From Bradyrhizobium diazoefficiens (GTDB lineage: Bacteria > Pseudomonadota > Alphaproteobacteria > Rhizobiales > Xanthobacteraceae), in NCBI RefSeq assembly GCF_016616425.1, contig NZ_CP067101.1, positions 6,386,001 to 6,450,000 on the forward strand: a DNA stretch of 64,000 nucleotides, written 5' to 3'. The notes beneath the pieces were generated by a model. That model saw only the letters and a program-made list of their open reading frames with translations. It made no database searches and had not been told where the DNA came from. The stretch's first letter is position 1; every line of letters starts with the position of its first letter. Shown here piece after piece: positions 1 to 64,000 of the stretch. The position numbers were made by a program, and so were the translations under genes.

Positions 1-1579
1 GCGCTTTCCAGGCTTCGTGCCTGGCGTCGATGGCCCTGGCCGGCGCGCTGTCCTTCAATCCCGGAGCCTGGGCCGGAAATGTCGGCGTGTGAACCGCGAT
101 CTCGAGGCAACTGGCGGATGACGCAAACCTGTAGAAGGTCGCCAGCACGAAACTGTGCAGCACCGCCAGGAACGTGATCGAGGGATGCTCGGCGAGCGCG
201 TCGCGCAACGCCAGCGTTCGATGGGCCGTCAGCTCGGTGATCAGGCGGTCCGGCAGCGGTCTTGCAGCATCGTCCTCATCGTCTTCGGCCGGCTCGGTTG
301 GCGCGCCACCGACGGTAATGGCGGTACGCTGCACCGGAGCAACGGCTTCCGTCCCATCAACCGTTGCGCTGCCCTGTCCGGGGTCGGTCTCGATGACCGC
401 AAGTTCATCCTCGGGGCGGACGTAGCCGCGATCCACCGAGAGCCGTCCGTCGGAATCGATGCTGATGAAGACTCCGGCGCGGGCGATGTCGGCCGGATCG
501 TAGATCATTGGCCGCTCCTCGAATGCGAGCAATGCCGTCTCGATCGCGCCAAGGCGCTGGTCGACCTCCTCGGGGAGTTCGTCAGCATCCTGATACTCGG
601 CCTCGAGCCTGTCATGCTCGGCATTGAGCGCATCGATCGTGCCCTGCTCCTCGCTGCTGAGCGAGGCCGGCGTTCCCTCCAGTTCCCGCAAACCGCTGGT
701 GTGGCCGAATGGAAAATCGACTGCCACCGAGATCCACTTCCAGCCCTCCGCTGCGATCACCTCGGCGTCTTGCTTGAGCTTTTCCGTGACGAGGCGGTCG
801 AGCAGCGCAACGTCTTGGAGCCAGCCACCATCGTCATGCTCGAACAGATCGTGCAGGACCGGACCTCCGGCGCGCTCATACGCCTCGATGCCGACATATT
901 GCGCACGGCGATCGGACCCGCGCACGGTGTTCTCGGTCAGCATGCGGCGGATCTGGTACGGCTCGTCATAACCGGAGCGGCTGACATTGTCCCAGACCTG
1001 CTCCTGGCGCGCGTGATCGCCGCTCACCGAGAACGCCATCAGCTGCTCCAGCGTCATGCCGTCGTCGGCATAGACCTCATGCAGCTTCGGCGAGACCGAG
1101 GCCAGGCGCAGGCGCTGCTTGACGATTCCCGGCGCCACGAAATGCCGCGCGGCAATGTCCTCTTCGCTCATGCCGAGGTCTCGCAGCATCTGGAATGCGC
1201 GAAACTGATCGAGCGGATGCAGGCCAACCCGCTCATCGTTCTCTGCGATCGAATCGTCTTCCGCAATGCCTCCCTCGCGAACGACGCAGGGCACGGCTTG
1301 CGTCTTGGACATGCGCTTCTGCTTGACCAGGAGCTCGAGAGCACGGTAGCGCCTGCCGCCGGCCGGCACCTCGAACATGCCTGTCTCGTTGCCCTCTTCG
1401 TCCACGATGGCGCGGACATTGAGGCTTTGCAGCAGCGTGCGCTGGGCGATGCTCTCGGCAAGCTGCTCGATCGAGACGCCCGCCTTGACGCGCCGAACGT
1501 TGGACTGGCTCAGCACCAGCTTATTGAAGGGAATGTCACGCGAGGGCGACAGCGTGATCTTTTGGACTGCCTTTGTCAT
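1..1579 (-). CDS. ParB/RepB/Spo0J-family protein, C-terminus cut by window edge
   Basis: The minus strand is open from an ATG at 1579 to the window edge, about 526 codons, so the gene continues to the left. The N-terminal third carries the ParB/Srx nuclease-like domain: DIPFNKLVLSQSNVR is followed by AGGRRYRALELL, the family's GxRRxxA phosphate-binding signature, and then an HTH-like segment (MSEEDIAARHFVAPGIVKQRL). A Glu/Asp-rich linker follows. The protein is much longer than a chromosomal ParB (about 300 aa). It resembles the large ParB-like proteins found on plasmids and integrative elements of Rhizobiales, usually beside an ArdC-type gene, as here. No ParA is visible, so a role in partition is uncertain; a regulatory or plasmid-maintenance role is equally possible. 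The start is preceded by GGAGA, which lies at the 3' foot of the leader hairpin. Confidence 0.85.
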   Translation of the reverse strand, partial: MTKAVQKITLSPSRDIPFNKLVLSQSNVRRVKAGVSIEQLAESIAQRTLLQSLNVRAIVDEEGNETGMFEVPAGGRRYRALELLVKQKRMSKTQAVPCVVREGGIAEDDSIAENDERVGLHPLDQFRAFQMLRDLGMSEEDIAARHFVAPGIVKQRLRLASVSPKLHEVYADDGMTLEQLMAFSVSGDHARQEQVWDNVSRSGYDEPYQIRRMLTENTVRGSDRRAQYVGIEAYERAGGPVLHDLFEHDDGGWLQDVALLDRLVTEKLKQDAEVIAAEGWKWISVAVDFPFGHTSGLRELEGTPASLSSEEQGTIDALNAEHDRLEAEYQDADELPEEVDQRLGAIETALLAFEERPMIYDPADIARAGVFISIDSDGRLSVDRGYVRPEDELAVIETDPGQGSATVDGTEAVAPVQRTAITVGGAPTEPAEDDEDDAARPLPDRLITELTAHRTLALRDALAEHPSITFLAVLHSFVLATFYRFASSASCLEIAVHTPTFPAQAPGLKDSAPARAIDARHEAWKA

Positions 1580-1588
1580 TTTTCGTCT

Positions 1589-1636
1589 CCACGACGGGCG
1601 GCCGAAAGCCTCTCTCTCGACCTCAACCCGTCGTGG
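1589..1636 (-). ncRNA. Structured leader RNA upstream of the ParB-like gene (radC-motif candidate)
   Basis: On the minus strand a 10-bp perfect outer helix (1636-1627 with 1598-1589, CCACGACGGG / CCCGTCGTGG) encloses an inner helix (GGUCGA / UCGGCC) capped by the loop GAGAGAGGCUU. It ends 9 nt before the ATG, and the Shine-Dalgarno (GGAGA) overlaps the 3' strand of the outer helix, so folding should affect translation. A second copy with the same loop but different, still-paired helices precedes ardC (2651-2697). From memory, the published radC RNA motif occurs in alphaproteobacterial 5' UTRs of DNA-binding and antirestriction genes, which fits. The family assignment is inference. Confidence 0.6.
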
Positions 1637-1680
1637 CGCTCGGCGCCGCCCTCTTCCTCTGTCTCGCAGCTAAGCTCCGC

Positions 1681-2640
1681 TCACGCCGCTTTCTGATCTG
1701 CCGCGGCACCATCGGCCGAAGCAGTTGAAATGTCTGCTGGCAGGAAGCCAAGCAGATAATCTGCGGCCTTGCTGGCCTGCGAAGCGGCACGCACGATCGC
1801 GCGGTTGTCCTCACGCAGGACATCCAGCCAGGAACCGATATAGTCGGCGTGCCGCACGGTCGGCACGATGCCGAGCGATGCGCAGGAAAACGCGGCGCAC
1901 AGTTCGGCGATCAATTCCTCGAACGCGTACTTTTTCGTGCCATAGGAACCGCCGAGATCGCGGTTGAGGCGCGAAGGATGACCGCTGGCATGGCCAAGCT
2001 CGTGCAGCGCGGTCCGGTGCCAATTGATCGGTTCGAAATAGGCCGCCGGCGGCGGCACCTGCACATAATCTTCTGCCGGCATATAGAAGGCGCGATTGCC
2101 GCCGATGCGAAAGTCGATGCCGGTTGCCTTGATCAGGGCCTCGACCTGCGGCTCGATCATGCCCGGCAGCGGCATTGGCGCGGTGGTCGCGACGTCTGCG
2201 GGCAGTCCCTCGCATTGATCGGTGTTGAAGACGGTGAACCGCTTCAGGAATGGAACGGCCTGCGCCTCTTCACCCATCTCACGCGCGCGGCGCCGTTCGT
2301 CGGCCGGCACGAAGCGGTCGGCATAGACCACGGTTGTGCCGCGCTCGCCCTTGCGGACATGACCACCGAGCGCAAGCGCCTGGCGGAAGGTCAGCCAGCT
2401 TTGGCCCGCGAAACCGCGCTCGATCACCGCGCCCCAGAGGATGAGAACGTTGATGCCGCTGTAGGGCCGGGCGGACGCGGCATTCCTTGGCATCGACAGC
2501 GGCGCCTTTGCCGCCTCCGTCCCCCAAGGCTGAACCCAGGGCACGCGGCCGGCCTCCAGCTCGGCGATGATCTTGTCGGTGATTTCGTCATAAAGGGTGG
2601 CCCGGTCCTGACCGGTGCGCGCGCGAGAATGTCTGGACAT
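1681..2640 (-). CDS. ardC: ArdC-type antirestriction protein with zincin-like domain
   Basis: A 319-aa protein. The N-terminal ArdC ssDNA-binding domain (DUF1738, about residues 12-135; TDKIIAELEAGRVPWVQPW) is followed by a zincin-like metallopeptidase domain (MPTase-PolyVal) with the zinc site HELGHASGH near residue 212 and the downstream FEELIAELCAAF helix that supplies the third ligand. ArdC proteins travel on conjugative plasmids and protect incoming DNA against restriction. The gene is transcribed toward the ParB-like gene about 100 bp downstream, and both have the same structured leader, which suggests common control at mobile-element entry. Length and domain order are normal, with no sign of decay. 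Confidence 0.9.
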   Translation of the reverse strand: MSRHSRARTGQDRATLYDEITDKIIAELEAGRVPWVQPWGTEAAKAPLSMPRNAASARPYSGINVLILWGAVIERGFAGQSWLTFRQALALGGHVRKGERGTTVVYADRFVPADERRRAREMGEEAQAVPFLKRFTVFNTDQCEGLPADVATTAPMPLPGMIEPQVEALIKATGIDFRIGGNRAFYMPAEDYVQVPPPAAYFEPINWHRTALHELGHASGHPSRLNRDLGGSYGTKKYAFEELIAELCAAFSCASLGIVPTVRHADYIGSWLDVLREDNRAIVRAASQASKAADYLLGFLPADISTASADGAAADQKAA

Positions 2641-2650
2641 CGCGGATCTT

Positions 2651-2697
2651 TCGCAACGGGCGCTGCAAGCCTCTCTCGCAGCTCCAACCCGTCGCGG
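2651..2697 (-). ncRNA. Structured leader RNA upstream of ardC (radC-motif candidate)
   Basis: Second copy of the leader at 1589-1636. The outer helix CCGCGACGGG / CCCGUUGCGA keeps nine pairs. Relative to copy 1, one A-U pair has become G-C and one G-C has become G-U. The inner helix is GCUGC / GCAGC, different in sequence but still paired, and the 11-nt apical loop GAGAGAGGCUU is identical. It ends about 10 nt before the ardC ATG. Covariation between the copies supports real RNA structure and not a chance repeat. Confidence 0.6.
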
Positions 2698-2930
2698 CCG
2701 AACCCGGCCAGCCCTCTCACTCTCAATGTTTGTTGCGGAAGCGTTGTGTCTGTTGCAGGAGCGGCGTGCCGCTGCGAGCTCGGACGAGCTCCGGCCTTCG
2801 CGTCAGGGATGGAAGCCCGAATGGGTGAAAACCCGGCCGAAGGTCGAGGTTTCAGCGCAGCCGACAGCCCGGTCCCGCAGGGAGACGCACGGCAAAATCC
2901 CATGCAGATGGAACGACCAGGCGCCTGGAA

Positions 2931-3060
2931 ACCAGAGCATGATCCGAAAAAAGTGTGCAGGGGTTTTCCGCCGCGGCAAACGTGAAGTGCGTTTGCGCCG
3001 AGATCATGCTCAAGTTAAAAGTAAAAGCGCGATGGCGATTCGTCCCGGTCAATCCCGCTT
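2931..3060 (+). repeat. Bradyrhizobium-type intergenic repeat, copy 1
   Basis: A GC-rich non-coding stretch starting GAGCATGATCCG and containing an inverted repeat (GCAAACGTGAAGTGCGTTTGC), a second ATCATGCTCAA half and GCGCGATGGCGATTC. A diverged copy lies at 4108-4210, and a related segment lies in reverse orientation at 3311-3420. I associate this repeat with Bradyrhizobium intergenic regions. The rest of the gap between ardC and the next gene (2698-2930) shows nothing I can name. Confidence 0.6.
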
Positions 3061-3242
3061 TAGATCTCCTCGCGAGTCTTCGTCTCTGCGTCATAGATTC
3101 TGATCCGAAGCATTGGAAAACGCTTCTTCAGCTCTTCCGCACCGCTCTTGGCCCCATCCTTGGTCGCAAATTCGGCCTTGAGGCGGCCATCTACTTCGAG
3201 CGCGTATCCTGAAGCTGGCAATTCTCGGGCAGCTACAACCAT
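3060..3242 (-). CDS. Small conserved-looking protein, 60 aa
   Basis: A 60-aa ORF with an excellent ribosome binding site (AAAGGA, 6 nt before the ATG). It is predicted soluble and rich in Lys/Glu, with an alternating beta/alpha look (YALEVDGRLKAEFATKDGAKSGAEELKKRF). I do not recognise a named family. It lies between repeat elements, stands alone and has no evident operon partner. Confidence rests on the ribosome binding site and protein-like composition. Confidence 0.6.
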   Translation of the reverse strand: MVVAARELPASGYALEVDGRLKAEFATKDGAKSGAEELKKRFPMLRIRIYDAETKTREEI

Positions 3243-3310
3243 CTTCGTCCTTTGCTCAACCGTGAGATCGAGGACAAGGCTTACCCCGAGTCGCCCAATT
3301 TGCGCCAGCT

Positions 3311-3420
3311 AGAGCCATTTCCCGTCCGATGGAATCGGAAGGGGGCTCTAGATTGTTGTTTTGACGCGTTCCTTGGCGCGAACCGGCATCCACTTCGCTC
3401 GAAAAACGCGCTAGCCAACA
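3311..3420 (-). repeat. Bradyrhizobium-type intergenic repeat, reverse orientation
   Basis: Read on the minus strand it runs from GCGCGTTTTTCGAGCGAAGT through GAACGCGTCAAAACAACAAT to CTAGAGCCCCC and a short palindromic end. It is the distal half of the same repeat family as 2931-3060 and 4108-4210. Confidence 0.55.
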
Positions 3421-3472
3421 ATGTTGATTTTTGCGGCCAAGCTGCGCAGGCTTTGATTCGCTCCGGGATCAC

Positions 3473-4003
3473 TCAAGGATGTGCGTTCGCGTCATCCGAA
3501 CAATTTGCCGGCGTGCCGCCCGACCGAATGCATGCGCGGTACAGCCGGGGCTCCACATAGCTCCCAGCCCACATCCCAAGACCTGAACGATCCGCATCGC
3601 GCTGCGCGGCGGAATAGCGGCCGTGGGAATATCGCGGCCAATCCAGCGCGAGACCATTGCTGACCAGCCATTCCCCGAGGTCGGCAGCCCCGACAACACA
3701 TGTCGCGACCGTACGCCCATATTGGTCCGCGGAAACCGAGGTGCAACTCACCGGACGGCGGGCAATGAAAATATCGAGTTCGTTGGCCGCCTTGGCGCCG
3801 CAGCGATACAAACTGCTGTCGGCACCCCGGCACAGCTGATTGCTTTCCGGCGCGTCGACACCCCAAAGCCGGATGCGGGTTCCATGTATGTCCAGCGTAT
3901 CACCATCGATGACACTGGCCTGTCCGACAAGATCCGCAGCCGAAGCCGCCCCGGACAGGAGCAGGAACGTGAGGATGAGGGCTTTGCGCTTGCTCATGAT
4001 CAT
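3473..4003 (-). CDS. Exported thermonuclease-family (SNase-like) protein
   Basis: A 176-aa protein beginning with a Sec signal peptide (KRKALILTFLLLSGAASAA, cleavage near residue 22). A staphylococcal-nuclease fold follows: VIDGDTLDIHGTRIRLWGVDAPE gives the metal-binding Asp residues, the first catalytic Arg and the Glu, and DQYGRTVATC gives the second Arg region. The C-terminal segment (MWAGSYVEPRLYRACIRSGG) is typical of rhizobial secreted SNase-like proteins. It probably hydrolyses nucleic acid in the periplasm or outside the cell. It is a monocistronic gene between repeat elements. Start is at 4003 or, two codons in, 3997. Confidence 0.85.
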   Translation of the reverse strand: MIMSKRKALILTFLLLSGAASAADLVGQASVIDGDTLDIHGTRIRLWGVDAPESNQLCRGADSSLYRCGAKAANELDIFIARRPVSCTSVSADQYGRTVATCVVGAADLGEWLVSNGLALDWPRYSHGRYSAAQRDADRSGLGMWAGSYVEPRLYRACIRSGGTPANCSDDANAHP

Positions 4004-4107
4004 GGGGTTTCAGTGGTCAGCGCAGATTGCGCAGATCAAATTGGGGCCAATTCTCGAGCCGCTTTTACGACGGCAGATGAGCGCAGCGCCCGGGCAGTCA
4101 TGCGCGT

Positions 4108-4210
4108 GGAGCATGATCGGGAAAACTGTGCAGCGGACTTCCCGGCAAACGTGGAATGCGTTTGCGCGGAGACGATCCTCAAACAACAATCTAAACCGCG
4201 GTGGTGATTC
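4108..4210 (+). repeat. Bradyrhizobium-type intergenic repeat, copy 2
   Basis: Starts GAGCATGATCGGGAAAACTG and contains GGCAAACGTGGAATGCGTTTG, then AACAACAATCTAAACCGCGG. It is a diverged copy of 2931-3060 in the same orientation. Between here and the end of fixK (4468) the only candidate gene is the weak ORF at 4340-4477. Confidence 0.55.
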
Positions 4211-4339
4211 ATCTCAAATCTCGTCGCGCTTGAGAGTGACGAATGACCAGCGCGTGATGGCGCCCTGTTCTGTTCGATTTGCCTGGTGACCGGCCAAAAG
4301 GTCCAGGGGGCTGATTGCGGAGGTCCCCGGCACGCCTGA

Positions 4340-4477
4340 GATGGTAACTATCTCGCCTTTTCGAACCATTCACCGCGTCGATCCCATTGATGACGCGTGC
4401 GTGCTCAGGGCCAACCCCGACAAGGCGAAAGAGCTGGTAGCAAACACCGAGGACGGAGATTCGATTGTCAGGCATTG
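4340..4477 (+). CDS. Possible 45-aa protein converging on fixK
   Basis: ATG at 4340 and TGA at 4475-4477. The product (MVTISPFRTIHRVDPIDDAC...) has protein-like composition but only a distant GGAGG 14 nt upstream. It overlaps the 3' end of fixK by 10 bp on the opposite strand. No family is recognised and it could be spurious. Confidence 0.2.
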
Positions 4478-5142
4478 ATCCGGCTCAGCTCCACACGGTT
4501 GCGGAGGACGATACAGCGCGAGGTTTCCAGCGCGATTGTTCCGGACTGTGCCAGCTGACTGAGCGTCCGCGACACCGTCTCGATCGTCAAGCCGAGATAG
4601 TCGGCGATGTCCTGACGCGGCATCGGCAGTTCGATGGAAGGAGCGGCAGCGTTGCGGCCCGCCATTTCCAACAGAAACCCAGCCACCCGTTCTTCCGCGC
4701 TCTTCATCAGCACCATTGAGTGCTCGTGCATACGCTGCAGCTCGCGGACCGCAAGGGACCAGAGCTGTTTGGCAACGTCCGTTTCGTACTCGGCCCGGGC
4801 CATCACGGCGCTGCGCTTGGCGACCACGACATGCGCCTCCCTGATCGCTTCCGCCGAGGCAAGATGCACCTCGCTGGCCTCGACGTCGAAGATATCGCCC
4901 GGCAGATAAAAGCTGCCGATCTGGCGACGGCCGTCATCCAGCGTGCGACAGGTTCGCACCGCGCCGGAGATGACCTGGTAGAGGTATTCCGCCGGATCGT
5001 CTTCGGCGTAAATTTCAGCGTTGCGCGCAAAGCGCGTCGATGCGCCGATCAAGCCCAGCGGGCCTTCGGGCAAGGAATTTGACCGAACCGCAGCGGCCGG
5101 ACGCGCGTGGATTGAGGACCCGGCGGTTGCGGCGCTGAGCAT
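4468..5142 (-). CDS. fixK: FixK-type Crp/Fnr transcriptional regulator
   Basis: A 224-aa protein with an N-terminal cyclic-nucleotide-type beta-roll (about residues 30-110; YAEDDPAEYLYQVISGAVR, GSFYLPGDIFDVE), a dimer helix and a C-terminal winged helix (PRQDIADYLGLTIETVSRTLSQL). The recognition helix keeps the E-xxSR pattern that reads TTGAT half sites. It lacks the N-terminal Cys cluster of oxygen-sensing Fnr/FnrN, so it should not sense oxygen directly; in rhizobia FixK is made when FixLJ fires. Matching TTGAT-N4-ATCAA boxes lie upstream of fixN, the DUF6455-like gene and the 75-aa/hemN unit in this window. It is not adjacent to fixLJ (about 17 kb away), so another fixK elsewhere is possible. 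Confidence 0.85.
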   Translation of the reverse strand: MLSAATAGSSIHARPAAAVRSNSLPEGPLGLIGASTRFARNAEIYAEDDPAEYLYQVISGAVRTCRTLDDGRRQIGSFYLPGDIFDVEASEVHLASAEAIREAHVVVAKRSAVMARAEYETDVAKQLWSLAVRELQRMHEHSMVLMKSAEERVAGFLLEMAGRNAAAPSIELPMPRQDIADYLGLTIETVSRTLSQLAQSGTIALETSRCIVLRNRVELSRINA

Positions 5143-5452
5143 GGCAGATCTCCGGTTTCGATCGTTGATGAGGGCAGTCTGCCCGCTTCCCCGGATTTCG
5201 AAACTCGTGTCATTCCCCTAAGTATAAATCCGGAGGCACCCCCAAGCTTTGGGTTGCTTGCCGGATCGTGCGCCCGTGGGTAAAATCAACGGTTGCAGCC
5301 CCATCTTTAGCGGATTTCGGTGCAGTGGTCGCGCTGCAACTAAGAATCCGCCTTGCACGGCAAGAGAAATGCCCGACCAAAGTTTAGCCGTCGGTCTTTT
5401 TGCTTGTGCACCCTCCTAAGTTGCGAAATGATCCGCTGCGTTGGGGGCGAAA
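5143..5452. other. Intergenic region upstream of fixK, possible FixJ-regulated promoter
   Basis: About 310 bp holding the promoters of fixK (minus) and of the exported-protein pair (plus). Minus-strand text around 5225-5208 reads TACTTAGGGGAATGACACG; an activator site here is expected if FixJ controls fixK, but I cannot match it confidently to a FixJ consensus. No FixK box is present, so there is no sign of autoregulation. Confidence 0.25.
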
Positions 5453-6037
5453 GTGCAAAAATTCTTAATAGCCATTTTGACAATCCTGAGCGTCGCCTTG
5501 AGCGTGACCCTTGGAGTCGTACTTCAAGAGCCCCAGGTCTCAACAATTGAAATCGATCGAGACAGGGCCGCTCTCACCTCACAGATATCGATCACGCAAG
5601 AGGAGAGCGAAAAATACGGACCTGGACTTCTCAAATCTCTAATCGAGGTTCGGCTCGCCATCGCGCGAAATACTCTGGCCATGCTCGAGCAAAAACGAGC
5701 TTCTTTCATCAGACGTATCACGCTGGATTATCGGCTGGACGGTCGGCCGGTGCACGAGGCATCCGACCAAGAACTAACCACAATCCTTGAAGAGCTCGCG
5801 CAGGCAGAGAAGAAGGCTGCCGCCTCTAGGCTTGAGGCCGCGAGGTACTCCGGCGGGCTGGCTCAGGCGATGTCTCTTCTGAAGGCAGAAACTGACGAGT
5901 TGAGTGTATCTCAACTCCGATTGAAATTTTACTCCGCAAAGCATGGAATTCCAATGCCGATGCCGACTCTCACCGAGAATTCGAGCAAGCCTACTCAACC
6001 ACCTGGCAAAATCGTAAAGGATCGTGACGCGCTATGA
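5453..6037 (+). CDS. Membrane-anchored coiled-coil hypothetical protein
   Basis: About 194 aa from a GTG at 5453 preceded by GGGGGCGA; a TTG at 5441 would add four residues. The N-terminal helix (FLIAILTILSVALSVTLGVVL) is a signal anchor. The rest is predicted helical and charged (LIEVRLAIARNTLAMLEQKRASFIRR, ILEELAQAEKKAAASRLEAARY), probably coiled coil in the periplasm, ending in a Pro-rich tail. No family is recognised. Its stop overlaps the start of the next gene (ATGA), so the two are translationally coupled. Base composition is visibly more AT-rich than the fix genes, suggesting acquisition. Confidence 0.6.
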   Translation: MQKFLIAILTILSVALSVTLGVVLQEPQVSTIEIDRDRAALTSQISITQEESEKYGPGLLKSLIEVRLAIARNTLAMLEQKRASFIRRITLDYRLDGRPVHEASDQELTTILEELAQAEKKAAASRLEAARYSGGLAQAMSLLKAETDELSVSQLRLKFYSAKHGIPMPMPTLTENSSKPTQPPGKIVKDRDAL

Positions 6038-6636
6038 AGTATGCTCTTGGCCTGATTGCATTCGCAGCATCGTGCCTCGCCTTGCCTACGCACGCACAGT
6101 CGCCCGCAACAGATGCTCCGATCGGTCTTGTTTGGGGAAGTTCCTCCGCTGAGGTTCAAGCCAAAGGGGTCGAACTCAAAGCAATTGAAGGAACGGACTT
6201 CGGAAAGAGCTACCTCGCATCGAAGTTGGAAAAGGCGCTGGCCGACCAAAGCGCAGCCTTACTGTCATTTGGGTTCAACGACAAGCTTTGGCGTGTCCTT
6301 ATAACCAGCCGTCCATTCAGCGAAGACCCGGCAGGTAGTGCGGCGTTGGCTCGCTACGACGAGCTAGCCAGTCTACTGTCAGACAAATACGGAAAAGGCA
6401 CTCAAGTTCACAGGCTTGGTGAATCGATATACGCTCAATCAGGCTACTTCGTTGCAGGTATACGCGGCGGTCAATCGAGGTGGTTTACGAATTTCGATAC
6501 CTCCAATCTTTTCATTCAATTTGGTCTCACGGCCAGTGATAGCTCCACCGCAACGTGGCGCCTGATCTACGAGAACAAAACCTTTCGGCGAGACTTTGAG
6601 GCATCGAAGCGTTCACGCGAGAAGGGGACGTTATAG
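6034..6636 (+). CDS. Exported hypothetical protein coupled to upstream gene
   Basis: A 200-aa protein with a clear Sec signal peptide (KYALGLIAFAASCLALPTHAQ, cleavage after AQ). The mature part starts APIGLVWGSSSAEVQAKGVEL, reminiscent of periplasmic proteins that measure offset or calibrate partners, but I cannot name the family. It overlaps the upstream gene by 4 bp. Both products are predicted to be on the periplasmic side, so they may form a complex. It is AT-richer than the surrounding core genes. A broken IS5-type element begins about 200 bp downstream. Confidence 0.6.
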   Translation: MKYALGLIAFAASCLALPTHAQSPATDAPIGLVWGSSSAEVQAKGVELKAIEGTDFGKSYLASKLEKALADQSAALLSFGFNDKLWRVLITSRPFSEDPAGSAALARYDELASLLSDKYGKGTQVHRLGESIYAQSGYFVAGIRGGQSRWFTNFDTSNLFIQFGLTASDSSTATWRLIYENKTFRRDFEASKRSREKGTL

Positions 6637-6802
6637 CCTGGTGAGACGCTAATGTTTCTGAACTGGCGGTGTCAGGTGACCTTGGTTCCATGATGGAAGC
6701 AGAGAACGACTTGGTGACACTTACGTCTTCCATCGATACGCAAGCATTTGTGCAAACAAGATTGGACTGAGTTTAAATCGTTATCCAAGCTCGTCGAATT
6801 AG

Positions 6803-7540
6803 TTAGGGCGTGGACCCATAACGGCGCGGCCAGCCATAGCCGGATAGATGCGAGTTGGACGAAGGCAAGGTAGTCTCCCGCAAGCTGTCGTAGCGCGTCA
6901 CCGCACAAGGACATTGTTTGATCCTGTTGAAAAACCGTTCGACCTGGTTGCGAGCGCGATAAAGGTGCCGGCTGAAGCAGATCGGATCGCTGTGATTACT
7001 TTTCGGGGGGATGTTGGCCCACGAGCCCTTTTTCATGGCCAGCTCTCTTGTCCAGTCGGCGTCATAGCCACGGTCGGCAAGCGGCATTGACCCGGCCTTC
7101 AGGCGAGAGAGCAGTTTTCCGGCCAGCCGAACTTCGTGGGCCTCGCCGGGGTTCAACGGCAACCGTACCGGCAAACCATTGCTATCGACCACCGCGTGGA
7201 TTTTACTCGTCAATCCGCCGCGTGACCTTCCCATCGATTGGCACTGATTCCTAGTGATGCAGGCTCCATGTTGATGCACGCGGACCATCGAGGTGTCGAT
7301 CATTTGGACAGCGGCATCTTGGGCAGCAGCAAGTGTGTCTATGATGCGGCCCCAGACATCAGCCCGCCGCCAACGGACGAAGCGGTTGTAGATGTGGTGG
7401 ACGGACCAAATATCTCGGGCAGATCACGCCAAGGTGCTCCAGAGCGCAAGACCCAGAACATGCCATTGAGGACTCGACGGTCGTTAACCCGTGCCCCTAA
7501 GTTTCGAAGCTTGAATGACAGGGGGCTGACCGGACGCAAC
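6803..7540 (-). pseudogene. IS5-family transposase, frameshifted remnant
   Basis: Two minus-strand pieces in different frames. One (7539-7340) has NDRRVLNGMFWVLRSGAPWRDLPEIFGP. The reading then continues in the next frame with NRFVRWRRADVWGRIIDTL and the piece 7303-6803, MIDTSMVRVHQHGACIT ... LADRGYDADWTRE ... NQVERFFNRIKQ, which holds the DDE catalytic region. Some IS5/IS427 elements use programmed frameshifting, but the N-terminal segment before NDRR is degenerate and I see no clean terminal inverted repeats, so I call it a remnant. The stretch 7541-7846 contains nothing else I can identify. Confidence 0.75.
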
Positions 7541-7846
7541 GCCTCTGGGCAGGTCCCAGTCGGACGCTTACGGGGTCAAAGCGGACATCAGCCAGCCGAC
7601 AATCTCCGCTAAAACCGTCGAAAGTGACCCGACTCGGAAGTCGTTGTTGGAGCGCGGAAGAGAAAACCGACAGTCGGGCCAAATACCAACTCATCGTGCA
7701 TGTGTCCCGTCTCAGGCCCTGGTATGTCTGGTTGTGTCGAAATGCGGTTCACCGCACACCCCCGGGGCAATCAATGCATGTCACAAAAAAAACGCAGGGC
7801 TTTTCTGGCGACCGCTCCTCGGACTGGCATTTCCCCCTAACGGCGA

Positions 7847-10800
7847 TCAGGACTTCTCTGGCCCCGGTTCCTCCAGCGGCGCTTGTACGAGATAACGCAC
7901 TCTTTCATTGACGCTTTCATCATCAAGCACGATCGCTGCGGCAAGAATGAGTTCTCGGTCTACGTCCTGGATATTCTTGTTCGAAGTGAGAACTTTGTCC
8001 ACCATCGCCAATAACTCGTCCCGGAGGGGGGCTGGTGCGAACCACACCGGTCGGGTTCTGAGCCAGTCTGGTTTGCAGTACTTTGCGACATCCAAGGCTA
8101 GGATGTTGGCCCTGAGCTGATTGCGTCCTTGGCGGCCCCGCTGAAACTCTGGAATAGCTATCATGAGTAGCTCAGCGGCCTCTCGGCTGATCGCGTCTAA
8201 GGGATTGCTATATTGACTGTTGCCACTAATTTGCTTTCCTTTTGACCACAAGGCATCCGCCAACTCATAGAGCTGGCGCGGACGGACGAGCTTATGAAGA
8301 TTCGCGCTGTTGATCGTCGAAAGCGAAATGCGACCTTCTTGTCCGCCCCCTAGATAAGCCGCTAGCCACCAACGCACCGAGTACCGCTCCAGATATTCAT
8401 CGAAAATAGGTTCAAGCCTTCCAAAAGCAAACTCTAGGTCGAGGTACTCGCGAAGGACAGGGAGAAAGTCGCTCGCTATTGAGACAGGCAGTCTTTCTGC
8501 CTGGATTTCAAAAAGGGTGCGCATCAGCTTGCGTACTGTGAAAAGCGCCGGATCGCCGAACTCTCCCAGAATTTCCATCGCAAGAGTGTAGTTACCATTG
8601 CGGATGTGTTTTTTAGCCTCGGCAATTTCGAGTTCTGCCAACGCTTTCGAGAGCCTTACGCTGCGTTCGAACCTTTTGAGCCCGGCGCGCAAAATAGTAC
8701 GAAGTGTATTGAGCTCCTCATCTAGGAGTTCGTTTTGAAATTCGCCCAGCGCAAGAAGGCCCTTTTCCGCACTGAAGGCGTATAATTCTGCGTACCAGCC
8801 GTCCGCGACATTCTCGCCGCGGAGCGCTTCTCGAAAAAAGAATGGCACCTGGCTTTTTTGATCTGGGATACTAGGTACATCGATGAGCGCACTGCTCGTC
8901 GTCAGCGGCCTAACATCACGAGCGTATCGACCGAGCTCCATGTAGAAGGGAGATTCGAGGCGCGCCGACTCAACCCGGCGGCAATCTGTTTCGAAGGCGT
9001 TGAGCACCTCAGTGGCACCGAGCTTGTCGTACTCGACTTTGCGTATTACGGCGCAGATTGCGGTCAAGTTGCCTGGAGTCATGGCCCTGTCGGCATTTTT
9101 GAAGAACGAGACAAGAGCATCGACGACGCTATCATCAGGCTGTCGAAGCTGGAGCAGGCGTATTCGCTGAGCCGCCACGTCGGTGCTTAGCCAGCCTAGC
9201 TCAGCCGGGCGCCAGCTGCTCTTGGAATGCAGTTCAGCCAACTCGAGCAGATCACTAGCCCGATCGGTTAGCCAGGACTCACGGTCAGGTTCGTCAGGCC
9301 GATAGATTTTAGCTTCGAGGAGCGAATCAATGAAAGCTTTACCCGCCTCGAGGCAAAACCTTGCGGCGAGATCGGCGTCTCTAGGGCTCTTCGGCAGCTC
9401 TGCCGACCAGTCGTGAAAGTCGTCATAGTACCCGTCCCTTACTCGCGAGTCGAACGAGAGACCTAGCGTGAGAAAAGTGCGAGAATGTTCGTAGTGGCGG
9501 ACTCTTCCGTAAAGAGCACACTTGCGTGCCGCACGGCCAATGACGATCGACATTCGTACCTCGTCAAGGGGAGCAGGAATCCCATCAGACGAAGGGCGGA
9601 ACAGCGATCTGTAGATCGTTTCGGTCACTTCCGGATGTCGTGTGTCGACCAGACCTCCAACGATCACAGGCGCTGCATGGCCGTGACTTCTTCGTGGTCG
9701 TTTGCCAGCAGATGGCTCGTCGAAGCGCCAAGGGTCGGTAGGCGAGACGGAGAGATATTGGACGTCAAAGAATGTCTCGTCCCACAGTATCTGCATAATG
9801 CTCTTCGTAATGCTCAGGGCAGCGGCAGTATCAACTCCGAAGAACTCTTCGACAGAAGCCGATATCAGGTGCTCGTCGCAGAAAAATTTCCTTCGTGAAA
9901 GGCTTGCAAACCTGTAGCGACACAGTGCTATTACGCCTAGGGCAAGCGGAATCGGACCTGGAAACACATCGAATCCTGGAACCATGGCGAACGTATTCCG
10001 GTCAGTAAGGGTCTGGATCGAATCACTAATCCGAGTCCTGATGTCGTTGCCTCCGATAACAGAGATAAGAGAACTCAGAAGCAGAGCGCTGCTTCGGTCA
10101 TTAAATTGCTTGGCTAACTCGGCCCTGATCTCTGAAATGCTCAATCGCGATGCCAGTCCGCTCGCGTGTATTAAGTCTGCAAGTGGCTCGATGTCTGATG
10201 GGTATTCCAAATATTTCAGACGATCGGCATAGAGGGCCTTGTCACGCTTGAGCTCACGCTGGACGTATGCATAGGTCCTAGCAAACTTGCGTAGAAGACC
10301 CAGCTGCATGCTAGACAGGCGTTCTGTCTGAGTCGCGAGCACCAGAGCACGACGGGCAGGGAGATCGGGAGATACGTCCTCTCCAAAGAGACTGGAGATG
10401 TGGAGCAACGTGTCGCTACTGAGGAATTCTGCGTTGTCGACAATGATCAGTCCGCGCTCAGTAAGATGTTCTCTGATTTGGGAGATGAACAAATCGGTAG
10501 TCAGGCGCGCGACCGGCAATCCGTCGAGAAAGTACGTCTGCCATCCTTGTTGAGCAGCCCCAACAGAAAGCTGGTACAGGATCGTTGATTTACCCGAGCC
10601 TACTGCTCCCCGCAGCCACAGTCCCAATGGACCTTCGCTTCTTGCCAACTCAGACAACATTATCCGGGAAGCAGCGCGCGGAGCGCTAGCCGAGAGAACC
10701 GTCAACAGAGATGGTCGGTCACCTAGCAAAAATGCGGCTGACAACTGGCGAGCCTCAAGCCGATGCGTCTCCAGGCGCGGTGCGAGGTCCTTCAGCTCGG

Positions 10801-11404
10801 CGTTGATGTTCCGCCAGCCGTCTCGAGGCTTCAACGGGAACATCGTGGGGAACATCTTGCGAGCGCGACTAAGGTCGATCTCATCGTCGGGATTGTTGCT
10901 TCCGGAAAGGGTTGCGTATTCCTCACAAGCGGTTGAGGCGACCGCCTTAAATAGGCTTCGCACAAGAATTGCGCGTTCCTTGAGAAAATCCCCGCCGACC
11001 GATTTTCTGCACAAGTAGTCGGCGCAGTACATGGCAACGTAGCGCAGGTGGCTGAGCATTGTGGGCAGGCGATAGCTTTTGGCCCCGCTCGGCGATAAGA
11101 GCTTTGCTATGGTACCTGCCGTGGGTGGGCCTTTGAGGTGGGGAGCGCCGTGCAACTTTGATTTCGAGACGATGCGGGGTCTGCTAATCTCGGAGCCGAG
11201 CAGTTCATCCTGCAGGAGTGAACCGTCGCCCCCGGGCGTGTCATATTCAATCCACGCGCCGATCTCGCTGGCTTTGACCCCACAGAACTCGACGAGCCCA
11301 ACCATCCGTGCATGAAGCGCCTCGACTTCATTGGCCTTCGGGCCGACCGCGTGCAAGTGTTGCCCTAGGGGACCCAGAATTTCCAGAAAAATTCCAGGCT
11401 GCAT
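7847..11404 (-). CDS. Very large P-loop NTPase of unknown family (1185 aa)
   Basis: The ATG at 11404 is chosen because it is preceded by GGAAGAGG at good spacing; a TTG ten codons upstream is also open. About 250 residues of unrecognised N-terminal sequence precede the NTPase core: Walker A GAVGSGKST (near residues 266-274), Walker B GLIIVDNAEF (Asp near 323), and a sensor-1-like ALVLATQT (near 353-360). This order fits AAA+/STAND ATPases. The C-terminal ~650 residues are helical with repeated Ala/Leu/Arg patterns like solenoid repeats, but no named repeat is evident. No transmembrane segment is seen. It is a single gene, AT-richer than its neighbours and flanked by IS debris. That profile is typical of accessory STAND-type defence or signalling proteins, but no effector domain is visible, so the role is unknown. 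Confidence 0.7.
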   Translation of the reverse strand: MQPGIFLEILGPLGQHLHAVGPKANEVEALHARMVGLVEFCGVKASEIGAWIEYDTPGGDGSLLQDELLGSEISRPRIVSKSKLHGAPHLKGPPTAGTIAKLLSPSGAKSYRLPTMLSHLRYVAMYCADYLCRKSVGGDFLKERAILVRSLFKAVASTACEEYATLSGSNNPDDEIDLSRARKMFPTMFPLKPRDGWRNINAELKDLAPRLETHRLEARQLSAAFLLGDRPSLLTVLSASAPRAASRIMLSELARSEGPLGLWLRGAVGSGKSTILYQLSVGAAQQGWQTYFLDGLPVARLTTDLFISQIREHLTERGLIIVDNAEFLSSDTLLHISSLFGEDVSPDLPARRALVLATQTERLSSMQLGLLRKFARTYAYVQRELKRDKALYADRLKYLEYPSDIEPLADLIHASGLASRLSISEIRAELAKQFNDRSSALLLSSLISVIGGNDIRTRISDSIQTLTDRNTFAMVPGFDVFPGPIPLALGVIALCRYRFASLSRRKFFCDEHLISASVEEFFGVDTAAALSITKSIMQILWDETFFDVQYLSVSPTDPWRFDEPSAGKRPRRSHGHAAPVIVGGLVDTRHPEVTETIYRSLFRPSSDGIPAPLDEVRMSIVIGRAARKCALYGRVRHYEHSRTFLTLGLSFDSRVRDGYYDDFHDWSAELPKSPRDADLAARFCLEAGKAFIDSLLEAKIYRPDEPDRESWLTDRASDLLELAELHSKSSWRPAELGWLSTDVAAQRIRLLQLRQPDDSVVDALVSFFKNADRAMTPGNLTAICAVIRKVEYDKLGATEVLNAFETDCRRVESARLESPFYMELGRYARDVRPLTTSSALIDVPSIPDQKSQVPFFFREALRGENVADGWYAELYAFSAEKGLLALGEFQNELLDEELNTLRTILRAGLKRFERSVRLSKALAELEIAEAKKHIRNGNYTLAMEILGEFGDPALFTVRKLMRTLFEIQAERLPVSIASDFLPVLREYLDLEFAFGRLEPIFDEYLERYSVRWWLAAYLGGGQEGRISLSTINSANLHKLVRPRQLYELADALWSKGKQISGNSQYSNPLDAISREAAELLMIAIPEFQRGRQGRNQLRANILALDVAKYCKPDWLRTRPVWFAPAPLRDELLAMVDKVLTSNKNIQDVDRELILAAAIVLDDESVNERVRYLVQAPLEEPGPEKS

Positions 11405-12240
11405 TTCCAGACCTCTTCCACGGGGGGCGCTCAAACGCGGTTACGCTTTGCGCAGGATCAGAACCATCGTGGCGCTGATCAAAATTGGAGGATTGAAGGA
11501 ATGATCGTGGTGATCCATGCTGTTCTGTGCGTGAGCTACCTGGTGCTCGCAGGTTATCATCTCCAATCGCTTGTAGCTGGTCTATAGCTTCCTGCGAAAG
11601 GATGGTGGCCGAGCACCTGAGAGAGCACCAGGCGCAGAGTTGACCCCGGCCTGCGAGGGCAAGCTGGGTCTTTGTTGTGTGGCATGTCGGCTTTCTGGCG
11701 CGGAACGAGCCGCGTTGGATCGTAGCGAAGGTACGCCGATCATGGCGAAACACTCGTCGACTTCGTCACTTGGGGAGATCATCTGCTGCATTGCAACAGG
11801 CAGCAGTTGGCCCGTCGCGACATACTGCGCTGCCGCACGAAGTTGGTCGTTATAGGAGCAAAGCGGACGTAGTTACCAGTCATGACGCCGCCGGGTTTAT
11901 GGATACACGGCCTAGTTCGCAGTGGCTATGTTCGCGTCCTTACGACGGGATAACTAAGCGAGAAACTTCGGAAAAGATTGTCGAGAGGCTAGGCCATGCT
12001 CTTGAGCGCATGAGAATATCTTTCTCTGCGAAATAGGGATGAGGTGGAGCTTGTAGTTCAAGTCGGGTTCGCGGGTCGTTTTGGTTACGGTGTCACGCAT
12101 CACGCATCATCGATCTGACGAAATCACGATGTGTTCGCGGCTGAAGCCGACATTCTTCTTGCCCTTCCGATAAACTGACCAATCCCCCAGCTGCTATTGA
12201 TAGGTGGGCGACCATGGCTGAGCGGTGGCGATCGTCCGGT
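11405..12240. other. Gene-poor region between the NTPase gene and fixS
   Basis: About 835 bp with only overlapping, low-quality ORFs on both strands and no good ribosome binding sites. Fragments such as CAAAGCGGAC also occur near the IS5 remnant at 7565, so this is probably decayed mobile DNA marking the right edge of the island. I see no tRNA gene or attachment site. Confidence 0.4.
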
Positions 12241-12510
12241 TTATCGAAGCTGCCTCGGTTGGCTGCGCAGGCGTCCTGATGGACGCTGCTGATGGCCTTC
12301 GCGCGGGTTGCAATCGCGTTGACGATGCTGGGCGCTCGCAGGGTGCGCCGAGGTGGACGATGTCTCAGCCGGTTCATCGTCGGCGATCGCCCGCCAGGCG
12401 GCGCCATCCAGATCATCATACTGGCCGCTCCTGAGCGACCACAGAAAAGCCGCAAGGCCGAGCGCGCCAAGTACGATCGCGAGCGGCACCAGATAGAGCA
12501 GGACTTCCAT
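12241..12510 (-). CDS. fixS: FixS/CcoS cbb3 oxidase maturation protein, C-terminally extended
   Basis: An 89-aa protein starting MEVLLYLVPLAIVLGALGLA, one membrane helix followed by FLWSLRSGQYDDLDGAAWRAI, the conserved FixS/CcoS segment. FixS is required for putting copper and heme into the cbb3 oxidase. Its ATG overlaps the fixI stop (TGATG), so it is the last gene of fixGHIS. Family members are usually about 50-60 aa. The last ~35 residues here are Ser/His/Arg/Gln-rich and look like out-of-frame readthrough, suggesting loss of the original stop. Confidence 0.9.
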   Translation of the reverse strand: MEVLLYLVPLAIVLGALGLAAFLWSLRSGQYDDLDGAAWRAIADDEPAETSSTSAHPASAQHRQRDCNPREGHQQRPSGRLRSQPRQLR

Positions 12511-14699
12511 CAGGCAGTTTCCCTCTGCCGACGCGCGCGCAAGGCATTGAGCATCACGAGCAGCGATGAGGTGGACATCGCGGCCGCGGCGATCAGCGGG
12601 GTCACCAGGCCGGCCATCGCGAGCGGAACGGCGAGCGCGTTGTAGATCACCGCGAGCCAAAGGTTCTGCCGCATCAGCCGCACCGCCTGGCGCGAAATGG
12701 CGATTGCGGCTTGCACGGGTGCAAGCCGCTCGCTGAGAAACACCGCAAGCGCTACCGACTGGCTGAGGTGCATCGCGGTGACCGGCGACATCGAGGCGTG
12801 AGCACCGGCCAGCGCCGGCGCATCGTTCAGGCCGTCGCCGACCATCAGCACTTTATGGCCGCGGCGCGCGAGCTCGTCGATGCGGGCGATCTTGTCGACC
12901 GGGGACACCTCGGCACGCCAATGATGAATGCCGAGCGTCTCGGAAGCGGCCCTGACGGCCGGCTCCCGGTCGCCGGAGAGCATCTCCACCGTCAAGCCCA
13001 TCCGCTGCAGTGCAGAGACGGTGTTCGCCGCATCCGGACGGATCCGCTGCCGGACTGCGAAGGCGTGGCGTATCAAGCCATAGCGAAACGCGACAACGGA
13101 TGCCTCGGGATCGTCCTGGAGAATCTGGTTCGCCGGCTGATCGGCGCCGCACCAGGACGGCCGCCCCAGCCTGATGTCGACGCCATCGACCACGCCGGAA
13201 ACGCCCTGCCCCGGCACCTCCGCGATGTCCGGCAGCGGCGCTTTTGCGCCTGCCGCGCGCGCAACCGCGGCGGCGACCGGGTGCCGGCTGGACAGCGCCA
13301 GGCGGCCGGCCAAATCGAAGACATCGGCAGGAATTGACGCCGCATTTGCGACGTCGAGTTCGGGCAGGGTCAGCGTGCCGGTCTTATCGAAGATCACCCG
13401 ATCGACCTCGGCGATCCGCTCGATCGCCTCACCTGCATTGAGCAACACGCCCGAGCCGAACAGGGCGCCGGAGGCCACCGTCTGAACGGCTGGGATGGCG
13501 AGGCCAAGCGCGCAGGGACATGTTATGATGAGGACAGCGATGGCAATCACGATCGAATCGTGGAGCGTGGCGCCTGCGACAAGCCAGCCGATCATCGTCA
13601 GCAGTGCCGTGGCGTGAACGAGGGGGGCATAAAGGCGCGAGGCACGTTCGGCAAGGCGCAGATAGCGCGACCGCGATTGCAGGGCATTTTCCAGCAGCCG
13701 CGAGATTTCAGACAGAAGCGTTGCTTCGCAGGCCGCCAAGACGCGTACGCGCAACGCGCCGGACCGCACCAGGGTCCCGGCGTAGACCGCACTTCCGGCG
13801 ATTGCCGTCATTGGCCGTGTCTCGCCGGTGATCAGGCTTTGGTCGATCTCGGAACGGCCGCTGAGGACAGCGCCGTCGACGGCCGACCGCTCGCCGGGAC
13901 GGAGCAGCACGATGTCACCGGGGCGGATCGCGGCGACAGGAACGGTGCGGATCTCCTCGTCAGTGATGAATTTTGTTGCGGTTTCCGCCTTCAGCGCAGC
14001 CAGATTGCCGGCAAAGGCGCGGGTGCGCCGCCGCACATTCTGGTCGAGATAGCGGCCGGCCAGCAGGAACGCGATCAGCATGATTGCCGCATCGAAATAG
14101 GCGTGCTCGGCATGCGTCGCCGTTTCGAACAGCGACATCGCCAGCGCCAAGACGATGCCGATCGAAATCGGCACATCCATGTTGACACCGCGCGCGCGGA
14201 GCGCCGCATAGGCCGACGCAAAGAACGGCTGGGCCGAATAGGCTGCGGCCGGCAGCACGACCAGCGCCGAGAGCCAATGGAAGAAGTCGCGCTGCTCGCG
14301 CAGCATGTCGCCCACACTGCCGGACCAGACCGGCACCGACAGCATCATCACATTCATCGCCGCGAAAGCGGCAACTCCCAGGCGCCGCAGCAGCGCGCCC
14401 GCGAGGTCGGCTTCCCGTGTCTCTGCGCCCGCCGGCTCGAACGGATAGGCCTTGTAGCCGAGCTCGGCGAGACGAACGACGAAGAGCGCGGGATCCACCG
14501 CACCCGCCTTCCACTCCAGCGCCAGGCGCCGATCGGTCAGATTGACCCGCGCCAAGGTGACATCGGGGATCTGCGACAAGTTGCGCTCGATCTTGGCCAT
14601 GCAGCCGGCGCAACACATGCCGTCGACCGCCAGATCGAGGCGCAGGCGATCCGGGCCGGACCTCTTGAGGAAGTGCGAAAAATCGATGGTCGATTGCAT
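12510..14699 (-). CDS. fixI: FixI/CcoI copper-exporting P1B-type ATPase
   Basis: A 729-aa heavy-metal ATPase. It has an N-terminal HMA domain with the metal site GMCCAGC (Cys30 and Cys33), several membrane helices, the ion-channel motif CPCALG, phosphorylation motif DKTGTLT, the HP motif region (SSRHPVAAA) and hinge GDGLNDAPAL. CcoI-type pumps move Cu(I) to the periplasmic side for assembly of the Cu-B centre of cbb3 oxidase. The gene follows fixH by 10 bp and overlaps fixS by one base. Full length, no lesions. Confidence 0.95.
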   Translation of the reverse strand: MQSTIDFSHFLKRSGPDRLRLDLAVDGMCCAGCMAKIERNLSQIPDVTLARVNLTDRRLALEWKAGAVDPALFVVRLAELGYKAYPFEPAGAETREADLAGALLRRLGVAAFAAMNVMMLSVPVWSGSVGDMLREQRDFFHWLSALVVLPAAAYSAQPFFASAYAALRARGVNMDVPISIGIVLALAMSLFETATHAEHAYFDAAIMLIAFLLAGRYLDQNVRRRTRAFAGNLAALKAETATKFITDEEIRTVPVAAIRPGDIVLLRPGERSAVDGAVLSGRSEIDQSLITGETRPMTAIAGSAVYAGTLVRSGALRVRVLAACEATLLSEISRLLENALQSRSRYLRLAERASRLYAPLVHATALLTMIGWLVAGATLHDSIVIAIAVLIITCPCALGLAIPAVQTVASGALFGSGVLLNAGEAIERIAEVDRVIFDKTGTLTLPELDVANAASIPADVFDLAGRLALSSRHPVAAAVARAAGAKAPLPDIAEVPGQGVSGVVDGVDIRLGRPSWCGADQPANQILQDDPEASVVAFRYGLIRHAFAVRQRIRPDAANTVSALQRMGLTVEMLSGDREPAVRAASETLGIHHWRAEVSPVDKIARIDELARRGHKVLMVGDGLNDAPALAGAHASMSPVTAMHLSQSVALAVFLSERLAPVQAAIAISRQAVRLMRQNLWLAVIYNALAVPLAMAGLVTPLIAAAAMSTSSLLVMLNALRARRQRETA

Positions 14700-14709
14700 T
14701 CCCCCACCC

Positions 14710-15210
14710 TCAGTTCAAAACGACGCGACTGCGCGACAGGAACAGGCGCTTTCCGTCCCGGTCGGCCTCGATCACCAGGTCCCACTGCCCCACCGCAACG
14801 CCATGCGCAATGCCGTGGTAGTTGCCGCCGCCCGCCTCGATCATCGCAAACGCCTGGTCGGCTCTGCGGTCGATCGGCCGCTCGAGCCGGCCGAAGACCG
14901 ACAGCCCGGCAAGCGGCGTGCCGTCCTGCGCCTTCGCGTCCAGAGTCAGCCGGGCCGTCCCGCCGGCCTGGCGCTCGATATGCGCATCGATTTTCCAATC
15001 GCGCCCGTTCTGCTGATGCGCAGCCTGGATTTCCTTCTGATAGGCAAGGCTCACGCTATAGGCGCTGTCGACCTCGGTTCCCGGCAGCGTGGCAATGGCA
15101 AGCCGCATCATCACGGCGTTGACGCCGATCACGACGGCAAAGAAAGAGACGACGGCGATCAGGACGAAGCGCCCGGTGATCGGCCGTATGGCGGATGAAG
15201 ACGTTGTCAT
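14710..15210 (-). CDS. fixH: FixH/CcoH cbb3 oxidase assembly protein
   Basis: A 166-aa protein with one N-terminal membrane helix (FVLIAVVSFFAVVIGVNAVM) and a periplasmic Ig-like domain containing the FixH pattern SAYSVSLAYQKEIQAAHQQNGRDW. FixH/CcoH helps stabilise assembly intermediates of the cbb3 oxidase. It lies 18 bp after fixG and 10 bp before fixI in the standard fixGHIS order. Length is normal for alphaproteobacteria. Confidence 0.93.
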   Translation of the reverse strand: MTTSSSAIRPITGRFVLIAVVSFFAVVIGVNAVMMRLAIATLPGTEVDSAYSVSLAYQKEIQAAHQQNGRDWKIDAHIERQAGGTARLTLDAKAQDGTPLAGLSVFGRLERPIDRRADQAFAMIEAGGGNYHGIAHGVAVGQWDLVIEADRDGKRLFLSRSRVVLN

Positions 15211-15228
15211 GTCCGTTTTCCTCAGATT

Positions 15229-16701
15229 TCAGGGCGTCACAAAATGATCGGTGGCGGAGGCAACCTCGCCGAGCCCGATGTCGGTGATGCGGAATTTCAC
15301 AGGCTGGGTCTTCTCCTCTTTCTCGTCGACAGGTGCGGTCACCAGCACGCGCAACTCGGTGGTGGCATCGCGCGCGAGGACGATCATCGGCCGGTCCGGC
15401 GTGACGGAGTCGACGCCGACGATGTGGATCTGCGCATTGGCGGGGCCGTCGACATCGACAGCAATCACGCGATCAAATCCGCGCTTGTTGAGGAAGCGCA
15501 GCGTATAGCCGTTGCGGATCGCGCCGGCGCTGAGCTTGACCGCCACGGGGTTCCGGTCGTGCAGCACGTTAAGGTCCAGCAGCGAGCGCGTCAGCAGCGC
15601 ATGCAGCATCACCGCGCAAACCGTGGCGATCAGCGCGGCATAGACCACCGTCCGGGAACGGACCGGCTTGAAGAGTTCCGTCTTGCCGGATGTCCGCCGC
15701 TGCACATTGATGTCGTTGTCGTAGCCGATCAGGCGCGTCGGCCTGCCGATCCTCTTCATCACGTTATCGCAGGCGTCAATGCAGAGGCCGCACTGGATGC
15801 AGCCGAGCTGCGCGCCATTGCGGATGTCGATGCCGGTCGGGCAGACTGCGACGCACTGGTTGCAATCGACGCAATCACCGGCCGTCTCGCCCAGCGCGCG
15901 CTGGGCTCTCCCCTTCTTCACCGAACAGCGCGGCTCGCCGCGGTCGTATTTGTAGGTGACGTTGAGCGCCCACTCATCAGTAAGCGCGGCCTGGATGCGC
16001 GGCCATGGGCACATGTAGAGACAGACCTGCTCCCTTGCGTGGCCGGCCAGGAGATAGGTCGATGCGGTGAGAATGCCGATCCAGATGTAGGCGATCGCCG
16101 GCGCCTGGAACGTGGCGAGATCCTTCACCAGCGTGGGTGCATCCGAGAAATAGAGGACCCAGGCGCCGCCGGTCCACCAGGCGATGATCAGCCAGATCGC
16201 CTGCTTCAACGCGCGCCGCGCCAGGCGATTGGCCGTCAGGGGACCGGCATTGGCCTTGATGCGCGCGCGGCGGTCGCCCTCGCTCCAATGTTCCACCGCG
16301 TAGAACAGGTCGGTCCACACCGTCTGTGGGCAGAGATAACCGCACCAGATGCGGCCGCCGAGCGCATTCATCAGGAACAAGGTGAAGGCAGCGAGGATGA
16401 GGAGCCCGGTGAAGTAGTAGAACTCCTGCGGCCACAGCTCGATGAAGAAGAAATAGAAGCGCTGGCTTTGAAAATCGATCAGCACGGCCTGGTCGGGCGC
16501 GCCGAGGCCCCGATTCCAGCGGACCAACGGCAGCAGGTAATAGACGCCGAGGCAGAGCGCCATCAGCCCCCATTTGATCCGCCGGAAGGTGCCGGAAACC
16601 CGTTGCGGATAGATTTTCTTCTGGGGCGCATAGAGCGGCGGATCATCATCGCCGCCCATCAGCTCCTTCGAAGTGACGTTCTTAGTCATCGGAACGCCCA
16701 T
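15229..16701 (-). CDS. fixG: FixG/CcoG ferredoxin-like protein for cbb3 maturation
   Basis: About 490 aa from the ATG at 16701, chosen because GGGGGA sits 5 nt upstream; a GTG at 16749 would add 16 residues. It has five or so membrane helices with CGYLCPQTVWTDLFY between them, then two 4Fe-4S clusters (CVDCNQCVAVCPTGIDIR and CIQCGLCIDACDNVMKRIGRP) and a C-terminal periplasmic Ig-like domain. CcoG is proposed to reduce Cu(II) for delivery to the oxidase. First gene of fixGHIS, about 80 bp after fixP, with a small hairpin (about 16742-16760) between them that might tune relative expression. Confidence 0.95.
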   Translation of the reverse strand: MGVPMTKNVTSKELMGGDDDPPLYAPQKKIYPQRVSGTFRRIKWGLMALCLGVYYLLPLVRWNRGLGAPDQAVLIDFQSQRFYFFFIELWPQEFYYFTGLLILAAFTLFLMNALGGRIWCGYLCPQTVWTDLFYAVEHWSEGDRRARIKANAGPLTANRLARRALKQAIWLIIAWWTGGAWVLYFSDAPTLVKDLATFQAPAIAYIWIGILTASTYLLAGHAREQVCLYMCPWPRIQAALTDEWALNVTYKYDRGEPRCSVKKGRAQRALGETAGDCVDCNQCVAVCPTGIDIRNGAQLGCIQCGLCIDACDNVMKRIGRPTRLIGYDNDINVQRRTSGKTELFKPVRSRTVVYAALIATVCAVMLHALLTRSLLDLNVLHDRNPVAVKLSAGAIRNGYTLRFLNKRGFDRVIAVDVDGPANAQIHIVGVDSVTPDRPMIVLARDATTELRVLVTAPVDEKEEKTQPVKFRITDIGLGEVASATDHFVTP

Positions 16702-16782
16702 CAAAATCCCCCGATGCGGCACCGTTCCCCCAAGGCGGAACGGCTTCACCGGGGTGAACCGGTCAAACCTCGCCCGGCATTG

Positions 16783-17655
16783 CTATTTGCCACCGCCCAG
16801 CGCGTGGACGTAGACGGCGAGCGCCTTGATCGTGACCGGATCGAGCCGCCCTTCCCAGGCCGGCATGACGCCGGCGCGGCCATTGCTGATGGCCTCGATC
16901 AGGGTCGCCTCGTCCGAGCCGTAGAGCCAGATCTTGTCGGTCAAATTGGCGGCGCCGAGCTCCTGATTGCCCTTGCCGCCCTCCCCGTGACAGGCGACGC
17001 AATTGTCGGCAAAGATCTTCTCGCCCTTGGCGGCGTCATAACCTTTCCTGGTCGAGAGGCCCGACAGCGAACGCACATAGTTGGCCACCGTGACGATCTC
17101 GTCCGACTTGAGCACGCCGTCCTTGCCGAAGGCGAGCATCTGGCCTTCATGTGCCTTCGCGTTCCCGGATCGCGCGCCGAACTGGATGGTCTGCAATATC
17201 TGGTCGAGCGTGCCGCCCCAGAGCCAGTCGTCGTCGTTCAGATTTGGATAGCCCTTCGCGCCGGCGGCGCCACTGCCGTGACAGGGCGCACAATTGTCGC
17301 CGAACACCGTCTTGCCCCGCGCCCGCGCCAAGGCCAGGAGGGCCGGGTCGTTCTCGATGTCGGCAAGAGACGCGGTGCCAAGCGCCTTCATCTTTTCGCC
17401 GCGCAAAGCTTCGAATTCGGCGAGATTTGCGGTCACGGCGGCGCGATTGGTGGTGTGCAGGACGCCGACCGTATAGCCGCTCACCAGCGGCCAGGCCGGA
17501 TAGACCAGCCAATAGCCGAAGGCCCAGATGATGGTGGCGTAGAAGGTCAGCACCCACCAGCGGGGAAGCGGCGTGTTCAGCTCCTTGATGCCGTCCCATT
17601 CGTGGCCCGTGGTGGATCGGCCGGAAATGTGGTCGGTGTCGTTGTGCTGGCTCAT
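16783..17655 (-). CDS. fixP: FixP/CcoP diheme cytochrome c subunit of cbb3 oxidase
   Basis: A 290-aa protein: N-terminal membrane anchor (about residues 35-55, WVLTFYATIIWAFGYWLVY), then two cytochrome c domains with heme sites CAPCH (residues 122-126) and CVACH (219-223) and Met ligands downstream. It passes electrons from the bc1 complex or soluble cytochromes to FixO and FixN at the periplasmic face. It starts 3 bp after fixQ and ends the fixNOQP operon. Normal length. Confidence 0.96.
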   Translation of the reverse strand: MSQHNDTDHISGRSTTGHEWDGIKELNTPLPRWWVLTFYATIIWAFGYWLVYPAWPLVSGYTVGVLHTTNRAAVTANLAEFEALRGEKMKALGTASLADIENDPALLALARARGKTVFGDNCAPCHGSGAAGAKGYPNLNDDDWLWGGTLDQILQTIQFGARSGNAKAHEGQMLAFGKDGVLKSDEIVTVANYVRSLSGLSTRKGYDAAKGEKIFADNCVACHGEGGKGNQELGAANLTDKIWLYGSDEATLIEAISNGRAGVMPAWEGRLDPVTIKALAVYVHALGGGK

Positions 17656-17658
17656 CTG

Positions 17659-17823
17659 TCAATCCTCCCGCAGCGGCATTTTCGCCGCGGCATCGAACAG
17701 CGCCTGGTTGCGGGGACGCAGCGCGTAAAACACGATCGCGAGGAAGATACCGACGAAGACCGGCGTCCAGAAGTTGAGGACGAACTGCGACACCAGGTTC
17801 TCGACGGAGACGATCGCCTTCAT
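17659..17823 (-). CDS. fixQ: FixQ/CcoQ small subunit of cbb3 oxidase
   Basis: A 54-aa protein, ATG at 17823 and TGA at 17659, too short for usual gene-length cut-offs. It has one membrane helix (FVLNFWTPVFVGIFLAIVFY) followed by ALRPRNQALFDAAAKMPLRED, the conserved CcoQ tail. CcoQ stabilises association of CcoP with the CcoNO core. It lies 11 bp after fixO and 3 bp before fixP. Confidence 0.93.
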   Translation of the reverse strand: MKAIVSVENLVSQFVLNFWTPVFVGIFLAIVFYALRPRNQALFDAAAKMPLRED

Positions 17824-17834
17824 CACAATCGCCT

Positions 17835-18569
17835 TCAACGCAGATTGGCTTTTTCGTCGTAGAGCTTGAAGTCGACCAGCGTCCCCAGCATCTGCAGATA
17901 GGCGACCAGCGCATCGAGTTCGGTGGGCCCGCCGGCCTTGCCGTCGAAGTTGCGGACAGCCGCATTCGGGTAGCGCTTCTGGAACGCTTCGGCATCCGCG
18001 CCATCCGGATCGAGCTGCGCCTTGAGGTCAGCCTTGGCGTTGGCGATCTGCTCGTTGGTATAAGGTACGCCGATCGCGCGGCTGGTGCGCAGATGCGCGG
18101 CGACGTCCTCAAGCTCGAGTTCGGTCGCAGCCAACGATGGATACCCCGGCATCACCGACTGCGGCACGATCGCCCGCGGATTGATCAGGTGGCGGACATG
18201 CCAATCATCGGAATATTTGGCCCCAACGCGGGCAAGATCGGGACCGGTACGCTTCGAACCCCACTGGAAGGGGTGATCGTACATGCTCTCGGCGGCCAGC
18301 GAGTAGTGGCCGTAGCGCTCCACTTCGTCGCGCAAGGGGCGGATCATCTGCGAGTGGCAGAGGTAGCAGCCCTCGCGGACATAGATGTTGCGCCCGGCAA
18401 GCTCGAGCGGCGTGTAGGGACGAACGCCGTCGACCGCCTCGATCGTGCTCTTGAGGTAGAACAGCGGCGTGATTTCGACGAGACCGCCGATCGCGATGAC
18501 CACGAGGATTCCACCGATCAAGATGGTCGCGTTCTTCTCGAAGATCTTGTGTCGATTCCAGAAGGACAT
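17835..18569 (-). CDS. fixO: FixO/CcoO monoheme cytochrome c subunit of cbb3 oxidase
   Basis: A 244-aa protein with an N-terminal membrane helix ([20 protein letters not shown]), the CcoO-specific [23 protein letters not shown] with heme site CYLCH (68-72), and a C-terminal region with a Met ligand (SVMPGYP). It is membrane-anchored with the heme domain in the periplasm and accepts electrons from FixP. It is separated from fixN by 7 bp. Confidence 0.96.
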
Positions 18570-18576
18570 GGGATGC

Positions 18577-20232
18577 CTATTCGGCAGGCTGGAGCCGGCC
18601 GGCGGCGCGTGCCTCCTCGGCTTCGCCGGCCTTGACCGTCATCCAGAGATTGAAGGCCATGATCAGCGCGCCGATCAGGAACAACGCGCCGCCGGCTGCA
18701 CGGATGATGTAGAAGGGATGCATGGCCTCGACGGTCTCGATGAAGGAATATTCGAGAAAGCCGAGCGAGGTGTAGGCGCGCCACATCAGGCCCTGGAGGA
18801 TTCCGGACACCCACATCGCCGAGATGTAGAGAACGATGCCGAGCGTGGCGATCCAGAAGTGCCAGTTGACCAGCTTGAGGCTGTAGAGTCCGTTGCGATT
18901 CCACGCCCACGGCACCAGGCAGTACAACGCGCCGAACGAGACAAAGCCAACCCAGCCGAGCGCGCCGGAATGCACGTGGCCGATAGTCCAATCGGTATAG
19001 TGGCTGAGCGAGTTGACGACCTTGATCGCCATCATCGGGCCTTCGAACGTCGACATGCCGTAAAAGGCCACAGACACGACGAGCATGCGCAGCACCGGGT
19101 CGGTGCGCAGCTTGTCCCAGGCGCCGGACAAGGTCATGAGCCCGTTGATCATGCCGCCCCACGAGGGCATCCACAGCATGATCGAGAAGGTCATGCCGAG
19201 CGTCTGCACCCAGTCAGGCAGCGCGGTATAGTGCAGATGGTGCGGGCCGGCCCAGATGTAGAGGAAGATCAGCGCCCAGAAATGGATGATGGAGAGCCGA
19301 TAGGAATAGACCGGCCGCTCCGCGCGCTTCGGGATGAAATAGTACATGATCGCGAGGAAGCCGGCGGTGAGAAAGAAGCCGACAGCATTGTGCCCGTACC
19401 ACCACTGGAACATGGCGTCCTGAACACCACCCCAGGCAATGTAGGACTTCGAGCCGAACACAGAGACCGGCAGCGCGGGGTTGTTGCCCAGGTGGAGCAC
19501 GGCGATCGTCACGATGAAGGCGAGATAGAACCAGTTGGCGACGAAGATGTGCGGTTCCTTGCGCTTGACCAGCGTCGCCAGGAACACCAGCAGATAAGTC
19601 ACCCAAACGATTGTCAGCCACAGATCGGCGTACCACTCGGGCTCGGCATATTCCTTGGATTGCGTGACGCCGAGCAGATAGCCGGTGCCGGCGATCAGGA
19701 TGAAGAAGTTGTAACCGAGCACGACGAACCAGGGCGCGAGATCGCCGGCAAGCCGGGTGCGGCAGGTCTTTTGCACGACGTAGAAGGATGTCGCGATCAG
19801 GACGTTGCCGCCGAACGCGAAGATCACGGCGGAGGTATGCAGCGGGCGCAGGCGGCCGAAGCTGGTCCAGGGCAGATCAAGATTGAGCGCGGGCCATGCC
19901 AGTTGCGAGGCAATGATCAGGCCGACGGCAAAGCCGGCAATGCCCGAGAACATCGCCGCCACGGATGCGAACTTGATCGGTCCCAGATTGTAATTGGGAC
20001 GCCCGTTGATCTCCTGCGGGGGCAGTCTGGCCGGGCGATCATAGTAGCGGTTGAGGATCGCAAACGCAGCCGCGATGCTGGCGGCGCAGCCAAGCGAGGC
20101 GTGGAAGGCGAACGGGGCGTCATGCGCGAATCCCGCACCGACCAGGCAAAGGAAGGCGAGCACCGCAAACAGCGGCCATAACGTCGCTTCTCCGAACGTC
20201 ATCGATTTTGGGCCAGCGGAGACGTTCGTCAT
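18577..20232 (-). CDS. fixN: FixN/CcoN catalytic subunit of cbb3 cytochrome c oxidase
   Basis: A 551-aa heme-copper oxidase subunit I with about 12 membrane helices. It has the active-site helix [26 protein letters not shown] and the paired His ligands of [10 protein letters not shown] and [10 protein letters not shown]. It reduces oxygen at nanomolar levels. First gene of fixNOQP. A perfect FixK box (20283-20296) is centred about 57 bp before the ATG; with a class II promoter the transcript would start near 20248, leaving a short leader. Confidence 0.97.
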
Positions 20233-20282
20233 GGTGCGACATCCTCGAGGAGTGGCTCAGGGAGGCACGCGCGGCGCCCGGG

Positions 20283-20296
20283 TTGATCGACATCAA
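20283..20296 (-). promoter_or_regulatory. FixK/FNR box upstream of fixN
   Basis: TTGATCGACATCAA is a perfect TTGAT-N4-ATCAA palindrome. It overlaps the stop codon of the DUF6455-like gene (20293-20295) and lies just upstream of fixN at the position expected for FixK activation. Confidence 0.88.
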
Positions 20297-20742
20297 TTGC
20301 GGGTGGCGGGGACCGGCAGATTTTGTGGGGCGCACCGCTGCACATCGTCCGCCAACGCCCGCAGCGTCTGCTCATTCGGGCAGTATTTTGCCGGCGTCGC
20401 TTGCCGCGCGTGATTCACGTCCCGGGCGCAGCGCGCCTTGGACGCGCATTGGCTGCACACGCGTCGCAGATCGCGGAGCACGTCACCGTGAGATGCCTCA
20501 ACGTCGTCCTCGGCAAGGCCTGCATGGGACAGGCGCCTGCTCAGGGACTGAAGCGACCCCGAAGGCTTGAAGATCAGCGCAGCGAGCTCCGTCCTGGAAA
20601 GATTCAGCTCGCGCGCGATAACCTCGATCTCCCGCTCGTCCAGCCGCTGCAACTCGTTCCTGCGATCCACGATACCCTTCAAGCAGTCACGGAGATTGCC
20701 GAACAGTGTGCTGCATGTCTTGGCGGCCGCTTCAATCAACAT
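20293..20742 (-). CDS. DUF6455-like cysteine-rich protein between hemN and fixN
   Basis: About 149 aa from the ATG at 20742 (MLIEAAAKTCSTLFGN). The frame is open up to a codon at 20808, but that start would lie inside a FixK box (20800-20813) and upstream of the transcription start it predicts (about 20765), so 20742 is preferred. The protein has a helical N-terminus (DEREIEVIARELNLSRTELAALI) and a C-terminal Cys cluster: LRRVCSQCASKARCARD, then KYCPNEQTLRAL. That C-x2-C-x5-C ... CPN pattern is the DUF6455 signature as I remember it. It may bind metal and act in heme or oxidase assembly, inferred only from location and co-regulation. Confidence 0.75.
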   Translation of the reverse strand: MLIEAAAKTCSTLFGNLRDCLKGIVDRRNELQRLDEREIEVIARELNLSRTELAALIFKPSGSLQSLSRRLSHAGLAEDDVEASHGDVLRDLRRVCSQCASKARCARDVNHARQATPAKYCPNEQTLRALADDVQRCAPQNLPVPATRN

Positions 20743-20799
20743 TTGACGATTTGGGTCCCTTTTTCGATGATGTGTTACATCCGCGAAGGGACTTTGTCG

Positions 20800-20813
20800 T
20801 TGATGCAAATCAA
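20800..20813 (-). promoter_or_regulatory. FixK/FNR box overlapping the hemN stop codon
   Basis: TTGATGCAAATCAA matches TTGAT-N4-ATCAA perfectly and spans the hemN TGA (20810-20812). It predicts a class II start near 20765, serving the DUF6455-like gene. Confidence 0.82.
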
Positions 20814-22144
20814 ATTGCGCTGCTGAACTGCGCGGCCTGCGCGCATCGATAGGTGTCGAAAGTTGCGGCGATGACGCGAACGACGGGCCGGCCGGCTTGC
20901 GTGACTGTCAACTTCGCGCCATCGATCTCGACCAGCCCCTCCGATTGCATCGGTGCTAGCCTCGCCATTTCATTGCGGAACTCGGCATTTGGCGCGACGA
21001 CGTCGAGATCGACACTGAAATCGCACATCAGCCGCTCGATGATGTGCGCGCGCTGCCGGTCGTTTTCATCGCGCCGGCATCCCCTGGCTGAGGCGAGTGA
21101 GCCGGCAGCGATGGCACCGACATATCTCGGAACATCCGCGGCGTTCTGCGCGAAGCCGTCCGCGAAAGTCGATATCGAGGAGGCGCCGAGCCCGAGAAGA
21201 ACGCCGCTGGCATCCTCGGTATAGCCCTGGAAATTGCGATGCAGCTTCCCGTCTGCCGCGGCCCTGGCAAGCGCATCGCCGGGCTTGGCAAAATGATCGA
21301 TGCCAATTCTCACATAGCCCGCACGTATCAGCTCCTCGGACATGACCTCGGCCTGCTCGATGCGCTGATCCTGCGACGGCAGTTTGGCTTCATCGATGCG
21401 CCGCTGGTTGGCCTTGAGCCGCGGCAGGTGCGCATAGCCGAAACAAGCGATGCGGTCCGGCGCCATCGCCGCGACCAACGCACACGTCTTGCGAATCGAG
21501 GCGGCTGTCTGCAGCGGCAGACCATACATCAGATCGAAGTTCAGATTTTTGATTCCGGCCGCCCGCAGCCGCTCGACGACTGTCTCGATCACAGCCAGCG
21601 GCTGGCAGCGGCCGATCGCGGCCTGGACCAAAGGATTGACGTCCTGCACGCCCAGACTCGCACGGGTGACGCCGAGCTCCGCCAGGGCCTGCACGAGTGT
21701 GACAGTCACGTGACGTGGATCGAGCTCGATCGCGTGCTCGAGGCCGCTCGCAAACGGAAATTGATGGCGAAGTGCGGCGATGACGGATCGCAGGCCGCTA
21801 GGCTCGAGAATGCTGGGCGTTCCGCCGCCCCAGTGCAGCCGGGCAATTTTGGGCCTTGCCCCGACGAGGCTCGCAACAAGATCGATCTCCGTCTCAAGCG
21901 CGCGGCGATAGCCATCGATCAGGGAATCACGGACGGCCATTTTGGTGTTGCAGCCGCAGTACAGGCATATCTTTCGGCAATAGGGCACGTGGAGATAGAC
22001 CGAGACGGCCTGACCCGCCCCGAGGCCGGCGAGCCAGGTCTCGTGATCTTTCGCGCCGACGTCGGCTGAGAAATCGGCGGCAGTCGGATAAGACGTATAA
22101 CGCGGCACATTGTAGCCCGCATAGCGGCGCACGACGGGGTTCAA
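20810..22144 (-). CDS. hemN: Oxygen-independent coproporphyrinogen III oxidase
   Basis: A 444-aa radical SAM enzyme: RYAGYNVPRYTSYPTA at the N-terminus (typical HemN), SAM/4Fe-4S motif YCRKICLYCGCN, then HWGGGTPSIL and the HemN-specific substrate-region GYTEDASG. It oxidatively decarboxylates coproporphyrinogen III when oxygen is scarce, supplying heme for the cbb3 oxidase and FixL. The start is TTG at 22144; GTG four codons in is an alternative, and no in-frame ATG exists upstream. It is probably co-transcribed with the 75-aa gene 15 bp upstream, under the FixK box at 22436-22449. Confidence 0.93.
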   Translation of the reverse strand: MNPVVRRYAGYNVPRYTSYPTAADFSADVGAKDHETWLAGLGAGQAVSVYLHVPYCRKICLYCGCNTKMAVRDSLIDGYRRALETEIDLVASLVGARPKIARLHWGGGTPSILEPSGLRSVIAALRHQFPFASGLEHAIELDPRHVTVTLVQALAELGVTRASLGVQDVNPLVQAAIGRCQPLAVIETVVERLRAAGIKNLNFDLMYGLPLQTAASIRKTCALVAAMAPDRIACFGYAHLPRLKANQRRIDEAKLPSQDQRIEQAEVMSEELIRAGYVRIGIDHFAKPGDALARAAADGKLHRNFQGYTEDASGVLLGLGASSISTFADGFAQNAADVPRYVGAIAAGSLASARGCRRDENDRQRAHIIERLMCDFSVDLDVVAPNAEFRNEMARLAPMQSEGLVEIDGAKLTVTQAGRPVVRVIAATFDTYRCAQAAQFSSAI

Positions 22145-22159
22145 GACACATCGACCTTG

Positions 22160-22387
22160 CTAGGAGGCCCGGGCCCGCTCCAGCGCGGCAGGCGCCCGGA
22201 ATTCGATGGCATCCGCGAAGATCGTCCAGTCATGGACGTGCCTCTGCCGGCAGAAGTCGGCTTCCGCTCGTCCAACCGCGTCCGTCAGGGACGGAGCTTC
22301 GATGCTGAACGCCGCCTCGCACGCGCGATGCTCGTGCCCCCTGTCGTCGCAGACTGTCTTGAGGAAGCGCACCTCAAATAGGGCCAT
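22160..22387 (-). CDS. 75-aa protein at head of hemN unit
   Basis: A 75-aa protein with a strong ribosome binding site (GGAGAAC before ATG 22387). Sequence MALFEVRFLKTVCDDRGHEHRAC... has two Cys-His-rich patches (VCDDRGHEHRACE, FCRQRHVHDW), so metal binding is possible. No named family is recognised. A FixK box lies 49 bp upstream of its start and hemN follows after 15 bp, so it is expected to be expressed under low oxygen together with hemN. Confidence 0.75.
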   Translation of the reverse strand: MALFEVRFLKTVCDDRGHEHRACEAAFSIEAPSLTDAVGRAEADFCRQRHVHDWTIFADAIEFRAPAALERARAS

Positions 22388-22435
22388 TGTGTTCTCCTGT
22401 TTGCCGACATGTTGCTCAGAACCGGAGCGAAGTCC

Positions 22436-22449
22436 TTGAGCAAGATCAA
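22436..22449 (-). promoter_or_regulatory. FixK/FNR box upstream of the 75-aa gene and hemN
   Basis: TTGAGCAAGATCAA matches TTGAT-N4-ATCAA with one mismatch. Its centre is 55 bp before the start codon, which predicts transcription from about 22401. Confidence 0.7.
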
Positions 22450-22555
22450 TCAGACATCGCCCGATCGCCGACGCTGCAGTCGACGCCCGTCATCAGCACT
22501 GGCACTGGTTGGGCCGGCGACCGGCGGCGACGCGATGCCGGGCTGCCCCCAGACC

Positions 22556-23164
22556 TCACAGACCCACAGCGAGCGCGAGACGCATCAGTTCGGACATGCT
22601 GCGCGCCCCCGTCTTCGCCATGAGATTGGCACGGTAGACCTCGACCGTGCGCGGACTGATGCTGAGCTCATGCGCGATGACCTTGTTGATCTTGCCGGCC
22701 ACGAGCCCCTGCAGCACGTCGCGCTCGCGGGGCGACAGGTCTGCGAGCCGCGCCGCGGCCTGCTTTCGCGCGGAATTTTCGCTCAGGGCGGAGGGATGGG
22801 TATCGAGCGCGGCGCGGATCGCGTCCAAGAGCGCCGCATCATCGAACGGCTTTTCAATGAAATCCGCAGCACCCGCCTTCATCGCCTCCACGGCGAGCGC
22901 GACATCGCCGTGGCCGGTGATCAGGATGACCGCACTGGCTGCTCCTTCGCGCTTCAGCTTCTTAACCAGCTCGATGCCGCTGATGCCCGGCATGCGAATA
23001 TCAGAGACGACGCAGCTTAAACTCTCGGCCCCGCCGCCGGCTAGAAACGCATCGGCCGTCTCGTAGACTTGCGACCTGTATCCATTGACGTCGAGCAGGA
23101 ACGCCAGCGAATCCCGCATCGCAGCGTCGTCGTCAATGACGTGAATGACTGGCTTATCGTTCAT
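22556..23164 (-). CDS. fixJ: FixJ response regulator
   Basis: A 202-aa protein from the ATG at 23164 (MNDKPVIHVIDDD); longer in-frame extensions lie inside fixL and lack a ribosome binding site. Receiver domain residues 1-125 with acidic pocket DDD (11-13), phospho-acceptor Asp55 in VVSDIRMPG, Thr in LITGHGD and Lys in EKPFDD. Then comes a LuxR-type HTH (LSPRERDVLQGLVAGKINKVIAHELSISPRTVEVYRANLMAK). Phosphorylated by FixL at low oxygen, it activates fixK-type promoters. It overlaps the fixL 3' end by 11 bp. Confidence 0.95.
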   Translation of the reverse strand: MNDKPVIHVIDDDAAMRDSLAFLLDVNGYRSQVYETADAFLAGGGAESLSCVVSDIRMPGISGIELVKKLKREGAASAVILITGHGDVALAVEAMKAGAADFIEKPFDDAALLDAIRAALDTHPSALSENSARKQAAARLADLSPRERDVLQGLVAGKINKVIAHELSISPRTVEVYRANLMAKTGARSMSELMRLALAVGL

Positions 23165-24596
23165 CAGCCGCTTCCGTTTCGGCGAAGGGCAGCGTGAAGT
23201 CAAATACGGTGCCACCGCCGTCGTTGGGACGCGCCGCGACGCGTCCGCCATGTGCTTCGATGATGGTTCGGCAGATTGAAAGACCTACACCCATGCCGTT
23301 TGCCTTGCTGGTGACGAAGGGTTGAAACAGCTTCTCGGCAATCTCCGGGGCGATGCCCGTGCCCGTATCGGTGACGGAGAAGAATGCGAACCTGTTTTGG
23401 CGGGTGACGCCGATGGTCAGCTCGCGCCGGCTGGTCATTTCCATCGCCTCGATGCCGTTCCTGATGAGGTTGAGCGCGACTTGCTGGATCTGGACCTTGT
23501 CGACAACGACATCGGGAAGGTCGTGGTCGCAGCGCAGTGACACGCGCACACCCTGTTCCCGGGCGCCGACCAGGGCCAGCGCCGCGGCCTCCTCGAGCAG
23601 CGTCGCCGGATTCTCGATGGTGTGCTCGGTCTCGCCCTTGGCGACGAACTCACGCAGGCGTTTGATGATGTCGCCGGCGCGCAGCGCCTGGTCGGCGCTG
23701 CGGTCCATGGCCTCGCGCACGCGCTCCTTATCGACTTCTTTCGGCTTCAGCAGGGTCGCGGCGCCGCGCAGATAGCTCGTGATCGCAGACAACGGCTGAT
23801 TGAGCTCGTGCGCGAGCGAGGACGCCATCTCGCCCATGGCGGTCAGCCGCGACACGTGCACCAGCTCCGACTGCAGCTCCTGCATGCGGCGTTCCTGTGT
23901 TCGCCGTTCGGTCAGGTCGCGGACGAAGCCGGTAAAGTACCGCTCAGCGCCGGCTTTCGCCTCGCCGACTGCGAGCTCCATCGGAAACGTCGAGCCATCC
24001 TTGCGCTCGCCGACCACGATCCGCCCGATCCCGATGATGCGACGCTCGCCCGTGGCGCGGTAACGATCGAGATAGCTATCGTGCTCCTGCCGGTAGGGTG
24101 CCGGCATCAGGATCGAGACGTTCTTTCCGATCGCCTCTGCGGCCGACCAGCCGAACAGGCGCTCGGCCGTGACGCTGAAGGATCGCATGATGCCCCGCTC
24201 ATCGATCACGACCATCGCTTCCGGGACAGTATCCAAGATTGACTGGAGCTGGGCCTGCCGATATCGGGCATCTTCGGACTCTTGCCGCAGCCGGTCTCCG
24301 ATCACGCCGAGGATCGGTCCCATGACCGTGAAGAGGGAGACATCGATCAGGTTCGCCGGGTCGCTGTAGAGGCTGGCTCCGAGGAAATAGGCGCTACTTC
24401 CAAGGCAGAGCAGTGTGGCGAAGATGGCCGGCCCACGGCCGCCGGCAAATGCCGCAAAGACGACGACCGGAACGTAGACCACGGTGAAGGTCCGATCCTC
24501 GAAAGAGTGATGCAAGGCAAGGCGCAGAAGGAAGATGAAAGTGGAGGCGGTTGCCGCCGCCCCGTAGCGAAGCCAAAATCGGCCTTGTGCTGTCAT
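23154..24596 (-). CDS. fixL: FixL oxygen-sensing histidine kinase
   Basis: A 480-aa protein: N-terminal membrane region of about four helices (residues 10-105), heme PAS domain (about 115-230), and a HisKA/HATPase kinase. The proximal heme ligand His172 (RQEHDSYLDRY) and the oxygen-sensing Arg192 (IGRIVVGERKDG) are both present; their spacing equals that of B. diazoefficiens His200/Arg220. The phosphorylated His263 lies in SSLAHELNQPL, with N (LNLIRNGIEA), G1 (DTGTGIAPE) and G2 (GMGVGLSICR) boxes following. Oxygen bound to heme inhibits the kinase. It forms an operon with fixJ. Unlike soluble B. diazoefficiens FixL it appears membrane-bound, as in Sinorhizobium. Confidence 0.95.
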   Translation of the reverse strand: MTAQGRFWLRYGAAATASTFIFLLRLALHHSFEDRTFTVVYVPVVVFAAFAGGRGPAIFATLLCLGSSAYFLGASLYSDPANLIDVSLFTVMGPILGVIGDRLRQESEDARYRQAQLQSILDTVPEAMVVIDERGIMRSFSVTAERLFGWSAAEAIGKNVSILMPAPYRQEHDSYLDRYRATGERRIIGIGRIVVGERKDGSTFPMELAVGEAKAGAERYFTGFVRDLTERRTQERRMQELQSELVHVSRLTAMGEMASSLAHELNQPLSAITSYLRGAATLLKPKEVDKERVREAMDRSADQALRAGDIIKRLREFVAKGETEHTIENPATLLEEAAALALVGAREQGVRVSLRCDHDLPDVVVDKVQIQQVALNLIRNGIEAMEMTSRRELTIGVTRQNRFAFFSVTDTGTGIAPEIAEKLFQPFVTSKANGMGVGLSICRTIIEAHGGRVAARPNDGGGTVFDFTLPFAETEAADER

Positions 24597-24698
24597 TCAG
24601 TGAGCAGATGCGAAAACGAACGCGTCTTTGCGAGAATGGACGGTGATCGCCTCATAGCAGGACTGGCCGTTCTTTCGACAAGAGGGGGCTGGAGCAAA

Positions 24699-24956
24699 CT
24701 AGTCTTTCGCGGGCCACGGACGCCAGTGCGTCGGATGAATGACGACCCGCTCACGGGTCGTATCCTTGATCCAGCCGCTCGGGGTGCGACGGCAGGCGAA
24801 GATCAGCGCATGCACGCGATTGCCTTCGATCACGGCGAGCTCGAGCGCTCGTTCGTACGGGGCCGTCGAAATTCCTTCCCACACCGCTCGCTCGTCCATT
24901 GCCTTCATCTCACAGGGTACCCTCGCCCCCTCGGGGAACATGCAACCGTCGCGCAT
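24699..24956 (-). CDS. Small conserved hypothetical protein, about 85 aa
   Basis: The start at 24956 (MRDGCMFPEG) is preceded by AAGGTG; the frame is open further up to a TTG at 25004, and an internal Met at 24908 is also possible. The core, WEGISTAPYERALELAVIEGNRVHALIFACRR...GWI...THWRPW, resembles short rhizobial proteins beginning WQPIETAP, of unknown function. It lies about 100 bp upstream of fixL on the same strand without a visible FixK box. Confidence 0.6.
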   Translation of the reverse strand: MRDGCMFPEGARVPCEMKAMDERAVWEGISTAPYERALELAVIEGNRVHALIFACRRTPSGWIKDTTRERVVIHPTHWRPWPAKD

Positions 24957-25024
24957 CCAGCACCTTGGCTGGGACTTCGATGCGGCAAAACCCTTCACAC
25001 CCAAGCAGGGACAGTGTCTGGCTT

Positions 25025-25162
25025 TTATCCAGCTTGATACTCAAATGCATCGCAAGCCCCCTGCCGAACCGGCATGCAGGAATATTTCCCGTCGGCCTCG
25101 TCGTCGGTCACCAGATGGCACTGACGCTTGAGCGAAGCCGGCCCCATCGGAAGGGTGCCCAT
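25025..25162 (-). CDS. Possible 45-aa protein
   Basis: ATG at 25162 with GGAGAG five bases upstream; product MGTLPMGPASLKRQC... ending FEYQAG. It has three Cys residues and no membrane helix. No family is recognised. It is the first gene before the 85-aa hypothetical on the same strand. Support is the ribosome binding site only. Confidence 0.35.
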   Translation of the reverse strand: MGTLPMGPASLKRQCHLVTDDEADGKYSCMPVRQGACDAFEYQAG

Positions 25163-25271
25163 CACATCTCTCCGCACCAGGGGCCGCACTGATCGCCAAA
25201 CCTGCCGGTGCTCATCTGATCGCCGCCGCACGCAACCGGTCAATAATCACCATGCAGAGCTAGTGGGCTTT

Positions 25272-27005
25272 TCAGTCAAACTTATAAGAGGCCTGGATGA
25301 ACGTGCCCCACCGTTCCATGCGGTATTTCGCAAGAGCAGGCTCCTGATCTCGGCTGCCCTGCCAGTTGGCATTGTAGGTCACATCGCTGTCCTTTTTGGT
25401 CCACATTGACCAATATCTGCCACCGACTCCGATGCTGACATTCTTGGTAAGAAAGTAGGATATCGCCCCTTCCACCTGAAGGCCTCCGCCACCGTCTCCG
25501 CGCTGATCGTAGAAAGTTGTCTCTCGGCGGAGGAGATGGTTGTCGCGACCACTGAAATCGGTCCATGGCAGGTAAGCAACGTCGGCGCTCACGCGCCAGC
25601 GTTCAAGCACTAAAGTCTCGGCGCTGAGGCCAATCCGCGGCGCATTCCAATTGGTGTCTTGACTGCCGATGAGCTGCCCCTGCCACTGGAACGGCCCCGT
25701 GCATGGCCAGGCCGGCGAGGACGAAGCGGTCTGCGCGCAACCTATCGAATCCGACTTCTGGCCGTAGTAGGTCCATCCGACAAATGCGCCCAGCTTATAG
25801 CTGCTGCCGCGCAGAAAATCGTAGCCGGTGTCCGCCGTATAGTACGTGAATCGTCCGTTCGCCTGACCTGACAAAGCATTGAGATAGGCCAAGTTGCCGA
25901 GGCTCGAATCTTCGTCGTTCATCTTTCCCTTGTTGAAGCGCCCGAGGCCAATATTGCCCTTCAGAAATATTCCCCAGGGACTATCAAGGCGTCCGAACAA
26001 CTCGCCGGATACTCCGTCCAGTCCCTGATAGGTGAGCCTTGAATTGGGAACGCTATCATCTCCAGGAAAGCGGGGCGGATGTGTGTAGTCCCACTGGAAA
26101 GCTCCCCGGCTGAGCCAGACCCGTGAGCCGCCTTCGAGCGACCAGTCGCCGGCAGATAGAACAGGCTTGGCTTTGGCGATCGCTGTTGCCGGGTGCAGCG
26201 GCGCATCGGTCCATTCCGCCGTCGGATCGAGGCCGAAATGATAATTCAAGCCGATTTTACCAACGTGATAATCGCTCGATAAGCTGCTCGTGCTGGCGGG
26301 GATGATCGCCAGGGGCGGACTCTGCACGGTTGGAGGGGTCGCCACACGAGGGCCGCCAAAACCCATATAGTCGTACTCAAATTGGACGGACCAAGCGGGC
26401 GTGAGCTGCTGCTCGATGCCGACGCCGACGGTCCCGCCGAAGCGACCATAATCGAACTGTGTCGCATGCCGCGGGTATCCGGCAAAAGTCCCGTCCCGGA
26501 ATTCGTTGTGATTGGCGATCGCGCCGCGATTGTTTTGCCAGGCGGCGCCTGCTTTGACGTAGGCCAGCGTGTGGCCCTGCGAGCCGAAAGCGTAACCCAC
26601 ACGAGCGGTTCCGGTGGCAAGGACGCTTGGACCTGCGCTGCAGGTTGCGATCACAACATTGCTGGAGAAGGCAAGACAGGTGTTTGTGCCGTCCGAGACA
26701 GCACGGCTCGCGTCCAATTCGACGCCGAACACCCAGCGGTCCCTCTGCCAGTTGTAACCGAGCTGTCCGCCAGCCAGGAATGCAGGCGTATCAACGACGT
26801 CGCCGTAAATTGACGGGCCATAGGGATCACTGAACGACGTCCGGCCGTAGCCCCCGCCGACGTGTCCGCCGATATATCCTCCGCTCCAGCTCCACAGTCT
26901 CGGCGGGCCTTTTGCTGCCGGCTTAAGATCTGTTGAATTGACCGCTCCGCTTGCAACGAGCGCAGCAGTTGCGGCACCCCAGGTAAGAACTTCAAATCGC
27001 ATCAT
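25272..27005 (-). CDS. Outer-membrane beta-barrel protein with two barrel-like halves
   Basis: 577 aa from the ATG pair at 27005/27002 behind GAGGTG; the frame is open upstream but without a start signal. Signal peptide FEVLTWGAATAALVASGAVN. The first half (about residues 25-230) resembles Omp25/porin-like opacity proteins of rhizobia: WSGGYIGGHVGGGYGRTSF, LGYNWQRDRWVFGVELD, ending NYHFG. The second half (about 260-577) has repeated amphipathic strands (SRVWLSRGAFQWDYTH..., YKLGAFVGWTYYGQK) and ends in Phe/Asp (QASYKFD), as expected for BAM recognition. The fusion makes it about twice the usual size. Part of its middle is duplicated as a decayed copy at 60628-60803. Confidence 0.8.
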   Translation of the reverse strand: MMRFEVLTWGAATAALVASGAVNSTDLKPAAKGPPRLWSWSGGYIGGHVGGGYGRTSFSDPYGPSIYGDVVDTPAFLAGGQLGYNWQRDRWVFGVELDASRAVSDGTNTCLAFSSNVVIATCSAGPSVLATGTARVGYAFGSQGHTLAYVKAGAAWQNNRGAIANHNEFRDGTFAGYPRHATQFDYGRFGGTVGVGIEQQLTPAWSVQFEYDYMGFGGPRVATPPTVQSPPLAIIPASTSSLSSDYHVGKIGLNYHFGLDPTAEWTDAPLHPATAIAKAKPVLSAGDWSLEGGSRVWLSRGAFQWDYTHPPRFPGDDSVPNSRLTYQGLDGVSGELFGRLDSPWGIFLKGNIGLGRFNKGKMNDEDSSLGNLAYLNALSGQANGRFTYYTADTGYDFLRGSSYKLGAFVGWTYYGQKSDSIGCAQTASSSPAWPCTGPFQWQGQLIGSQDTNWNAPRIGLSAETLVLERWRVSADVAYLPWTDFSGRDNHLLRRETTFYDQRGDGGGGLQVEGAISYFLTKNVSIGVGGRYWSMWTKKDSDVTYNANWQGSRDQEPALAKYRMERWGTFIQASYKFD

Positions 27006-27545
27006 CACCTCACAATGCGCGTCATCATCGAACGAAGGCTGATGACACACAGCCATTTGCACCGTCCTTCGGTAGACCAAGTGCGACATCTGCGTCACGC
27101 ATGTCGCCACAGCGCACGCATCAGCGACACACCGAGATGGAAATGCGTCGAAGCTCACCGCCTGCGACGGGCAGCGGGTTTCATCGCAGTCCAAAATCGT
27201 TGCGTTGCTGATGCTGTTACGCCGCTTTACACACGCAGCGTTTGCGACTGCAGGATTGAGGCCAGCACCAAAGCGGCCTTCATTGCCTCTGGTTGGTCGC
27301 GCGCAACGTCGCGTTCGCGATAGCTTGGCGCATTTCGGACAAGCGTTGCGTTTGCTTTCGAACATAAGCAGCTAGGGACGCCGCTACCCGTCTCCGACCG
27401 CACGAGAGCCTCTGCACAGTGGCCATGGTTCTTTGCAAGGGTCGGGATGGCTTCGGCCCATTTTGGCGCGGGCCTTGTCCGTAGCGAACGTCCATTTGAT
27501 GCGGGAGCGTGCCGGCATACCTCTGCCGCTCGATCTCGATTTCAA
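27006..27545. other. Gene-poor region upstream of the outer-membrane gene
   Basis: About 540 bp that should include the promoter of the outer-membrane gene. Minus-strand text near 27520-27430 reads SRIKWTFATDKARAKMG, faintly like the end of a transposase, but the frame is broken soon after. No gene can be supported here. Confidence 0.35.
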
Positions 27546-27908
27546 TCATGTTGAGCCAGCTTGCACCTTGAAGGGTAGTGGAAGTCCGAGCCATCGCAAG
27601 ATCCGCCGGGCTTCGGCGAGCGGAAATGTCTGATCAGGGGATTGCCGCGGGCCGCCGTCCAGTGCGCAGAGCGCTTCCAGGATCTCGTCGATGGTCACCG
27701 GTGCCTTGAGCCCTTCGGGAGGCCTGAACGACGGGAACGACGCGATCGCGGTCGCATCCAATGCCTATGAGGCCAGGATGGCGCGCTTCCCGGAAAAGCT
27801 GAGGCCCGGGTGTGAGACTACATCGGGCGGGTGCTCGAACGCGACGGCGGGACGAAGGAAAGAGTGGAAATCGACAATGGTGTCGTCGGGAGCGGTCGTC
27901 GGCCGCAT
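27546..27908 (-). pseudogene. Conserved rhizobial hypothetical gene with one in-frame TAG
   Basis: ATG at 27908 behind an ideal GGAGG. The reading MRPTTAPDDTIVDFHSFLRP ... FEHPPDVVSHPGLSFSGKRAILAS is followed by TAG at codon 48 (27767-27765), then ALDATAIASFPSFRPPEGLK ... VTIDEILEALCALDGGPR to a stop at 27546. The KRAILAS-W-ASDA pattern of related rhizobial proteins, as I remember it, suggests the TAG replaced a TGG Trp codon. It lies 90 bp downstream of hsp20 on the same strand. Either a recent pseudogene or a suppressed nonsense codon. Confidence 0.6.
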
Positions 27909-27997
27909 GGTCGCCTCCTGATCCAGGACGAGTTACAGCATCCGCCGCGTGGGTCCTCGCGGCGGCAATTTCAGATTTTTCAGATTTTCGGGACCGA

Positions 27998-28450
27998 TCA
28001 GGCGAACCCGGATTCGATCTGTGTGACGTGGCTCGCAGCGATGCCGTCGATCGCGATGCGGCGCGGCTTCATCGCCTCGGGGATCTCCCGCTGCAGGTCG
28101 ATGATGAGCAGTCCGTTTTCGAAGCGGGCGCCCTCGACCTCGACATGCTCGGCGAGCGTGAACTGGCGCTTGACATTGCGCGCCGAGATGCCGCGATGCA
28201 GGTAGGTCTTCTCTTCCTTCTCGCTCTTGCAGCCCTCGAGGGTCAGGACGTTCTGCTCGACCGTCAGCGCGACCTCGTCCGGCGTGAATCCGGCGAGGGC
28301 CACCGCGATCTGGAAGCGGTTCTCGTCGAGACGTTCGATGTTGTAAGGGGGATAGCTCTCTTCGGCGGTCCGCTGGACCTCGTCGAGAACGTCGAAAAGA
28401 CGGTCGAAGCCGATGGCGGACCTCCCGAGGGGAGTCCAATCATACCTCAT
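27998..28450 (-). CDS. Hsp20/alpha-crystallin small heat-shock protein
   Basis: A 150-aa protein: short N-terminal arm (RYDWTPLGRSAIGFDRLFDVL), alpha-crystallin domain about residues 40-135 (YPPYNIERLDENRFQIAVALAGF ... FENGLLIIDLQREIPE), and a short C-terminal tail. It matches class A Hsp20 proteins of Bradyrhizobium (HspA-H). It is an ATP-independent holdase in the cytoplasm. The start at 28450 has AAGGAGG eight bases upstream, and that site is embedded in a ROSE-like thermometer, so translation should open on heat shock. Confidence 0.93.
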   Translation of the reverse strand: MRYDWTPLGRSAIGFDRLFDVLDEVQRTAEESYPPYNIERLDENRFQIAVALAGFTPDEVALTVEQNVLTLEGCKSEKEEKTYLHRGISARNVKRQFTLAEHVEVEGARFENGLLIIDLQREIPEAMKPRRIAIDGIAASHVTQIESGFA

Positions 28451-28562
28451 AGCCAAATCCTCCTTGGAGCAAGATGGGTACGAGCAGGCTCCGGACACCG
28501 TCCGGCGCCCGACTCATTCGCGGGACCCCGAGAGCATCCCGATCGCCGCGGTCGCGACGTCG
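28451..28562 (-). promoter_or_regulatory. ROSE-type RNA thermometer in the hsp20 leader
   Basis: Minus-strand leader with three nested hairpins (around GTCGCGACCGCGGCGAT, GGGATGCTCTCGGGGTCCC, GGACGGTGTCC). The 3' hairpin ATCTTGCTCCAAGGAGGAT pairs a TTGCT anti-Shine-Dalgarno with AAGGAGGA. This is the hallmark of ROSE elements first described on Bradyrhizobium small heat-shock genes. Confidence 0.8.
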
Positions 28563-28564
28563 AA

Positions 28565-28594
28565 AAGGTTAAGAAGGCCGGAAAACGTTTCAAG
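28565..28594 (-). promoter_or_regulatory. Possible RpoH promoter for hsp20
   Basis: CTTGAA (minus strand, about 28595-28590), a 17-nt spacer and TAACCT form a plausible alphaproteobacterial sigma-32 -35/-10 pair, placed to start the thermometer leader near 28560. Confidence 0.4.
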
Positions 28595-28716
28595 GGGCGG
28601 CGCGACTTTTTCCGGCAAGGACTCGCATTGGTTAGCCCCCTCCATCCGTGCTCCTCGGTCACTTGACATCCTGGACATCGTCGAAGTCCGTCAACGCGAG
28701 ACGACAGGAGATCACA

Positions 28717-28909
28717 ATGCACAAGGCGCTGCTTCTGGATGCCGCAGGCGATGCTGACCGTGACGAGCTTCGCTGCTGCGGCCGAACTCGAGGTCAAGAC
28801 GCTGAACAAAGATTCAGGTGGCGGCATCATGGTGTTCAAGCCGACGCGGGTGACAATCGAACCCGGCGACACCATCAAATTCGTTGCCGCCGACAAGTGA
28901 CACAATGCC
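28717..28909 (+). pseudogene. Pseudoazurin (cupredoxin) gene remnant
   Basis: ATG at 28717 follows ACAGGAG. After the first codons (MHKALLL) the frame shifts; the pseudoazurin sequence then reads MLTVTSFAAAAELEVKTLNK, GGGIMVFKPTRVTIEPGDTI, KFVAADK, then TGA (28898-28900) exactly where the family has Gly-His-Asn, with CACAATGCC (HNA, the first copper His) intact after the stop. The C-terminal copper ligands (Cys, His, Met) are gone. Pseudoazurin donates electrons to denitrification or oxidase enzymes. This copy is dead by a frameshift, a nonsense mutation and truncation. Confidence 0.7.
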
Positions 28910-29207
28910 GCAAGCAGACGACCGGCTGATTGATCGTCCCGAGCGTCTCCTCGACGGTGCCCTTCGTGAAGAGCCCATGGCTGAACACGTTGAAGCCGAA
29001 CACGCGGATCGCCGCCACGCCGCGCCGACAGTGACTTGCCAAAAGAACAAGCAATTGCTTTTGCAAAGATTTTTATCTTGTCGAGTTTATTTGGTCTGGT
29101 GGCGATGAAAACGTGCCGCAGGCTCGCCTACCCGAATGAGATTTCAGCTGTTCGCCAAGGCGATGGGGACGGCGGGCACTAGAATGCCTCGAACAAGGCG
29201 GTGAAGA

Positions 29208-29768
29208 ATGCAAAAACGACCGGACTGGGTGGACGACATCGATTGGGACGACCTCTATCCAAGAGTCCTCGCTGTCGCCTATCGGATGAGTGCCGGCCGA
29301 GCGAACAGGCGGCACGAAGCCGAACAGCTTGCGCAAGAAGCCATTACGCGGAGCTTCACAACCAGGACGGTTGATTTGAAAAAATACGAACTCTTCGTCT
29401 ATCTCGTCGGCATCATGCGAAGCATTCGCAGCGATCAGACGAGGTCACCAGGCGCAAGGTTGTTCGATTTCGATGATGAAGCGGTGATCCGCTTCCCCGC
29501 GCGTCCCACTCAAGACGACGCACTGTCCATTGCGAGCCTTTCGCGACTCATCGAACAACAGGACCCAGGGGCCAACCAAGTGGCGATGCATATGCTCGCA
29601 GGACTGAGAACCTCGCGTGAAATAGCCGAGGCCATGAGTGTTTCTCCTCAAAAAGTGGACGCGCTCAAGAAGAATTTGCGCCGCATCATTCTGGAGCTTG
29701 GACGGAACGACTTGCGCGTCAAGCGTAAGCCGCCGTCTGGCACCAAGATCGCTGATCTGGAGGAGTAA
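29208..29768 (+). CDS. ECF-like RNA polymerase sigma factor
   Basis: A 186-aa protein. N-terminal half has a region-2-like pattern (DLYPRVLAVAYRMSAGR ... AEQLAQEAITRSFTTRT) and the C-terminal half a region-4 HTH (SREIAEAMSVSPQKVDALKKNLRRII). Similarity to canonical ECF factors is weak and region 2 is divergent. A GGTGAAGA lies just before the ATG. The gene is followed after 2 bp by a membrane protein, the usual layout for a sigma/anti-sigma pair. No obvious ECF promoter motif was found upstream. Confidence 0.6.
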   Translation: MQKRPDWVDDIDWDDLYPRVLAVAYRMSAGRANRRHEAEQLAQEAITRSFTTRTVDLKKYELFVYLVGIMRSIRSDQTRSPGARLFDFDDEAVIRFPARPTQDDALSIASLSRLIEQQDPGANQVAMHMLAGLRTSREIAEAMSVSPQKVDALKKNLRRIILELGRNDLRVKRKPPSGTKIADLEE

Positions 29769-29770
29769 AC

Positions 29771-30532
29771 ATGGATAAATCGCTTATCGAAACGATCTTG
29801 GCTCGCCTCGACGCGAACCCGCCGGAAGATCATACGGATGTTCTTGATTATCCGGACGCCGTCATTCGAGAGGAACTGCGAGCAGCGGGACTGCGCCCCG
29901 AAATGCCGCAGGCCTTGCGCGAGCTGACGGGAAAGTCTCAGGGGAATCCGAAGCCTCGGGGAGAACTCCACCAACGTGGGCGGTTCGGCGCTGCTGCAAA
30001 CTTCATTGCATGCATATTCACGACGCGGTGGTGCTTGCGTCTAGCATTTGGAATAGCTGGCGTCGCTCTCGTTGCAAGCACGATTACGATGATCGAATTC
30101 TCGCTCCAGTTGCGAGCTGAAGTTGCCGAGATGCACTGGATCAACCAATCCCTCAAGGCTGCGCGCTCGGATTCGCTAGCAGATGTCGTCGCCTCGTTTG
30201 TGAGGCAGCAAAGGGACGTCACAGCAGAGCTAAAGAACAGGCAAAATGAGATTTCCGAAATCGCCTTACAGATCAAGACCGCGCGGGCTTTCTTTGCCAA
30301 TCGGGAAGGACATATCATGTTCTCCCCTCCGACACTCCAAGAAACGCGAGCCTCTGGAATGAAGGATCGGACATTGTCTTTGGCTTATGCAATGCCATCC
30401 ACATCGAAGGTCATCGAGATGTCAAGATTGAATCGCGATGTTAACTCGTCCATCGACCTCGAGAAACTCGGTTATATGAGCAGTGTTCGGTGCTCGCCAT
30501 TGCCAACCAATACCGACAAAATCCAGCCCTGA
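29771..30532 (+). CDS. Single-pass membrane protein, candidate anti-sigma partner
   Basis: A 253-aa protein: about 85 cytoplasmic residues, one strong membrane helix (about 88-112, LRLAFGIAGVALVASTITMIEF), a coiled-coil-like periplasmic stretch (LKAARSDSLADVVASFVRQQ, VTAELKNRQNEISEIALQI) and a polar C-terminus. The start has GGAG nine bases upstream and is 2 bp after the sigma-like gene, so the two are co-translated. The topology fits an anti-sigma factor or a sigma-controlled envelope sensor, but no zinc-binding HxxxCxxC motif is present. Function unproven. Confidence 0.6.
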   Translation: MDKSLIETILARLDANPPEDHTDVLDYPDAVIREELRAAGLRPEMPQALRELTGKSQGNPKPRGELHQRGRFGAAANFIACIFTTRWCLRLAFGIAGVALVASTITMIEFSLQLRAEVAEMHWINQSLKAARSDSLADVVASFVRQQRDVTAELKNRQNEISEIALQIKTARAFFANREGHIMFSPPTLQETRASGMKDRTLSLAYAMPSTSKVIEMSRLNRDVNSSIDLEKLGYMSSVRCSPLPTNTDKIQP

Positions 30533-30579
30533 GAGACAGCAATCAAACCCGCGAGTGCACTCTCACTCGCCGGCTTCTT

Positions 30580-30672
30580 CTAAATGCCCAGCGCATGAGC
30601 AATCGCCATCGCGAAGTAGATCAGTGCGATGGCAGCGTAACTCGCGCAGATGATCAGGGTCTCCTTGTTCAT
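30580..30672 (-). CDS. 30-aa single-helix membrane peptide
   Basis: MNKETLIICASYAAIALIYF followed by AMAIAHALGI, almost entirely one membrane helix. GGAGCC lies 5-6 bases before the ATG at 30672, which overlaps the stop of the 47-aa peptide upstream (ATGA). Known small membrane peptides often tune transporters or oxidases, but no target is suggested by sequence. Confidence 0.55.
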   Translation of the reverse strand: MNKETLIICASYAAIALIYFAMAIAHALGI

Positions 30673-30812
30673 TCTCTGGCTCCTTGCTCATTCGATTCGT
30701 TCGCCGTCGATTGGCCGGTCGAAACGTGAGCTTTGTTTGAAGACCGCCAATGAACCCAGGCGACGATCAAATAGATGACCGAAATTGCGATATATCCTTG
30801 CGCCTCAAGCAT
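30669..30812 (-). CDS. 47-aa single-helix membrane peptide
   Basis: MLEAQGYIAISVIYLIVAWV forms one helix, followed by HWRSSNKAHVSTGQSTANES and a polar tail ending GARE. Start codon at 30812. Its TGA overlaps the start of the 30-aa peptide by 4 bp, so both are likely produced together. No family is recognised. Confidence 0.5.
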   Translation of the reverse strand: MLEAQGYIAISVIYLIVAWVHWRSSNKAHVSTGQSTANESNEQGARE

Positions 30813-31314
30813 ACAAAACGCCTCCATCCAGACTGTCGTTACTCAGTAAGGCGGGCCAGGTTCTGGATTTCGGATCGCGCGATGGCGACTGCTCAAGGAA
30901 AGCAAATTGCAATCTCAAATGAGATGTTCGCGCCGCGACTCCAGACCGACGCGAGATTCCCATCCCGAGGTCGATTTTGGTTCACCATGTTTCGCCAATT
31001 TCCCAAAACCACCGTAACCGGCATGAGGCCTCCACCTCGTCATCGCGCGGTTCGCTTGGGATACAAGCTGGCATGAGCTGATGGGAGAGGTGAAGCGATG
31101 GCAAATGCCATGCTTGATGCCAGGCAGGAAGGTGAGGCGCTTGGGTGACGGAAACAGGTCGTTTCTGTGCAGAGCCGAAGACGATCGGCGGACCCGCATC
31201 GCGCGTCGACGGAACAGATCTGCGTCACCGACGGGACAATAGTGTTGCGCGCCGTGTCGCATCGATGACGCGCCCCCGCTCCGCCTATTCCAAGAAATCC
31301 AGCACTTCTCCCCT
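30813..31314. other. Upstream region of the mim operon
   Basis: About 500 bp. It should contain activator (enhancer) sites for the sigma-54 promoter at 31315 and the promoter of the two membrane peptides on the minus strand. I see no convincing gene and no clear repeated activator site. Confidence 0.35.
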
Positions 31315-31330
31315 TGGCACGTATGTTGCT
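31315..31330 (+). promoter_or_regulatory. Sigma-54 (-24/-12) promoter of the mim operon
   Basis: TGGCACGTATGTTGCT matches TGGCAC-N5-TTGCT exactly. Transcription would start near 31342, about 85 nt before mimA. Sigma-54 promoters need an enhancer-binding activator; none is encoded in this window. Confidence 0.85.
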
Positions 31331-31426
31331 GAGCGGACTCAAGCGGTGGCCGTGCTTGATGATCGGGCCATGTCGTCACAGCCAAACCGCAAAAAGCCCC
31401 GCCGCGCCAGGGAAAGGAGATGAGCG

Positions 31427-33091
31427 ATGACTGAGGCACTCACACTCAACAAGATCACAAGCCAGAAGGGCATCAGTATCGGGGAGGCGACGCGCCTCAT
31501 CGCGGATCTGGGCTGGACCCCGTCCTATGTGCAGGACGCGATGGCGGTCCCGACCGACTACAAGCTCAGCAAGCCGCCGCGCGACCCGATGAAGCAGGTG
31601 CTGCGTTCCTATTTCCCCATGCAGGAAGAGAAGGACAATCGCGTCTATGGCGCGCTCGACGCAGCCTTGCGCGGCGACATGTTCCGCAACGTCGAGCCGC
31701 GCTGGATTGAATGGATGAAGCTGTTCCTGGCGATCATCCCCTTCCCCGAGATCTCGGCCGCCCGAGCAATGGCGCCGCTCGGGCAGCTCGCCCCCGGCGA
31801 TCATCTGCGCACCGGCTTCACGATGCAGATGGTGGACGAGTTCCGGCACTCGACCATCCAGATGAACCTCAAGAAATGGTACATGGAGAATTATATCGAT
31901 CCGGCCGGGTTCGACATCACAGAGAAGGCGTTCGGCAAATGCTCTGCGACGACGATCGGGCGGCAGTTTGGCGAGGCCTTCCTGACCGGTGATGCGATCA
32001 CCGCATCTAATATCTATCTCCAAGTCGCCGCCGAGACCGCGTTCACCAACACGCTGTTTGTGGCGATGCCGTCGGAGGCCGCACGCAACGGCGACTACGC
32101 GTTGCCGACCGTGTTCCTCTCGGTCCAGAGCGACGAAAGCCGCCATATCGGCAACGGCCATTCGATGCTGATGTCGATACTGAAGGAGCCAGATAATCAT
32201 CTGCTGTTGGAACGCGATATTCGTTATTCCTTCTGGCAGAACCACATGATCGTTGACGCGGTGATCGGTACGACCATCGAATATGGCACCAAGAATCGCG
32301 ACAAGAATAAGGAGAGCTACGCGGAGCTGTGGCACCGCTGGATCTTCGAGGACTATTATCGCACTTACATGCTGCCGCTCGAAAAATACGGCATCAAGAT
32401 CCACCACGACGACGTCCATGAGGCGTTCGATTCGATCGTCAAGAAGGGCTATGTCCACAAGGTCGCGCAGTTCTTCTCGGCCGCCTGGTGGACGAATTTC
32501 TGGCGGATCGAGGCGCAGACCGAGCGCGACTTCGAATGGTTCGAGGGCAAGTATCCGGGCTGGTACAACGAGTTCGGCGCCTGGTGGGAGAATTACGAGA
32601 AACTCTCCAAACCCGGCAGCGAGATCATCACCTTCGCCGACACCGGCTACGTTTATCCGCATCGCTGCTGGTCGAGTCTGGTGCCGTGCGTCATTCGTGA
32701 GGACTTCTGCGTCGACGAGGTGGACGGCGAGCTGTTCACCTATGCGAGCGAGATCGACCGTTGGACCCACAAGGAAGCGTTCGCCGCCGAATATCAGGGC
32801 CGTCCGACCCCGGCGATGGGCCGCTTCTCGGGCCGCCGCCAGTGGGAAGAGGTCTATGACGGCTGGGATCTCGCCGACGCCATCGTTGACATGGGCTTCG
32901 TGCGTCCTGACGGCAAGACGCTGATCGCTCAGCCGCACGTGTCGTTCGAGGAGAAGGACATGTGGACGCTTGACCATGTCCGAGGCCACACCATCCGCAG
33001 CCCGCTGCTCGCGCTGCGCGAACTGAACCCCGAGGCGCGGGCCAAACATGTCGAGGACTATCGCAAGGGTTTCAAGATCCGCCGGATCTGA
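31427..33091 (+). CDS. mimA: Propane/di-iron monooxygenase hydroxylase large subunit
   Basis: A 554-aa soluble di-iron monooxygenase alpha subunit. All six iron ligands are visible: Glu108 (PFPEIS), Glu138 and His141 (VDEFRH), Glu203 (AAETAF), Glu237 and His240 (QSDESRH). Their spacing is the same as Glu114/144/His147/Glu209/243/His246 of soluble methane monooxygenase. Sequence and gene order (alpha, reductase, beta, coupling, GroEL) match the mycobacterial mimABCD/prm propane monooxygenases (group 5). It should hydroxylate propane (mostly at C2), acetone, phenol or similar small substrates. AAGGAGA precedes the ATG; a sigma-54 promoter drives the operon. Confidence 0.93.
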   Translation: MTEALTLNKITSQKGISIGEATRLIADLGWTPSYVQDAMAVPTDYKLSKPPRDPMKQVLRSYFPMQEEKDNRVYGALDAALRGDMFRNVEPRWIEWMKLFLAIIPFPEISAARAMAPLGQLAPGDHLRTGFTMQMVDEFRHSTIQMNLKKWYMENYIDPAGFDITEKAFGKCSATTIGRQFGEAFLTGDAITASNIYLQVAAETAFTNTLFVAMPSEAARNGDYALPTVFLSVQSDESRHIGNGHSMLMSILKEPDNHLLLERDIRYSFWQNHMIVDAVIGTTIEYGTKNRDKNKESYAELWHRWIFEDYYRTYMLPLEKYGIKIHHDDVHEAFDSIVKKGYVHKVAQFFSAAWWTNFWRIEAQTERDFEWFEGKYPGWYNEFGAWWENYEKLSKPGSEIITFADTGYVYPHRCWSSLVPCVIREDFCVDEVDGELFTYASEIDRWTHKEAFAAEYQGRPTPAMGRFSGRRQWEEVYDGWDLADAIVDMGFVRPDGKTLIAQPHVSFEEKDMWTLDHVRGHTIRSPLLALRELNPEARAKHVEDYRKGFKIRRI

Positions 33092-33169
33092 GACCCCCCA
33101 CCGGCGGCCGGGGAGGTGGTGTCGCCGCCTCCCCCGACATCCGCTGCGACTGCCTCACGGAGAATGATC

Positions 33170-34228
33170 ATGGGACAGGAAATGCCTCAGCGCAGGCCGG
33201 CGGTGCACAAGGTGCGCCTCGAGCCGGTAGGGGTCGAGATGGAAGTGGAGGAAGGTGAGACCGTCCTCGACGCAGCCTTCCGCCAGGGCGTCGCCCTGCC
33301 GCACGGCTGCAAGGAAGGGCAGTGCTCCGCGTGCAAATGCATCCTCAACGAAGGGGATGTGGAGATGCTCAAATATTCGACCTTCGCGCTCTCCGACCCG
33401 GAGAAGGAAAGCGGTCAGGTCCTGCTGTGCCGGACGCTCGTCTATAGCGACGTCGAGGTCGAGCTGCTCAACTATGACGAGGACCTGCTGTCGCGCTCGA
33501 TCGTAGTCAAGGCGTTCAACGGAAAGCTGGCGAGCGTCGAGCCGCTGACGCACGACATCGTTCGCATCGCGATCGACCTAGACGAGCCGATGAAGTTCTG
33601 GGCCGGACAGTTTGCGGACCTGACGCTCCATGGCGCGCAGATCACGCGCTCCTATTCGATGGGCAATCCACCGAGTGAGCCCGATCGCCTGGAGTTCATC
33701 ATCAAGCGTTATCCCGGCGGTGCCTTCTCGACCGCGATCGGCGAGGCGAAGATCGGTGATCCGATCACGGTGAAGGGGCCTTATGGCTCTTGCTTCCGTC
33801 GCAAGCAGCGCGACGGGCCGATGATCCTGGTCGGCAGCGGCTCGGGCATGGCACCGTTGATGTCGATCCTGCTCGACCAGGCGGCAAGCGGCGAGAGGCG
33901 CCCGGTTCGCTTCTTCTACGGCGCCCGGACAACGCAGGATCTGTTCGCGCTCGACGTCTTCGCCGACCTTGAAGCGCGGATGCCCGACTTCAAGTTCATT
34001 CCCGCCTTGTCACATGTCGAAACGGATTCGGAGTGGAACGGCGAAACCGGATTCATCCACGACGTGCTGCGCCGCCACCTGCTCGACATGGAGAATACCG
34101 AGGAAGCGGACGCCTATAGCTGCGGTCCACCGCCGATGATCGATGCCGCACTGCCGACCCTGCAAATGGCCGATATCGACCCGGCCAGGATGTATTTCGA
34201 CAAGTTCACGCCAGCCACCCAAGGATGA
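33170..34228 (+). CDS. mimB: Monooxygenase reductase (2Fe-2S/FAD/NADH)
   Basis: 352 aa from the ATG at 33170 (MGQEMPQRRPAVHKV), with CGGAGA upstream; longer in-frame starts lack a ribosome binding site. Domains in order: plant-type ferredoxin with CKEGQCSACKC and a later LLCRT Cys (residues about 15-100), FAD-binding RSYSMGNP (about 160-170), and NAD-binding GSGSGMAPLMSIL (about 220-232) with C-terminal CGPPPMID. It transfers electrons from NADH to the MimA/MimC hydroxylase. Second gene of the operon. Confidence 0.93.
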   Translation: MGQEMPQRRPAVHKVRLEPVGVEMEVEEGETVLDAAFRQGVALPHGCKEGQCSACKCILNEGDVEMLKYSTFALSDPEKESGQVLLCRTLVYSDVEVELLNYDEDLLSRSIVVKAFNGKLASVEPLTHDIVRIAIDLDEPMKFWAGQFADLTLHGAQITRSYSMGNPPSEPDRLEFIIKRYPGGAFSTAIGEAKIGDPITVKGPYGSCFRRKQRDGPMILVGSGSGMAPLMSILLDQAASGERRPVRFFYGARTTQDLFALDVFADLEARMPDFKFIPALSHVETDSEWNGETGFIHDVLRRHLLDMENTEEADAYSCGPPPMIDAALPTLQMADIDPARMYFDKFTPATQG

Positions 34229-34234
34229 GGCCGA

Positions 34235-35371
34235 ATGCCCAAGAGAGAGTGGGAGAAGACGATGTCTGGACGAGTGATGGAGCAGGAGCAGAGGTCCGCC
34301 GCGGCGGGCGCCAAGATCTTTCCGGGATCGGATAGCCGAGCCTATAAATATTTCGAGCCGAAGGGGCGTCGGGCGACGCATTACGAGGACGTCACCGTTG
34401 ACGTCCAGCCGGACCCCGAACGCTACCTCCTCCAAAATTGGATCATTTCCTTCGGGGACGGCACGCCGACATACTCGAAGGAGTGGACCGCGCTGAAGAG
34501 CAGCGACTGGCACCTCTATCGCGCGCCCGACCAGGAATGGGAACGGACGCACTATCAACGCCAGTCGACCATCTGCGGCATGATCAAGAACGTAATCGAC
34601 AACGCACGGCGCGCCGGCGCACCGAGGCGCTTCGACAAGGCGTGGGTGAAAATCCTGCAAGATCATCTGGGTGCCTTCAAGCATGCCGAATATGGCCTGG
34701 GCACCGCGCTGATGCGCGCGCAGCGCTACGGCTATACCCAAATGGTCAACAACGCGATCTTGACCAACTCGTCCTACAAGCTGCGGCTGGCGCAGGATCT
34801 AACGCTCTATCTGGGCGAGATCGCGCTCGACATCGAAGGCTTCGACGTCGACGCCGGCAAGCGCAATTGGCTGGAGAACTCGATCTGGCAGAAGGCTCGC
34901 GAACTCGTGGAATCTGCACGCGGCGCCGAGGATTTCCTGGAGCAGTATTTCATCGTCAACGTGCTATTCGAGCCACTGGTCGGCGAGTTGTTCCGCTCTG
35001 GTTTCGTCATGCAGGTCGCGGCGACACAGAGCGACTATTCGTCGCCCGCCGTCATCTCAGCGGCGGAAGCGGATTACGAGCGCAACCTAGCCAATACGGT
35101 TGAGCTGTTTGCAACGCTCGTGCGCGATCCCGCGCATGGTGAGGACAATCGGCGCGTGCTGCAAGACTGGTTCGACAAATATTCGCCGATCGCGACCCAG
35201 GCGGCGCTCGATCTACAACCCATCTGGTCACAGCCGCGGGTGAAATCGGTGCAGTTCGCCGAATCTTATGCGTCGGCGATCAACCGCCTGCAGGCGATCG
35301 TGTCGGAGATCGGCGTCTTCTCGACGCAAATTCCGATGCCGGAGCTGCAGGTCGCCGAGCCCGTCGAATAA
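34235..35371 (+). CDS. mimC: Monooxygenase hydroxylase small (beta) subunit
   Basis: A 378-aa ferritin-like protein related to MmoY/MimC: N-terminal SRAYKYFEPKGRRATHYEDV, then WERTHYQRQSTICGMIKNVI and long helices (YGLGTALMRAQRYGYTQMVN, RVKSVQFAESYASAINRLQA). It lacks the di-iron ligand set, as expected for a beta subunit that supports alpha-subunit assembly and docking. GGATGAGG precedes the ATG, which is 6 bp after mimB. Normal length. Confidence 0.92.
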   Translation: MPKREWEKTMSGRVMEQEQRSAAAGAKIFPGSDSRAYKYFEPKGRRATHYEDVTVDVQPDPERYLLQNWIISFGDGTPTYSKEWTALKSSDWHLYRAPDQEWERTHYQRQSTICGMIKNVIDNARRAGAPRRFDKAWVKILQDHLGAFKHAEYGLGTALMRAQRYGYTQMVNNAILTNSSYKLRLAQDLTLYLGEIALDIEGFDVDAGKRNWLENSIWQKARELVESARGAEDFLEQYFIVNVLFEPLVGELFRSGFVMQVAATQSDYSSPAVISAAEADYERNLANTVELFATLVRDPAHGEDNRRVLQDWFDKYSPIATQAALDLQPIWSQPRVKSVQFAESYASAINRLQAIVSEIGVFSTQIPMPELQVAEPVE

Positions 35372-35396
35372 TCGCGCCACGAAAGGAACCCACAAC

Positions 35397-35753
35397 ATGG
35401 CCGTTACCACCGAGCAGCAGCTCTTCACGCCGCTCAAGGACATCGCCCAGGAACGCACCATCTCGCATCAATGCGGGGTAACGATGAACGACAGCGTCGA
35501 GGCACGCTGCATCGCCGAGATCATGGAACAGCGTCCCGGAATCAAGGTTACCTACCTGCCGGCGATGATCCGTGTGGACGGCGAGGGTAAGATCGTCTTC
35601 GACATGGCCGAGATCAGCGAGGCGCTCGGCCGCGAGATGACACCGCACATCTTCGAGATTTCCACCGCCACCCATTACGGCCGGATGGTGATGATCGACG
35701 AGAACACCGTGATCCTCTTCGGGGACATGGACGAGGCGCTCCAATACGAATGA
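35397..35753 (+). CDS. mimD: Monooxygenase coupling/effector protein
   Basis: 118 aa from the ATG at 35397 with AAAGGAACC upstream. The pattern VTMNDSVEARCIAEIMEQRP, IKVTYLPAMIRVDGEGKIVF is typical of MmoB/TmoD/MimD effector proteins, which bind the hydroxylase and control substrate and oxygen access to the di-iron site. Fourth gene of the operon, followed by a strong hairpin and then the chaperonin gene. Confidence 0.92.
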   Translation: MAVTTEQQLFTPLKDIAQERTISHQCGVTMNDSVEARCIAEIMEQRPGIKVTYLPAMIRVDGEGKIVFDMAEISEALGREMTPHIFEISTATHYGRMVMIDENTVILFGDMDEALQYE

Positions 35754-35760
35754 CACGATC

Positions 35761-35789
35761 ACGCGCCGGCGGCGGTGCCGCCGGCGCGT
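35761..35789 (+). terminator. Strong hairpin between mimD and the chaperonin gene
   Basis: A perfect 13-bp stem (ACGCGCCGGCGGC / GCCGCCGGCGCGT) with a GGT loop, 8 bp after the mimD stop. No T-tract follows, so it is more likely a partial terminator or an RNA-stabilising/processing hairpin that sets mimABCD above the chaperonin. Confidence 0.55.
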
Positions 35790-35857
35790 GCCATCCCCTA
35801 GCCAGACCGGAATGACAAGGCTCCGCCCAACGGATGGCGGCGCACAGGAGACGATAG

Positions 35858-37495
35858 ATGGCCAAGATCATGCTTTACGATGCTGAAGCTAGGGCGGCGC
35901 TTGCGCGCGGCGTGGACCAGCTTGCCCGCGCTGTAGTCGGTACGCTCGGCCCCAAGGGAACCAACGTCATCATGGATCGCCCGATCGGGACGCCGTTGGT
36001 GTCGCGCGATGGTGTCAGCATCGCGGCCGAGATCGAGTTACCCTGCCGGTTCGAGAATCTGGGCGCGCAGGTTGTTCGCGAGGTGTCCGCCCAGACCAGT
36101 GAGATCGCCGGTGACGGCACCACGACCGCGACAGCGCTCGCCAATGCGCTGGTGCAGGATGGCGTGAAACTGGTCGAGCACAAGCACAAGGCGGTCGACG
36201 TTGTCGCCGGCTTGGACCACGCCCGCGATCTGGTCATCAAAGCACTGCGAGAGGGCTCTCGGCCGCTGCGTCAGGGCGAATTGCGCATGGTTGCAAGCGT
36301 GGCGGCCACCGAGACGTCACTGGGAGAGCTTATAGCGCAAGCGCTCGATCGGGTCGGCATCGAAGGCGTCGTCCATGTCGAATATGCGTTGCCGGGCTCA
36401 CCGACGCGGCTGGAGGTCGACGAAGGGCTCGTGCTCGATCGCGGATTCGTATCGCACCATATGGCGACCGACAGTTCAAGCCTGGCCGCCGAACTCGACA
36501 ATCCGGCGATCCTGCTGACCGACCACAAAGTGCCATCGGCCGAGCCGATCCTGCGTATCCTCGACCAGCTCAAGGAGAGCGGGCGTCAGCTACTGCTGGT
36601 AGCTGACGAGATCGCGCCTGAGGTCATCGCGGCGGTGATGCAGGCTCGGCTTCAGGGACGTGGCACCGTCGTCGCGATCAATCCGCCGGAATTCGGCCAT
36701 TGGCGCAAGGCGATGATGGAGGATCTCGCGATCATGACGGGTGGCCGGGTGATCGCGCGCGACCTGGGTGCCCGGATCGAGGAGGTGACGATCGCCGATC
36801 TGGGCAATGCGACGCGCGCGAGGGTATCCGCATCCGCGACCGTGATCCTGGGCGGCAATGGCGACAAGGCGGCCATCGACGGGCGGCGGCAACTGGTCCA
36901 GAAGCTGTTGGACGAGGCACCGCAGAATATCGAGCGCGACAAGCTGGCCGATCGCCTTGCAAAGCTCACCCGCGGGACCGCACTCTTGCTCGCAGGCGGC
37001 GCCACGCCGGTCGAGCAAAAACGCACGGCGCAACTCCTCGAAGATGGCCTTAACGCAGCCCGGGCTGCCCGTGGCGAAGGTGTGGTGGCCGGTGGCGGTA
37101 CTGCCCTCGCGCAGGTCGCAGCGCGGCTCGATCCGTTGGTGGATCAGGAGGTTGATGGCGCACAAGCCGGTGCGATGCTGGTCCGCGACGCGATCAAGCG
37201 CCCATTGGCGATCATCGCCGGCAATGCCGGACAGGATGGCGCTATGATCGTGACACGGGTCGTCGCCGAGCAACCCGGCACGGGCTTCGATGCCAGGAGC
37301 GGCAGATTTACCGATATGTTCGAAGCCGGCGTCATTGATCCCGTCAAGGTTACCTGCGCCGCTCTCGAGAATGCGGTGTCGGTGGCCAAGCTGATCCTGA
37401 CGACCCATTCGCTCGTCGTCGATCTTCCTGAAGGCGTCGATCCTACCGCCGGCGCTGCGCGCGGCGGCGGTGCCGAAGTTTACGGCCGGAGCTGA
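35858..37495 (+). CDS. mimG: GroEL-like chaperonin dedicated to the monooxygenase
   Basis: A 545-aa HSP60-family protein with the ATP-binding patterns VGTLGPKGTNVIMD and AGDGTTTATALANALV, and GGGTALAQVAARLD. It differs from housekeeping GroEL, lacks the usual C-terminal GGM repeat (it ends GGGAEVYGRS) and has no groES beside it. In Mycobacterium, MimG is needed for productive folding of MimA, and the same pairing here suggests the same job. GGAGACG precedes the ATG. It ends the operon; a weak hairpin CCGCTCCGAGCGG lies at 37530-37542. Confidence 0.9.
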   Translation: MAKIMLYDAEARAALARGVDQLARAVVGTLGPKGTNVIMDRPIGTPLVSRDGVSIAAEIELPCRFENLGAQVVREVSAQTSEIAGDGTTTATALANALVQDGVKLVEHKHKAVDVVAGLDHARDLVIKALREGSRPLRQGELRMVASVAATETSLGELIAQALDRVGIEGVVHVEYALPGSPTRLEVDEGLVLDRGFVSHHMATDSSSLAAELDNPAILLTDHKVPSAEPILRILDQLKESGRQLLLVADEIAPEVIAAVMQARLQGRGTVVAINPPEFGHWRKAMMEDLAIMTGGRVIARDLGARIEEVTIADLGNATRARVSASATVILGGNGDKAAIDGRRQLVQKLLDEAPQNIERDKLADRLAKLTRGTALLLAGGATPVEQKRTAQLLEDGLNAARAARGEGVVAGGGTALAQVAARLDPLVDQEVDGAQAGAMLVRDAIKRPLAIIAGNAGQDGAMIVTRVVAEQPGTGFDARSGRFTDMFEAGVIDPVKVTCAALENAVSVAKLILTTHSLVVDLPEGVDPTAGAARGGGAEVYGRS

Positions 37496-37574
37496 TCGGC
37501 GCGGACCGACGATCGCCATCGCGTTCGTTCCGCTCCGAGCGGTTTAGCGGCACGGAAAGCACCCCATTGTGTTG

Positions 37575-37815
37575 GCTGCTATGGGGCCGGGACAGGACAT
37601 GACGTCTGCCCGGACCCTTTGCCAGAATCTCTTGAAGCATGTGGAGGCCCTGTCGGAGCAAATAGCAGAACTGGAGAAAGGACTACGCATGCGCGCCAGA
37701 CGGGACGAGGTCGCTTCACGTTTAATGACCATTCCGGGGGTCGAAGCAATCTGCGCCACAGCGATAGAGGCCTTGGTGGCCTCAGCGGAGACCTTTTCCA
37801 AGGGTCGCGAGCTGG
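37575..37815 (+). pseudogene. IS110-family transposase fragment
   Basis: An in-frame stretch LEALSEQIAELEKGLRMRAR ... RDEVASRLMTIPGVEAICAT, EALVASAETFSKGREL matches the C-terminal helix-hairpin-helix part (transposase IS116/IS110/IS902 domain) of IS110-type transposases. The catalytic N-terminal RuvC-like domain is missing and the sequence stops abruptly where the DUF3223 remnant begins. Confidence 0.7.
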
Positions 37816-38288
37816 AGGACGGTGATCCATCTGCGCTTCGTTCCGTGCGATACGTTCGCCCGTAACGGCACAGGAAACCAAGCCGTCAGAACCGCTGTGG
37901 GTAGCGAAGAACTTATCGCGGGCCTTGTAAAGATCGAAGCGCACCGTACGTCGAAGGGCTTGGGCGACCTCCTGCTTACGGCTGGGCGGTCTCTGGGAGA
38001 TGCAGTGTGGATAGGAGAAATCCGTGCCGCTGCCACCCGTGCGGATGATCCGGAAGCATTGCGTCCCATGCTCGGTCATCATGACTTGGAATGGCTGACG
38101 CCACAGCCCACCTTGGCGACATATTCAGTGTGGCGCTCGAGAAGGGCCGCAACGTCGAGGCCAGCCTCGTCACTCACCCGCTCACCGGGCCGGTAGCGGT
38201 TAAGCATGGCCTTGAAGAAAGCCGTGGCGTCGCCTTGCTTTTCGAAGCTGCGCGTCGGCAGCTCGACGGGTTTTGAACGCCATGCCAT
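37800..38288 (-). pseudogene. DUF3223-domain gene, frameshifted and truncated
   Basis: The N-terminal part (38288-38086) reads MAWRSKPVELPTRSFEKQGD ... FFKAMLNRYRPGERVSDEAG, VAALLERHTEYVAKVGCGVSH. A one-base deletion near 38085 shifts the frame to MMTEHGTQCFRIIRTGGSGT, DFSYPHCISQRPPSRKQEVA, and VSCAVTGERIARNEAQMDHR. This is the DUF3223 / DCL-type domain, whose end (CAVTGE...DH.PP) looks HNH-like. The C-terminus is replaced by the IS110 fragment. Confidence 0.65.
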
Positions 38289-38775
38289 TCAGGCCCCCTG
38301 CCGCTGCTGCCGCAAACTCGAACTGCGCCTCGCAACTATCATGCGCGCATACCGGCTTTTTGAGAGTAAAGGGCCGCTGGAACTTCGTCCGGCTGCACTT
38401 CTTGCAGGCGAACTGGCTGCGGAAAGTCTTGAACTCCTCCCAGCGCGCCTTCTCGTCGCCTATCGAGCCGTCGCCATAAGGTCCGTCCTGGAGGTGGCTG
38501 CCAAAATCGATCACGCCCTTCACCAAGCTGTCGGGGAAGCGATTGTTGACGCCGGGCACCAGCGCAGGCGCGAGCTTGGCATCCTTGAGCAGGCCGGCAA
38601 GCGCCGAGGCCAACTCGCTGTGTTCGTAAGAATAGGGCCTCTCCAGCGGCCGGATGCGCACGCTAACCTCGAAATTCCGACAGATACCGAGAAGCCATTC
38701 CTCCTCGGCTTGGCGCATCTCGTTGCCCGCCGACTGGCCCGCAGCCCAACGCGCGTCGCTCATCTCGTCGCTCAC
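38200..38775 (-). CDS. Hypothetical protein with zinc ribbon
   Basis: Up to 191 aa from a GTG at 38775; an ATG four codons in is an alternative. The middle reads LERPYSYEHSELASALAGLL, VNNRFPDSLVKGVIDFGSHL, followed by a treble-clef or ribbon pattern ACKKCSRTKFQRPFTLKKPV, CAHDSCEAQFEF (CxxC...CxxxxC). It overlaps the start of the DUF3223 remnant by about 90 bp in another frame, so its true C-terminus may be lost. No ribosome binding site is evident and no family is recognised. Possibly part of the same decayed restriction or repair locus. Confidence 0.45.
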   Translation of the reverse strand: MSDEMSDARWAAGQSAGNEMRQAEEEWLLGICRNFEVSVRIRPLERPYSYEHSELASALAGLLKDAKLAPALVPGVNNRFPDSLVKGVIDFGSHLQDGPYGDGSIGDEKARWEEFKTFRSQFACKKCSRTKFQRPFTLKKPVCAHDSCEAQFEFAAAAAGGLNGMAFKTRRAADAQLRKARRRHGFLQGHA

Positions 38776-39639
38776 TTTGTGGTCAGCGAAACGCGGCCCC
38801 TAGGCTGGATCGAGGCCAATGATCCGAGTGAAGTGCCACGCCTTTGCCTCGAGCTGGTCCTTCAAATAGTTGAAAACCGCTCGTCGTGGGTGGTTGCGCA
38901 AGCGCGTGCAACTGGAAGAAATGGTCGTGGTCGAGACGACCCTGATCACGGGTGCGCACCCGGCGCGCTTCAAGCAGGCGGTTGAAGCGGCCAAGAAATT
39001 AATTGCTGAGGGCCGCTCTCGTTCTGAAGCGCCCGGCTTCCCGCGTGTCTCAGGAACTCCCCTGCGAGGCGTTCGCCGTGCGCGTGAGTGGCGGTTTCGA
39101 CACGACTGCCTTGGCACGTACGATCATGCTGTTGCCGGCGCCAGCGGCGATCCTGGAGATGGAAGCCCAACTTGTCGCGGCCGGCCATTGCGGCGCCCCG
39201 CTGCGGCGGATCCGGACCGACGTACCAGACGTCGATGCCGGCGGCGGTCGCCTCGGACGTGCCGCCCCCGTTGTAGGCAAGCACCAAGCGCGCTCCGCCG
39301 CGCTCAACACGGCTCTGCTGGCGGCTGGCCCGCCGCCGCGCACAGCACGTCGGCATCGTCCTCTACGGATCTGGACCTGCTCGGCGCATTGGATTAGCAC
39401 CGTCATTGTTCGCTCTGCAGCGGACGCATTCAAGGGGTCTGCGTACGGCAGCTGAAGGAACATCAGCATAGCGCCCTCAACGGCGGGACGCGGAGCGGAC
39501 CGGCCCGGCGAGCGACTCAAGAGCGACTTCGGCGACACGTTGGTATCAATTTTGCAATTGTGATATCGTCTCAGCGTTGCGCATGTCGATGCACGGCGTG
39601 GGCACGTTCACTGAGTCGGTTTTTTTAACAGAGGACGAC
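38776..39639. other. Region with decayed coding traces only
   Basis: About 860 bp. Minus-strand fragments such as FNYLKDQLEAKAWHFTRIIG (about 38890-38815) and GGARLVLAYNGGGTSEATAA (about 39300-39240) look protein-like but are not in one frame and have no start signals. No feature can be named. Confidence 0.35.
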
Positions 39640-39726
39640 ATGGCTAAGAAAGCGAAGAAGGCAAAGAAGACCGCGAAGGCAGCCACCAGGAAAGTGGCAA
39701 AGAAGACCTCCAAGAAGAAGAAGTAG
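39640..39726 (+). CDS. 28-aa lysine-rich basic peptide
   Basis: MAKKAKKAKKTAKAATRKVA followed by KKTSKKKK. ATG at 39640 with GAGGACG upstream. It is essentially the Ala/Lys-rich tail repeat of histone-H1-like proteins found in many bacteria, standing alone. It would bind nucleic acid non-specifically. It could be a real mini-protein or the surviving end of a longer gene; a preceding run of T's (39620-39626) could be a promoter element. Confidence 0.5.
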   Translation: MAKKAKKAKKTAKAATRKVAKKTSKKKK

Positions 39727-39846
39727 CCGCGACCCGCGACTGAGACATTGCCACCTCGGGGTCGCAACCCCGCACGCAAAGCGAAACCTCACCAAAGGAT
39801 CTGAAGTGTCCTTTGCAGCCGTTCGGTATCGTGGCAAGCAAGATAA

Positions 39847-39888
39847 GGCCGGACCATTATGCAGGTGGCTGCTGCATAATGGCCCGGT
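39847..39888 (+). repeat. Large imperfect inverted repeat
   Basis: CCATTATGCA (39854-39863) and TGCATAATGG (39873-39882) form a perfect 10-bp stem with a 9-nt loop, extended by GGCCGGA / CCCGGTC flanks. Weak T-richness follows (TCTTCGTTTCC). It may be a terminator for the lysine-rich peptide gene. The rest of 39727-40136 shows nothing identifiable. Confidence 0.4.
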
Positions 39889-40136
39889 CTTCGTTTCCAC
39901 GCCGGCCAAAGGCATGATCTGCTCGTGCGCGAAGGATCGAAGCCGAAGGCCGAGACGCACCCAAGCGGCTCGGTTCACGAGAGCCTGGACGGCGAACGCC
40001 GACGCGCGCTATCCTCCGTCACTTGATGCCATGGCGTGTCGCTAATCGCACCCATGGCGCAGTTTTCTCACACGGCCGCGCGGTCTCTTCTTGTCAACAC
40101 AACGCGCGACGAGCGGTCTGCTTCGGTCTGCTGAGC

Positions 40137-40502
40137 TAGTGGCGCACGGGGCGGGACGGAACCGGGTGGCAGCCGCCCGACGCCGAAAAATATCAACTGA
40201 AAGCGGCCCTCGTTGTCCGGCTTAAGCCGGTGATGGCGGAGCGAGACATCACGCAGACTGAGGGTGCCAAGCTGATTGAGATGAAGCAATCTCGCCTGTC
40301 AAAGCTGCTTCGAGGACATTTCGAGCTGGTTTCAGTGGAAAAGCTGCCGCAGATGCCGACGGCGTTCGACCAGAGCGTTGAAATAGCGCTAAAGCCATAT
40401 CGCATGCGTAACGAAGCTGGCCGGATCACGGCTATCGTGGCTTGGTACGAGGGGCGGAGGCTTCATGACATTCAACGTAATCGCGGTTGGTGCCGCGCAT
40501 GA
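40137..40502 (+). pseudogene. HigA-like/XRE antitoxin, N-terminally truncated
   Basis: The frame opens right after a TAG (40134-40136) and reads DAEKYQLKAALVVRLKPVMA, ERDITQTEGAKLIEMKQSRL, SKLLRGHFELVSVEKLPQMP, the helix-turn-helix pattern of HigA-type antitoxins whose usual start (PDAEE...) is conserved but has no ATG. The first internal ATG (40230) would skip the first helix. No toxin gene is found upstream. Its end overlaps the DUF2130 gene by 38 bp. Probably the leftover of a toxin-antitoxin pair. Confidence 0.55.
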
Positions 40503-41778
40503 ACCCATACTTCATTGCCCGAATTGCAATCACGAGATCCGGTTGACGGAATCGCTTGCCGCGCCCCTTCTTGCCGAAACGCGTCAGAAGTTTCAGGAAC
40601 AGCTGGCCAACAAGGATGCGGAAATCGCACGTAAAGCGGAAGCCCTCCGAGGGGAGCGCGAACAGCTCGAAAAGGATCGCGAGCAGGTCGAAGACCAAGT
40701 GGCGCAAAGATTGGCCGCGGAACGCAGCCGGCTCGTCGCTGCGGAAGCCAAGAAAGCCCGGGACGCGTCGGCGGCCGAGCTACAGGCCCGGACCGACGAA
40801 GCGACGGAGCTTCGGCTGGTGCTTGACGCCAACAATGTCAAGCTGGCTGAGGCGCAACAGGCACAGGCTGAACTCATCCGGAGGCAGCGGGCGCTCGACG
40901 AGGAGAAGCGAGAGTTGGACCTGACAGTTGAGAAGCGTGTCCAGGGCTTGGTCGATCAGATCCAGATAAAGGCCAAGCAAGAGGCTGACGAGGCGGCCCG
41001 GCTGCGGGTCGCGGAGAAAGACCAGACGATTGAGTCGATGTCCCGAACGATCGAGGAGTTGAAGCGTAAGGCCGAGCAGGGATCGCAGCAGTCACAGGGC
41101 GAGGTCCTGGAACTTGAACTCGAAGGGCTTCTGCGCGGTCGTTTTCCAACCGACCTGGTCGAGCCAGTGGGAAAGGGTGAGCTTGGGGCTGACGTGGTTC
41201 AGCAAGTCAACGGATCGCTCGGGCAGCCGGCAGGCATTATTCTCTGGGAATCGAAGCGTACCAAAGCTTGGAGCGACGGATGGCTTGGCAAGCTTCGGGA
41301 CGATCAACGCCGGTGTGGGGCTGATGTTGCTCTCATAGTGTCGCAGACACTTCCCAAGCAAGTTGAGCATTTCGACCTCGTCGACGGCGTGTGGGTGACG
41401 CACCCCCGCTGTGCACTGCCGGTTGCCGTTGCTCTCCGTCAGGCGCTCATTGACATCAGCGGTTCGCGACTCGTCCAGCAGGGCCAGAAGACCAAAATGG
41501 AGGAGGTTTATCACTATCTGACGGGCACCAAGTTCAGGCAGCGCGTGGAAGCCGTGGTCGAGAAGTTCAACGACATGCGGGAAGATCTCGACAAGGAGCG
41601 CAAGTTCATGGGCCGACAGTGGGCCAAGCGGGAAACCCAGATATTGGCTGTCATCGACTCCACCGTGGGGATGGTGGGAGATCTTCAGGCCATAGCCGGC
41701 AAGGCTATGCCGGATATCCCAAGTCTGGACATGCCACTGCTGGAGAATGGGAGCGACCCCGGTCGCAAGGCGGGGTGA
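40465..41778 (+). CDS. DUF2130 nuclease-like protein with zinc ribbon and coiled coil
   Basis: A 437-aa protein: an N-terminal zinc-finger-like HCPNCNHEIRLTES, a long Glu/Lys/Gln-rich coiled coil (about residues 30-205), then the DUF2130 domain with a PD-(D/E)xK-type core: ELGADVVQQVNG followed by GIILWESKRTKAWSDGWLGK (Asp ... E-x-K). The end again is helical (MREDLDKERKFMGRQWAKRE). DUF2130 proteins are distant relatives of restriction endonucleases; their biological role is unclear. It is a single gene in a defence-debris region. The start at 40465 overlaps the antitoxin remnant. Confidence 0.75.
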   Translation: MTFNVIAVGAAHEPILHCPNCNHEIRLTESLAAPLLAETRQKFQEQLANKDAEIARKAEALRGEREQLEKDREQVEDQVAQRLAAERSRLVAAEAKKARDASAAELQARTDEATELRLVLDANNVKLAEAQQAQAELIRRQRALDEEKRELDLTVEKRVQGLVDQIQIKAKQEADEAARLRVAEKDQTIESMSRTIEELKRKAEQGSQQSQGEVLELELEGLLRGRFPTDLVEPVGKGELGADVVQQVNGSLGQPAGIILWESKRTKAWSDGWLGKLRDDQRRCGADVALIVSQTLPKQVEHFDLVDGVWVTHPRCALPVAVALRQALIDISGSRLVQQGQKTKMEEVYHYLTGTKFRQRVEAVVEKFNDMREDLDKERKFMGRQWAKRETQILAVIDSTVGMVGDLQAIAGKAMPDIPSLDMPLLENGSDPGRKAG

Positions 41779-42472
41779 GAAAGGATGGCAAGCCTCGCAG
41801 AGCTCATCCCTGTCTGTGGCTGGCCGGCCGAAGTCCGGAAGACCCTACGTGATCTCCCCTAATTTGACGGTCATACCGGGTCGGCGCCAAATCGTGACCT
41901 GCTTCTGGAGAGGAGTGTCAGATCCTGGTAGGGTCCTGCGATCTGGGCCGCCGTGGCGACATTTGCCGGATCACTTTGGCCCTTACACGGCCTGCTATAA
42001 CCGCGGCGCACGGGCAATTTGCGAGGTCGCGGGTCCGTCTTTCGATCAGGAGTCGGGAGCGGATCGACCAGACTTGGCTTCGCCGTAGCGGGGGCTTGGC
42101 CCCAATCAGCTTACCCTCAAGGCGTGCGACGTGCCACGGTGGTGGGGCTTTCATCAGATATGTTCGTACTCCTCGGTTGGTGAGGGCGTCGAGCATGCGT
42201 GATGGGTGCACAGATTGTGTCTGCTTTCAGGGACTTGTAGTCGTGGCGTTCTGGGTGGTCGCCCCGAGGTCCGGCGCGATTGACCCGCAACGGAAGTCCT
42301 TTTGCTGAACGGCAATCTTGCTCGCTCCCAGTGCTGCATCGCGAAGGACCGAATTGACAGCTCTAGGTGATCTAGTCGAGGGAATCCCGCAGGACGTGCA
42401 TTTTTTCACCGCTCATGGATACTTGTGATATGATGGACGTTCCATGGTCCTTGATCATTAGATGAGATTTCT
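41779..42472. other. IS5-family scraps in non-coding DNA
   Basis: In the plus strand around 41930-42005 the text VLRSGPPWRHLPDHFGPYTA followed by CYNR is the N-terminal part of an IS5-type transposase. Everything downstream is frame-broken, and no catalytic region or inverted repeat survives. No other gene is visible. Confidence 0.5.
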
Positions 42473-42817
42473 ATGGCTTCGAAGAACATCGGAGAACAAC
42501 TCGATCCGATATTTGTGAATTTCGAAAAGCAATCGCAGTGGCGGCTGTCATTGCCAGCCAAGGTTATTATTCAGCAGGGGTTCATCTCCATAGAGATGGA
42601 CGACCTTGGTATGGGTGAATACGCTGGAGGTCGTAATCGTGACCAAGCGATTGTCGACGCCTTATCCGAGCTTCCGAATTTTTTGAAGTATTTGGAAGCT
42701 ATGGCCAGTAACCGGCCGAACACAGAACAAAGTTCGAAGATCATTGGGGGCATCTTCGTCCTACAGCATGCGAAGAAATGGAAGGACCTGTTCAAATGTC
42801 CCTGCTGGCCGGTTTGA
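42473..42817 (+). CDS. Hypothetical protein, 114 aa
   Basis: A soluble protein of 114 aa (MASKNIGEQLDPIFVNFEKQ ...). The segment MDDLGMGEYAGGRNRDQAIV, DALSELPNFLKYLEAM suggests an alpha/beta fold with a helical middle; the C-terminus ends KCPCWPV. No family is recognised. The next gene starts 7 bp later, so the two form an operon. Composition is AT-richer than the core genes. Confidence 0.55.
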   Translation: MASKNIGEQLDPIFVNFEKQSQWRLSLPAKVIIQQGFISIEMDDLGMGEYAGGRNRDQAIVDALSELPNFLKYLEAMASNRPNTEQSSKIIGGIFVLQHAKKWKDLFKCPCWPV

Positions 42818-42824
42818 GTCGCCG

Positions 42825-43454
42825 ATGGTAGAGCGCCCAACCGCCTCATCGCCAATAAAGGACGCGATCGACAGCCATTCGGGACGGTTTGAGTTTCTGA
42901 AGCAGACGCTGACGCTAACATCCGTGGGCATCGCGGGTATTGCAGCACTCTTTACCGATCCAGCGCGAATTCCGACGGATTGGCTGTCAAAAGGCGCCAT
43001 CTTGGTCGCAGGTATTACACTCGCGGCCGCGATCTACTACTCTGTCATGGGTCTGTCAGTCTACGCCAATCTCCTGACTACTACTGCTCGTGAGGCCGCC
43101 GGCGAAAATCCTGAACCTCCTGCTTCGTTTTATGCGAATGGGCTGCGAGATCACGCTCGAGGCGTTATTGTTGCACTCTTTGCATCCTTCGTGGCTATCG
43201 CATTTTTCGCCGGATACCGCTTATTCTCCACGGCGGCATGGACTCCGGAGACGGCCATTGACGCAGCTTCCGCTTTTATAAGCAAAGAGACAAAGCAACC
43301 TACAGACTCGCTCTATCTCACGCGTTTGGAAGCGGAGAATGACGCTTTTACGGTGACCTATTTTGTCCAGGCTTTGAACAGCGACACCACGGTCCGAATT
43401 TCCAAGAGAGACGGTACAGTCACACGGCTCACACAGAGCAAGAGACCGCCGTAG
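42825..43454 (+). CDS. Membrane protein, 209 aa, partner of the preceding gene
   Basis: Start at 42825 (MVERPTASSPIKDAIDSHSG). Three predicted membrane helices: about residues 30-46 (LTSVGIAGIAALF), 55-85 (ILVAGITLAAAIYYSVMGLS) and 110-130 (GVIVALFASFVAIAFFAGYR), then a soluble C-terminal domain of about 75 residues (LYLTRLEAENDAFTVTYFVQ). No family is recognised. A soluble protein plus a membrane protein in a region of defence remnants is an arrangement seen in some defence pairs, but nothing here proves that. Confidence 0.55.
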   Translation: MVERPTASSPIKDAIDSHSGRFEFLKQTLTLTSVGIAGIAALFTDPARIPTDWLSKGAILVAGITLAAAIYYSVMGLSVYANLLTTTAREAAGENPEPPASFYANGLRDHARGVIVALFASFVAIAFFAGYRLFSTAAWTPETAIDAASAFISKETKQPTDSLYLTRLEAENDAFTVTYFVQALNSDTTVRISKRDGTVTRLTQSKRPP

Positions 43455-43758
43455 CCATGTCGCCTTTTGGCCCATCGCTATCTCAACATGGATCTGTTGA
43501 AGGAGCACAAGAAGGAGGCGCTACGCCAAGCGGCCTGACGAGGCTCAGGGCCCACCAAGGGGATGGCTCAACCGGCCCCCATGATCATTTTGCTGAACTT
43601 GACGCACAGAACTCTCCCGAGAACCAAAAACCAGACAATTGCAACAAACCCGTCAAGCCGATAGAGCTGCGACTTTGGGCTCCAATTGGCCGGACCTGTT
43701 GCTGAGAGCCTGGGCGCGGGGAAATTATGCGATGGCCTGAGCACCCTCCGGGCGGCAT

Positions 43759-44226
43759 CTAGGCGGCGGAGGGGAGAGCGTCATCTGCAGCAAGACCAAG
43801 TCCTTCAGCAGGCTCATGGTCTGGAAGCGGGTCGTACCCGATGTTCTCGAACCGGCGACACAAGCTCGCGAGGAAGCGGATCTGACGCCGCTTAAGATGC
43901 GTCGCGCCCCAGCGATGGACCTTCTCAGTAAATTCCTGCTCGTGCTCCTGGAAATCGAACCGGCCGGCATGAGCGATCGCAATCAATTCCGGCACGGAAT
44001 AACCAGCGTATTCCGTGAACGAGCGCGAGTCATGTTGAAGCCGCTTCAATACGGCCCACTCTTTTTCGCTGTAGATATATTCGGGTGGGCGGCGCACTTC
44101 GTCAGTTAGCCAATCAAACTCCCAGTCGTTCCAATCGTTGTATCGGTCATGCAAAAGAGCTCTCGCGCCCGTACGAAATTCGAGCGCTTCAGCCAATTGA
44201 CGTTGAGCCTTAGTAATTCTCGCCAT
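43759..44226 (-). CDS. Hypothetical protein, 155 aa
   Basis: ATG at 44226 (MARITKAQRQLAEALEFRTG) with GGAGCAGG upstream; the frame stays open further up but the ribosome binding site favours this start. Predicted mostly helical and highly charged: WNDWEFDWLTDEVRRPPEYI, YSEKEWAVLKRLQHDSRSFT, LKRRQIRFLASLCRRFENIG. No membrane helix and no known domain. It stands alone; the 300 bp between it and the membrane-protein gene (43455-43758) hold nothing identifiable. Confidence 0.5.
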   Translation of the reverse strand: MARITKAQRQLAEALEFRTGARALLHDRYNDWNDWEFDWLTDEVRRPPEYIYSEKEWAVLKRLQHDSRSFTEYAGYSVPELIAIAHAGRFDFQEHEQEFTEKVHRWGATHLKRRQIRFLASLCRRFENIGYDPLPDHEPAEGLGLAADDALPSAA

Positions 44227-45734
44227 TGCCTGCTCCAAGCTGGAAGCAAACGCAACGCCAGTGCAAAAGTACTGTATGAATGGTGCAAAACTAACCGATT
44301 CGATGATCCACGACCACACGTGATCGACGTAATCTCCTGATCCGCACGGATTTCTCAGAAGTCAATGCGATACGGGCTGCAAAAAGCCTTTCGCAGGTCA
44401 TCTCTGAGGAGAAAGCGACGCCGAATCCTTTACAGCGGCGTTCGCAGCACCACCGGCGGCCGATGTCTTCCTGGTCAAGTCAAAGCACTTGCTTCTCAAA
44501 GCACTTGCTTGGAATTATGGGGGTTTCCCCCTGAAACTGCTAGACTAATGGCAGTTCCCGCGACTTACGCTTCGATTACTGCCCCCCATGGGTTTACGTG
44601 TTCAATATGGACGCGCGGACTGAGACGACACCCTCGCCCCCCAATCGCCGTCAAGATGGTGACCGGAACGGACGCGCCAATGTCGCACTGAGCATTTGAG
44701 ATCGCGCCGGCAGCCGCGCGCTCCAACATCGACCGCGAGGTTGGGCTTCATGCAACGCTGTCACGCCGCCTCAAGCTCCTCTGGCCAGAACTCGCCCGCA
44801 CCGTGGTGGCTGAAGTAGCTGCCCGAGGATGGCTCCGTCGCGTCTGCCGCCAAGCTCCACGGGCGGTTCCGCAAGCAAGTCCCTATCGAGAAGAAGAACA
44901 GTTCGACCATGCAGCGCCAAGTGTGGAAGCTTGTTGATCAGGAGCAAGTCTGACATCTGGTGGGCACAGATTGCGCAACATGCCGTTGTCCCGCATTGAT
45001 CCATTAGCGACGTACAAAGCTTTGCACCAACTACCAACATTTGGAATCGATCGAGATGACGGCCCCATAATCGACCATAGCGCAGGGTCATAGGTTGTGA
45101 GACCATGATCGAGGAGAATCGCTCGCGCCAGCGGGTCGCGCAACATGGAGACATGCCTGTGAGCGTCGATAGCCGCCGGCAGCCGGCGTTGGCGGAGCGT
45201 TGGGAGCGGATGACAGTCCCCGCGACTCTTCTTTGCGCAAGGGAATGATCTTCGAAGACGGTGAGTCCGCTCACAGGCAGAGATGTCGCCTTCAGCCCGG
45301 GCCCGAGCATCGATTGGAAACCCTGGCGCAGCGGGGCATTCGAGGCCCTCGCAGTCACGGTCGAGGCGATCTTTACACCGTCATCCCGCATGCCAGGGCG
45401 GCGATGCAGTCCTTTAGCAGCGTCTTGCCGCCTGCGGATCGGAAATCATGAGCACGCCTGCTGGATCAATCCGATAGCGAGATGCAACACTCTGCGAGCC
45501 GGTCAACTACCAACTCCAGTAATTGATCTGGACGACGGAGACGTGTCACCAACAGGTCGATGAACGTCGGACTAGCCGAACGCGCCTGCTAGGAGTTCGG
45601 CATGCAAGGTCGAATACATCTGCTGTCAACAACAGCGCTGATCGATGCGCCAACTCCTCGCCTGCAGAGATGCAGGGCATTCGGATCGTTGCAGGCAATC
45701 ATTTGCACTTTTCTCCGCAGAGGCCAGAACCTCG
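44227..45734. other. 1.5-kb region without a supportable gene
   Basis: Many overlapping ORFs of up to about 200 codons exist here, but they are Ser/Arg/Cys-rich shadows without ribosome binding sites. No transposase, tRNA or repeat could be identified. It is probably decayed DNA separating the orphan genes from the biosynthetic trio; the promoter for 45735 should lie at its right end. Confidence 0.4.
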
Positions 45735-46355
45735 ATGCACTCAATGATCGCGTACCTATCTGACCGCGCCAATAGCGTCACGGCGCTTGGGATACTATGT
45801 TCCGGTGCGGGCGTCGGGCTGGCCGTTAGAGGAAACTACGAAGCGGGCATAGCGCTCGGACTTTGGGCGATCATCGTCGATGACGTGGACGGCGCAATTG
45901 CCCGGCGCGCGATGAACCGAACGACAGCCACGAAGGCCATTGGGAAATCCCTGGATGGATTCTCGGACCTCATCTTTGGATCAGTGATACCGGCAATCGT
46001 GATTGCATCGGTCATCAATTCTGCGGCGTCAGGGATGTTCGCAGCGTACCTGTTATTGATCGGAGCTCTCCGTCTGGCATATTTCGGCTATTTTGGCCTG
46101 AGCGATCAGGGTTATTCAACCGGTCTGCCCCTATCCTACGACCTGCCAGTGCTGGCGGTAACATTTCTGATCCACCGCATCGTCGCACCACTTGAGCTAA
46201 GTGTCGTTCTTCCGGCCATCTTTGTACCGCTGTCGTTGCTCCACATTGCACCATTCAAGATCAAAGCCTCAGGCACTCTCGTTCATGTGCTTACGATCGC
46301 GATTGCGATCATTGGGTCCGCCGGACTGCTGATGACCAGTGGAATCCGAGCATAA
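45735..46355 (+). CDS. CDP-alcohol phosphatidyltransferase family membrane enzyme
   Basis: 206 aa from ATG 45735 (MHSMIAYLSDRANSVTALGI); 45744 is an alternative. The family motif is complete: DDVDGAIARRAMNRTTATKA followed by IGKSLDGFSD, i.e. D-x2-DG-x2-AR-x12-G-x3-D-x3-D, followed by four or five membrane helices. Such enzymes displace CMP from a CDP-alcohol (CDP-diacylglycerol or a CDP-polar head) with an alcohol acceptor. It is not close to PssA or PgsA by eye, so the substrate is unknown. It leads a run of three plus-strand genes with the formyltransferase and AsnB-like genes. Confidence 0.8.
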   Translation: MHSMIAYLSDRANSVTALGILCSGAGVGLAVRGNYEAGIALGLWAIIVDDVDGAIARRAMNRTTATKAIGKSLDGFSDLIFGSVIPAIVIASVINSAASGMFAAYLLLIGALRLAYFGYFGLSDQGYSTGLPLSYDLPVLAVTFLIHRIVAPLELSVVLPAIFVPLSLLHIAPFKIKASGTLVHVLTIAIAIIGSAGLLMTSGIRA

Positions 46356-46386
46356 CGTCGCGGCCTAGAAGGCCCTGAGGTAAGAC

Positions 46387-47256
46387 ATGTCAATTGTAAG
46401 TAACGGGCTCGTATTTGCTGGCACGCGGGGGCTCGCAAGCCGCTGCCTTGCGTTTATCATCGAGACCTGCGGCAAAGACCTAGTCTCGGCAATTCTCGGT
46501 GCCCCCCGCAACGAGCAAACGTGGTGGAGCCACGAAACCAGCGAGGAGCTTTGGCAAGTCGCCGATCGCTACGGAATACCGTATCTCGAGTCAATGGACG
46601 ACGTTTCCCGTTACGGGGGCTTTCTCGTAAGCGTCTTATGGGGCAAGATCTTTCCGGCCCGCACGCTTGCGCGGTTTGATCGAGGGGGGATCAACCTGCA
46701 TCCGGCTCCACTGCCTGAATATCGTGGCAGTTTTGCCCGGACTCATGCGATCCTTAATGGGGCCGAGAGCTTCGGAGTGACCATCCACTACCTCTCCGAG
46801 CGCGCCGATACGGGAGACATCATCGGCGAGTTGCAGTTCCCCGTCCTGCCTTCAGAGACGGCTCTCTCCCTAGACACCAGGGCGCAACTTTATGGCTACG
46901 CGCTCTTCTGCGAGATATGGCTGCGCTTATTGGACGGATCCTTTGCCCCGCGATCCCAAGCGTCGCTGATAGCTGAGCATAAGCGCGAGCCTCGCTTCTA
47001 CACCAAGCGAATGATCGCCGAACTCTTGGATTCGGCAGATGTTCCGCGCGACGCCGAACAACTCGAGCGGCTGTATCGCGCATTGTACCTCCCGCCCCGT
47101 TTCATGCCTCCAAAGTGGCTCGTTCAGAGGGTTTTGACAAACGAGGTGCGAACGATCCTTCGGGGTAGCTGCTCGCGAGGCTCAGCTTTGAACGTGGCGG
47201 CGGACTTGCAGTCGTCTCCGGGATTGCCGGACATCCTGCTTCGGAGGAAACCTTAG
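46387..47256 (+). CDS. Formyltransferase-family protein
   Basis: A 289-aa protein with the N10-formyl-THF transferase fold: Asn/His/Asp catalytic triad in INLHPAPLPEYRG (the HPxxLPxYRG motif) and ADTGDIIGELQF. It lacks the C-terminal domain of methionyl-tRNA formyltransferase and has its own C-terminus (about residues 205-289), so it more likely formylates an amino group on a sugar, amino acid or peptide-like intermediate. GAGGTAAGAC precedes the ATG, 31 bp after the CDP-alcohol gene. Confidence 0.8.
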   Translation: MSIVSNGLVFAGTRGLASRCLAFIIETCGKDLVSAILGAPRNEQTWWSHETSEELWQVADRYGIPYLESMDDVSRYGGFLVSVLWGKIFPARTLARFDRGGINLHPAPLPEYRGSFARTHAILNGAESFGVTIHYLSERADTGDIIGELQFPVLPSETALSLDTRAQLYGYALFCEIWLRLLDGSFAPRSQASLIAEHKREPRFYTKRMIAELLDSADVPRDAEQLERLYRALYLPPRFMPPKWLVQRVLTNEVRTILRGSCSRGSALNVAADLQSSPGLPDILLRRKP

Positions 47257-47415
47257 GCGACTGTCGATCGGATTGCCATTAGGACATCGCGCGCCTCTTT
47301 CAGCACGACTTCGGCGCAGGGCAACGTTGTATTGCGACAAGTCGATCCATCCAACGTGCGAGCGAGACCTCAGGGGCGGGAATCAGGCAGCCAACTCGGG
47401 GTAGGAGGACCGCCT

Positions 47416-49317
47416 TTGTGTGCGATTTTCGGATTCGTCGGACGGGTCGCTGACGAGGCGGCGACCGAGCGTGACGTCGCTCGTTGCATTCAGACGCTTT
47501 CCCATCGAGGACCCGACGCGAGTGGCCTTTATGTGACTCCATCGTTTGCGTTTGCGCATCGAAGGCTTTCCATCATCGACCTAAACCATCGGTCGAATCA
47601 ACCCTTCCTCGATCGGGAATCGGACCTTGCAATCACGTACAATGGGGAGATCTACAACTACCGTGACGTGAGACGCGACTTGCTCCGACGCGGGTACCGA
47701 TTTCGCACCGAGTCCGACACGGAGGTCATATGCAAGGCATTCGCTTGTTGGGGCATTGATTGCCTCGAACGTCTACGCGGAATGTTCGCATTCGCAATCT
47801 ACGACAAGAAGAGCGGAACAGCATTCCTTGTCAGAGATCGACTTGGAATTAAACCGCTATACTACGCTCAAACGAACCGCGGCTTCGTCTTTGCTTCACA
47901 GGCGTCGGCCCTTCTACATTGGCCCGGGGTTCGCTCCAAGCTCGATCCGGTTGGGCTGTCCAGCTTTCTTTCTTTTCGTGCCGTCTTCGGCGAGAGGACT
48001 CTTTTTACAGACGTTCGAAAGCTGCAACCCGGCACCTGGCTAAAGATAACCGCCCAATCGCACGAGCATGCGCGGTGGTGGGACCCCGCTCGGTTAGACA
48101 ACAAGGACGAGTGCTCCTCACTGGACGCCTTGATCGGTAATGCCGTGGAAGAGCATTTGGCGGCCGACACTCCTGTCGCAGCGCTGCTTTCGGGCGGATT
48201 GGACTCCAGCGTCTTGGCTTTCGAGCTCTCAAGGCGCGCTGCACAAAAACCGACATGTTTCACCGGAATGGTAGCTGGTGAGACGTACGACGAAAGTCGC
48301 TATGCGATCGAAGTGGCGGAGTCTCTCAAGCTACCGCATGTCTTGGTACCGCTGCCCGCCGCGACGAGCCTTGATATGATCCAACGCCTCACTGCGTTAC
48401 GAGGTCACCCGATTGGCATGCACAATGAAGGGGCCATGTATTTACTGGCTAAGGCGGCCTCGCACTCGCACAAGGTTCTTCTCACCGGCGAGGGCGCTGA
48501 CGAGATATTCTCTGGGTATAGCCGAATTTTCAGACTACCATTTGACTTACAACGCCAAGCGTTCTTGTCCGCCCTGCCAGGCGTCATTGCCTGCCCAGCG
48601 CGCCGGCGTCTCGGCCTTCCGGCGGCCGAAACGAAGGAATTCGACTTCTTTCTCTCGCGATACACCTACTTTGCCCAGTCCGAGAAGCTGCAACTGGCGA
48701 CGTCCGCGTGGAGAGCGGATCTCGTGGATGATGCGGAGTTGCTCAACTGGATGAGCAGTGAGTATCATTCAGGCGGCGCCACTCCTGATGATCGCATAAG
48801 GCTGTTCTTCGTACGGCATCATCTACCGGCACTGCTCGAAATGGTCGACAACACGACAATGGCCGCCGGCGTCGAAGGACGCGTACCTTTCACAGATCAT
48901 CGAATCGTTGCGTCAGCTCTTGGCATGTCCGCCTCAGAGCACTTGCGTTGGAAGAACGCCTGTTCGCCAGTTCGAGCGGCCTTCGCACCTATTCAGAAAT
49001 TCAGCGAAACGCTCGACGTCTCGAAGTCTGCGCTACGCACTCTGTACAGAACTCGTCTCCCCGCCAGCGTGACCGCGAGGAAGAAGCTCGGGTTTCCGTT
49101 ACCCCTGGGTCATTGGGCGACCGACGAATGCTCGAGACCCTTTCGCGACTTGATCTTCGGAGGATCCGCCGCCATTGCTGACTATCTCGATATCGGCGCC
49201 CTCCGTCGATGGCATGAGGAGCACTCTCGCGCGGCGAACGATGCATTCGGACGACAACTCTGGTTGATTTGCAATCTTGAGATCTTCCTTCGTCAACTAC
49301 AGTCTTCGGGTTTGTAG
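47416..49317 (+). CDS. AsnB-type glutamine amidotransferase (asparagine synthase-like)
   Basis: 633 aa from a TTG at 47416, chosen because GTAGGAGG lies 8 nt upstream and the next codon is Cys, the N-terminal nucleophile that must be residue 2 in class II glutaminases (CAIFGFVG). Glutaminase domain residues 1-200 (SHRGPDASG, NGEIYNY), synthetase domain 210-600 with the pyrophosphate loop LLSGGLDSS and GEGADEIFSGY. It moves ammonia from Gln to an adenylated carboxylate. Members next to biosynthetic genes often amidate or cyclise secondary metabolites and not free aspartate. It is 159 bp after the formyltransferase gene. Confidence 0.85.
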   Translation: MCAIFGFVGRVADEAATERDVARCIQTLSHRGPDASGLYVTPSFAFAHRRLSIIDLNHRSNQPFLDRESDLAITYNGEIYNYRDVRRDLLRRGYRFRTESDTEVICKAFACWGIDCLERLRGMFAFAIYDKKSGTAFLVRDRLGIKPLYYAQTNRGFVFASQASALLHWPGVRSKLDPVGLSSFLSFRAVFGERTLFTDVRKLQPGTWLKITAQSHEHARWWDPARLDNKDECSSLDALIGNAVEEHLAADTPVAALLSGGLDSSVLAFELSRRAAQKPTCFTGMVAGETYDESRYAIEVAESLKLPHVLVPLPAATSLDMIQRLTALRGHPIGMHNEGAMYLLAKAASHSHKVLLTGEGADEIFSGYSRIFRLPFDLQRQAFLSALPGVIACPARRRLGLPAAETKEFDFFLSRYTYFAQSEKLQLATSAWRADLVDDAELLNWMSSEYHSGGATPDDRIRLFFVRHHLPALLEMVDNTTMAAGVEGRVPFTDHRIVASALGMSASEHLRWKNACSPVRAAFAPIQKFSETLDVSKSALRTLYRTRLPASVTARKKLGFPLPLGHWATDECSRPFRDLIFGGSAAIADYLDIGALRRWHEEHSRAANDAFGRQLWLICNLEIFLRQLQSSGL

Positions 49318-49629
49318 CAGGCTGTGCAATGGGCGCGCGCAATGACCTACAGCACCGAACTGCGATTCGTTTTTTTCTGTTTTCCCCCACCGCACCCTGG
49401 CGACTCTTCTCGCTCGACTACCGGACGATCACCTGCATCTCGAGCAGCGTGCTTTCTTTGAGAGCGTCTTTTGCTTTGCTTCTGACCTCGCCGTTGATCG
49501 CTCGGTTCAAGCATACGATCTCTGCGCCATCTGACGGCCGGGAGGGATTGCCACCATGGTCCTCCATACCGCGTCGGCCACAGGCTTCGCCCTTCCGCGC
49601 CCCTGGCGGTCAGCCGCCGTCCGCCACTG
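49318..49629. other. Convergent intergenic region
   Basis: About 310 bp between the AsnB-like gene and the convergent C39-like gene. It contains a short T-rich stretch (CGTTTTTTTCTGTTTTCC, about 49368-49385) downstream of the AsnB-like gene that could end transcription, but no clear hairpin. No gene seen. Confidence 0.35.
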
Positions 49630-50331
49630 TCAACCCGGGGCCTCGTGGTCGAGATTCATCTTGGGAAGCGAGAGCTCAATGCCTGCCATTTGGGGAAGGC
49701 CGGCAAGGACGACCGCCTTTTCGCGCTTCGGTCCGAACTCATTCATGTCGGCAAAGGTTGAGTGGTCGACGCGGGTGGCGTCATCCCCCTGCGCCTGGTC
49801 CTTCAGAGGATCATTGAAGAACACGTAATCGGTATCAACCCCGGTGATCACCACCCAGTGAGTGACGGTCTTACCTTCGAATTCAATGCTGATCATCACG
49901 ATAGGATACCATCCCTCTGCCATCCAATTCGAGAGATCATCCAGGCTGTAATTTCCAACATATACTTGGACTCCACGCTCTTTGGCCTCGACGAGATCTC
50001 GCTCCTGGAGAATCCGAATCGCTTCCATCTCTTCCGTTCGCGAAGCGCGAGCCTCAAGAAACACCCCACCGTGGCTCACGACAACGACCGCCGCGAACCC
50101 GCGTCGTTTGAGCGCTAACGCGAGACCAACGGGCCCACAACCTCCATGGATAGTCGTTGCCTCCCGCCATAGCTCAAGCTCGGCTTTTGGGCTCGGCTGG
50201 TATCTCTCATCCAGCGCAGACATCACCATCATCAGCGAAGATGGTCCGCAGGTATAGTTCCTTCTTTGCCGATACAAGGGAATGTGTCTCACGATCTGAC
50301 CGCGTAAGCTCTCGGCGCCTAGGTAGGACAT
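49630..50331 (-). CDS. C39-like cysteine peptidase family protein
   Basis: A 233-aa protein without a signal peptide. Papain-like C39 pattern: IPLYRQRRNYTCGPSSLMMV (Cys28 nucleophile), then THWVVITGVDTDYVFFNDPL (catalytic His and Asp). Free-standing C39 proteins of this size cut at double-Gly sites or act as inactive substrate binders; the ABC and membrane domains of bacteriocin exporters are absent. It has GGAG before the ATG. It is the last intact gene downstream of the Opp-type importer, after a degenerate C39 copy and a PhnG-like remnant, so it may belong to that operon. Confidence 0.75.
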   Translation of the reverse strand: MSYLGAESLRGQIVRHIPLYRQRRNYTCGPSSLMMVMSALDERYQPSPKAELELWREATTIHGGCGPVGLALALKRRGFAAVVVVSHGGVFLEARASRTEEMEAIRILQERDLVEAKERGVQVYVGNYSLDDLSNWMAEGWYPIVMISIEFEGKTVTHWVVITGVDTDYVFFNDPLKDQAQGDDATRVDHSTFADMNEFGPKREKAVVLAGLPQMAGIELSLPKMNLDHEAPG

Positions 50332-50399
50332 GACGACTCCTTAGATAGATGCTGAAGAAGTTCGAGATCACTTTCATGACGACTGACGAATTGCAGGAA

Positions 50400-50641
50400 G
50401 CCAGCGGTTTCCGGCGGCGGCGGTACCTGCAGAAGCTCGGCCCACGCACCTGGATATGGACCTCGGCGACGAGAACCTCACCGAGGTGAAACGTCGTGCC
50501 CCTGACAGTGTCTTCGTAAGGCAGCATCGCGAGCCCGGTGCGATTGGCAAGAACCGCCACGTCGCCGAGGTCATCGAGAACCTTTTCGGCGCAGGCCTTG
50601 TTCGCGGCTGGTCGGCCTGATGCAAGGGTTTTCAAGCGCAC
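50400..50641 (-). pseudogene. PhnG-like remnant
   Basis: An open stretch from 50641 reads AEKVLDDLGDVAVLANRTGL, AMLPYEDTVRGTTFHLGEVL, VAEVHIQVRG. The TGL..L....G..F.LGEVLV.EA pattern is, to my eye, that of C-P-lyase PhnG-type proteins. The sequence then degenerates (SFCRYRRRRKPL) and the N-terminal part is out of frame. A phosphonate link would fit the PhnF-like regulator at 58008, but the identification is by eye only. Confidence 0.4.
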
Positions 50642-50699
50642 GCCGGTGACCGAAACCGCCGGCGATGAGATCGTTTATGTTCTTCTCTGTCATTCTGCG

Positions 50700-50918
50700 G
50701 AGTTCTCTATCCTGGAGAGTGCGAACTTCAGTTCTTCGTGTCGAAGGGGATGGTAGTGCTGCCATCGACGCTGCTTCGGCCAGCACGACAGCTCGTTCTT
50801 CGGCAAGGCCAAAACGAGAACTCTTTGGATAGACATCGTGATCGGCGGTGGTGGCATCGCCTTTCGCACCGAGTTCGCTCAACGGATCGTTGAAGGTCAG
50901 CTCGCGCTCGACCGCCAA
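50700..50918 (-). pseudogene. Degenerate C-terminal half of a second C39-like gene
   Basis: The minus-strand text TFNDPLSELGAKGDATTADH, ...FGLAEERAVVLAEAASMAAL aligns with FFNDPLKDQAQGDDATRVDH, ...FGPKREKAVVLAGLPQMAGI of the intact protein at 49630. The Cys half is missing. It lies 30 bp after the importer permease gene, so the original operon probably carried two tandem C39-like genes. Confidence 0.65.
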
Positions 50919-50948
50919 GTACTTGCCTTATTCAGATGCAGCTACACT

Positions 50949-51884
50949 TCATTGTTTGATTTGATCATTCGCCGACCAGTTTCGGTCACGTAAAAAATCG
51001 CTCAGAAGCATCAGCGCCAATGCTGTCGCCGCGATCACCAAGCCGGGAAAAACAGCGATCCACCACGCCGTCATCAGGTATCCACGGCCGAAGCCAACCA
51101 TGTTACCGAGGCTGGACATCGGGGGCTGGATGCCCAAACCCAGAAAGCTCAACGTGCCCTCCAGTAGAACAATTTGCGTGAGGCCTATGGTCATGCCCGC
51201 AACGATCGTCGGCAGGCATGCGGGCAGGACGTGCTTGCGATAGATCCTGATTCTCGAGGCGTTGTAGGTCCGCGCAGCCGTGACGTAGAGGTGATTTTTC
51301 GTGGTTAGAGCGGCGCCTCGCACCACGCGCGCGTGTCGCTCCCAACCGTAGAGGCCGAGAACAAAGACGAAGAGAAGAATCGAGTTGCCGAATACGGCGA
51401 TCAAAAGCAACGCAACGATCATAAAGGGCATGGCCGCTTGCATATCGACGAATGCGGTGATGCATTCGTCGACCGCACTGCCCAGCTCCGCCGCCAGAAA
51501 GCCTGATAGCGTTCCCAGCGACGTACTGATGATCGTGCCGGCCACCGCCACCGCGACGGTTATCTGGACCGAGTACATCAACCTGGACAGCACATCGCGG
51601 CCAAGATCATCGGTGCCCAGAGCGTGCGTCCAGGCGCCACCCAACAGGATCGGCGGCTGCAAGCGGGCGCTCAGGTCAATCGCTGCGGGATCGTAGGGGG
51701 CGATCTGCTGGGCCATGATGGCAACGAGAACGCAGCCCATGATCCAGGATATCGATAGCTTCACCGAAAGGTCCGCTTCGCGCCACCACAGCAGATTCGA
51801 TGAAACAGGCGCGGAAGGCAGAGTCGCTTTTACGGAAACAAGTCGCGCCGGAGGCAGAGCCGTTTTCACGGACACATCAGACAT
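50949..51884 (-). CDS. Opp/Dpp-type ABC transporter permease (second)
   Basis: A 311-aa permease of the DppC/OppC type: N-terminal cytoplasmic arm, membrane helix (SWIMGCVLVAIMAQQIAPYD), GTDDLGRDVLSRLMYSVQIT and the EAA-loop-like segment RTYNASRIRIYRKHVLPACLP, with about six helices. Together with the upstream permease it forms the membrane channel. GGGAGACC precedes the ATG, 12 bp after the first permease gene. Fifth gene of the operon in order of transcription. Confidence 0.9.
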   Translation of the reverse strand: MSDVSVKTALPPARLVSVKATLPSAPVSSNLLWWREADLSVKLSISWIMGCVLVAIMAQQIAPYDPAAIDLSARLQPPILLGGAWTHALGTDDLGRDVLSRLMYSVQITVAVAVAGTIISTSLGTLSGFLAAELGSAVDECITAFVDMQAAMPFMIVALLLIAVFGNSILLFVFVLGLYGWERHARVVRGAALTTKNHLYVTAARTYNASRIRIYRKHVLPACLPTIVAGMTIGLTQIVLLEGTLSFLGLGIQPPMSSLGNMVGFGRGYLMTAWWIAVFPGLVIAATALALMLLSDFLRDRNWSANDQIKQ

Positions 51885-51896
51885 TTCGGTCTCCCA

Positions 51897-52844
51897 TCAA
51901 TGATCGGATCTGCGCGCGCGCGGATCGACGACGACGTAGAGGACATCCACGACAAGGTTGGTCAAGACCATTACCGCACCGGCCAGGATGACGATCGCCT
52001 GCACGACCGGAATGTCCCGATTTCCGATGGAGCTGATGAACAGATTCCCGATCCCGGGCCAGGAAAACACGGTCTCGACAACGATTGATCCCGTGACCAG
52101 GCCACCCACCATCAGTCCGAGGACTGTCAGGATGGGAATGGCTGCGTTAGGCAAGGCGTGATGGACCAGAATACGCCAACTCGGTATATCGCGGGCTCTT
52201 GCCGCCACCACGAACGGACTGTCGAGAGCCTCAGCCAGCACCGTGCGCGTATATCGAGCCAGCACTGCAGAATTTGCGACTGCGACCGTGATGGCGGGCA
52301 AGATCAAGCTGGACCAGCTTTGTGCACCGTTGGTGGGCAGCAGTCTCAGTTCGATCGAGAAGATGAGCATCAGAACGAGGGCAAGAAAAAATGCGGGGAC
52401 ACAAAGGCCAACTGAGCTGACGATCGTCACGAGACGGTCGACCAACTTGCGGCGGAACACAGCGGCAATGATCCCCGCTCCAAGGCCCATCACGACAGCG
52501 AGCGCCAACGATGTCGCCATCAGGGTCAAGGTGGCTCCCAGATTGTTGAAAACCACCGTCAGCGCATCGCGGTGATAGATGTACGAGCGCCCGAAGCTGC
52601 CGTGGAGGATGTTCTCGGCATAGGCTAAGTACTGCTGCAATACCGGTTTATCCAGGCCAAGTTCACGCGCGTAGGCGATCCTCATGTCCGGCGTCGCATC
52701 CGGTCCGAGAAAGATCGTCACCGGGTCGCCGACGCTGCGCAGCAACACAAATACGCACGTCACCATCAACGCGATCGATAGAACCGCACGTAGCAGTTTG
52801 ATCCAGGTAAACCTAAAGAGCGTGCTGATCACTGCCCCCCCCAT
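51897..52844 (-). CDS. Opp/Dpp-type ABC transporter permease (first)
   Basis: A 315-aa permease of the DppB/OppB type: N-terminal helix (LRAVLSIALMVTCVFVLLRS), GDPVTIFLGPDATPDMR, the LGLDKPVLQQYLAY signature and EAA-loop RARDIPSWRILVHHALPNAA. About six membrane helices. Its 5' end overlaps the upstream ATPase gene by 32 bp, indicating translational coupling. Confidence 0.9.
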   Translation of the reverse strand: MGGAVISTLFRFTWIKLLRAVLSIALMVTCVFVLLRSVGDPVTIFLGPDATPDMRIAYARELGLDKPVLQQYLAYAENILHGSFGRSYIYHRDALTVVFNNLGATLTLMATSLALAVVMGLGAGIIAAVFRRKLVDRLVTIVSSVGLCVPAFFLALVLMLIFSIELRLLPTNGAQSWSSLILPAITVAVANSAVLARYTRTVLAEALDSPFVVAARARDIPSWRILVHHALPNAAIPILTVLGLMVGGLVTGSIVVETVFSWPGIGNLFISSIGNRDIPVVQAIVILAGAVMVLTNLVVDVLYVVVDPRARRSDH

Positions 52845-53727
52845 CCTCGGTCAGCTCTCTCAAGATTGACCGGTCCGCTCCTGCGGCGGACGGCTGAGAC
52901 TGTTTAGGGACGGAGGCTATGAGGGCCTGCGTGTATTCCGCCTGAGGATGAAGGAGAACGTTGTCTCGCGTCCCGGCTTCGACGACGCGGCCGCGATGCA
53001 GCACAACAATCTCGGAGCATAGGTAAGAGACAGCCCTGATATCGTGGCTGATAAACATAAGGCTCAGACCCTGCCGATCACGCAGTTCACACAGGAGATT
53101 GAGGATTTGCGCCTGTACGGTCATGTCGAGGGCGGACACAGGTTCATCGCAAATCAATAGATCGGGCTCCAGAAGAAGCGCGCGGGCGATGGTCACACGC
53201 TGCGCTTGGCCGCCACTGATCTGGCGCGGGCGCTTTTCGGCAATCTCCAGGGAAAGACCGACATCTTGAAGTGCGGTCGCGATTCGCTCCAGCCGTTCTG
53301 ACCGCGGCAGCTGGAAGTTGGCAAGAAGAGGCTCCATCAGCTGGTCGCCAACCTTCATCCGCGGATCCAGTGCATCCATAGGGTTCTGGAAGATCGGTTG
53401 CGCTCGTTTCCGGAACGACCGTAGACTTTGCGGGGTGACGGGCTTTCCCTCGAATAGAATCGAGCCCTCTCGCGGCTTTGCCAATCCCAGCACCAGCTTT
53501 GCAACCGTACTCTTGCCACTCCCCGATTGGCCGATCAGTCCGAGGGCTTGCCCTCGCTTGAGGGAAAAATTGATATCGCTCAGGGTTTGATGCTCGCGCA
53601 CCCGGCCGCGTCGGTAGTCAAACCCGACTCCTTCAAGCTGGAGAAGCGGTATGGCGTTCCCGCTGTGCAGCTCGCTTCTGTTAAGATGCGGCATGATTGA
53701 GCCCAAGGTTATGGCAGGCTGCTGCAT
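52813..53727 (-). CDS. Opp/Dpp-type ABC transporter ATPase (OppF-like)
   Basis: A 304-aa ATPase: Walker A GQSGSGKST, signature ISGGQAQRV, Walker B LLICDEPVSALD, H-loop FISHDIRA, and a short C-terminal oligopeptide-transporter segment. Start at 53727 or at Met12 (53694), both inside the end of the preceding ATPase gene. It pairs with the OppD-like ATPase to power import. Confidence 0.9.
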   Translation of the reverse strand: MQQPAITLGSIMPHLNRSELHSGNAIPLLQLEGVGFDYRRGRVREHQTLSDINFSLKRGQALGLIGQSGSGKSTVAKLVLGLAKPREGSILFEGKPVTPQSLRSFRKRAQPIFQNPMDALDPRMKVGDQLMEPLLANFQLPRSERLERIATALQDVGLSLEIAEKRPRQISGGQAQRVTIARALLLEPDLLICDEPVSALDMTVQAQILNLLCELRDRQGLSLMFISHDIRAVSYLCSEIVVLHRGRVVEAGTRDNVLLHPQAEYTQALIASVPKQSQPSAAGADRSILRELTEDGGGSDQHAL

Positions 53728-54742
53728 GACTTAATCCGACTGGGAACTCCGGTTTGCGCGCACATGCCTCTACCGCGTGCGCGCAGCGGGGCGCAAAATG
53801 ACAGCCGGCGCCTCTTATGGCTGGATCCGGGACACCACCGGCCAAGGCAACGAGATCGATCTTGGTGAGCGAAATTTCCGGGACAGCGGAGAAAAGGCTT
53901 CTCGTATAGGGGTGCAGCGGCTGTTGCGCGATCGCCTCGGTGGATCCCATTTCGATGAGCTGGCCTGCGTAGATCACTCCGATGCGATCCGAACGTTCCA
54001 TGGCCAGATCGAGATCATGTGTTACGAAGAGAACGGCCATGTTCCAGTCTGACCGCAGCTGCTCGATCAAATCCATGATCTGACGTTGGGTGGTGACGTC
54101 GAGCGCGGACGTCGGCTCATCGGCAATCAGAAGCCGAGGGCGACGCGCAAGGGCGAGTGCAATCATCACCCGCTGGTTCATGCCGCCGGAGAGTTCGTGT
54201 GGGTATTTCTTGATCGTCGAACGCGGATCTTCAATTCCGACGGCTTCAAGGAGGGAAATCGCGCGTTCGCCTGCTTCGCGTTTCGAGCCTCGCGAAACGA
54301 TGCGAACGGTTTCAGTTAGCTGAAAGCCGATCGTTCTGACCGGATTGAGGTATCGGCTGGGTTGCTGGAAGATCATCGCGCGTGACCTGCGATCCACGGC
54401 CGCCAATGGCCCGCCGTCGAAATATATGTCGCCGCGAGCACTGAGATTGGTGGGCAGGATCCCCATTAACGTCGAACACAGCAGGCTTTTGCCGCTACCG
54501 CTCTCGCCCACCAACGCGAAAAATTCGCCCTCCCGAATGTTCAGCGAGATGGATTCCAGCAACCGAATCTCCTGGTGGGATCCCGCCGTCCAGACATCGA
54601 GGCCGGATACTTCGAGAACCGGCCGTGTCCTGAGCGGGACGCTTGGCTGCCCTGTGGCGGGATCAGTGCCGGGCACCCTCGCCATATCGGCGAGGGTGAG
54701 TTCGGCACCGGGCGCCGCGGTGAATGACACACGCCTCTCCAT
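53681..54742 (-). CDS. Opp/Dpp-type ABC transporter ATPase (OppD-like)
   Basis: About 353 aa from the ATG at 54742 (MERRVSFTAAPG), which overlaps the stop of the binding-protein gene (TAATG). Walker A GESGSGKSLL, signature LSGGMNQRV, Walker B LLIADEPTSALD, H-loop FVTHDLDLAM, and the C-terminal oligo_HPY motif with Cys residues (GCHFAPRCAHAVEACARKPE) typical of OppD. Second gene of the operon. Confidence 0.92.
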   Translation of the reverse strand: MERRVSFTAAPGAELTLADMARVPGTDPATGQPSVPLRTRPVLEVSGLDVWTAGSHQEIRLLESISLNIREGEFFALVGESGSGKSLLCSTLMGILPTNLSARGDIYFDGGPLAAVDRRSRAMIFQQPSRYLNPVRTIGFQLTETVRIVSRGSKREAGERAISLLEAVGIEDPRSTIKKYPHELSGGMNQRVMIALALARRPRLLIADEPTSALDVTTQRQIMDLIEQLRSDWNMAVLFVTHDLDLAMERSDRIGVIYAGQLIEMGSTEAIAQQPLHPYTRSLFSAVPEISLTKIDLVALAGGVPDPAIRGAGCHFAPRCAHAVEACARKPEFPVGLSHAAACHNLGLNHAAS

Positions 54743-56307
54743 TACGAGGCGATTGTGCCCGGGCGAAAGTCCAGAAGGCCGGTTGGCGTCGGCGACCATT
54801 TGAAGTCGGATCTCTTTCCAAAGAACTCGGCAAGCGAGTGCAGGACGGTGCCCGGCGGATCAACCTCGTCGAAAATGTCCAACATCTCCTGATAGGCGCG
54901 ACGGCGCTCGGCCGTGTCGAGCGAACCTACGAGAGTTTTCTCGAGTTCGTTGAACCGATCGTTCTTCCAGTACCCGCTCTTCTGGAACACGCTGCTCGCG
55001 CCCCAACGCGACGAGAAGGAGGCCGTTGGATCGGGGAAATAGGTGCCGTCTGAGGAATTGTTGATCCAGCGAGGCTTTTCGTCCATCACCTGGGCCCAGT
55101 TTTCCTTCCGCTGAATCTCCACATTGAGGCCGATGGCGTTCCACATCGCGGCCATGACTTGCGTCTCTGCGAGCTCTGCAGTGTAGTAGTCGCCGACTGT
55201 CTTGAAGAGGATCTTCTCACCCTTGTACCCGGCTTCCTTAATCAGTTGCTGCGCGCGCGCCGGATCATACGCGGGGATCGGTCTGTCCGGATTATAGAGG
55301 GCGCCGTAGACCGGCTGCTGATGGGACCGGGGGATTGAAATCCGCCCATGCCATATGCTCTTGACCAATCCTTGCCTGTCGATCGAGAGATTGAGAGCAC
55401 GTCTCAGCTTCGGGTCGCGAAGCACGGGATTAGTCAGTGAATCGTACTGCATCGTGCGGAACGAAACTGTATCGCCACCGACGACGTCCAGGCGCTTGTC
55501 GGCCGTGATGACATCAAACTGATCTGGCGCGATCGTCGTGATAAGATCGAAGTCTCCGGCTCGAAGGCCGGCGACGCGCGCGGCTGGCTCTCGCACCATC
55601 CGAAACTCGATTGCCGAAAGCGGCGGCCGACCGCCCCAATACTCCGGGTGAGCCTCTAGCTTGATGTAGTTGTTTTCCGATGACTCAACGAGCCGGTAGG
55701 GGCCGGCGCCAACCGGAGACTTCGCCCATTGGTCGAAGCTCGCCGCCTTCAGATAGGCAGACTTGCAGATGACCCCGCCGCCATAGGACGTGAACCTCAT
55801 CCAGAAAACCGGATCCGGCTTCTTCGTTTTGAATTCCACGTTGTAGCGATCGAGGACCTTGACTTTTGCCAAGGTTGGGAACGTTACCTGCCCAATGCCA
55901 TAGCCAGGAGCGCCCGTTTGAAGCATGCGCTCAGGACCGAAGGTGAACGCCACATCATCAGCCGTCAGTTCGTCACCATTGTGGAACTTGACGCGCTGTC
56001 GCAAGCGCACCTTGAACACGACATTGTCTGTCGTCTCGATCGCTTCGGCGAGCATCGGCTTCAGCTTGGCACCGTTCTGATAGTCTATGCTGAACAGCTT
56101 GTCGTGCACGCTTTCCAGAACGCGAAAGCTCGATAACGCGCTTGCGCGAGGATGCAAGGGATCCAGCTCCGTGCGCAGGTCCTGCATCGCGATCCGCAAC
56201 TTTGCCGTGGCCCCCCCCTGGGCCAGGGCAGGCATGGCACAAGAGAGCAAGCTTGCTCCTCCGATCATCTTCAAGATGTTGCGACGTGATTGCGCCACCA
56301 TGCTCAA
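54742..56307 (-). CDS. Family 5 (peptide-type) substrate-binding protein with Tat signal
   Basis: A 521-aa SBP_bac_5 protein; start 56307 or 56301. The N-terminus MVAQSRRNILKMIGGASLLS ... AMPALAQ is a twin-arginine signal, so it is probably exported folded. The body has the family pattern (FKVRLRQRVKFHNGDELTAD, LRRALNLSIDRQGLV). Family members bind peptides, nickel, opines, glutathione and other solutes; specificity cannot be read here. First gene of the importer operon, with a 34-bp promoter/operator (56381-56415) upstream that recurs before capA. Confidence 0.9.
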   Translation of the reverse strand: MSMVAQSRRNILKMIGGASLLSCAMPALAQGGATAKLRIAMQDLRTELDPLHPRASALSSFRVLESVHDKLFSIDYQNGAKLKPMLAEAIETTDNVVFKVRLRQRVKFHNGDELTADDVAFTFGPERMLQTGAPGYGIGQVTFPTLAKVKVLDRYNVEFKTKKPDPVFWMRFTSYGGGVICKSAYLKAASFDQWAKSPVGAGPYRLVESSENNYIKLEAHPEYWGGRPPLSAIEFRMVREPAARVAGLRAGDFDLITTIAPDQFDVITADKRLDVVGGDTVSFRTMQYDSLTNPVLRDPKLRRALNLSIDRQGLVKSIWHGRISIPRSHQQPVYGALYNPDRPIPAYDPARAQQLIKEAGYKGEKILFKTVGDYYTAELAETQVMAAMWNAIGLNVEIQRKENWAQVMDEKPRWINNSSDGTYFPDPTASFSSRWGASSVFQKSGYWKNDRFNELEKTLVGSLDTAERRRAYQEMLDIFDEVDPPGTVLHSLAEFFGKRSDFKWSPTPTGLLDFRPGTIAS

Positions 56308-56380
56308 GCTCCTCTGCTCCGGTTTCGGGGGGCCCGCAGACCGTCGAGACGGCCCTCGCCGAGGCTGATAGCTGACTTAT

Positions 56381-56415
56381 GTGACAGAAATAACACGGAT
56401 GCCTAGATACCTAGG
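56381..56415. promoter_or_regulatory. Promoter/operator A, predicted GntR-regulator site
   Basis: It contains CCTAGATACCTAGG (56402-56415), an inverted repeat CCTAG-N4-CTAGG, next to a minus-strand -10-like TGTTAT. 27 of 34 bases match site B before capA, and all seven differences are transitions. It lies between the divergent importer operon and the phosphodiesterase-regulator operon, so it may control both. Confidence 0.7.
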
Positions 56416-56495
56416 GACCTAACTTTCCACTCGACCTGATTTTTTTGAAAGTCTATGGAGAGAGCGTACAGGGCGGCAACAAGAGGCATGCGCGA

Positions 56496-57986
56496 ATGAA
56501 ATTCGTAGTCGTGGTTTTCGACGGGTTGCGTCCTGACCAACTTGCCGAGACAGTAACGCCCAACCTTTGCGCATTTGCGAAACTGGGTCTCGTTCTCAGT
56601 GATCACACGGCCTCGTTTCCAAGCGAAACGCGCGTCTCATCGGCGGCGATCGCGACAGGCAGTCATGCCGGCCGTCATGGAATCGTGGCAAACAGATTTT
56701 TCGCCAATGGAACCGCGATCGACGGTGCGTCTCTTCCGGCGCTCCTGTCGCTTGGAAGCAGGGACGGTGGTGTCATGACCTCCGTCGCGATTGGAGAGGT
56801 TTTGGCCAAGCATGGAAAGACGATGCTCGCCATTGGATCTCAGTCGCAAGGCTCATGGGGCCTGTCGAACTGGGGCAATTGGCAAGCCGGCGGGCCTGCC
56901 TATTGGGTTCACGATGCTGAGCGATTTGGAAGCAACCCGGTCATCCGCCGGATTGCATCCCGCTTCCCGGAGCTTCCGGCTGGAGAACAGCCAGCATTGC
57001 AGACGATCGCACGTGTTGTCGACGGCTTTCTGTCTTACGTGACCAGCGAGGTCGTTCCCGAACTCACACTCCTTTGGCTTTCCGAGCCGGACATCAGCTA
57101 TCACATGTTCGGACTGGTGCATCCCAGCGCAAGACAGGTTCTCGCCAAGGTCGATCAGGAATTTGGACGTATCCTCGATTGGTGGGAGGGCGCCAGGACA
57201 AGCGATCGGATTCAACTCATCGCAGCTTCAGACCATGGCCATGCGATCATCGGAAAGAATGTCTGCGTTGCCGATTATCTTGGCAAGGCAGGGTTCAAGG
57301 TCGCCGACACGTTGGAGACAGGCGCCGACGCCATTGTCAAGCCGCAACGCGCGGTCAATCTATGGGTCCGGGATCAGGATCTGGGACTGCTCGGCGAGAT
57401 CCATGATTGCCTTTCCGCAGCGCCCTGGTACGGGGTCGGGTTTTCGCGAACGATGGCGGGCGAAATGCCCCGCATCGCAGGCACCCTTCCCCATTCAGCG
57501 GTCATGTTCGAACATGCGAGAAGCCCGGACTTGTCATTTGTCCTTGGCGACTGCGCCGCGACAGACCCCGGCTGCAATCCTGAGACCGTGTTTTATGACG
57601 GCCCCTATCCGCTCGGTGTGGGAATGCACGGCGGCCTGACCTCCTATGAACTCTCAGCCCTCGGCATCTTTGCTGGGGATTGGTTCCGCCGGGGAACGTT
57701 GACCACTCCTACGGGCATTGTCGATCTCACACCAACCATACTAACTGGTCTTGGCCTGCCCATTCCAGTCACGGTTCAGGGGCGGCTGATCGAGGAGGCC
57801 CTTCTCAGCTGCGATGGGAGACCGTCTTACCAGGTCGAAGATGTCAGCGTGTCAGTCAGCAATTCGCTTCGGTCGGCTAAAATTCGCAGAGACAGCTATG
57901 GTGGGCGCCTCTACCTGAAAGGAACTGACTATCAATGGTTTAGAAATTTCGGCAGCGGCGCCCCATCCACCGTTCATACGCATTGA
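56496..57986 (+). CDS. Alkaline-phosphatase-superfamily phosphodiesterase/hydrolase
   Basis: 496 aa from the ATG at 56496 (AGAGG upstream; a TTG at 56445 is also open). Type I phosphodiesterase/nucleotide pyrophosphatase fold (Pfam PF01663-like): metal Asp9 in VVVFDGLRPDQL, nucleophile region ASFPSETRVSSAAIATG with a Ser (about 40) where most relatives have Thr, AGRHGI, metal sites EPDISYHMFG, ASDHGHAI and GMHGGLTSYE. No signal peptide, so it acts in the cytoplasm on an imported substrate. Relatives cleave phosphodiesters or phosphonoacetate. Followed after 21 bp by the GntR regulator. Confidence 0.8.
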   Translation: MKFVVVVFDGLRPDQLAETVTPNLCAFAKLGLVLSDHTASFPSETRVSSAAIATGSHAGRHGIVANRFFANGTAIDGASLPALLSLGSRDGGVMTSVAIGEVLAKHGKTMLAIGSQSQGSWGLSNWGNWQAGGPAYWVHDAERFGSNPVIRRIASRFPELPAGEQPALQTIARVVDGFLSYVTSEVVPELTLLWLSEPDISYHMFGLVHPSARQVLAKVDQEFGRILDWWEGARTSDRIQLIAASDHGHAIIGKNVCVADYLGKAGFKVADTLETGADAIVKPQRAVNLWVRDQDLGLLGEIHDCLSAAPWYGVGFSRTMAGEMPRIAGTLPHSAVMFEHARSPDLSFVLGDCAATDPGCNPETVFYDGPYPLGVGMHGGLTSYELSALGIFAGDWFRRGTLTTPTGIVDLTPTILTGLGLPIPVTVQGRLIEEALLSCDGRPSYQVEDVSVSVSNSLRSAKIRRDSYGGRLYLKGTDYQWFRNFGSGAPSTVHTH

Positions 57987-58007
57987 ATTGAGAAAAAGAG
58001 ACAATCG

Positions 58008-58742
58008 ATGTTTCAGGGAAAACGATGGGAGTTCGTCAGAACGAAAATCGAGTCGAACATCGCCTCGAACAAGTTTGCTCCTGGCGAAAAGCTGCCGAAC
58101 GATGTCGAGCTGGCGCGACTCTACGGTGTTAATAGACACACTGTTCGATATGCCATTCGAGCGCTTGAGCAAAAGGGCATCCTTCGCGTGGAGCAAGGAC
58201 GAGGGACTTTTGTCGTGGAGAACACGACCCCTTACCTTCTCTCGGCCGGCACCCGCCTCACCGACAACCTTGTCGCGCACGGTCGCCTGGCCCGCCGTTC
58301 CATTCTTTCATCGGAGACAATCGCTGCGAATGAGCGTCTGGCAAAACATCTCCATCTTAAGGTTGGCGATGACGTTCTCCTGATGACAACTTTGAGCTTT
58401 CAGGACGAAATCCCGATCGTGATTGCGCACAGCTATTTCCCGGCGGAACGTGTACCGGGACTGTTGGACGAATTCTCCGGAGTGAATTCGATCTCTAAGG
58501 CCTTAAAGCGCGTCGGCGTCGCGGCCTATTCCCAGCAATGGGTCCGGATCAACGCGCGGATGCCGACAGAAGCCGAGGCGCGCCTTCTTGGGATGTCCAT
58601 GGCTCAACCCGTATTCATTAAAGAGAACTTGGACTGCGCGAACGGCACACCAATCAAATTTGGGGAAAACGTACTCTGCGCGTCCAGGATAAACTTTTTC
58701 ATCGATTTCAAGAAAATGCAGAAGGGAACGGCGCGTTCATAG
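58008..58742 (+). CDS. GntR/HutC-family regulator resembling PhnF
   Basis: A 244-aa protein: N-terminal winged helix (VRTKIESNIASNKFAPGEKL, LARLYGVNRHTVRYAIRALE, GILRVEQGRGTFV) and a C-terminal UTRA ligand-binding domain (about residues 90-240). It is close in layout to PhnF, the regulator of phosphonate genes, and other HutC-type repressors. It is in an operon with the phosphodiesterase. Its predicted operator is the palindrome CTAGGTACCTAG found before capA and, in near-identical form, before the importer operon. Confidence 0.85.
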   Translation: MFQGKRWEFVRTKIESNIASNKFAPGEKLPNDVELARLYGVNRHTVRYAIRALEQKGILRVEQGRGTFVVENTTPYLLSAGTRLTDNLVAHGRLARRSILSSETIAANERLAKHLHLKVGDDVLLMTTLSFQDEIPIVIAHSYFPAERVPGLLDEFSGVNSISKALKRVGVAAYSQQWVRINARMPTEAEARLLGMSMAQPVFIKENLDCANGTPIKFGENVLCASRINFFIDFKKMQKGTARS

Positions 58743-59123
58743 CTCGTATGAAAATCGGAAGCCTCCAGCAACTCGCTTCTGGCGCCAGACATGGACAGCG
58801 AAGGGCAAGCGACTCTCGCTGCGATTTGAGCGAACTGACGGGTTTGCCGGCCTAGCAGACCGTTGGGCCACAGCTTGAGCCGAGCTGCGTCAACGGCTTG
58901 GCAATGCGCTTATGTCCTCTCCGATCTCGACGGCACCGATGAGGCGTTGATAAGACGCGGGCGGCACAAAATGCACTCCAACGTGCCGCACGTGGGTGGA
59001 TCGGCGGTGACGAGCGGGCGCAGCCGATTGAGGTAAGGCTGACGGTCAGAGCCAAGGTCGGCCGTCAGCCGGTCGGCGAATTCGACCGGCTTCAGGCCTT
59101 CGCGGCGTTCCTGAATGCAGGGC
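58743..59123. other. Convergent region between the regulator and capA
   Basis: About 380 bp. Minus-strand text FADRLTADLGSDRQPYLNRL (about 59075-59010) looks protein-like but has no complete frame. Nothing I can name; possibly a gene remnant. Confidence 0.3.
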
Positions 59124-60461
59124 CTATCCCGTCGCAGCCATCCGGCCGAAGCACCGCCCGTTGCGGCGATCGATCTCTATCATTGTCCCAAAGGGACGCG
59201 ACAGGCTGTCCAGCCGCGAGAGAATGCGAGCGCCGTCCTCTGGATCCGCCAGCATCGGCGTTCCCCGGCGGCTTCTGGGAAGCCCATATCCCATTGTAAT
59301 CGGATGGAGCTCCAACGTGGCAAGTTCGCCGGCAGCGAAGCTGAACTGTGCCACGACAGATTCCCAATAGTGCGGCTTGATATTGTAGCTTGGCATAACG
59401 TCATAAAGATCGGCAGGCGTCGATGACAGCGGCATGCCCTGCTGCTCGTAAAGTTCGATCGGAAACGAGGCGGTCGCCAGGTTGTGGATGAAGTTGCCCA
59501 ACGAATAGAAAATCGGGCGATTCCGATAGAGTTCGATCCCGCGCAAAATGTGAGGTCCATGCCCGATAATGGCATGGGCCCCCGCATCGATGAGCCGATA
59601 CGCAAGCGGCTGCATGAATCCGGCAGGAACGTCCGTGTTCCAGCTCCCCTGCAACCCCTCGTGACCATGAAGAGCCACGACGACAATGTCGGCCATCCGT
59701 TTAGCCTCGGCGATTGCGCTGACAAGCGCTTGTACGTCGCGTTCCAAAACGTCCGTTTGTATCCGCGGACTATCATCGGCTACGAAGTGCGCGCTCTCCA
59801 CCGCTATGCCGCCCGGCGGCGGGGGGCCATAGACATTGCGATCAGGATACGCGAAATGGGTTCCGGGAGCCCTTGTCCCGGCCGGTTCGACGTTCACACC
59901 GGTCTCGGCCAGGATGTTGCGCAAAGTTTCAAACTGTTCTGTCTTGACGTAATGGGTCTTCTGCAAGCGCAATGGCGCAATACCGGGTCGACCGATATCG
60001 CCGATCCCGGCATCGGCGGCGACCGACAACCTGGCGTTGCTCGATGCTGCTGCGATTAACGCTACTCGCCCGCCAGCTGCGTCGAAGTAGCAAGGTTGCC
60101 GAGCCTCTCGCAGGGTTCGCCCCGCGCCCGCGTATCGCATGTTTCTTCGCTCTAATGCCTCCAAGGTGGCAATAAGACCATGGGTACCGTAGTCCGTGGC
60201 ATGATTGTTTGCGATGCCAAAGAGGTTTACGCCCAGGAACTCGAACTCTGAGAGCAGATTGGGATCTGCCCCCAGCGGGGTGCCGTGAAACGTCGTCGAC
60301 GGTTGACGGCCGGGTCCTGGAAACGACATCTCGACATTGGTGATAGTCACGTCTGCGTTTCTCAGGAGCGCGACGAGGTCTCGGAATGCAGTGTCCGGGG
60401 TTGCGGAAATCGCTCGGGTCAACATTGAGTCCCCGGTTGCAAGGAGACTTATATCGGACAT
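59124..60461 (-). CDS. CapA/PGA-synthesis-like metallophosphoesterase-fold protein
   Basis: A 445-aa PGA_cap domain protein: ISLLATGDSMLTR, VTITNVEMSF, NLFGIANNHATDYG, VVVALHGHEG, HAIIGHGPHILRGIELYRNR and IFYSLGNFI, the characteristic metal-binding order of CapA proteins. No signal peptide, unlike cell-surface CapA of Bacillus, so it probably acts in the cytoplasm. The family has a calcineurin-like fold and is implicated in poly-gamma-glutamate and other gamma-glutamyl polymers. It is a single gene, but its promoter carries the same operator as the importer operon, so it likely processes the imported compound. Confidence 0.85.
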   Translation of the reverse strand: MSDISLLATGDSMLTRAISATPDTAFRDLVALLRNADVTITNVEMSFPGPGRQPSTTFHGTPLGADPNLLSEFEFLGVNLFGIANNHATDYGTHGLIATLEALERRNMRYAGAGRTLREARQPCYFDAAGGRVALIAAASSNARLSVAADAGIGDIGRPGIAPLRLQKTHYVKTEQFETLRNILAETGVNVEPAGTRAPGTHFAYPDRNVYGPPPPGGIAVESAHFVADDSPRIQTDVLERDVQALVSAIAEAKRMADIVVVALHGHEGLQGSWNTDVPAGFMQPLAYRLIDAGAHAIIGHGPHILRGIELYRNRPIFYSLGNFIHNLATASFPIELYEQQGMPLSSTPADLYDVMPSYNIKPHYWESVVAQFSFAAGELATLELHPITMGYGLPRSRRGTPMLADPEDGARILSRLDSLSRPFGTMIEIDRRNGRCFGRMAATG

Positions 60462-60535
60462 CGGAGGAATTCCTTTCTTTGTTTTGCCAGACCGGGCGGC
60501 CTGCGCTCCGTCCGAGCCAGCCCTACCTCTCCAAT

Positions 60536-60569
60536 GTAACGGGAATAATACAGATACCTAGGTACCTAG
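60536..60569 (-). promoter_or_regulatory. Promoter/operator B upstream of capA
   Basis: CTAGGTACCTAG (60558-60569) is a perfect 12-bp palindrome; a minus-strand -10-like TATTAT lies next to it. The start of transcription would be near 60538, about 75 nt before the capA ATG, the same spacing as site A to the binding-protein gene. Confidence 0.72.
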
Positions 60570-60627
60570 TGTTTGTTGGGGCAACGCATAGGGCGAGCTG
60601 GTGCAGCCCACATCTGCGCCCCGTAGC

Positions 60628-60803
60628 GGCTTGGCCTTGGCGATCGCTGTTGCGGGTGCAGCGGCGCATCGGCCTATTCCGCCCTCGGATCGGCGCCAAA
60701 ATGGTAACCCACATGATAATCGTTGGATAAGCTGCTCGTTTTGGCAGGGATGATAGCAAGAGGCGACGCTGCACGGTTGAAGGGGACGCCACAGGAGGGC
60801 CGA
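60628..60803 (-). pseudogene. Decayed copy of part of the outer-membrane barrel gene
   Basis: Nucleotide similarity to 26163-26357 is plain (for example GGCGATCGCTGTTGC, GTGCAGCGGCGCATCGG and GATAAGCTGCTCGT in both). The minus-strand text TSSLSNDYHVG ... YHFGADPRAE mirrors TSSLSSDYHVG ... YHFGLDPTAEW of the intact gene, with deletions and stops. A leftover of a paralogous porin-like gene or of a duplication. Confidence 0.75.
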
Positions 60804-60914
60804 TCATGGCCGTCAGACCGCCGAATGGCGAAATGCAGTGGGTTCGCGAGAGCTTGACCGCGGCCAGTCCGGCCAAACCGCCGGTCAGGGCCATGACATA
60901 GAACGAGGCCGCCC

Positions 60915-61397
60915 ATGTCCGGCTCTGACACTGCCGGAGGCAAATTCGAACGCCGATTGACAGGTTCGCCCGGCAAAAAACAAAAGCTCGAAGCTCTGTT
61001 AAGCTTTCGTGCCTCGCTTGCCGCTGGCGGCTCGCTGGATGAGGCGGCGCATCGCGCCAAAAGCGCCGCCTCGTTTCAAGGGCGGCATGCGCACGCTCGG
61101 CGCGCAAACCTCGCGGTCCAACTTGCCATGTTGCCCAAAGCTTGGGTTGTGCCCTTCGGACCGAACGCACTGCGCGCGCTTGAACATTTTGCCGCTATCG
61201 AACGGCTCGAAGGGGTTTGCATTCTCGGCGGCCTCCTGCATCCCGGCGGCCAGCAATGGAACCGCTACAATGTCCAGCTCGGCCTTGTCTCAGGCGCCGC
61301 CGCGCTTGCAGACCCGGCGGCGCTGAGGTTCTGCGGCGCAGCACCGCTCTGGGAGCGAAGCTCTCGGCTCTGCTTCGGCAATGAACCGCGCACTTAA
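60915..61397 (+). pseudogene. Possible remnant of a uracil-DNA-glycosylase-like gene
   Basis: Plus-strand text LPKAWVVPFGPNALRALEHF ... LLHPGGQQWNRYNV recalls the ending of UDG-family proteins (VPLG...AL..., HPSG.N.HR). The N-terminal part is unrecognisable and no ribosome binding site exists. Weak identification by eye. Confidence 0.25.
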
Positions 61398-61466
61398 GAG
61401 GCGAGCAGATCGGCGAGCTCGTGTCGCTCGATTTTGTCGGCCGTATTCGCCCAAGGCTCGCTGGAA

Positions 61467-61768
61467 TCACCTGAACAATTCGCGGAACATGGCTGCGAAT
61501 GCTTCCCTGCCGGCCCCGTCGGTGAAGCGCGCAGCCTCTTCCGCGGTGAGCAAGGGTTTGACGTCGGCGAGGAAATCGGGGCGCTCCAGTTTATCGAACA
61601 TGCGCTGTTCGGCTTGTGCGCGCGAAATCGCCTAACCTGACAGGTCCAAATACTTCCCGAACAGCTCTACGAGCCGCCTCGTATTGAGCGCCCCGAAGAT
61701 ATCGAGCGAATGCGAGAGATCGACGAGATCGCGCCCCTTATTGCGCTGTAGCAGCGCGCAGCGACTCC
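61467..61768 (-). pseudogene. C-terminal remnant of an AbiEii-type nucleotidyltransferase toxin
   Basis: The minus strand reads ESLRALLQRNKGRDLVDLSH, SLDIFGALNTRRLVELFGKY, LDLSG, then TAG (61632-61634), and continues in the same frame with AISRAQAEQRMFDKLERPDF, LADVKPLLTAEEAARFTDGA to a stop at 61467. This is the C-terminal part of AbiEii/AbiGii toxins (KGRDLxDL is characteristic). The catalytic N-terminal domain and the AbiEi antitoxin are absent. A broken type IV toxin-antitoxin or abortive-infection gene. Confidence 0.6.
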
Positions 61769-61784
61769 AAACCTGTCTAATCCT

Positions 61785-61890
61785 AACGCCGACCGCCCCC
61801 GCCGGGGCCGCCGAAACCACCGCCGGGACCGCCGAAACCACCGCCACCGGGCCCCATCGGCCCACCGGGCCCGCCCGGACCACCGGGACC
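61785..61890 (-). pseudogene. Gly/Pro-rich C-terminal tail of a lost gene
   Basis: The minus strand reads GPGGPGGPGGPMGPGGGGFG followed by GPGGGFGGPGGGGRR and a TAG stop. The collagen-like Gly-rich end is intact but the upstream sequence is in no continuous frame. Tails like this occur on exported proteins of rhizobia. The rest of the gene is missing. Confidence 0.4.
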
Positions 61891-62099
61891 CCGTCGCAAT
61901 GCCGGGACATGACCGCGCAGTGGAGCGGCAAGGTTTCGTTACGGCCGTTAACCATATCGTGGCGGCGTCACGGAAGAAAGCCTGCATCCGCGATGCGCGT
62001 GGCGACGCAAAAGGTCGTGCTTTCAAGGATAGCGCTATCGCGCGGCACTTTTCCGGCCTACCGAGAAGTGCGGGAACGGTATCTGCTAGCGGACGGTCG

Positions 62100-62254
62100 A
62101 AGATCGGATAGCCTCCGCTTGTGAACTCCATGACCAACGGGTCACGGCGCTTCGGCTTACAGAAGGCGAGCAGCCAATTGTGGTGCATGCCAACGTCAGA
62201 GACGAGAGCGGTGCGCTCCGGCAGCGCCTTTAGCCTCGGGGTTCTGTACGCCAA
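62100..62254 (-). pseudogene. Possible remnant of a thiamine-diphosphate enzyme
   Basis: Minus-strand text LKALPERTALVSDVGMHHNW, LLAFCKPKRRDPLVMEFTSG recalls the start of the C-terminal ThDP-binding domain (SDVG.H..W). Downstream is unrecognisable. It lies about 90 bp after the transporter gene on the same strand, so it may once have been its operon partner. Confidence 0.35.
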
Positions 62255-62341
62255 GTGGCGCGGGCATCAACCCGATCGAAGAACCGGGTTCGTTGAACAA
62301 TTCATCGCGCGCTTCGATCAGTCCTTCCGTGCCGGCGAGTT

Positions 62342-63745
62342 TCATTTGAGATAACCCATGATTATCAGGACGACCGTGACTGTAACTGCGCCGCCGATCC
62401 GGGTCGCGATCTGTGCGAACGGCATCAGTTGCATACGATTGGCGGCGGTGAGGATCGCGACGTCCCCAGTGCCGCCCTGGCCACTGTGGCAAGCATTCAC
62501 GATCGCCGTCTCGATCGGGTACATGTTCATGAAGCGACCGACCGCGAAGCCAGTCGCCATGATCGTGACAACGGTCGACACGATGGTGACGATGTTGGCA
62601 AAGTGAAACGCCGCGACCAGCTTGGCCCATGGCGTCAGCGCGACACCGATCGCGAACAGCAGTGGATAGGTCATGCTGGTCCGCGCGAATTCGTAGACGA
62701 CCAATCCACCCTGCTGAAGCTCGGGCGACACGGCCCGGCTCAGCTTGGCGAGCACCGCCAGGAACAGCATTGCCACCGGCGCCGGCACCCCAAACAAATG
62801 GTGGCAGAGCACGCCGAGCAGATAGAGCGCGATCCCGGTCAAGCCTGCGGCCGCAATCGCGGTCACGCCGACAGGGCCGACGCCCTGCTCCTTACCGCCC
62901 TCCCCGTGCGCGTCCTGGATGTCGAGGTCGCGATCGCTGTGCGGCTGCAGGCGACCCTCGCCTGTGAGCTGCGGGTATTTCTTGCCAATGAAGTTGAGCG
63001 CGCCGGAGAGAAGGATGGCCGTCAGGCTTCCCAGCATCACCGGCGGCAGCACTTGCGCAAACACCTCACCCTGCGGCACGCCGGTCGATGCGGCATATCC
63101 GATCGACAGCGGGATTGCGCCCTCGCCCACGCCGCCGGCCATGATCGGCACGACCACGTAGAAAAACGTGTGGGACGCACCAAGCCCGAGCGCGGTGCCG
63201 ACGGCAGTACCGACTATCGCGGCCACGACAGAGCCGAGCGCGAGCGGCACGAATATTTTCAGGAAGCCTCGGATCAGGACCTCGCGGTCCATCGCAAAGA
63301 TGCTGCCGACGATGATGGAGGCGATGAAAAGGTAGAGAAAGTTGGTCGACCTGGTGAAGTCGATGATCGATTTTTCGACCTGCAGCGGAATCAGGTGATA
63401 GAAAGCCAGGGCGGACGGAATGAAGGTGGCGAAGATTGCGCCGGCACCCATGCTGCGTAGCACCGGCAGCCGTTTGCCGAGCTCGGCGCAGGTGAACCCG
63501 CCGAGTATCAGCACCACGATCATGGTCGGCCCGTCCGACTTGATCTCGCCGGTATAGACAAGGGCGGCTACGAGAACAATGAGCACGAGATAAATCGGGA
63601 GCGGAATGATTCCCACCCGGGTATCCGTCAGGCGCCACCATCCTTCAGGCCAGAAGCGGCGGACGATATCCACCGTGTTTGTAGCTACCGGCTGCGCGGT
63701 GATCTCGTGATGCGCGACAATCCCGCTTGCGTCCTGCGACGACAT
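62342..63745 (-). CDS. 2-hydroxycarboxylate transporter (CitS/MaeN-type)
   Basis: 467 aa from the ATG at 63745 (MSSQDASGIVAHHEITAQPV), preceded by GGGAGGAGG; an upstream in-frame start at 63805 lacks one. About eleven membrane helices. It contains the two family reentrant-loop motifs with GGxG: PIMAGGVGEGAIPLSIGYA and ACHSGQGGTGDVAIL. It imports citrate, malate or similar 2-hydroxycarboxylates with Na+ or H+. No two-component regulator or citrate lyase genes are adjacent. The 255 bp from 63746 to the window end hold only its promoter region. Confidence 0.9.
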   Translation of the reverse strand: MSSQDASGIVAHHEITAQPVATNTVDIVRRFWPEGWWRLTDTRVGIIPLPIYLVLIVLVAALVYTGEIKSDGPTMIVVLILGGFTCAELGKRLPVLRSMGAGAIFATFIPSALAFYHLIPLQVEKSIIDFTRSTNFLYLFIASIIVGSIFAMDREVLIRGFLKIFVPLALGSVVAAIVGTAVGTALGLGASHTFFYVVVPIMAGGVGEGAIPLSIGYAASTGVPQGEVFAQVLPPVMLGSLTAILLSGALNFIGKKYPQLTGEGRLQPHSDRDLDIQDAHGEGGKEQGVGPVGVTAIAAAGLTGIALYLLGVLCHHLFGVPAPVAMLFLAVLAKLSRAVSPELQQGGLVVYEFARTSMTYPLLFAIGVALTPWAKLVAAFHFANIVTIVSTVVTIMATGFAVGRFMNMYPIETAIVNACHSGQGGTGDVAILTAANRMQLMPFAQIATRIGGAVTVTVVLIIMGYLK

Positions 63746-64000
63746 GTCTAGCCTCCTCCCGCTTGTGCTCTTCGCCGGCGGTCGATGAGCGCCCGTGCCG
63801 CGCAAACGGTGGATGGCGAACGTCTTTGTTCCGGTCGTTTTGTTCGGCGGAATGATAAATCGTCCGACCTGTCAGCAACCTGTCACGCCAGGCGTCTGGT
63901 TTGGCTTTCGAGTGGTCACGGCCTCATTGCGGGGGAAAAAGCGTTCGTGCGAGGCTTGGTGAGAGGAACCTCTGCCTCGCAGGGCGTCAGGCGATTTGTG

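Follow-up and report, generated by a model that had tools for sequence, protein, structure and literature searches.

Genes and protein families of the locus

The window, the whole stretch of 64,000 nucleotides analysed here, carries an importer operon on the minus strand. It encodes an AccA-like substrate-binding protein (54742..56301) with a twin-arginine-type leader (recognised by eye) and, by family match, ATPases resembling OppD (53681..54799) and OppF (52813..53727) and permeases resembling OppB (51897..52844) and OppC (50949..51884). A DUF3335 C39-like protein (49630..50331, minus strand, family match) is a member of the same block. The plus strand holds a type I phosphodiesterase (56496..57986; PF01663, 99.3 bits, cut-off 23) with no visible signal peptide, and a GntR/UTRA regulator (58008..58742; PF00392 and PF07702). 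A CapA-like (PGA_cap) protein, assigned by family match, lies under site B on the minus strand (59124..60461).

The regulator passed the PhnF model TIGR02325 with 186.8 bits (cut-off 156.8), confirming the first-pass annotation, which had placed a regulator of this type between two matching sites. Its gene adjoins C-P lyase or phosphonate transport genes in Oc8 (the nearest relative), S. fredii, S. meliloti M270, and R. gallicum, and lies near them in Microvirga; in the window, only a C-P lyase remnant is found near it. Phosphodiesterase residues D9, T45, D199, H203, D246, H247, and H378, which we take to have metal and nucleophile roles, were invariant in 16/16 proteins, and the enzyme is probably a phosphonate-ester hydrolase. 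L037 and L040 carry the phosphodiesterase and regulator genes with no importer alongside. The best NCBIfam model of the CapA protein was MslH peptide epimerase (NF038314), an assignment rejected at 293.7 bits against a cut-off of 700. Only the window and L031 were seen to have CapA within the unit, and P0006/P0122 may be a third case.

Two matching sites and their predicted operator

Site A (56381-56414) and site B (60536-60569) are identical at 27 of 34 positions, each of the seven differences is a transition, and one extra base on the left can be aligned too. An R/Y pattern at the differing positions fits both sites with 0 mismatches, in keeping with the near-identity first described; only the end of site A needed correction, since a site ending at 56415 spans 35 nt and the matching stretch is 34 nt. 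Dinucleotide shuffles of the window gave no match to this pattern at ≤3 mismatches (0/100); chance matching over 34 bp was gauged by these shuffles alone, and conservation was taken as the stronger test. Site A lies 79 nt upstream of ATG 56301 (73 nt if TTG 56307 is the start) and site B 74 nt upstream of ATG 60461, close to the 75 nt before minus-strand starts reported earlier. The core is palindromic, as had also been proposed, with CTAGGTACCTAG being perfect at site B and having one mismatch at site A.

A scan of the whole 7.14-Mb Bradyrhizobium genome with CCTAGRTACCTAG (≤1 mismatch) gave 2 matches, sites A and B only, and the reversed control pattern gave 7. This genome scan, suggested by the first-pass annotation as a search for further core sites, disclosed no third place. 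Site B was therefore rejected as a dispersed repeat, the outcome that would have spoken against a shared operator.

The predicted site A operator, CCTAGATACCTAGGGACCTAA (56402..56422), consists of palindromes overlapping in 8-bp steps, and its 12-bp core CTAGRTACCTAG (≤1 mismatch) precedes the phosphodiesterase gene in 12/13 ortholog loci. At site B the operator is CCTAGGTACCTAG (60557..60569), and this site was found again before CapA in L031, the closest ortholog locus. The ortholog set comprised 12 loci (L031-L042) out of 71 genome-contig loci; the other 59 were incomplete or of lower identity and stayed outside the set, and one scan covered all 71.

In the sister units of three rhizobial plasmids, the related operator TACCTAGAYRTCT stands upstream of both opp and phnG as an exact match (6/6 sites) and at no other place in these stretches, the search pattern having been drawn up post hoc after two of these six sites had been spotted by eye. 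Neither TACCTAGAYRTCT nor TAGRTACCTA (≤1 mismatch, both strands) occurred in C-P lyase gene regions outside the unit (0/7). Among plasmid records with a regulator homologue, 4 of the 50 listed were inspected, plus AK83 and Microvirga. L158 (Phyllobacterium, regulator homologue 33%) had neither such a unit nor the operator, and L104 (S. meliloti RRI128) had no such unit and a single stray 1-mismatch match to the 10-bp core.

Each site is predicted to combine an operator of overlapping CTAGGTAC palindromes with an adjoining Pho-box-like sequence, read on the minus strand. Compared with CTGTCAT-N4-CTGTCAT, the sequence at site A (56381..56398) scores 10/14 and that at site B (60536..60553) a weak 9/14, values that 3.8% and 20%, respectively, of random stretches of 102 nt attain. 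In 10/12 non-window site-A regions the score is 11-12/14 at a fixed offset of -20/-22; among random stretches of that length, 102 nt, 0.23% score ≥12/14. Among the scored site-A regions the Pho-box-like sequence is absent from L038 and L041; L037 was excluded from scoring owing to a 1-bp deletion in its operator, and only 3/6 sister sites score ≥10. The sites could instead be sigma-70 promoters of the ordinary kind, each with an operator for GntR, the Pho likeness in the window being incidental and phosphate control absent. TATTAT/TGTTAT beside the operator might then act as a -10 hexamer (by eye), and the low scores in the window would fit; we consider this doubtful, given the higher scores of the same position in relatives and the absence, by eye, of a good -35 hexamer where one would be expected. 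Of the earlier designation as promoter/operator, the operator half is retained, and the Pho-box-like sequence, though weak in the window, is preferred to an ordinary promoter.

Taken together, the core in the ortholog loci, its restriction to two genomic places, and the PhnF-like regulator encoded between them agree with the original proposal of one regulon over the importer, the phosphodiesterase/regulator pair, and CapA. We consider it likely that the sites jointly control a regulon for scavenging phosphonate esters. Several observations count against this explanation, among them the low Pho-box scores in the window, the importer missing beside the phosphodiesterase and regulator genes of L037 and L040, the narrow occurrence of CapA in the unit, the replaced AccA contact Asn54, the C-P lyase genes lost from the cluster of the window strain, and uptake units in genomes that lack the orthologous aepX (the last three described below). 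Read towards the importer genes, the operator comes before the Pho box, which is unusual for a simple repressor. The operator consensus of the HutC subfamily, as given in the available part of PMC4494728, is GT and AC 4 bases apart, and sites A and B, compared by eye, do not fit it.

The imported compound and the linked phosphonate genes

Agrocinopine-binding AccA is the nearest solved relative of the binding protein (265 bits versus 107 for the next), and over the full length 159/474 aligned residues are identical (E 1e-77). The available part of the AccA study (PMC4526662) names Asn54, Asn284, Ser419, Glu510, Tyr375, and Tyr376 as contacts of the pyranose-2-phosphate; Glu504 (PMC4526662) was omitted from our check, as Trp stands at that number in the numbering we used. 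Among the four phosphate contacts named there, Ser419 and Tyr376 are kept in 15/15 binding proteins and Tyr375 in 14/15, and the fourth, Asn54, is replaced in the window's family, being aligned with Ser in one alignment and with Leu in another. Asn54, Asn284, and Glu510 are kept in 0/12 proteins of this family; the window protein itself keeps Ser419, Tyr375, and Tyr376 and lacks the full set of contacts named. The sister systems' binding proteins retain Asn54 and Asn284.

The unit contains or adjoins C-P lyase genes in Oc8, in Microvirga, and on the three sister plasmids. In Oc8, the importer genes are followed by phnGHIJKLM, where phnJ passes the Pfam PhnJ model and its product matches no NCBIfam model. 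Alignment of the window to Oc8 revealed a remnant (50442..50835, minus strand) that corresponds to the sequence following oppC together with the beginning of phnG; at 50439-50442 the alignment skips the remainder of phnG, then phnHIJKLM and a second gntR. This pattern reads as a deletion of the cluster's C-P lyase block in the window strain that left part of phnG behind. The C-P lyase of this genome is located elsewhere on the chromosome.

A linked synthesis set occupies the plus strand, encoding a CDP-alcohol phosphatidyltransferase-family enzyme (45645..46355), a formyltransferase (46387..47256), and an AsnB-like amidotransferase (47404..49317, exact start unsure, family match). It is preceded by a second shared element, GGTCAACTACCAAC..GTNATTGATC (45501..45528, plus strand), which also precedes aepX and a cytidylyltransferase gene elsewhere in the genome. 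No copy of the element turned up at ≤5 mismatches in AK83 or in L142-L145, which cover the region before the CDP-alcohol transferase gene of four relatives, or at ≤4 mismatches in the aepX stretches L160-L166, and by eye it fits none of the nod-box, tts-box, or FixK-type motifs. In L163 a different ABC importer lies beside the synthesis genes, and in L166 the other core synthesis genes are absent. A sigma-54 promoter for the synthesis genes was rejected: at ≤1 mismatch no such site is directed at the CDP-alcohol transferase gene of the window or at aepX, the aminotransferase, or the cytidylyltransferase gene of its genome, the nearest sigma-54-like site being 613 nt before aepX on the other strand.

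The aepX product passes TIGR02320 (326.3 bits, cut-off 319.55). In raw counts that ignore kinship, aepX is present in 13/13 Bradyrhizobium genomes with the phosphodiesterase versus 97/252 others, and nodA in 103/110 Bradyrhizobium genomes with aepX versus 36/155 without it, kinship again being ignored. Synthesis and uptake genes lie within about 20 kb of each other in L033-L037, L039, L040, L042, L102, and the three sister plasmids. In the window genome, synthesis and catabolism genes are spread over about 380 kb, in the part of the genome that also holds nodA and nifH; as in opine and rhizopine systems, the two kinds of genes share an element. Of 60 listed aepX plasmid records, 4 were inspected as aepX matches (five others came through other searches), and these four have no PhnF/phosphodiesterase unit within 12-14 kb, so the linkage between synthesis and uptake is not universal.

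Could the compound be a foreign or general phosphodiester, agrocinopine-like or a glycerophosphodiester, rather than a phosphonate of the strains' own? AccA is after all the nearest relative, the sister proteins keep two of its named contacts, PF01663 enzymes cleave phosphate diesters as well, and Microvirga VF16, like two MAGs, has the uptake unit with no orthologous aepX. This is nevertheless unlikely in view of the three AccA contacts missing throughout the window's family, the C-P lyase genes in the same unit of relatives, and aepX in every Bradyrhizobium genome with the phosphodiesterase.

A phosphonate ester, not a peptide, is the most likely compound, because the regulator fits the PhnF model, the binding protein resembles AccA, relatives carry C-P lyase in the unit, and the same strains hold aepX-type phosphonate synthesis genes. 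Of the phospho- or gamma-glutamyl peptide suggested by the first-pass annotation, the phosphorus part is thereby favoured in the form of a phosphonate ester; the gamma-glutamyl part has only the families of CapA and of the C39-like protein in its favour. A gamma-glutamyl or other peptide that is taken up and broken down would suit these families, the Opp-type importer, and the MslH model. Against the phosphonate evidence just listed, and with the MslH cut-off so far off, a peptide appears highly improbable and was rejected as the leading idea.

The core of aepX, aminotransferase, cytidylyltransferase, and CDP-alcohol transferase genes is accompanied by varied tailoring genes, and antibiotics are common among known phosphonates. 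The synthesis genes might accordingly yield a phosphonate antibiotic or cell-surface phosphonate that the uptake unit recycles or detoxifies. We regard this as somewhat unlikely, since control of both an importer and C-P lyase by one operator suggests nutrient use and aepX is linked to nodA.

Proposed regulation and comparison with known systems

From the sites and their conservation, the gene families, their linkage, and their co-occurrence, we infer binding, direction of control, substrate, and enzyme activities as follows. The PhnF-like regulator would bind the palindrome arrays and repress the importer operon, CapA, and, across site A, its own phosphodiesterase-gntR operon. The imported compound or its cleavage product would relieve repression, and PhoB at the Pho-box-like sequence could add activation in phosphate starvation. 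The two sites would probably turn on uptake and breakdown of a phosphorus compound together: the binding protein and importer would bring in a phosphonate ester, the cytoplasmic phosphodiesterase would cleave it, CapA and the C39-like protein may trim what remains, and the freed phosphonate would pass to C-P lyase, encoded in the cluster in close relatives and at a distance here. The same strains seem able to make that compound, possibly through their aepX, aminotransferase, cytidylyltransferase, and CDP-alcohol transferase genes. Counting against the explanation, phnG is listed as down in one bacteroid study, in the available part of PMC3973600.

A compound that the same strains seem able both to make and to consume hints at a private food or signal resembling Agrobacterium opines. 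By analogy, we tentatively suggest, as a possibility short of an even chance, a phosphonate rhizopine of legume symbionts: an ester produced in the course of symbiosis by the symbiosis element's aepX-type genes, eaten only by kin that have the corresponding AccA-like importer and phosphodiesterase and a C-P lyase unit under PhnF/PhoB control, and serving in nodules and their surroundings as a private signal or supply of phosphorus. If the product were exchanged among kin, the opine idea, which covers sugars, amino acids, and inositol derivatives, would widen to compounds with a C-P bond, and why symbiosis elements bear phosphorus genes would become testable. An importer cluster lacking a known substrate gains a candidate compound class, a regulator, and a testable operator, and phosphonate synthesis is tied to nodulation genes across the genus and, on rhizobial plasmids, to a unit for scavenging.

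Sinorhizobium rhizopine mos/moc genes likewise combine synthesis and catabolism on a symbiotic element; their compound is an inosamine rather than the phosphonate proposed here, and the genes differ. PhnF control of phosphonate uptake and C-P lyase is echoed by the TIGR02325 match and by the relatives' regulator beside C-P lyase genes. The operator here is, however, an 8-bp-step palindrome array instead of GT-N4-AC, and the predicted targets are an Opp-type importer, phosphodiesterase, and CapA instead of PhnCDE. The agrocinopine acc system of Agrobacterium (AccA-AccBCDE-AccF-AccR) shares a related binding protein, an ABC importer, a phosphodiesterase, and a repressor. It differs in that AccF belongs to a family other than PF01663, that of the phosphodiesterase here; in the present system, moreover, the sugar-anchoring residues of AccA are not kept, the regulator is PhnF-like, C-P lyase is linked, and the candidate synthesis genes are bacterial. 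Finally, as in aepX (PEP mutase) clusters with nucleotidyl activation, nucleotidyltransferase and CDP-alcohol transferase genes accompany aepX; unlike in those clusters, the genes here are linked to a unit for import and degradation and show a statistical association with nodulation genes.

Paired operator sites and their conservation

The cluster, assigned with Pfam and NCBIfam, comprises an importer set (SBP_bac_5 binding protein, two permeases and two ATPases; 50949-56301, minus strand), a phosphodiesterase (PF01663 by Pfam; 56496-57986, plus strand), a regulator with GntR and UTRA domains (58008-58742, plus strand) that passed the NCBIfam PhnF model (186.8 bits vs. a cut-off of 156.8), a CapA-like protein (PGA_cap; 59124-60461, minus strand) and a C39-like protein (DUF3335; 49630-50331, minus strand). 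Just outside the importer/regulator set are genes for AsnB, a formyltransferase, and a CDP-alcohol phosphatidyltransferase-family enzyme. Past CapA, an open frame (62342-63805) resembles a 2-hydroxycarboxylate-type transporter; elsewhere, an exact match to the sigma-54 consensus TGGCACGTATGTTGC (31315-31329) is directly followed by what looks like a monooxygenase operon (31427-35371) and then by a chaperonin-like gene (35858-37495).

The first-pass annotation described near-identical 34-bp elements differing by transitions only, sites A (given as 56381-56415, the matching stretch ending at 56414) and B (60536-60569), each ahead of a minus-strand gene with the GntR gene in between. This layout was confirmed; 27 of 34 positions match and all seven differing positions are transitions. 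The suggested genome scan for further sites, in which the 13-mer CCTAGRTACCTAG was allowed one mismatch, returned A and B as sole matches in the complete 7.14-Mb genome (reversed control, seven matches), where the window occupies 6386001-6450000. Site B is thus not a dispersed repeat, an outcome that the first-pass annotation had named as refuting its claim.

By protein search, the phosphodiesterase has close relatives in Bradyrhizobium, Rhizobium, Sinorhizobium, and Microvirga. Scanning the genome_contigs collection gave 71 loci, of which 12 (L031-L042) and the Sinorhizobium meliloti AK83 plasmid (L102) were taken as orthologous clusters. The 12-bp core CTAGRTACCTAG (up to one mismatch) precedes the phosphodiesterase gene in 12 of these 13 loci and is kept even where protein identity drops to 43-45%; in the exception, L037, it carries a 1-bp deletion. 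No importer genes adjoin in L037 and L040. Site B ahead of CapA is also kept in the nearest relative, Bradyrhizobium sp. Oc8 (L031), and the 13 loci held no core matches at this threshold besides the phosphodiesterase-side sites and Oc8 site B.

The left part of the 34-bp elements resembles a Pho box (consensus CTGTCAT-N4-CTGTCAT). On a 14-point scale, 10 of the 12 non-window site-A regions score 11-12, and in every one of them the match lies 20 or 22 nt from where the operator begins. The other two, L038 and L041, score 8-9. Among random 102-nt stretches, 0.23% reach 12, 3.8% reach 10, and 20% reach 9. Since the window scores just 10 (A) and 9 (B), the Pho-box reading depends on the relatives.

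Sister plasmids and C-P lyase genes

Regulator homologues (42-44% identity) occur on Sinorhizobium and Rhizobium plasmids (L156, L157, L159), in units ordered opp importer, phosphodiesterase, phnF, and phnGHIJKML. Their operator, TACCTAGAYRTCT, is related but not identical to that of the window. Searched with a pattern composed after the sister sites had been inspected, it is exact ahead of opp and of phnG on all three plasmids (6/6) and absent from the rest of those stretches; the opp-side copy in L156 falls slightly inside the first gene's annotated start. Pho-box scores at these sites are 8-12, reaching at least 10 in three of six. Neither the TACCTAGAYRTCT form nor the 10-bp core turned up, at up to one mismatch, in seven regions surrounding C-P lyase genes that are not part of such units.

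The order in Oc8 is binding protein, importer, phnGHIJKLM, a second gntR (85%), and C39. Its PhnG and PhnH passed their respective models; phnJ passed in Pfam, its product having no NCBIfam model match. The window aligns with Oc8 on both sides of the C-P lyase block, skipping about 6.5 kb at about 50439-50442, and window 50439-50835 holds the deletion junction and a remnant stretch with the first part of phnG. Judging from this alignment, the cluster's own C-P lyase genes are lost in the window strain, which retains another phnJ at 1.22 Mb. In Microvirga VF16, phnIJKLM adjoin the C39 gene.

Phosphonate synthesis genes and a second shared element

On the AK83 plasmid, genes for aepX, an aminotransferase, a cytidylyltransferase, a CDP-alcohol transferase, a formyltransferase, and AsnB precede the uptake unit, and in eight Bradyrhizobium loci the regulator gene is followed by cytidylyltransferase and aepX genes. 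The window genome carries aepX, aminotransferase, and cytidylyltransferase genes at 6058-6063 kb, about 380 kb from the window cluster; nodA lies at 6003 kb, nifH at 6097 kb.

A second element, GGTCAACTACCAAC..GTNATTGATC, lies ahead of aepX, the cytidylyltransferase gene, and the window CDP-alcohol transferase gene (45645-46355). At up to three mismatches, four copies occur in 7.14 Mb (window 45501-45528; genome 6058020, 6062392, and 6162050), three of them before synthesis genes, and none in the control. The fourth precedes another aminotransferase gene (L111, genome 6152000-6171999); Pfam places two thiamine-diphosphate enzyme halves nearby, which may belong to the sulfopyruvate/phosphonopyruvate decarboxylase type. 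Oc8 and those eight Bradyrhizobium loci also have a copy of the element ahead of aepX. No copy was found before the CDP-alcohol transferase gene in L142-L145, which cover four of these, or in AK83 and the sister plasmids.

Among 265 Bradyrhizobium genomes, the phosphodiesterase is present in 13, aepX in 110, and nodA in 139. With kinship ignored, aepX accompanies the phosphodiesterase in 13/13 genomes vs. 97/252 others (Fisher, 7e-6), and nodA is present in 103/110 aepX genomes vs. 36/155 without aepX (3.5e-33). Orthologous aepX was not found in Microvirga or the two MAG loci. In Bradyrhizobium G171:C112, aepX shares a contig with a remote phosphodiesterase (34%) at a distance of about 11 kb (46947 and 59262), perhaps another version of this linkage. 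Plasmid records with aepX number 76, 56 of them at 60% identity or more; the four inspected had no uptake unit near aepX, so synthesis is wider than the scavenging unit. On Agrobacterium tumefaciens pAt2 (L163) and Mesorhizobium pMLa (L164), the aepX, aminotransferase, cytidylyltransferase, and CDP-alcohol transferase genes are accompanied by differing tailoring genes, which suggests that plant-associated plasmids specify a family of related phosphonates.

Proposed function and comparison with HutC and AccA

Sequence analysis establishes the sites, their conservation, the protein families, and the gene linkage. As the best reading of these, we infer that the regulator binds the sites and exerts PhnF-type repression on genes that import and cleave a phosphonate ester, to which PhoB activation would likely be added. 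The strains themselves could probably produce this ester, and a symbiotic role may be envisaged. In published work, pepM is reported in a free-living Bradyrhizobium (PMC10708946), nodule induction of a phosphonate transporter or phn genes is described (PMC3732241, PMC8125078), and a phnG is listed as down (PMC3973600). Searches covering open-access papers showed none that connects phosphonate synthesis in rhizobia with an uptake unit of this kind.

Sites A and B do not follow the HutC operator consensus given, with listed exceptions, in PMC4494728. The nearest solved relatives of the binding protein are structures of AccA, which binds agrocinopine (265 bits; next protein, 107), with 159/474 aligned residues identical. 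According to PMC4526662, Asn54, Ser419, Tyr375, and Tyr376 of AccA contact the phosphate, while Asn54, Asn284, Ser419, and Glu510 anchor the sugar. Ser419 and Tyr376 are shared by all 15 compared binding proteins and Tyr375 by 14, whereas Asn54, Asn284, and Glu510 are replaced in 12/12 proteins of the window's family; Asn54 and Asn284 are present in all three sister-plasmid proteins. Because Ser419, Tyr375, and Tyr376 are kept and the other three replaced, the window protein may bind a phospho- or phosphono-ester with a partner group other than that of AccA.
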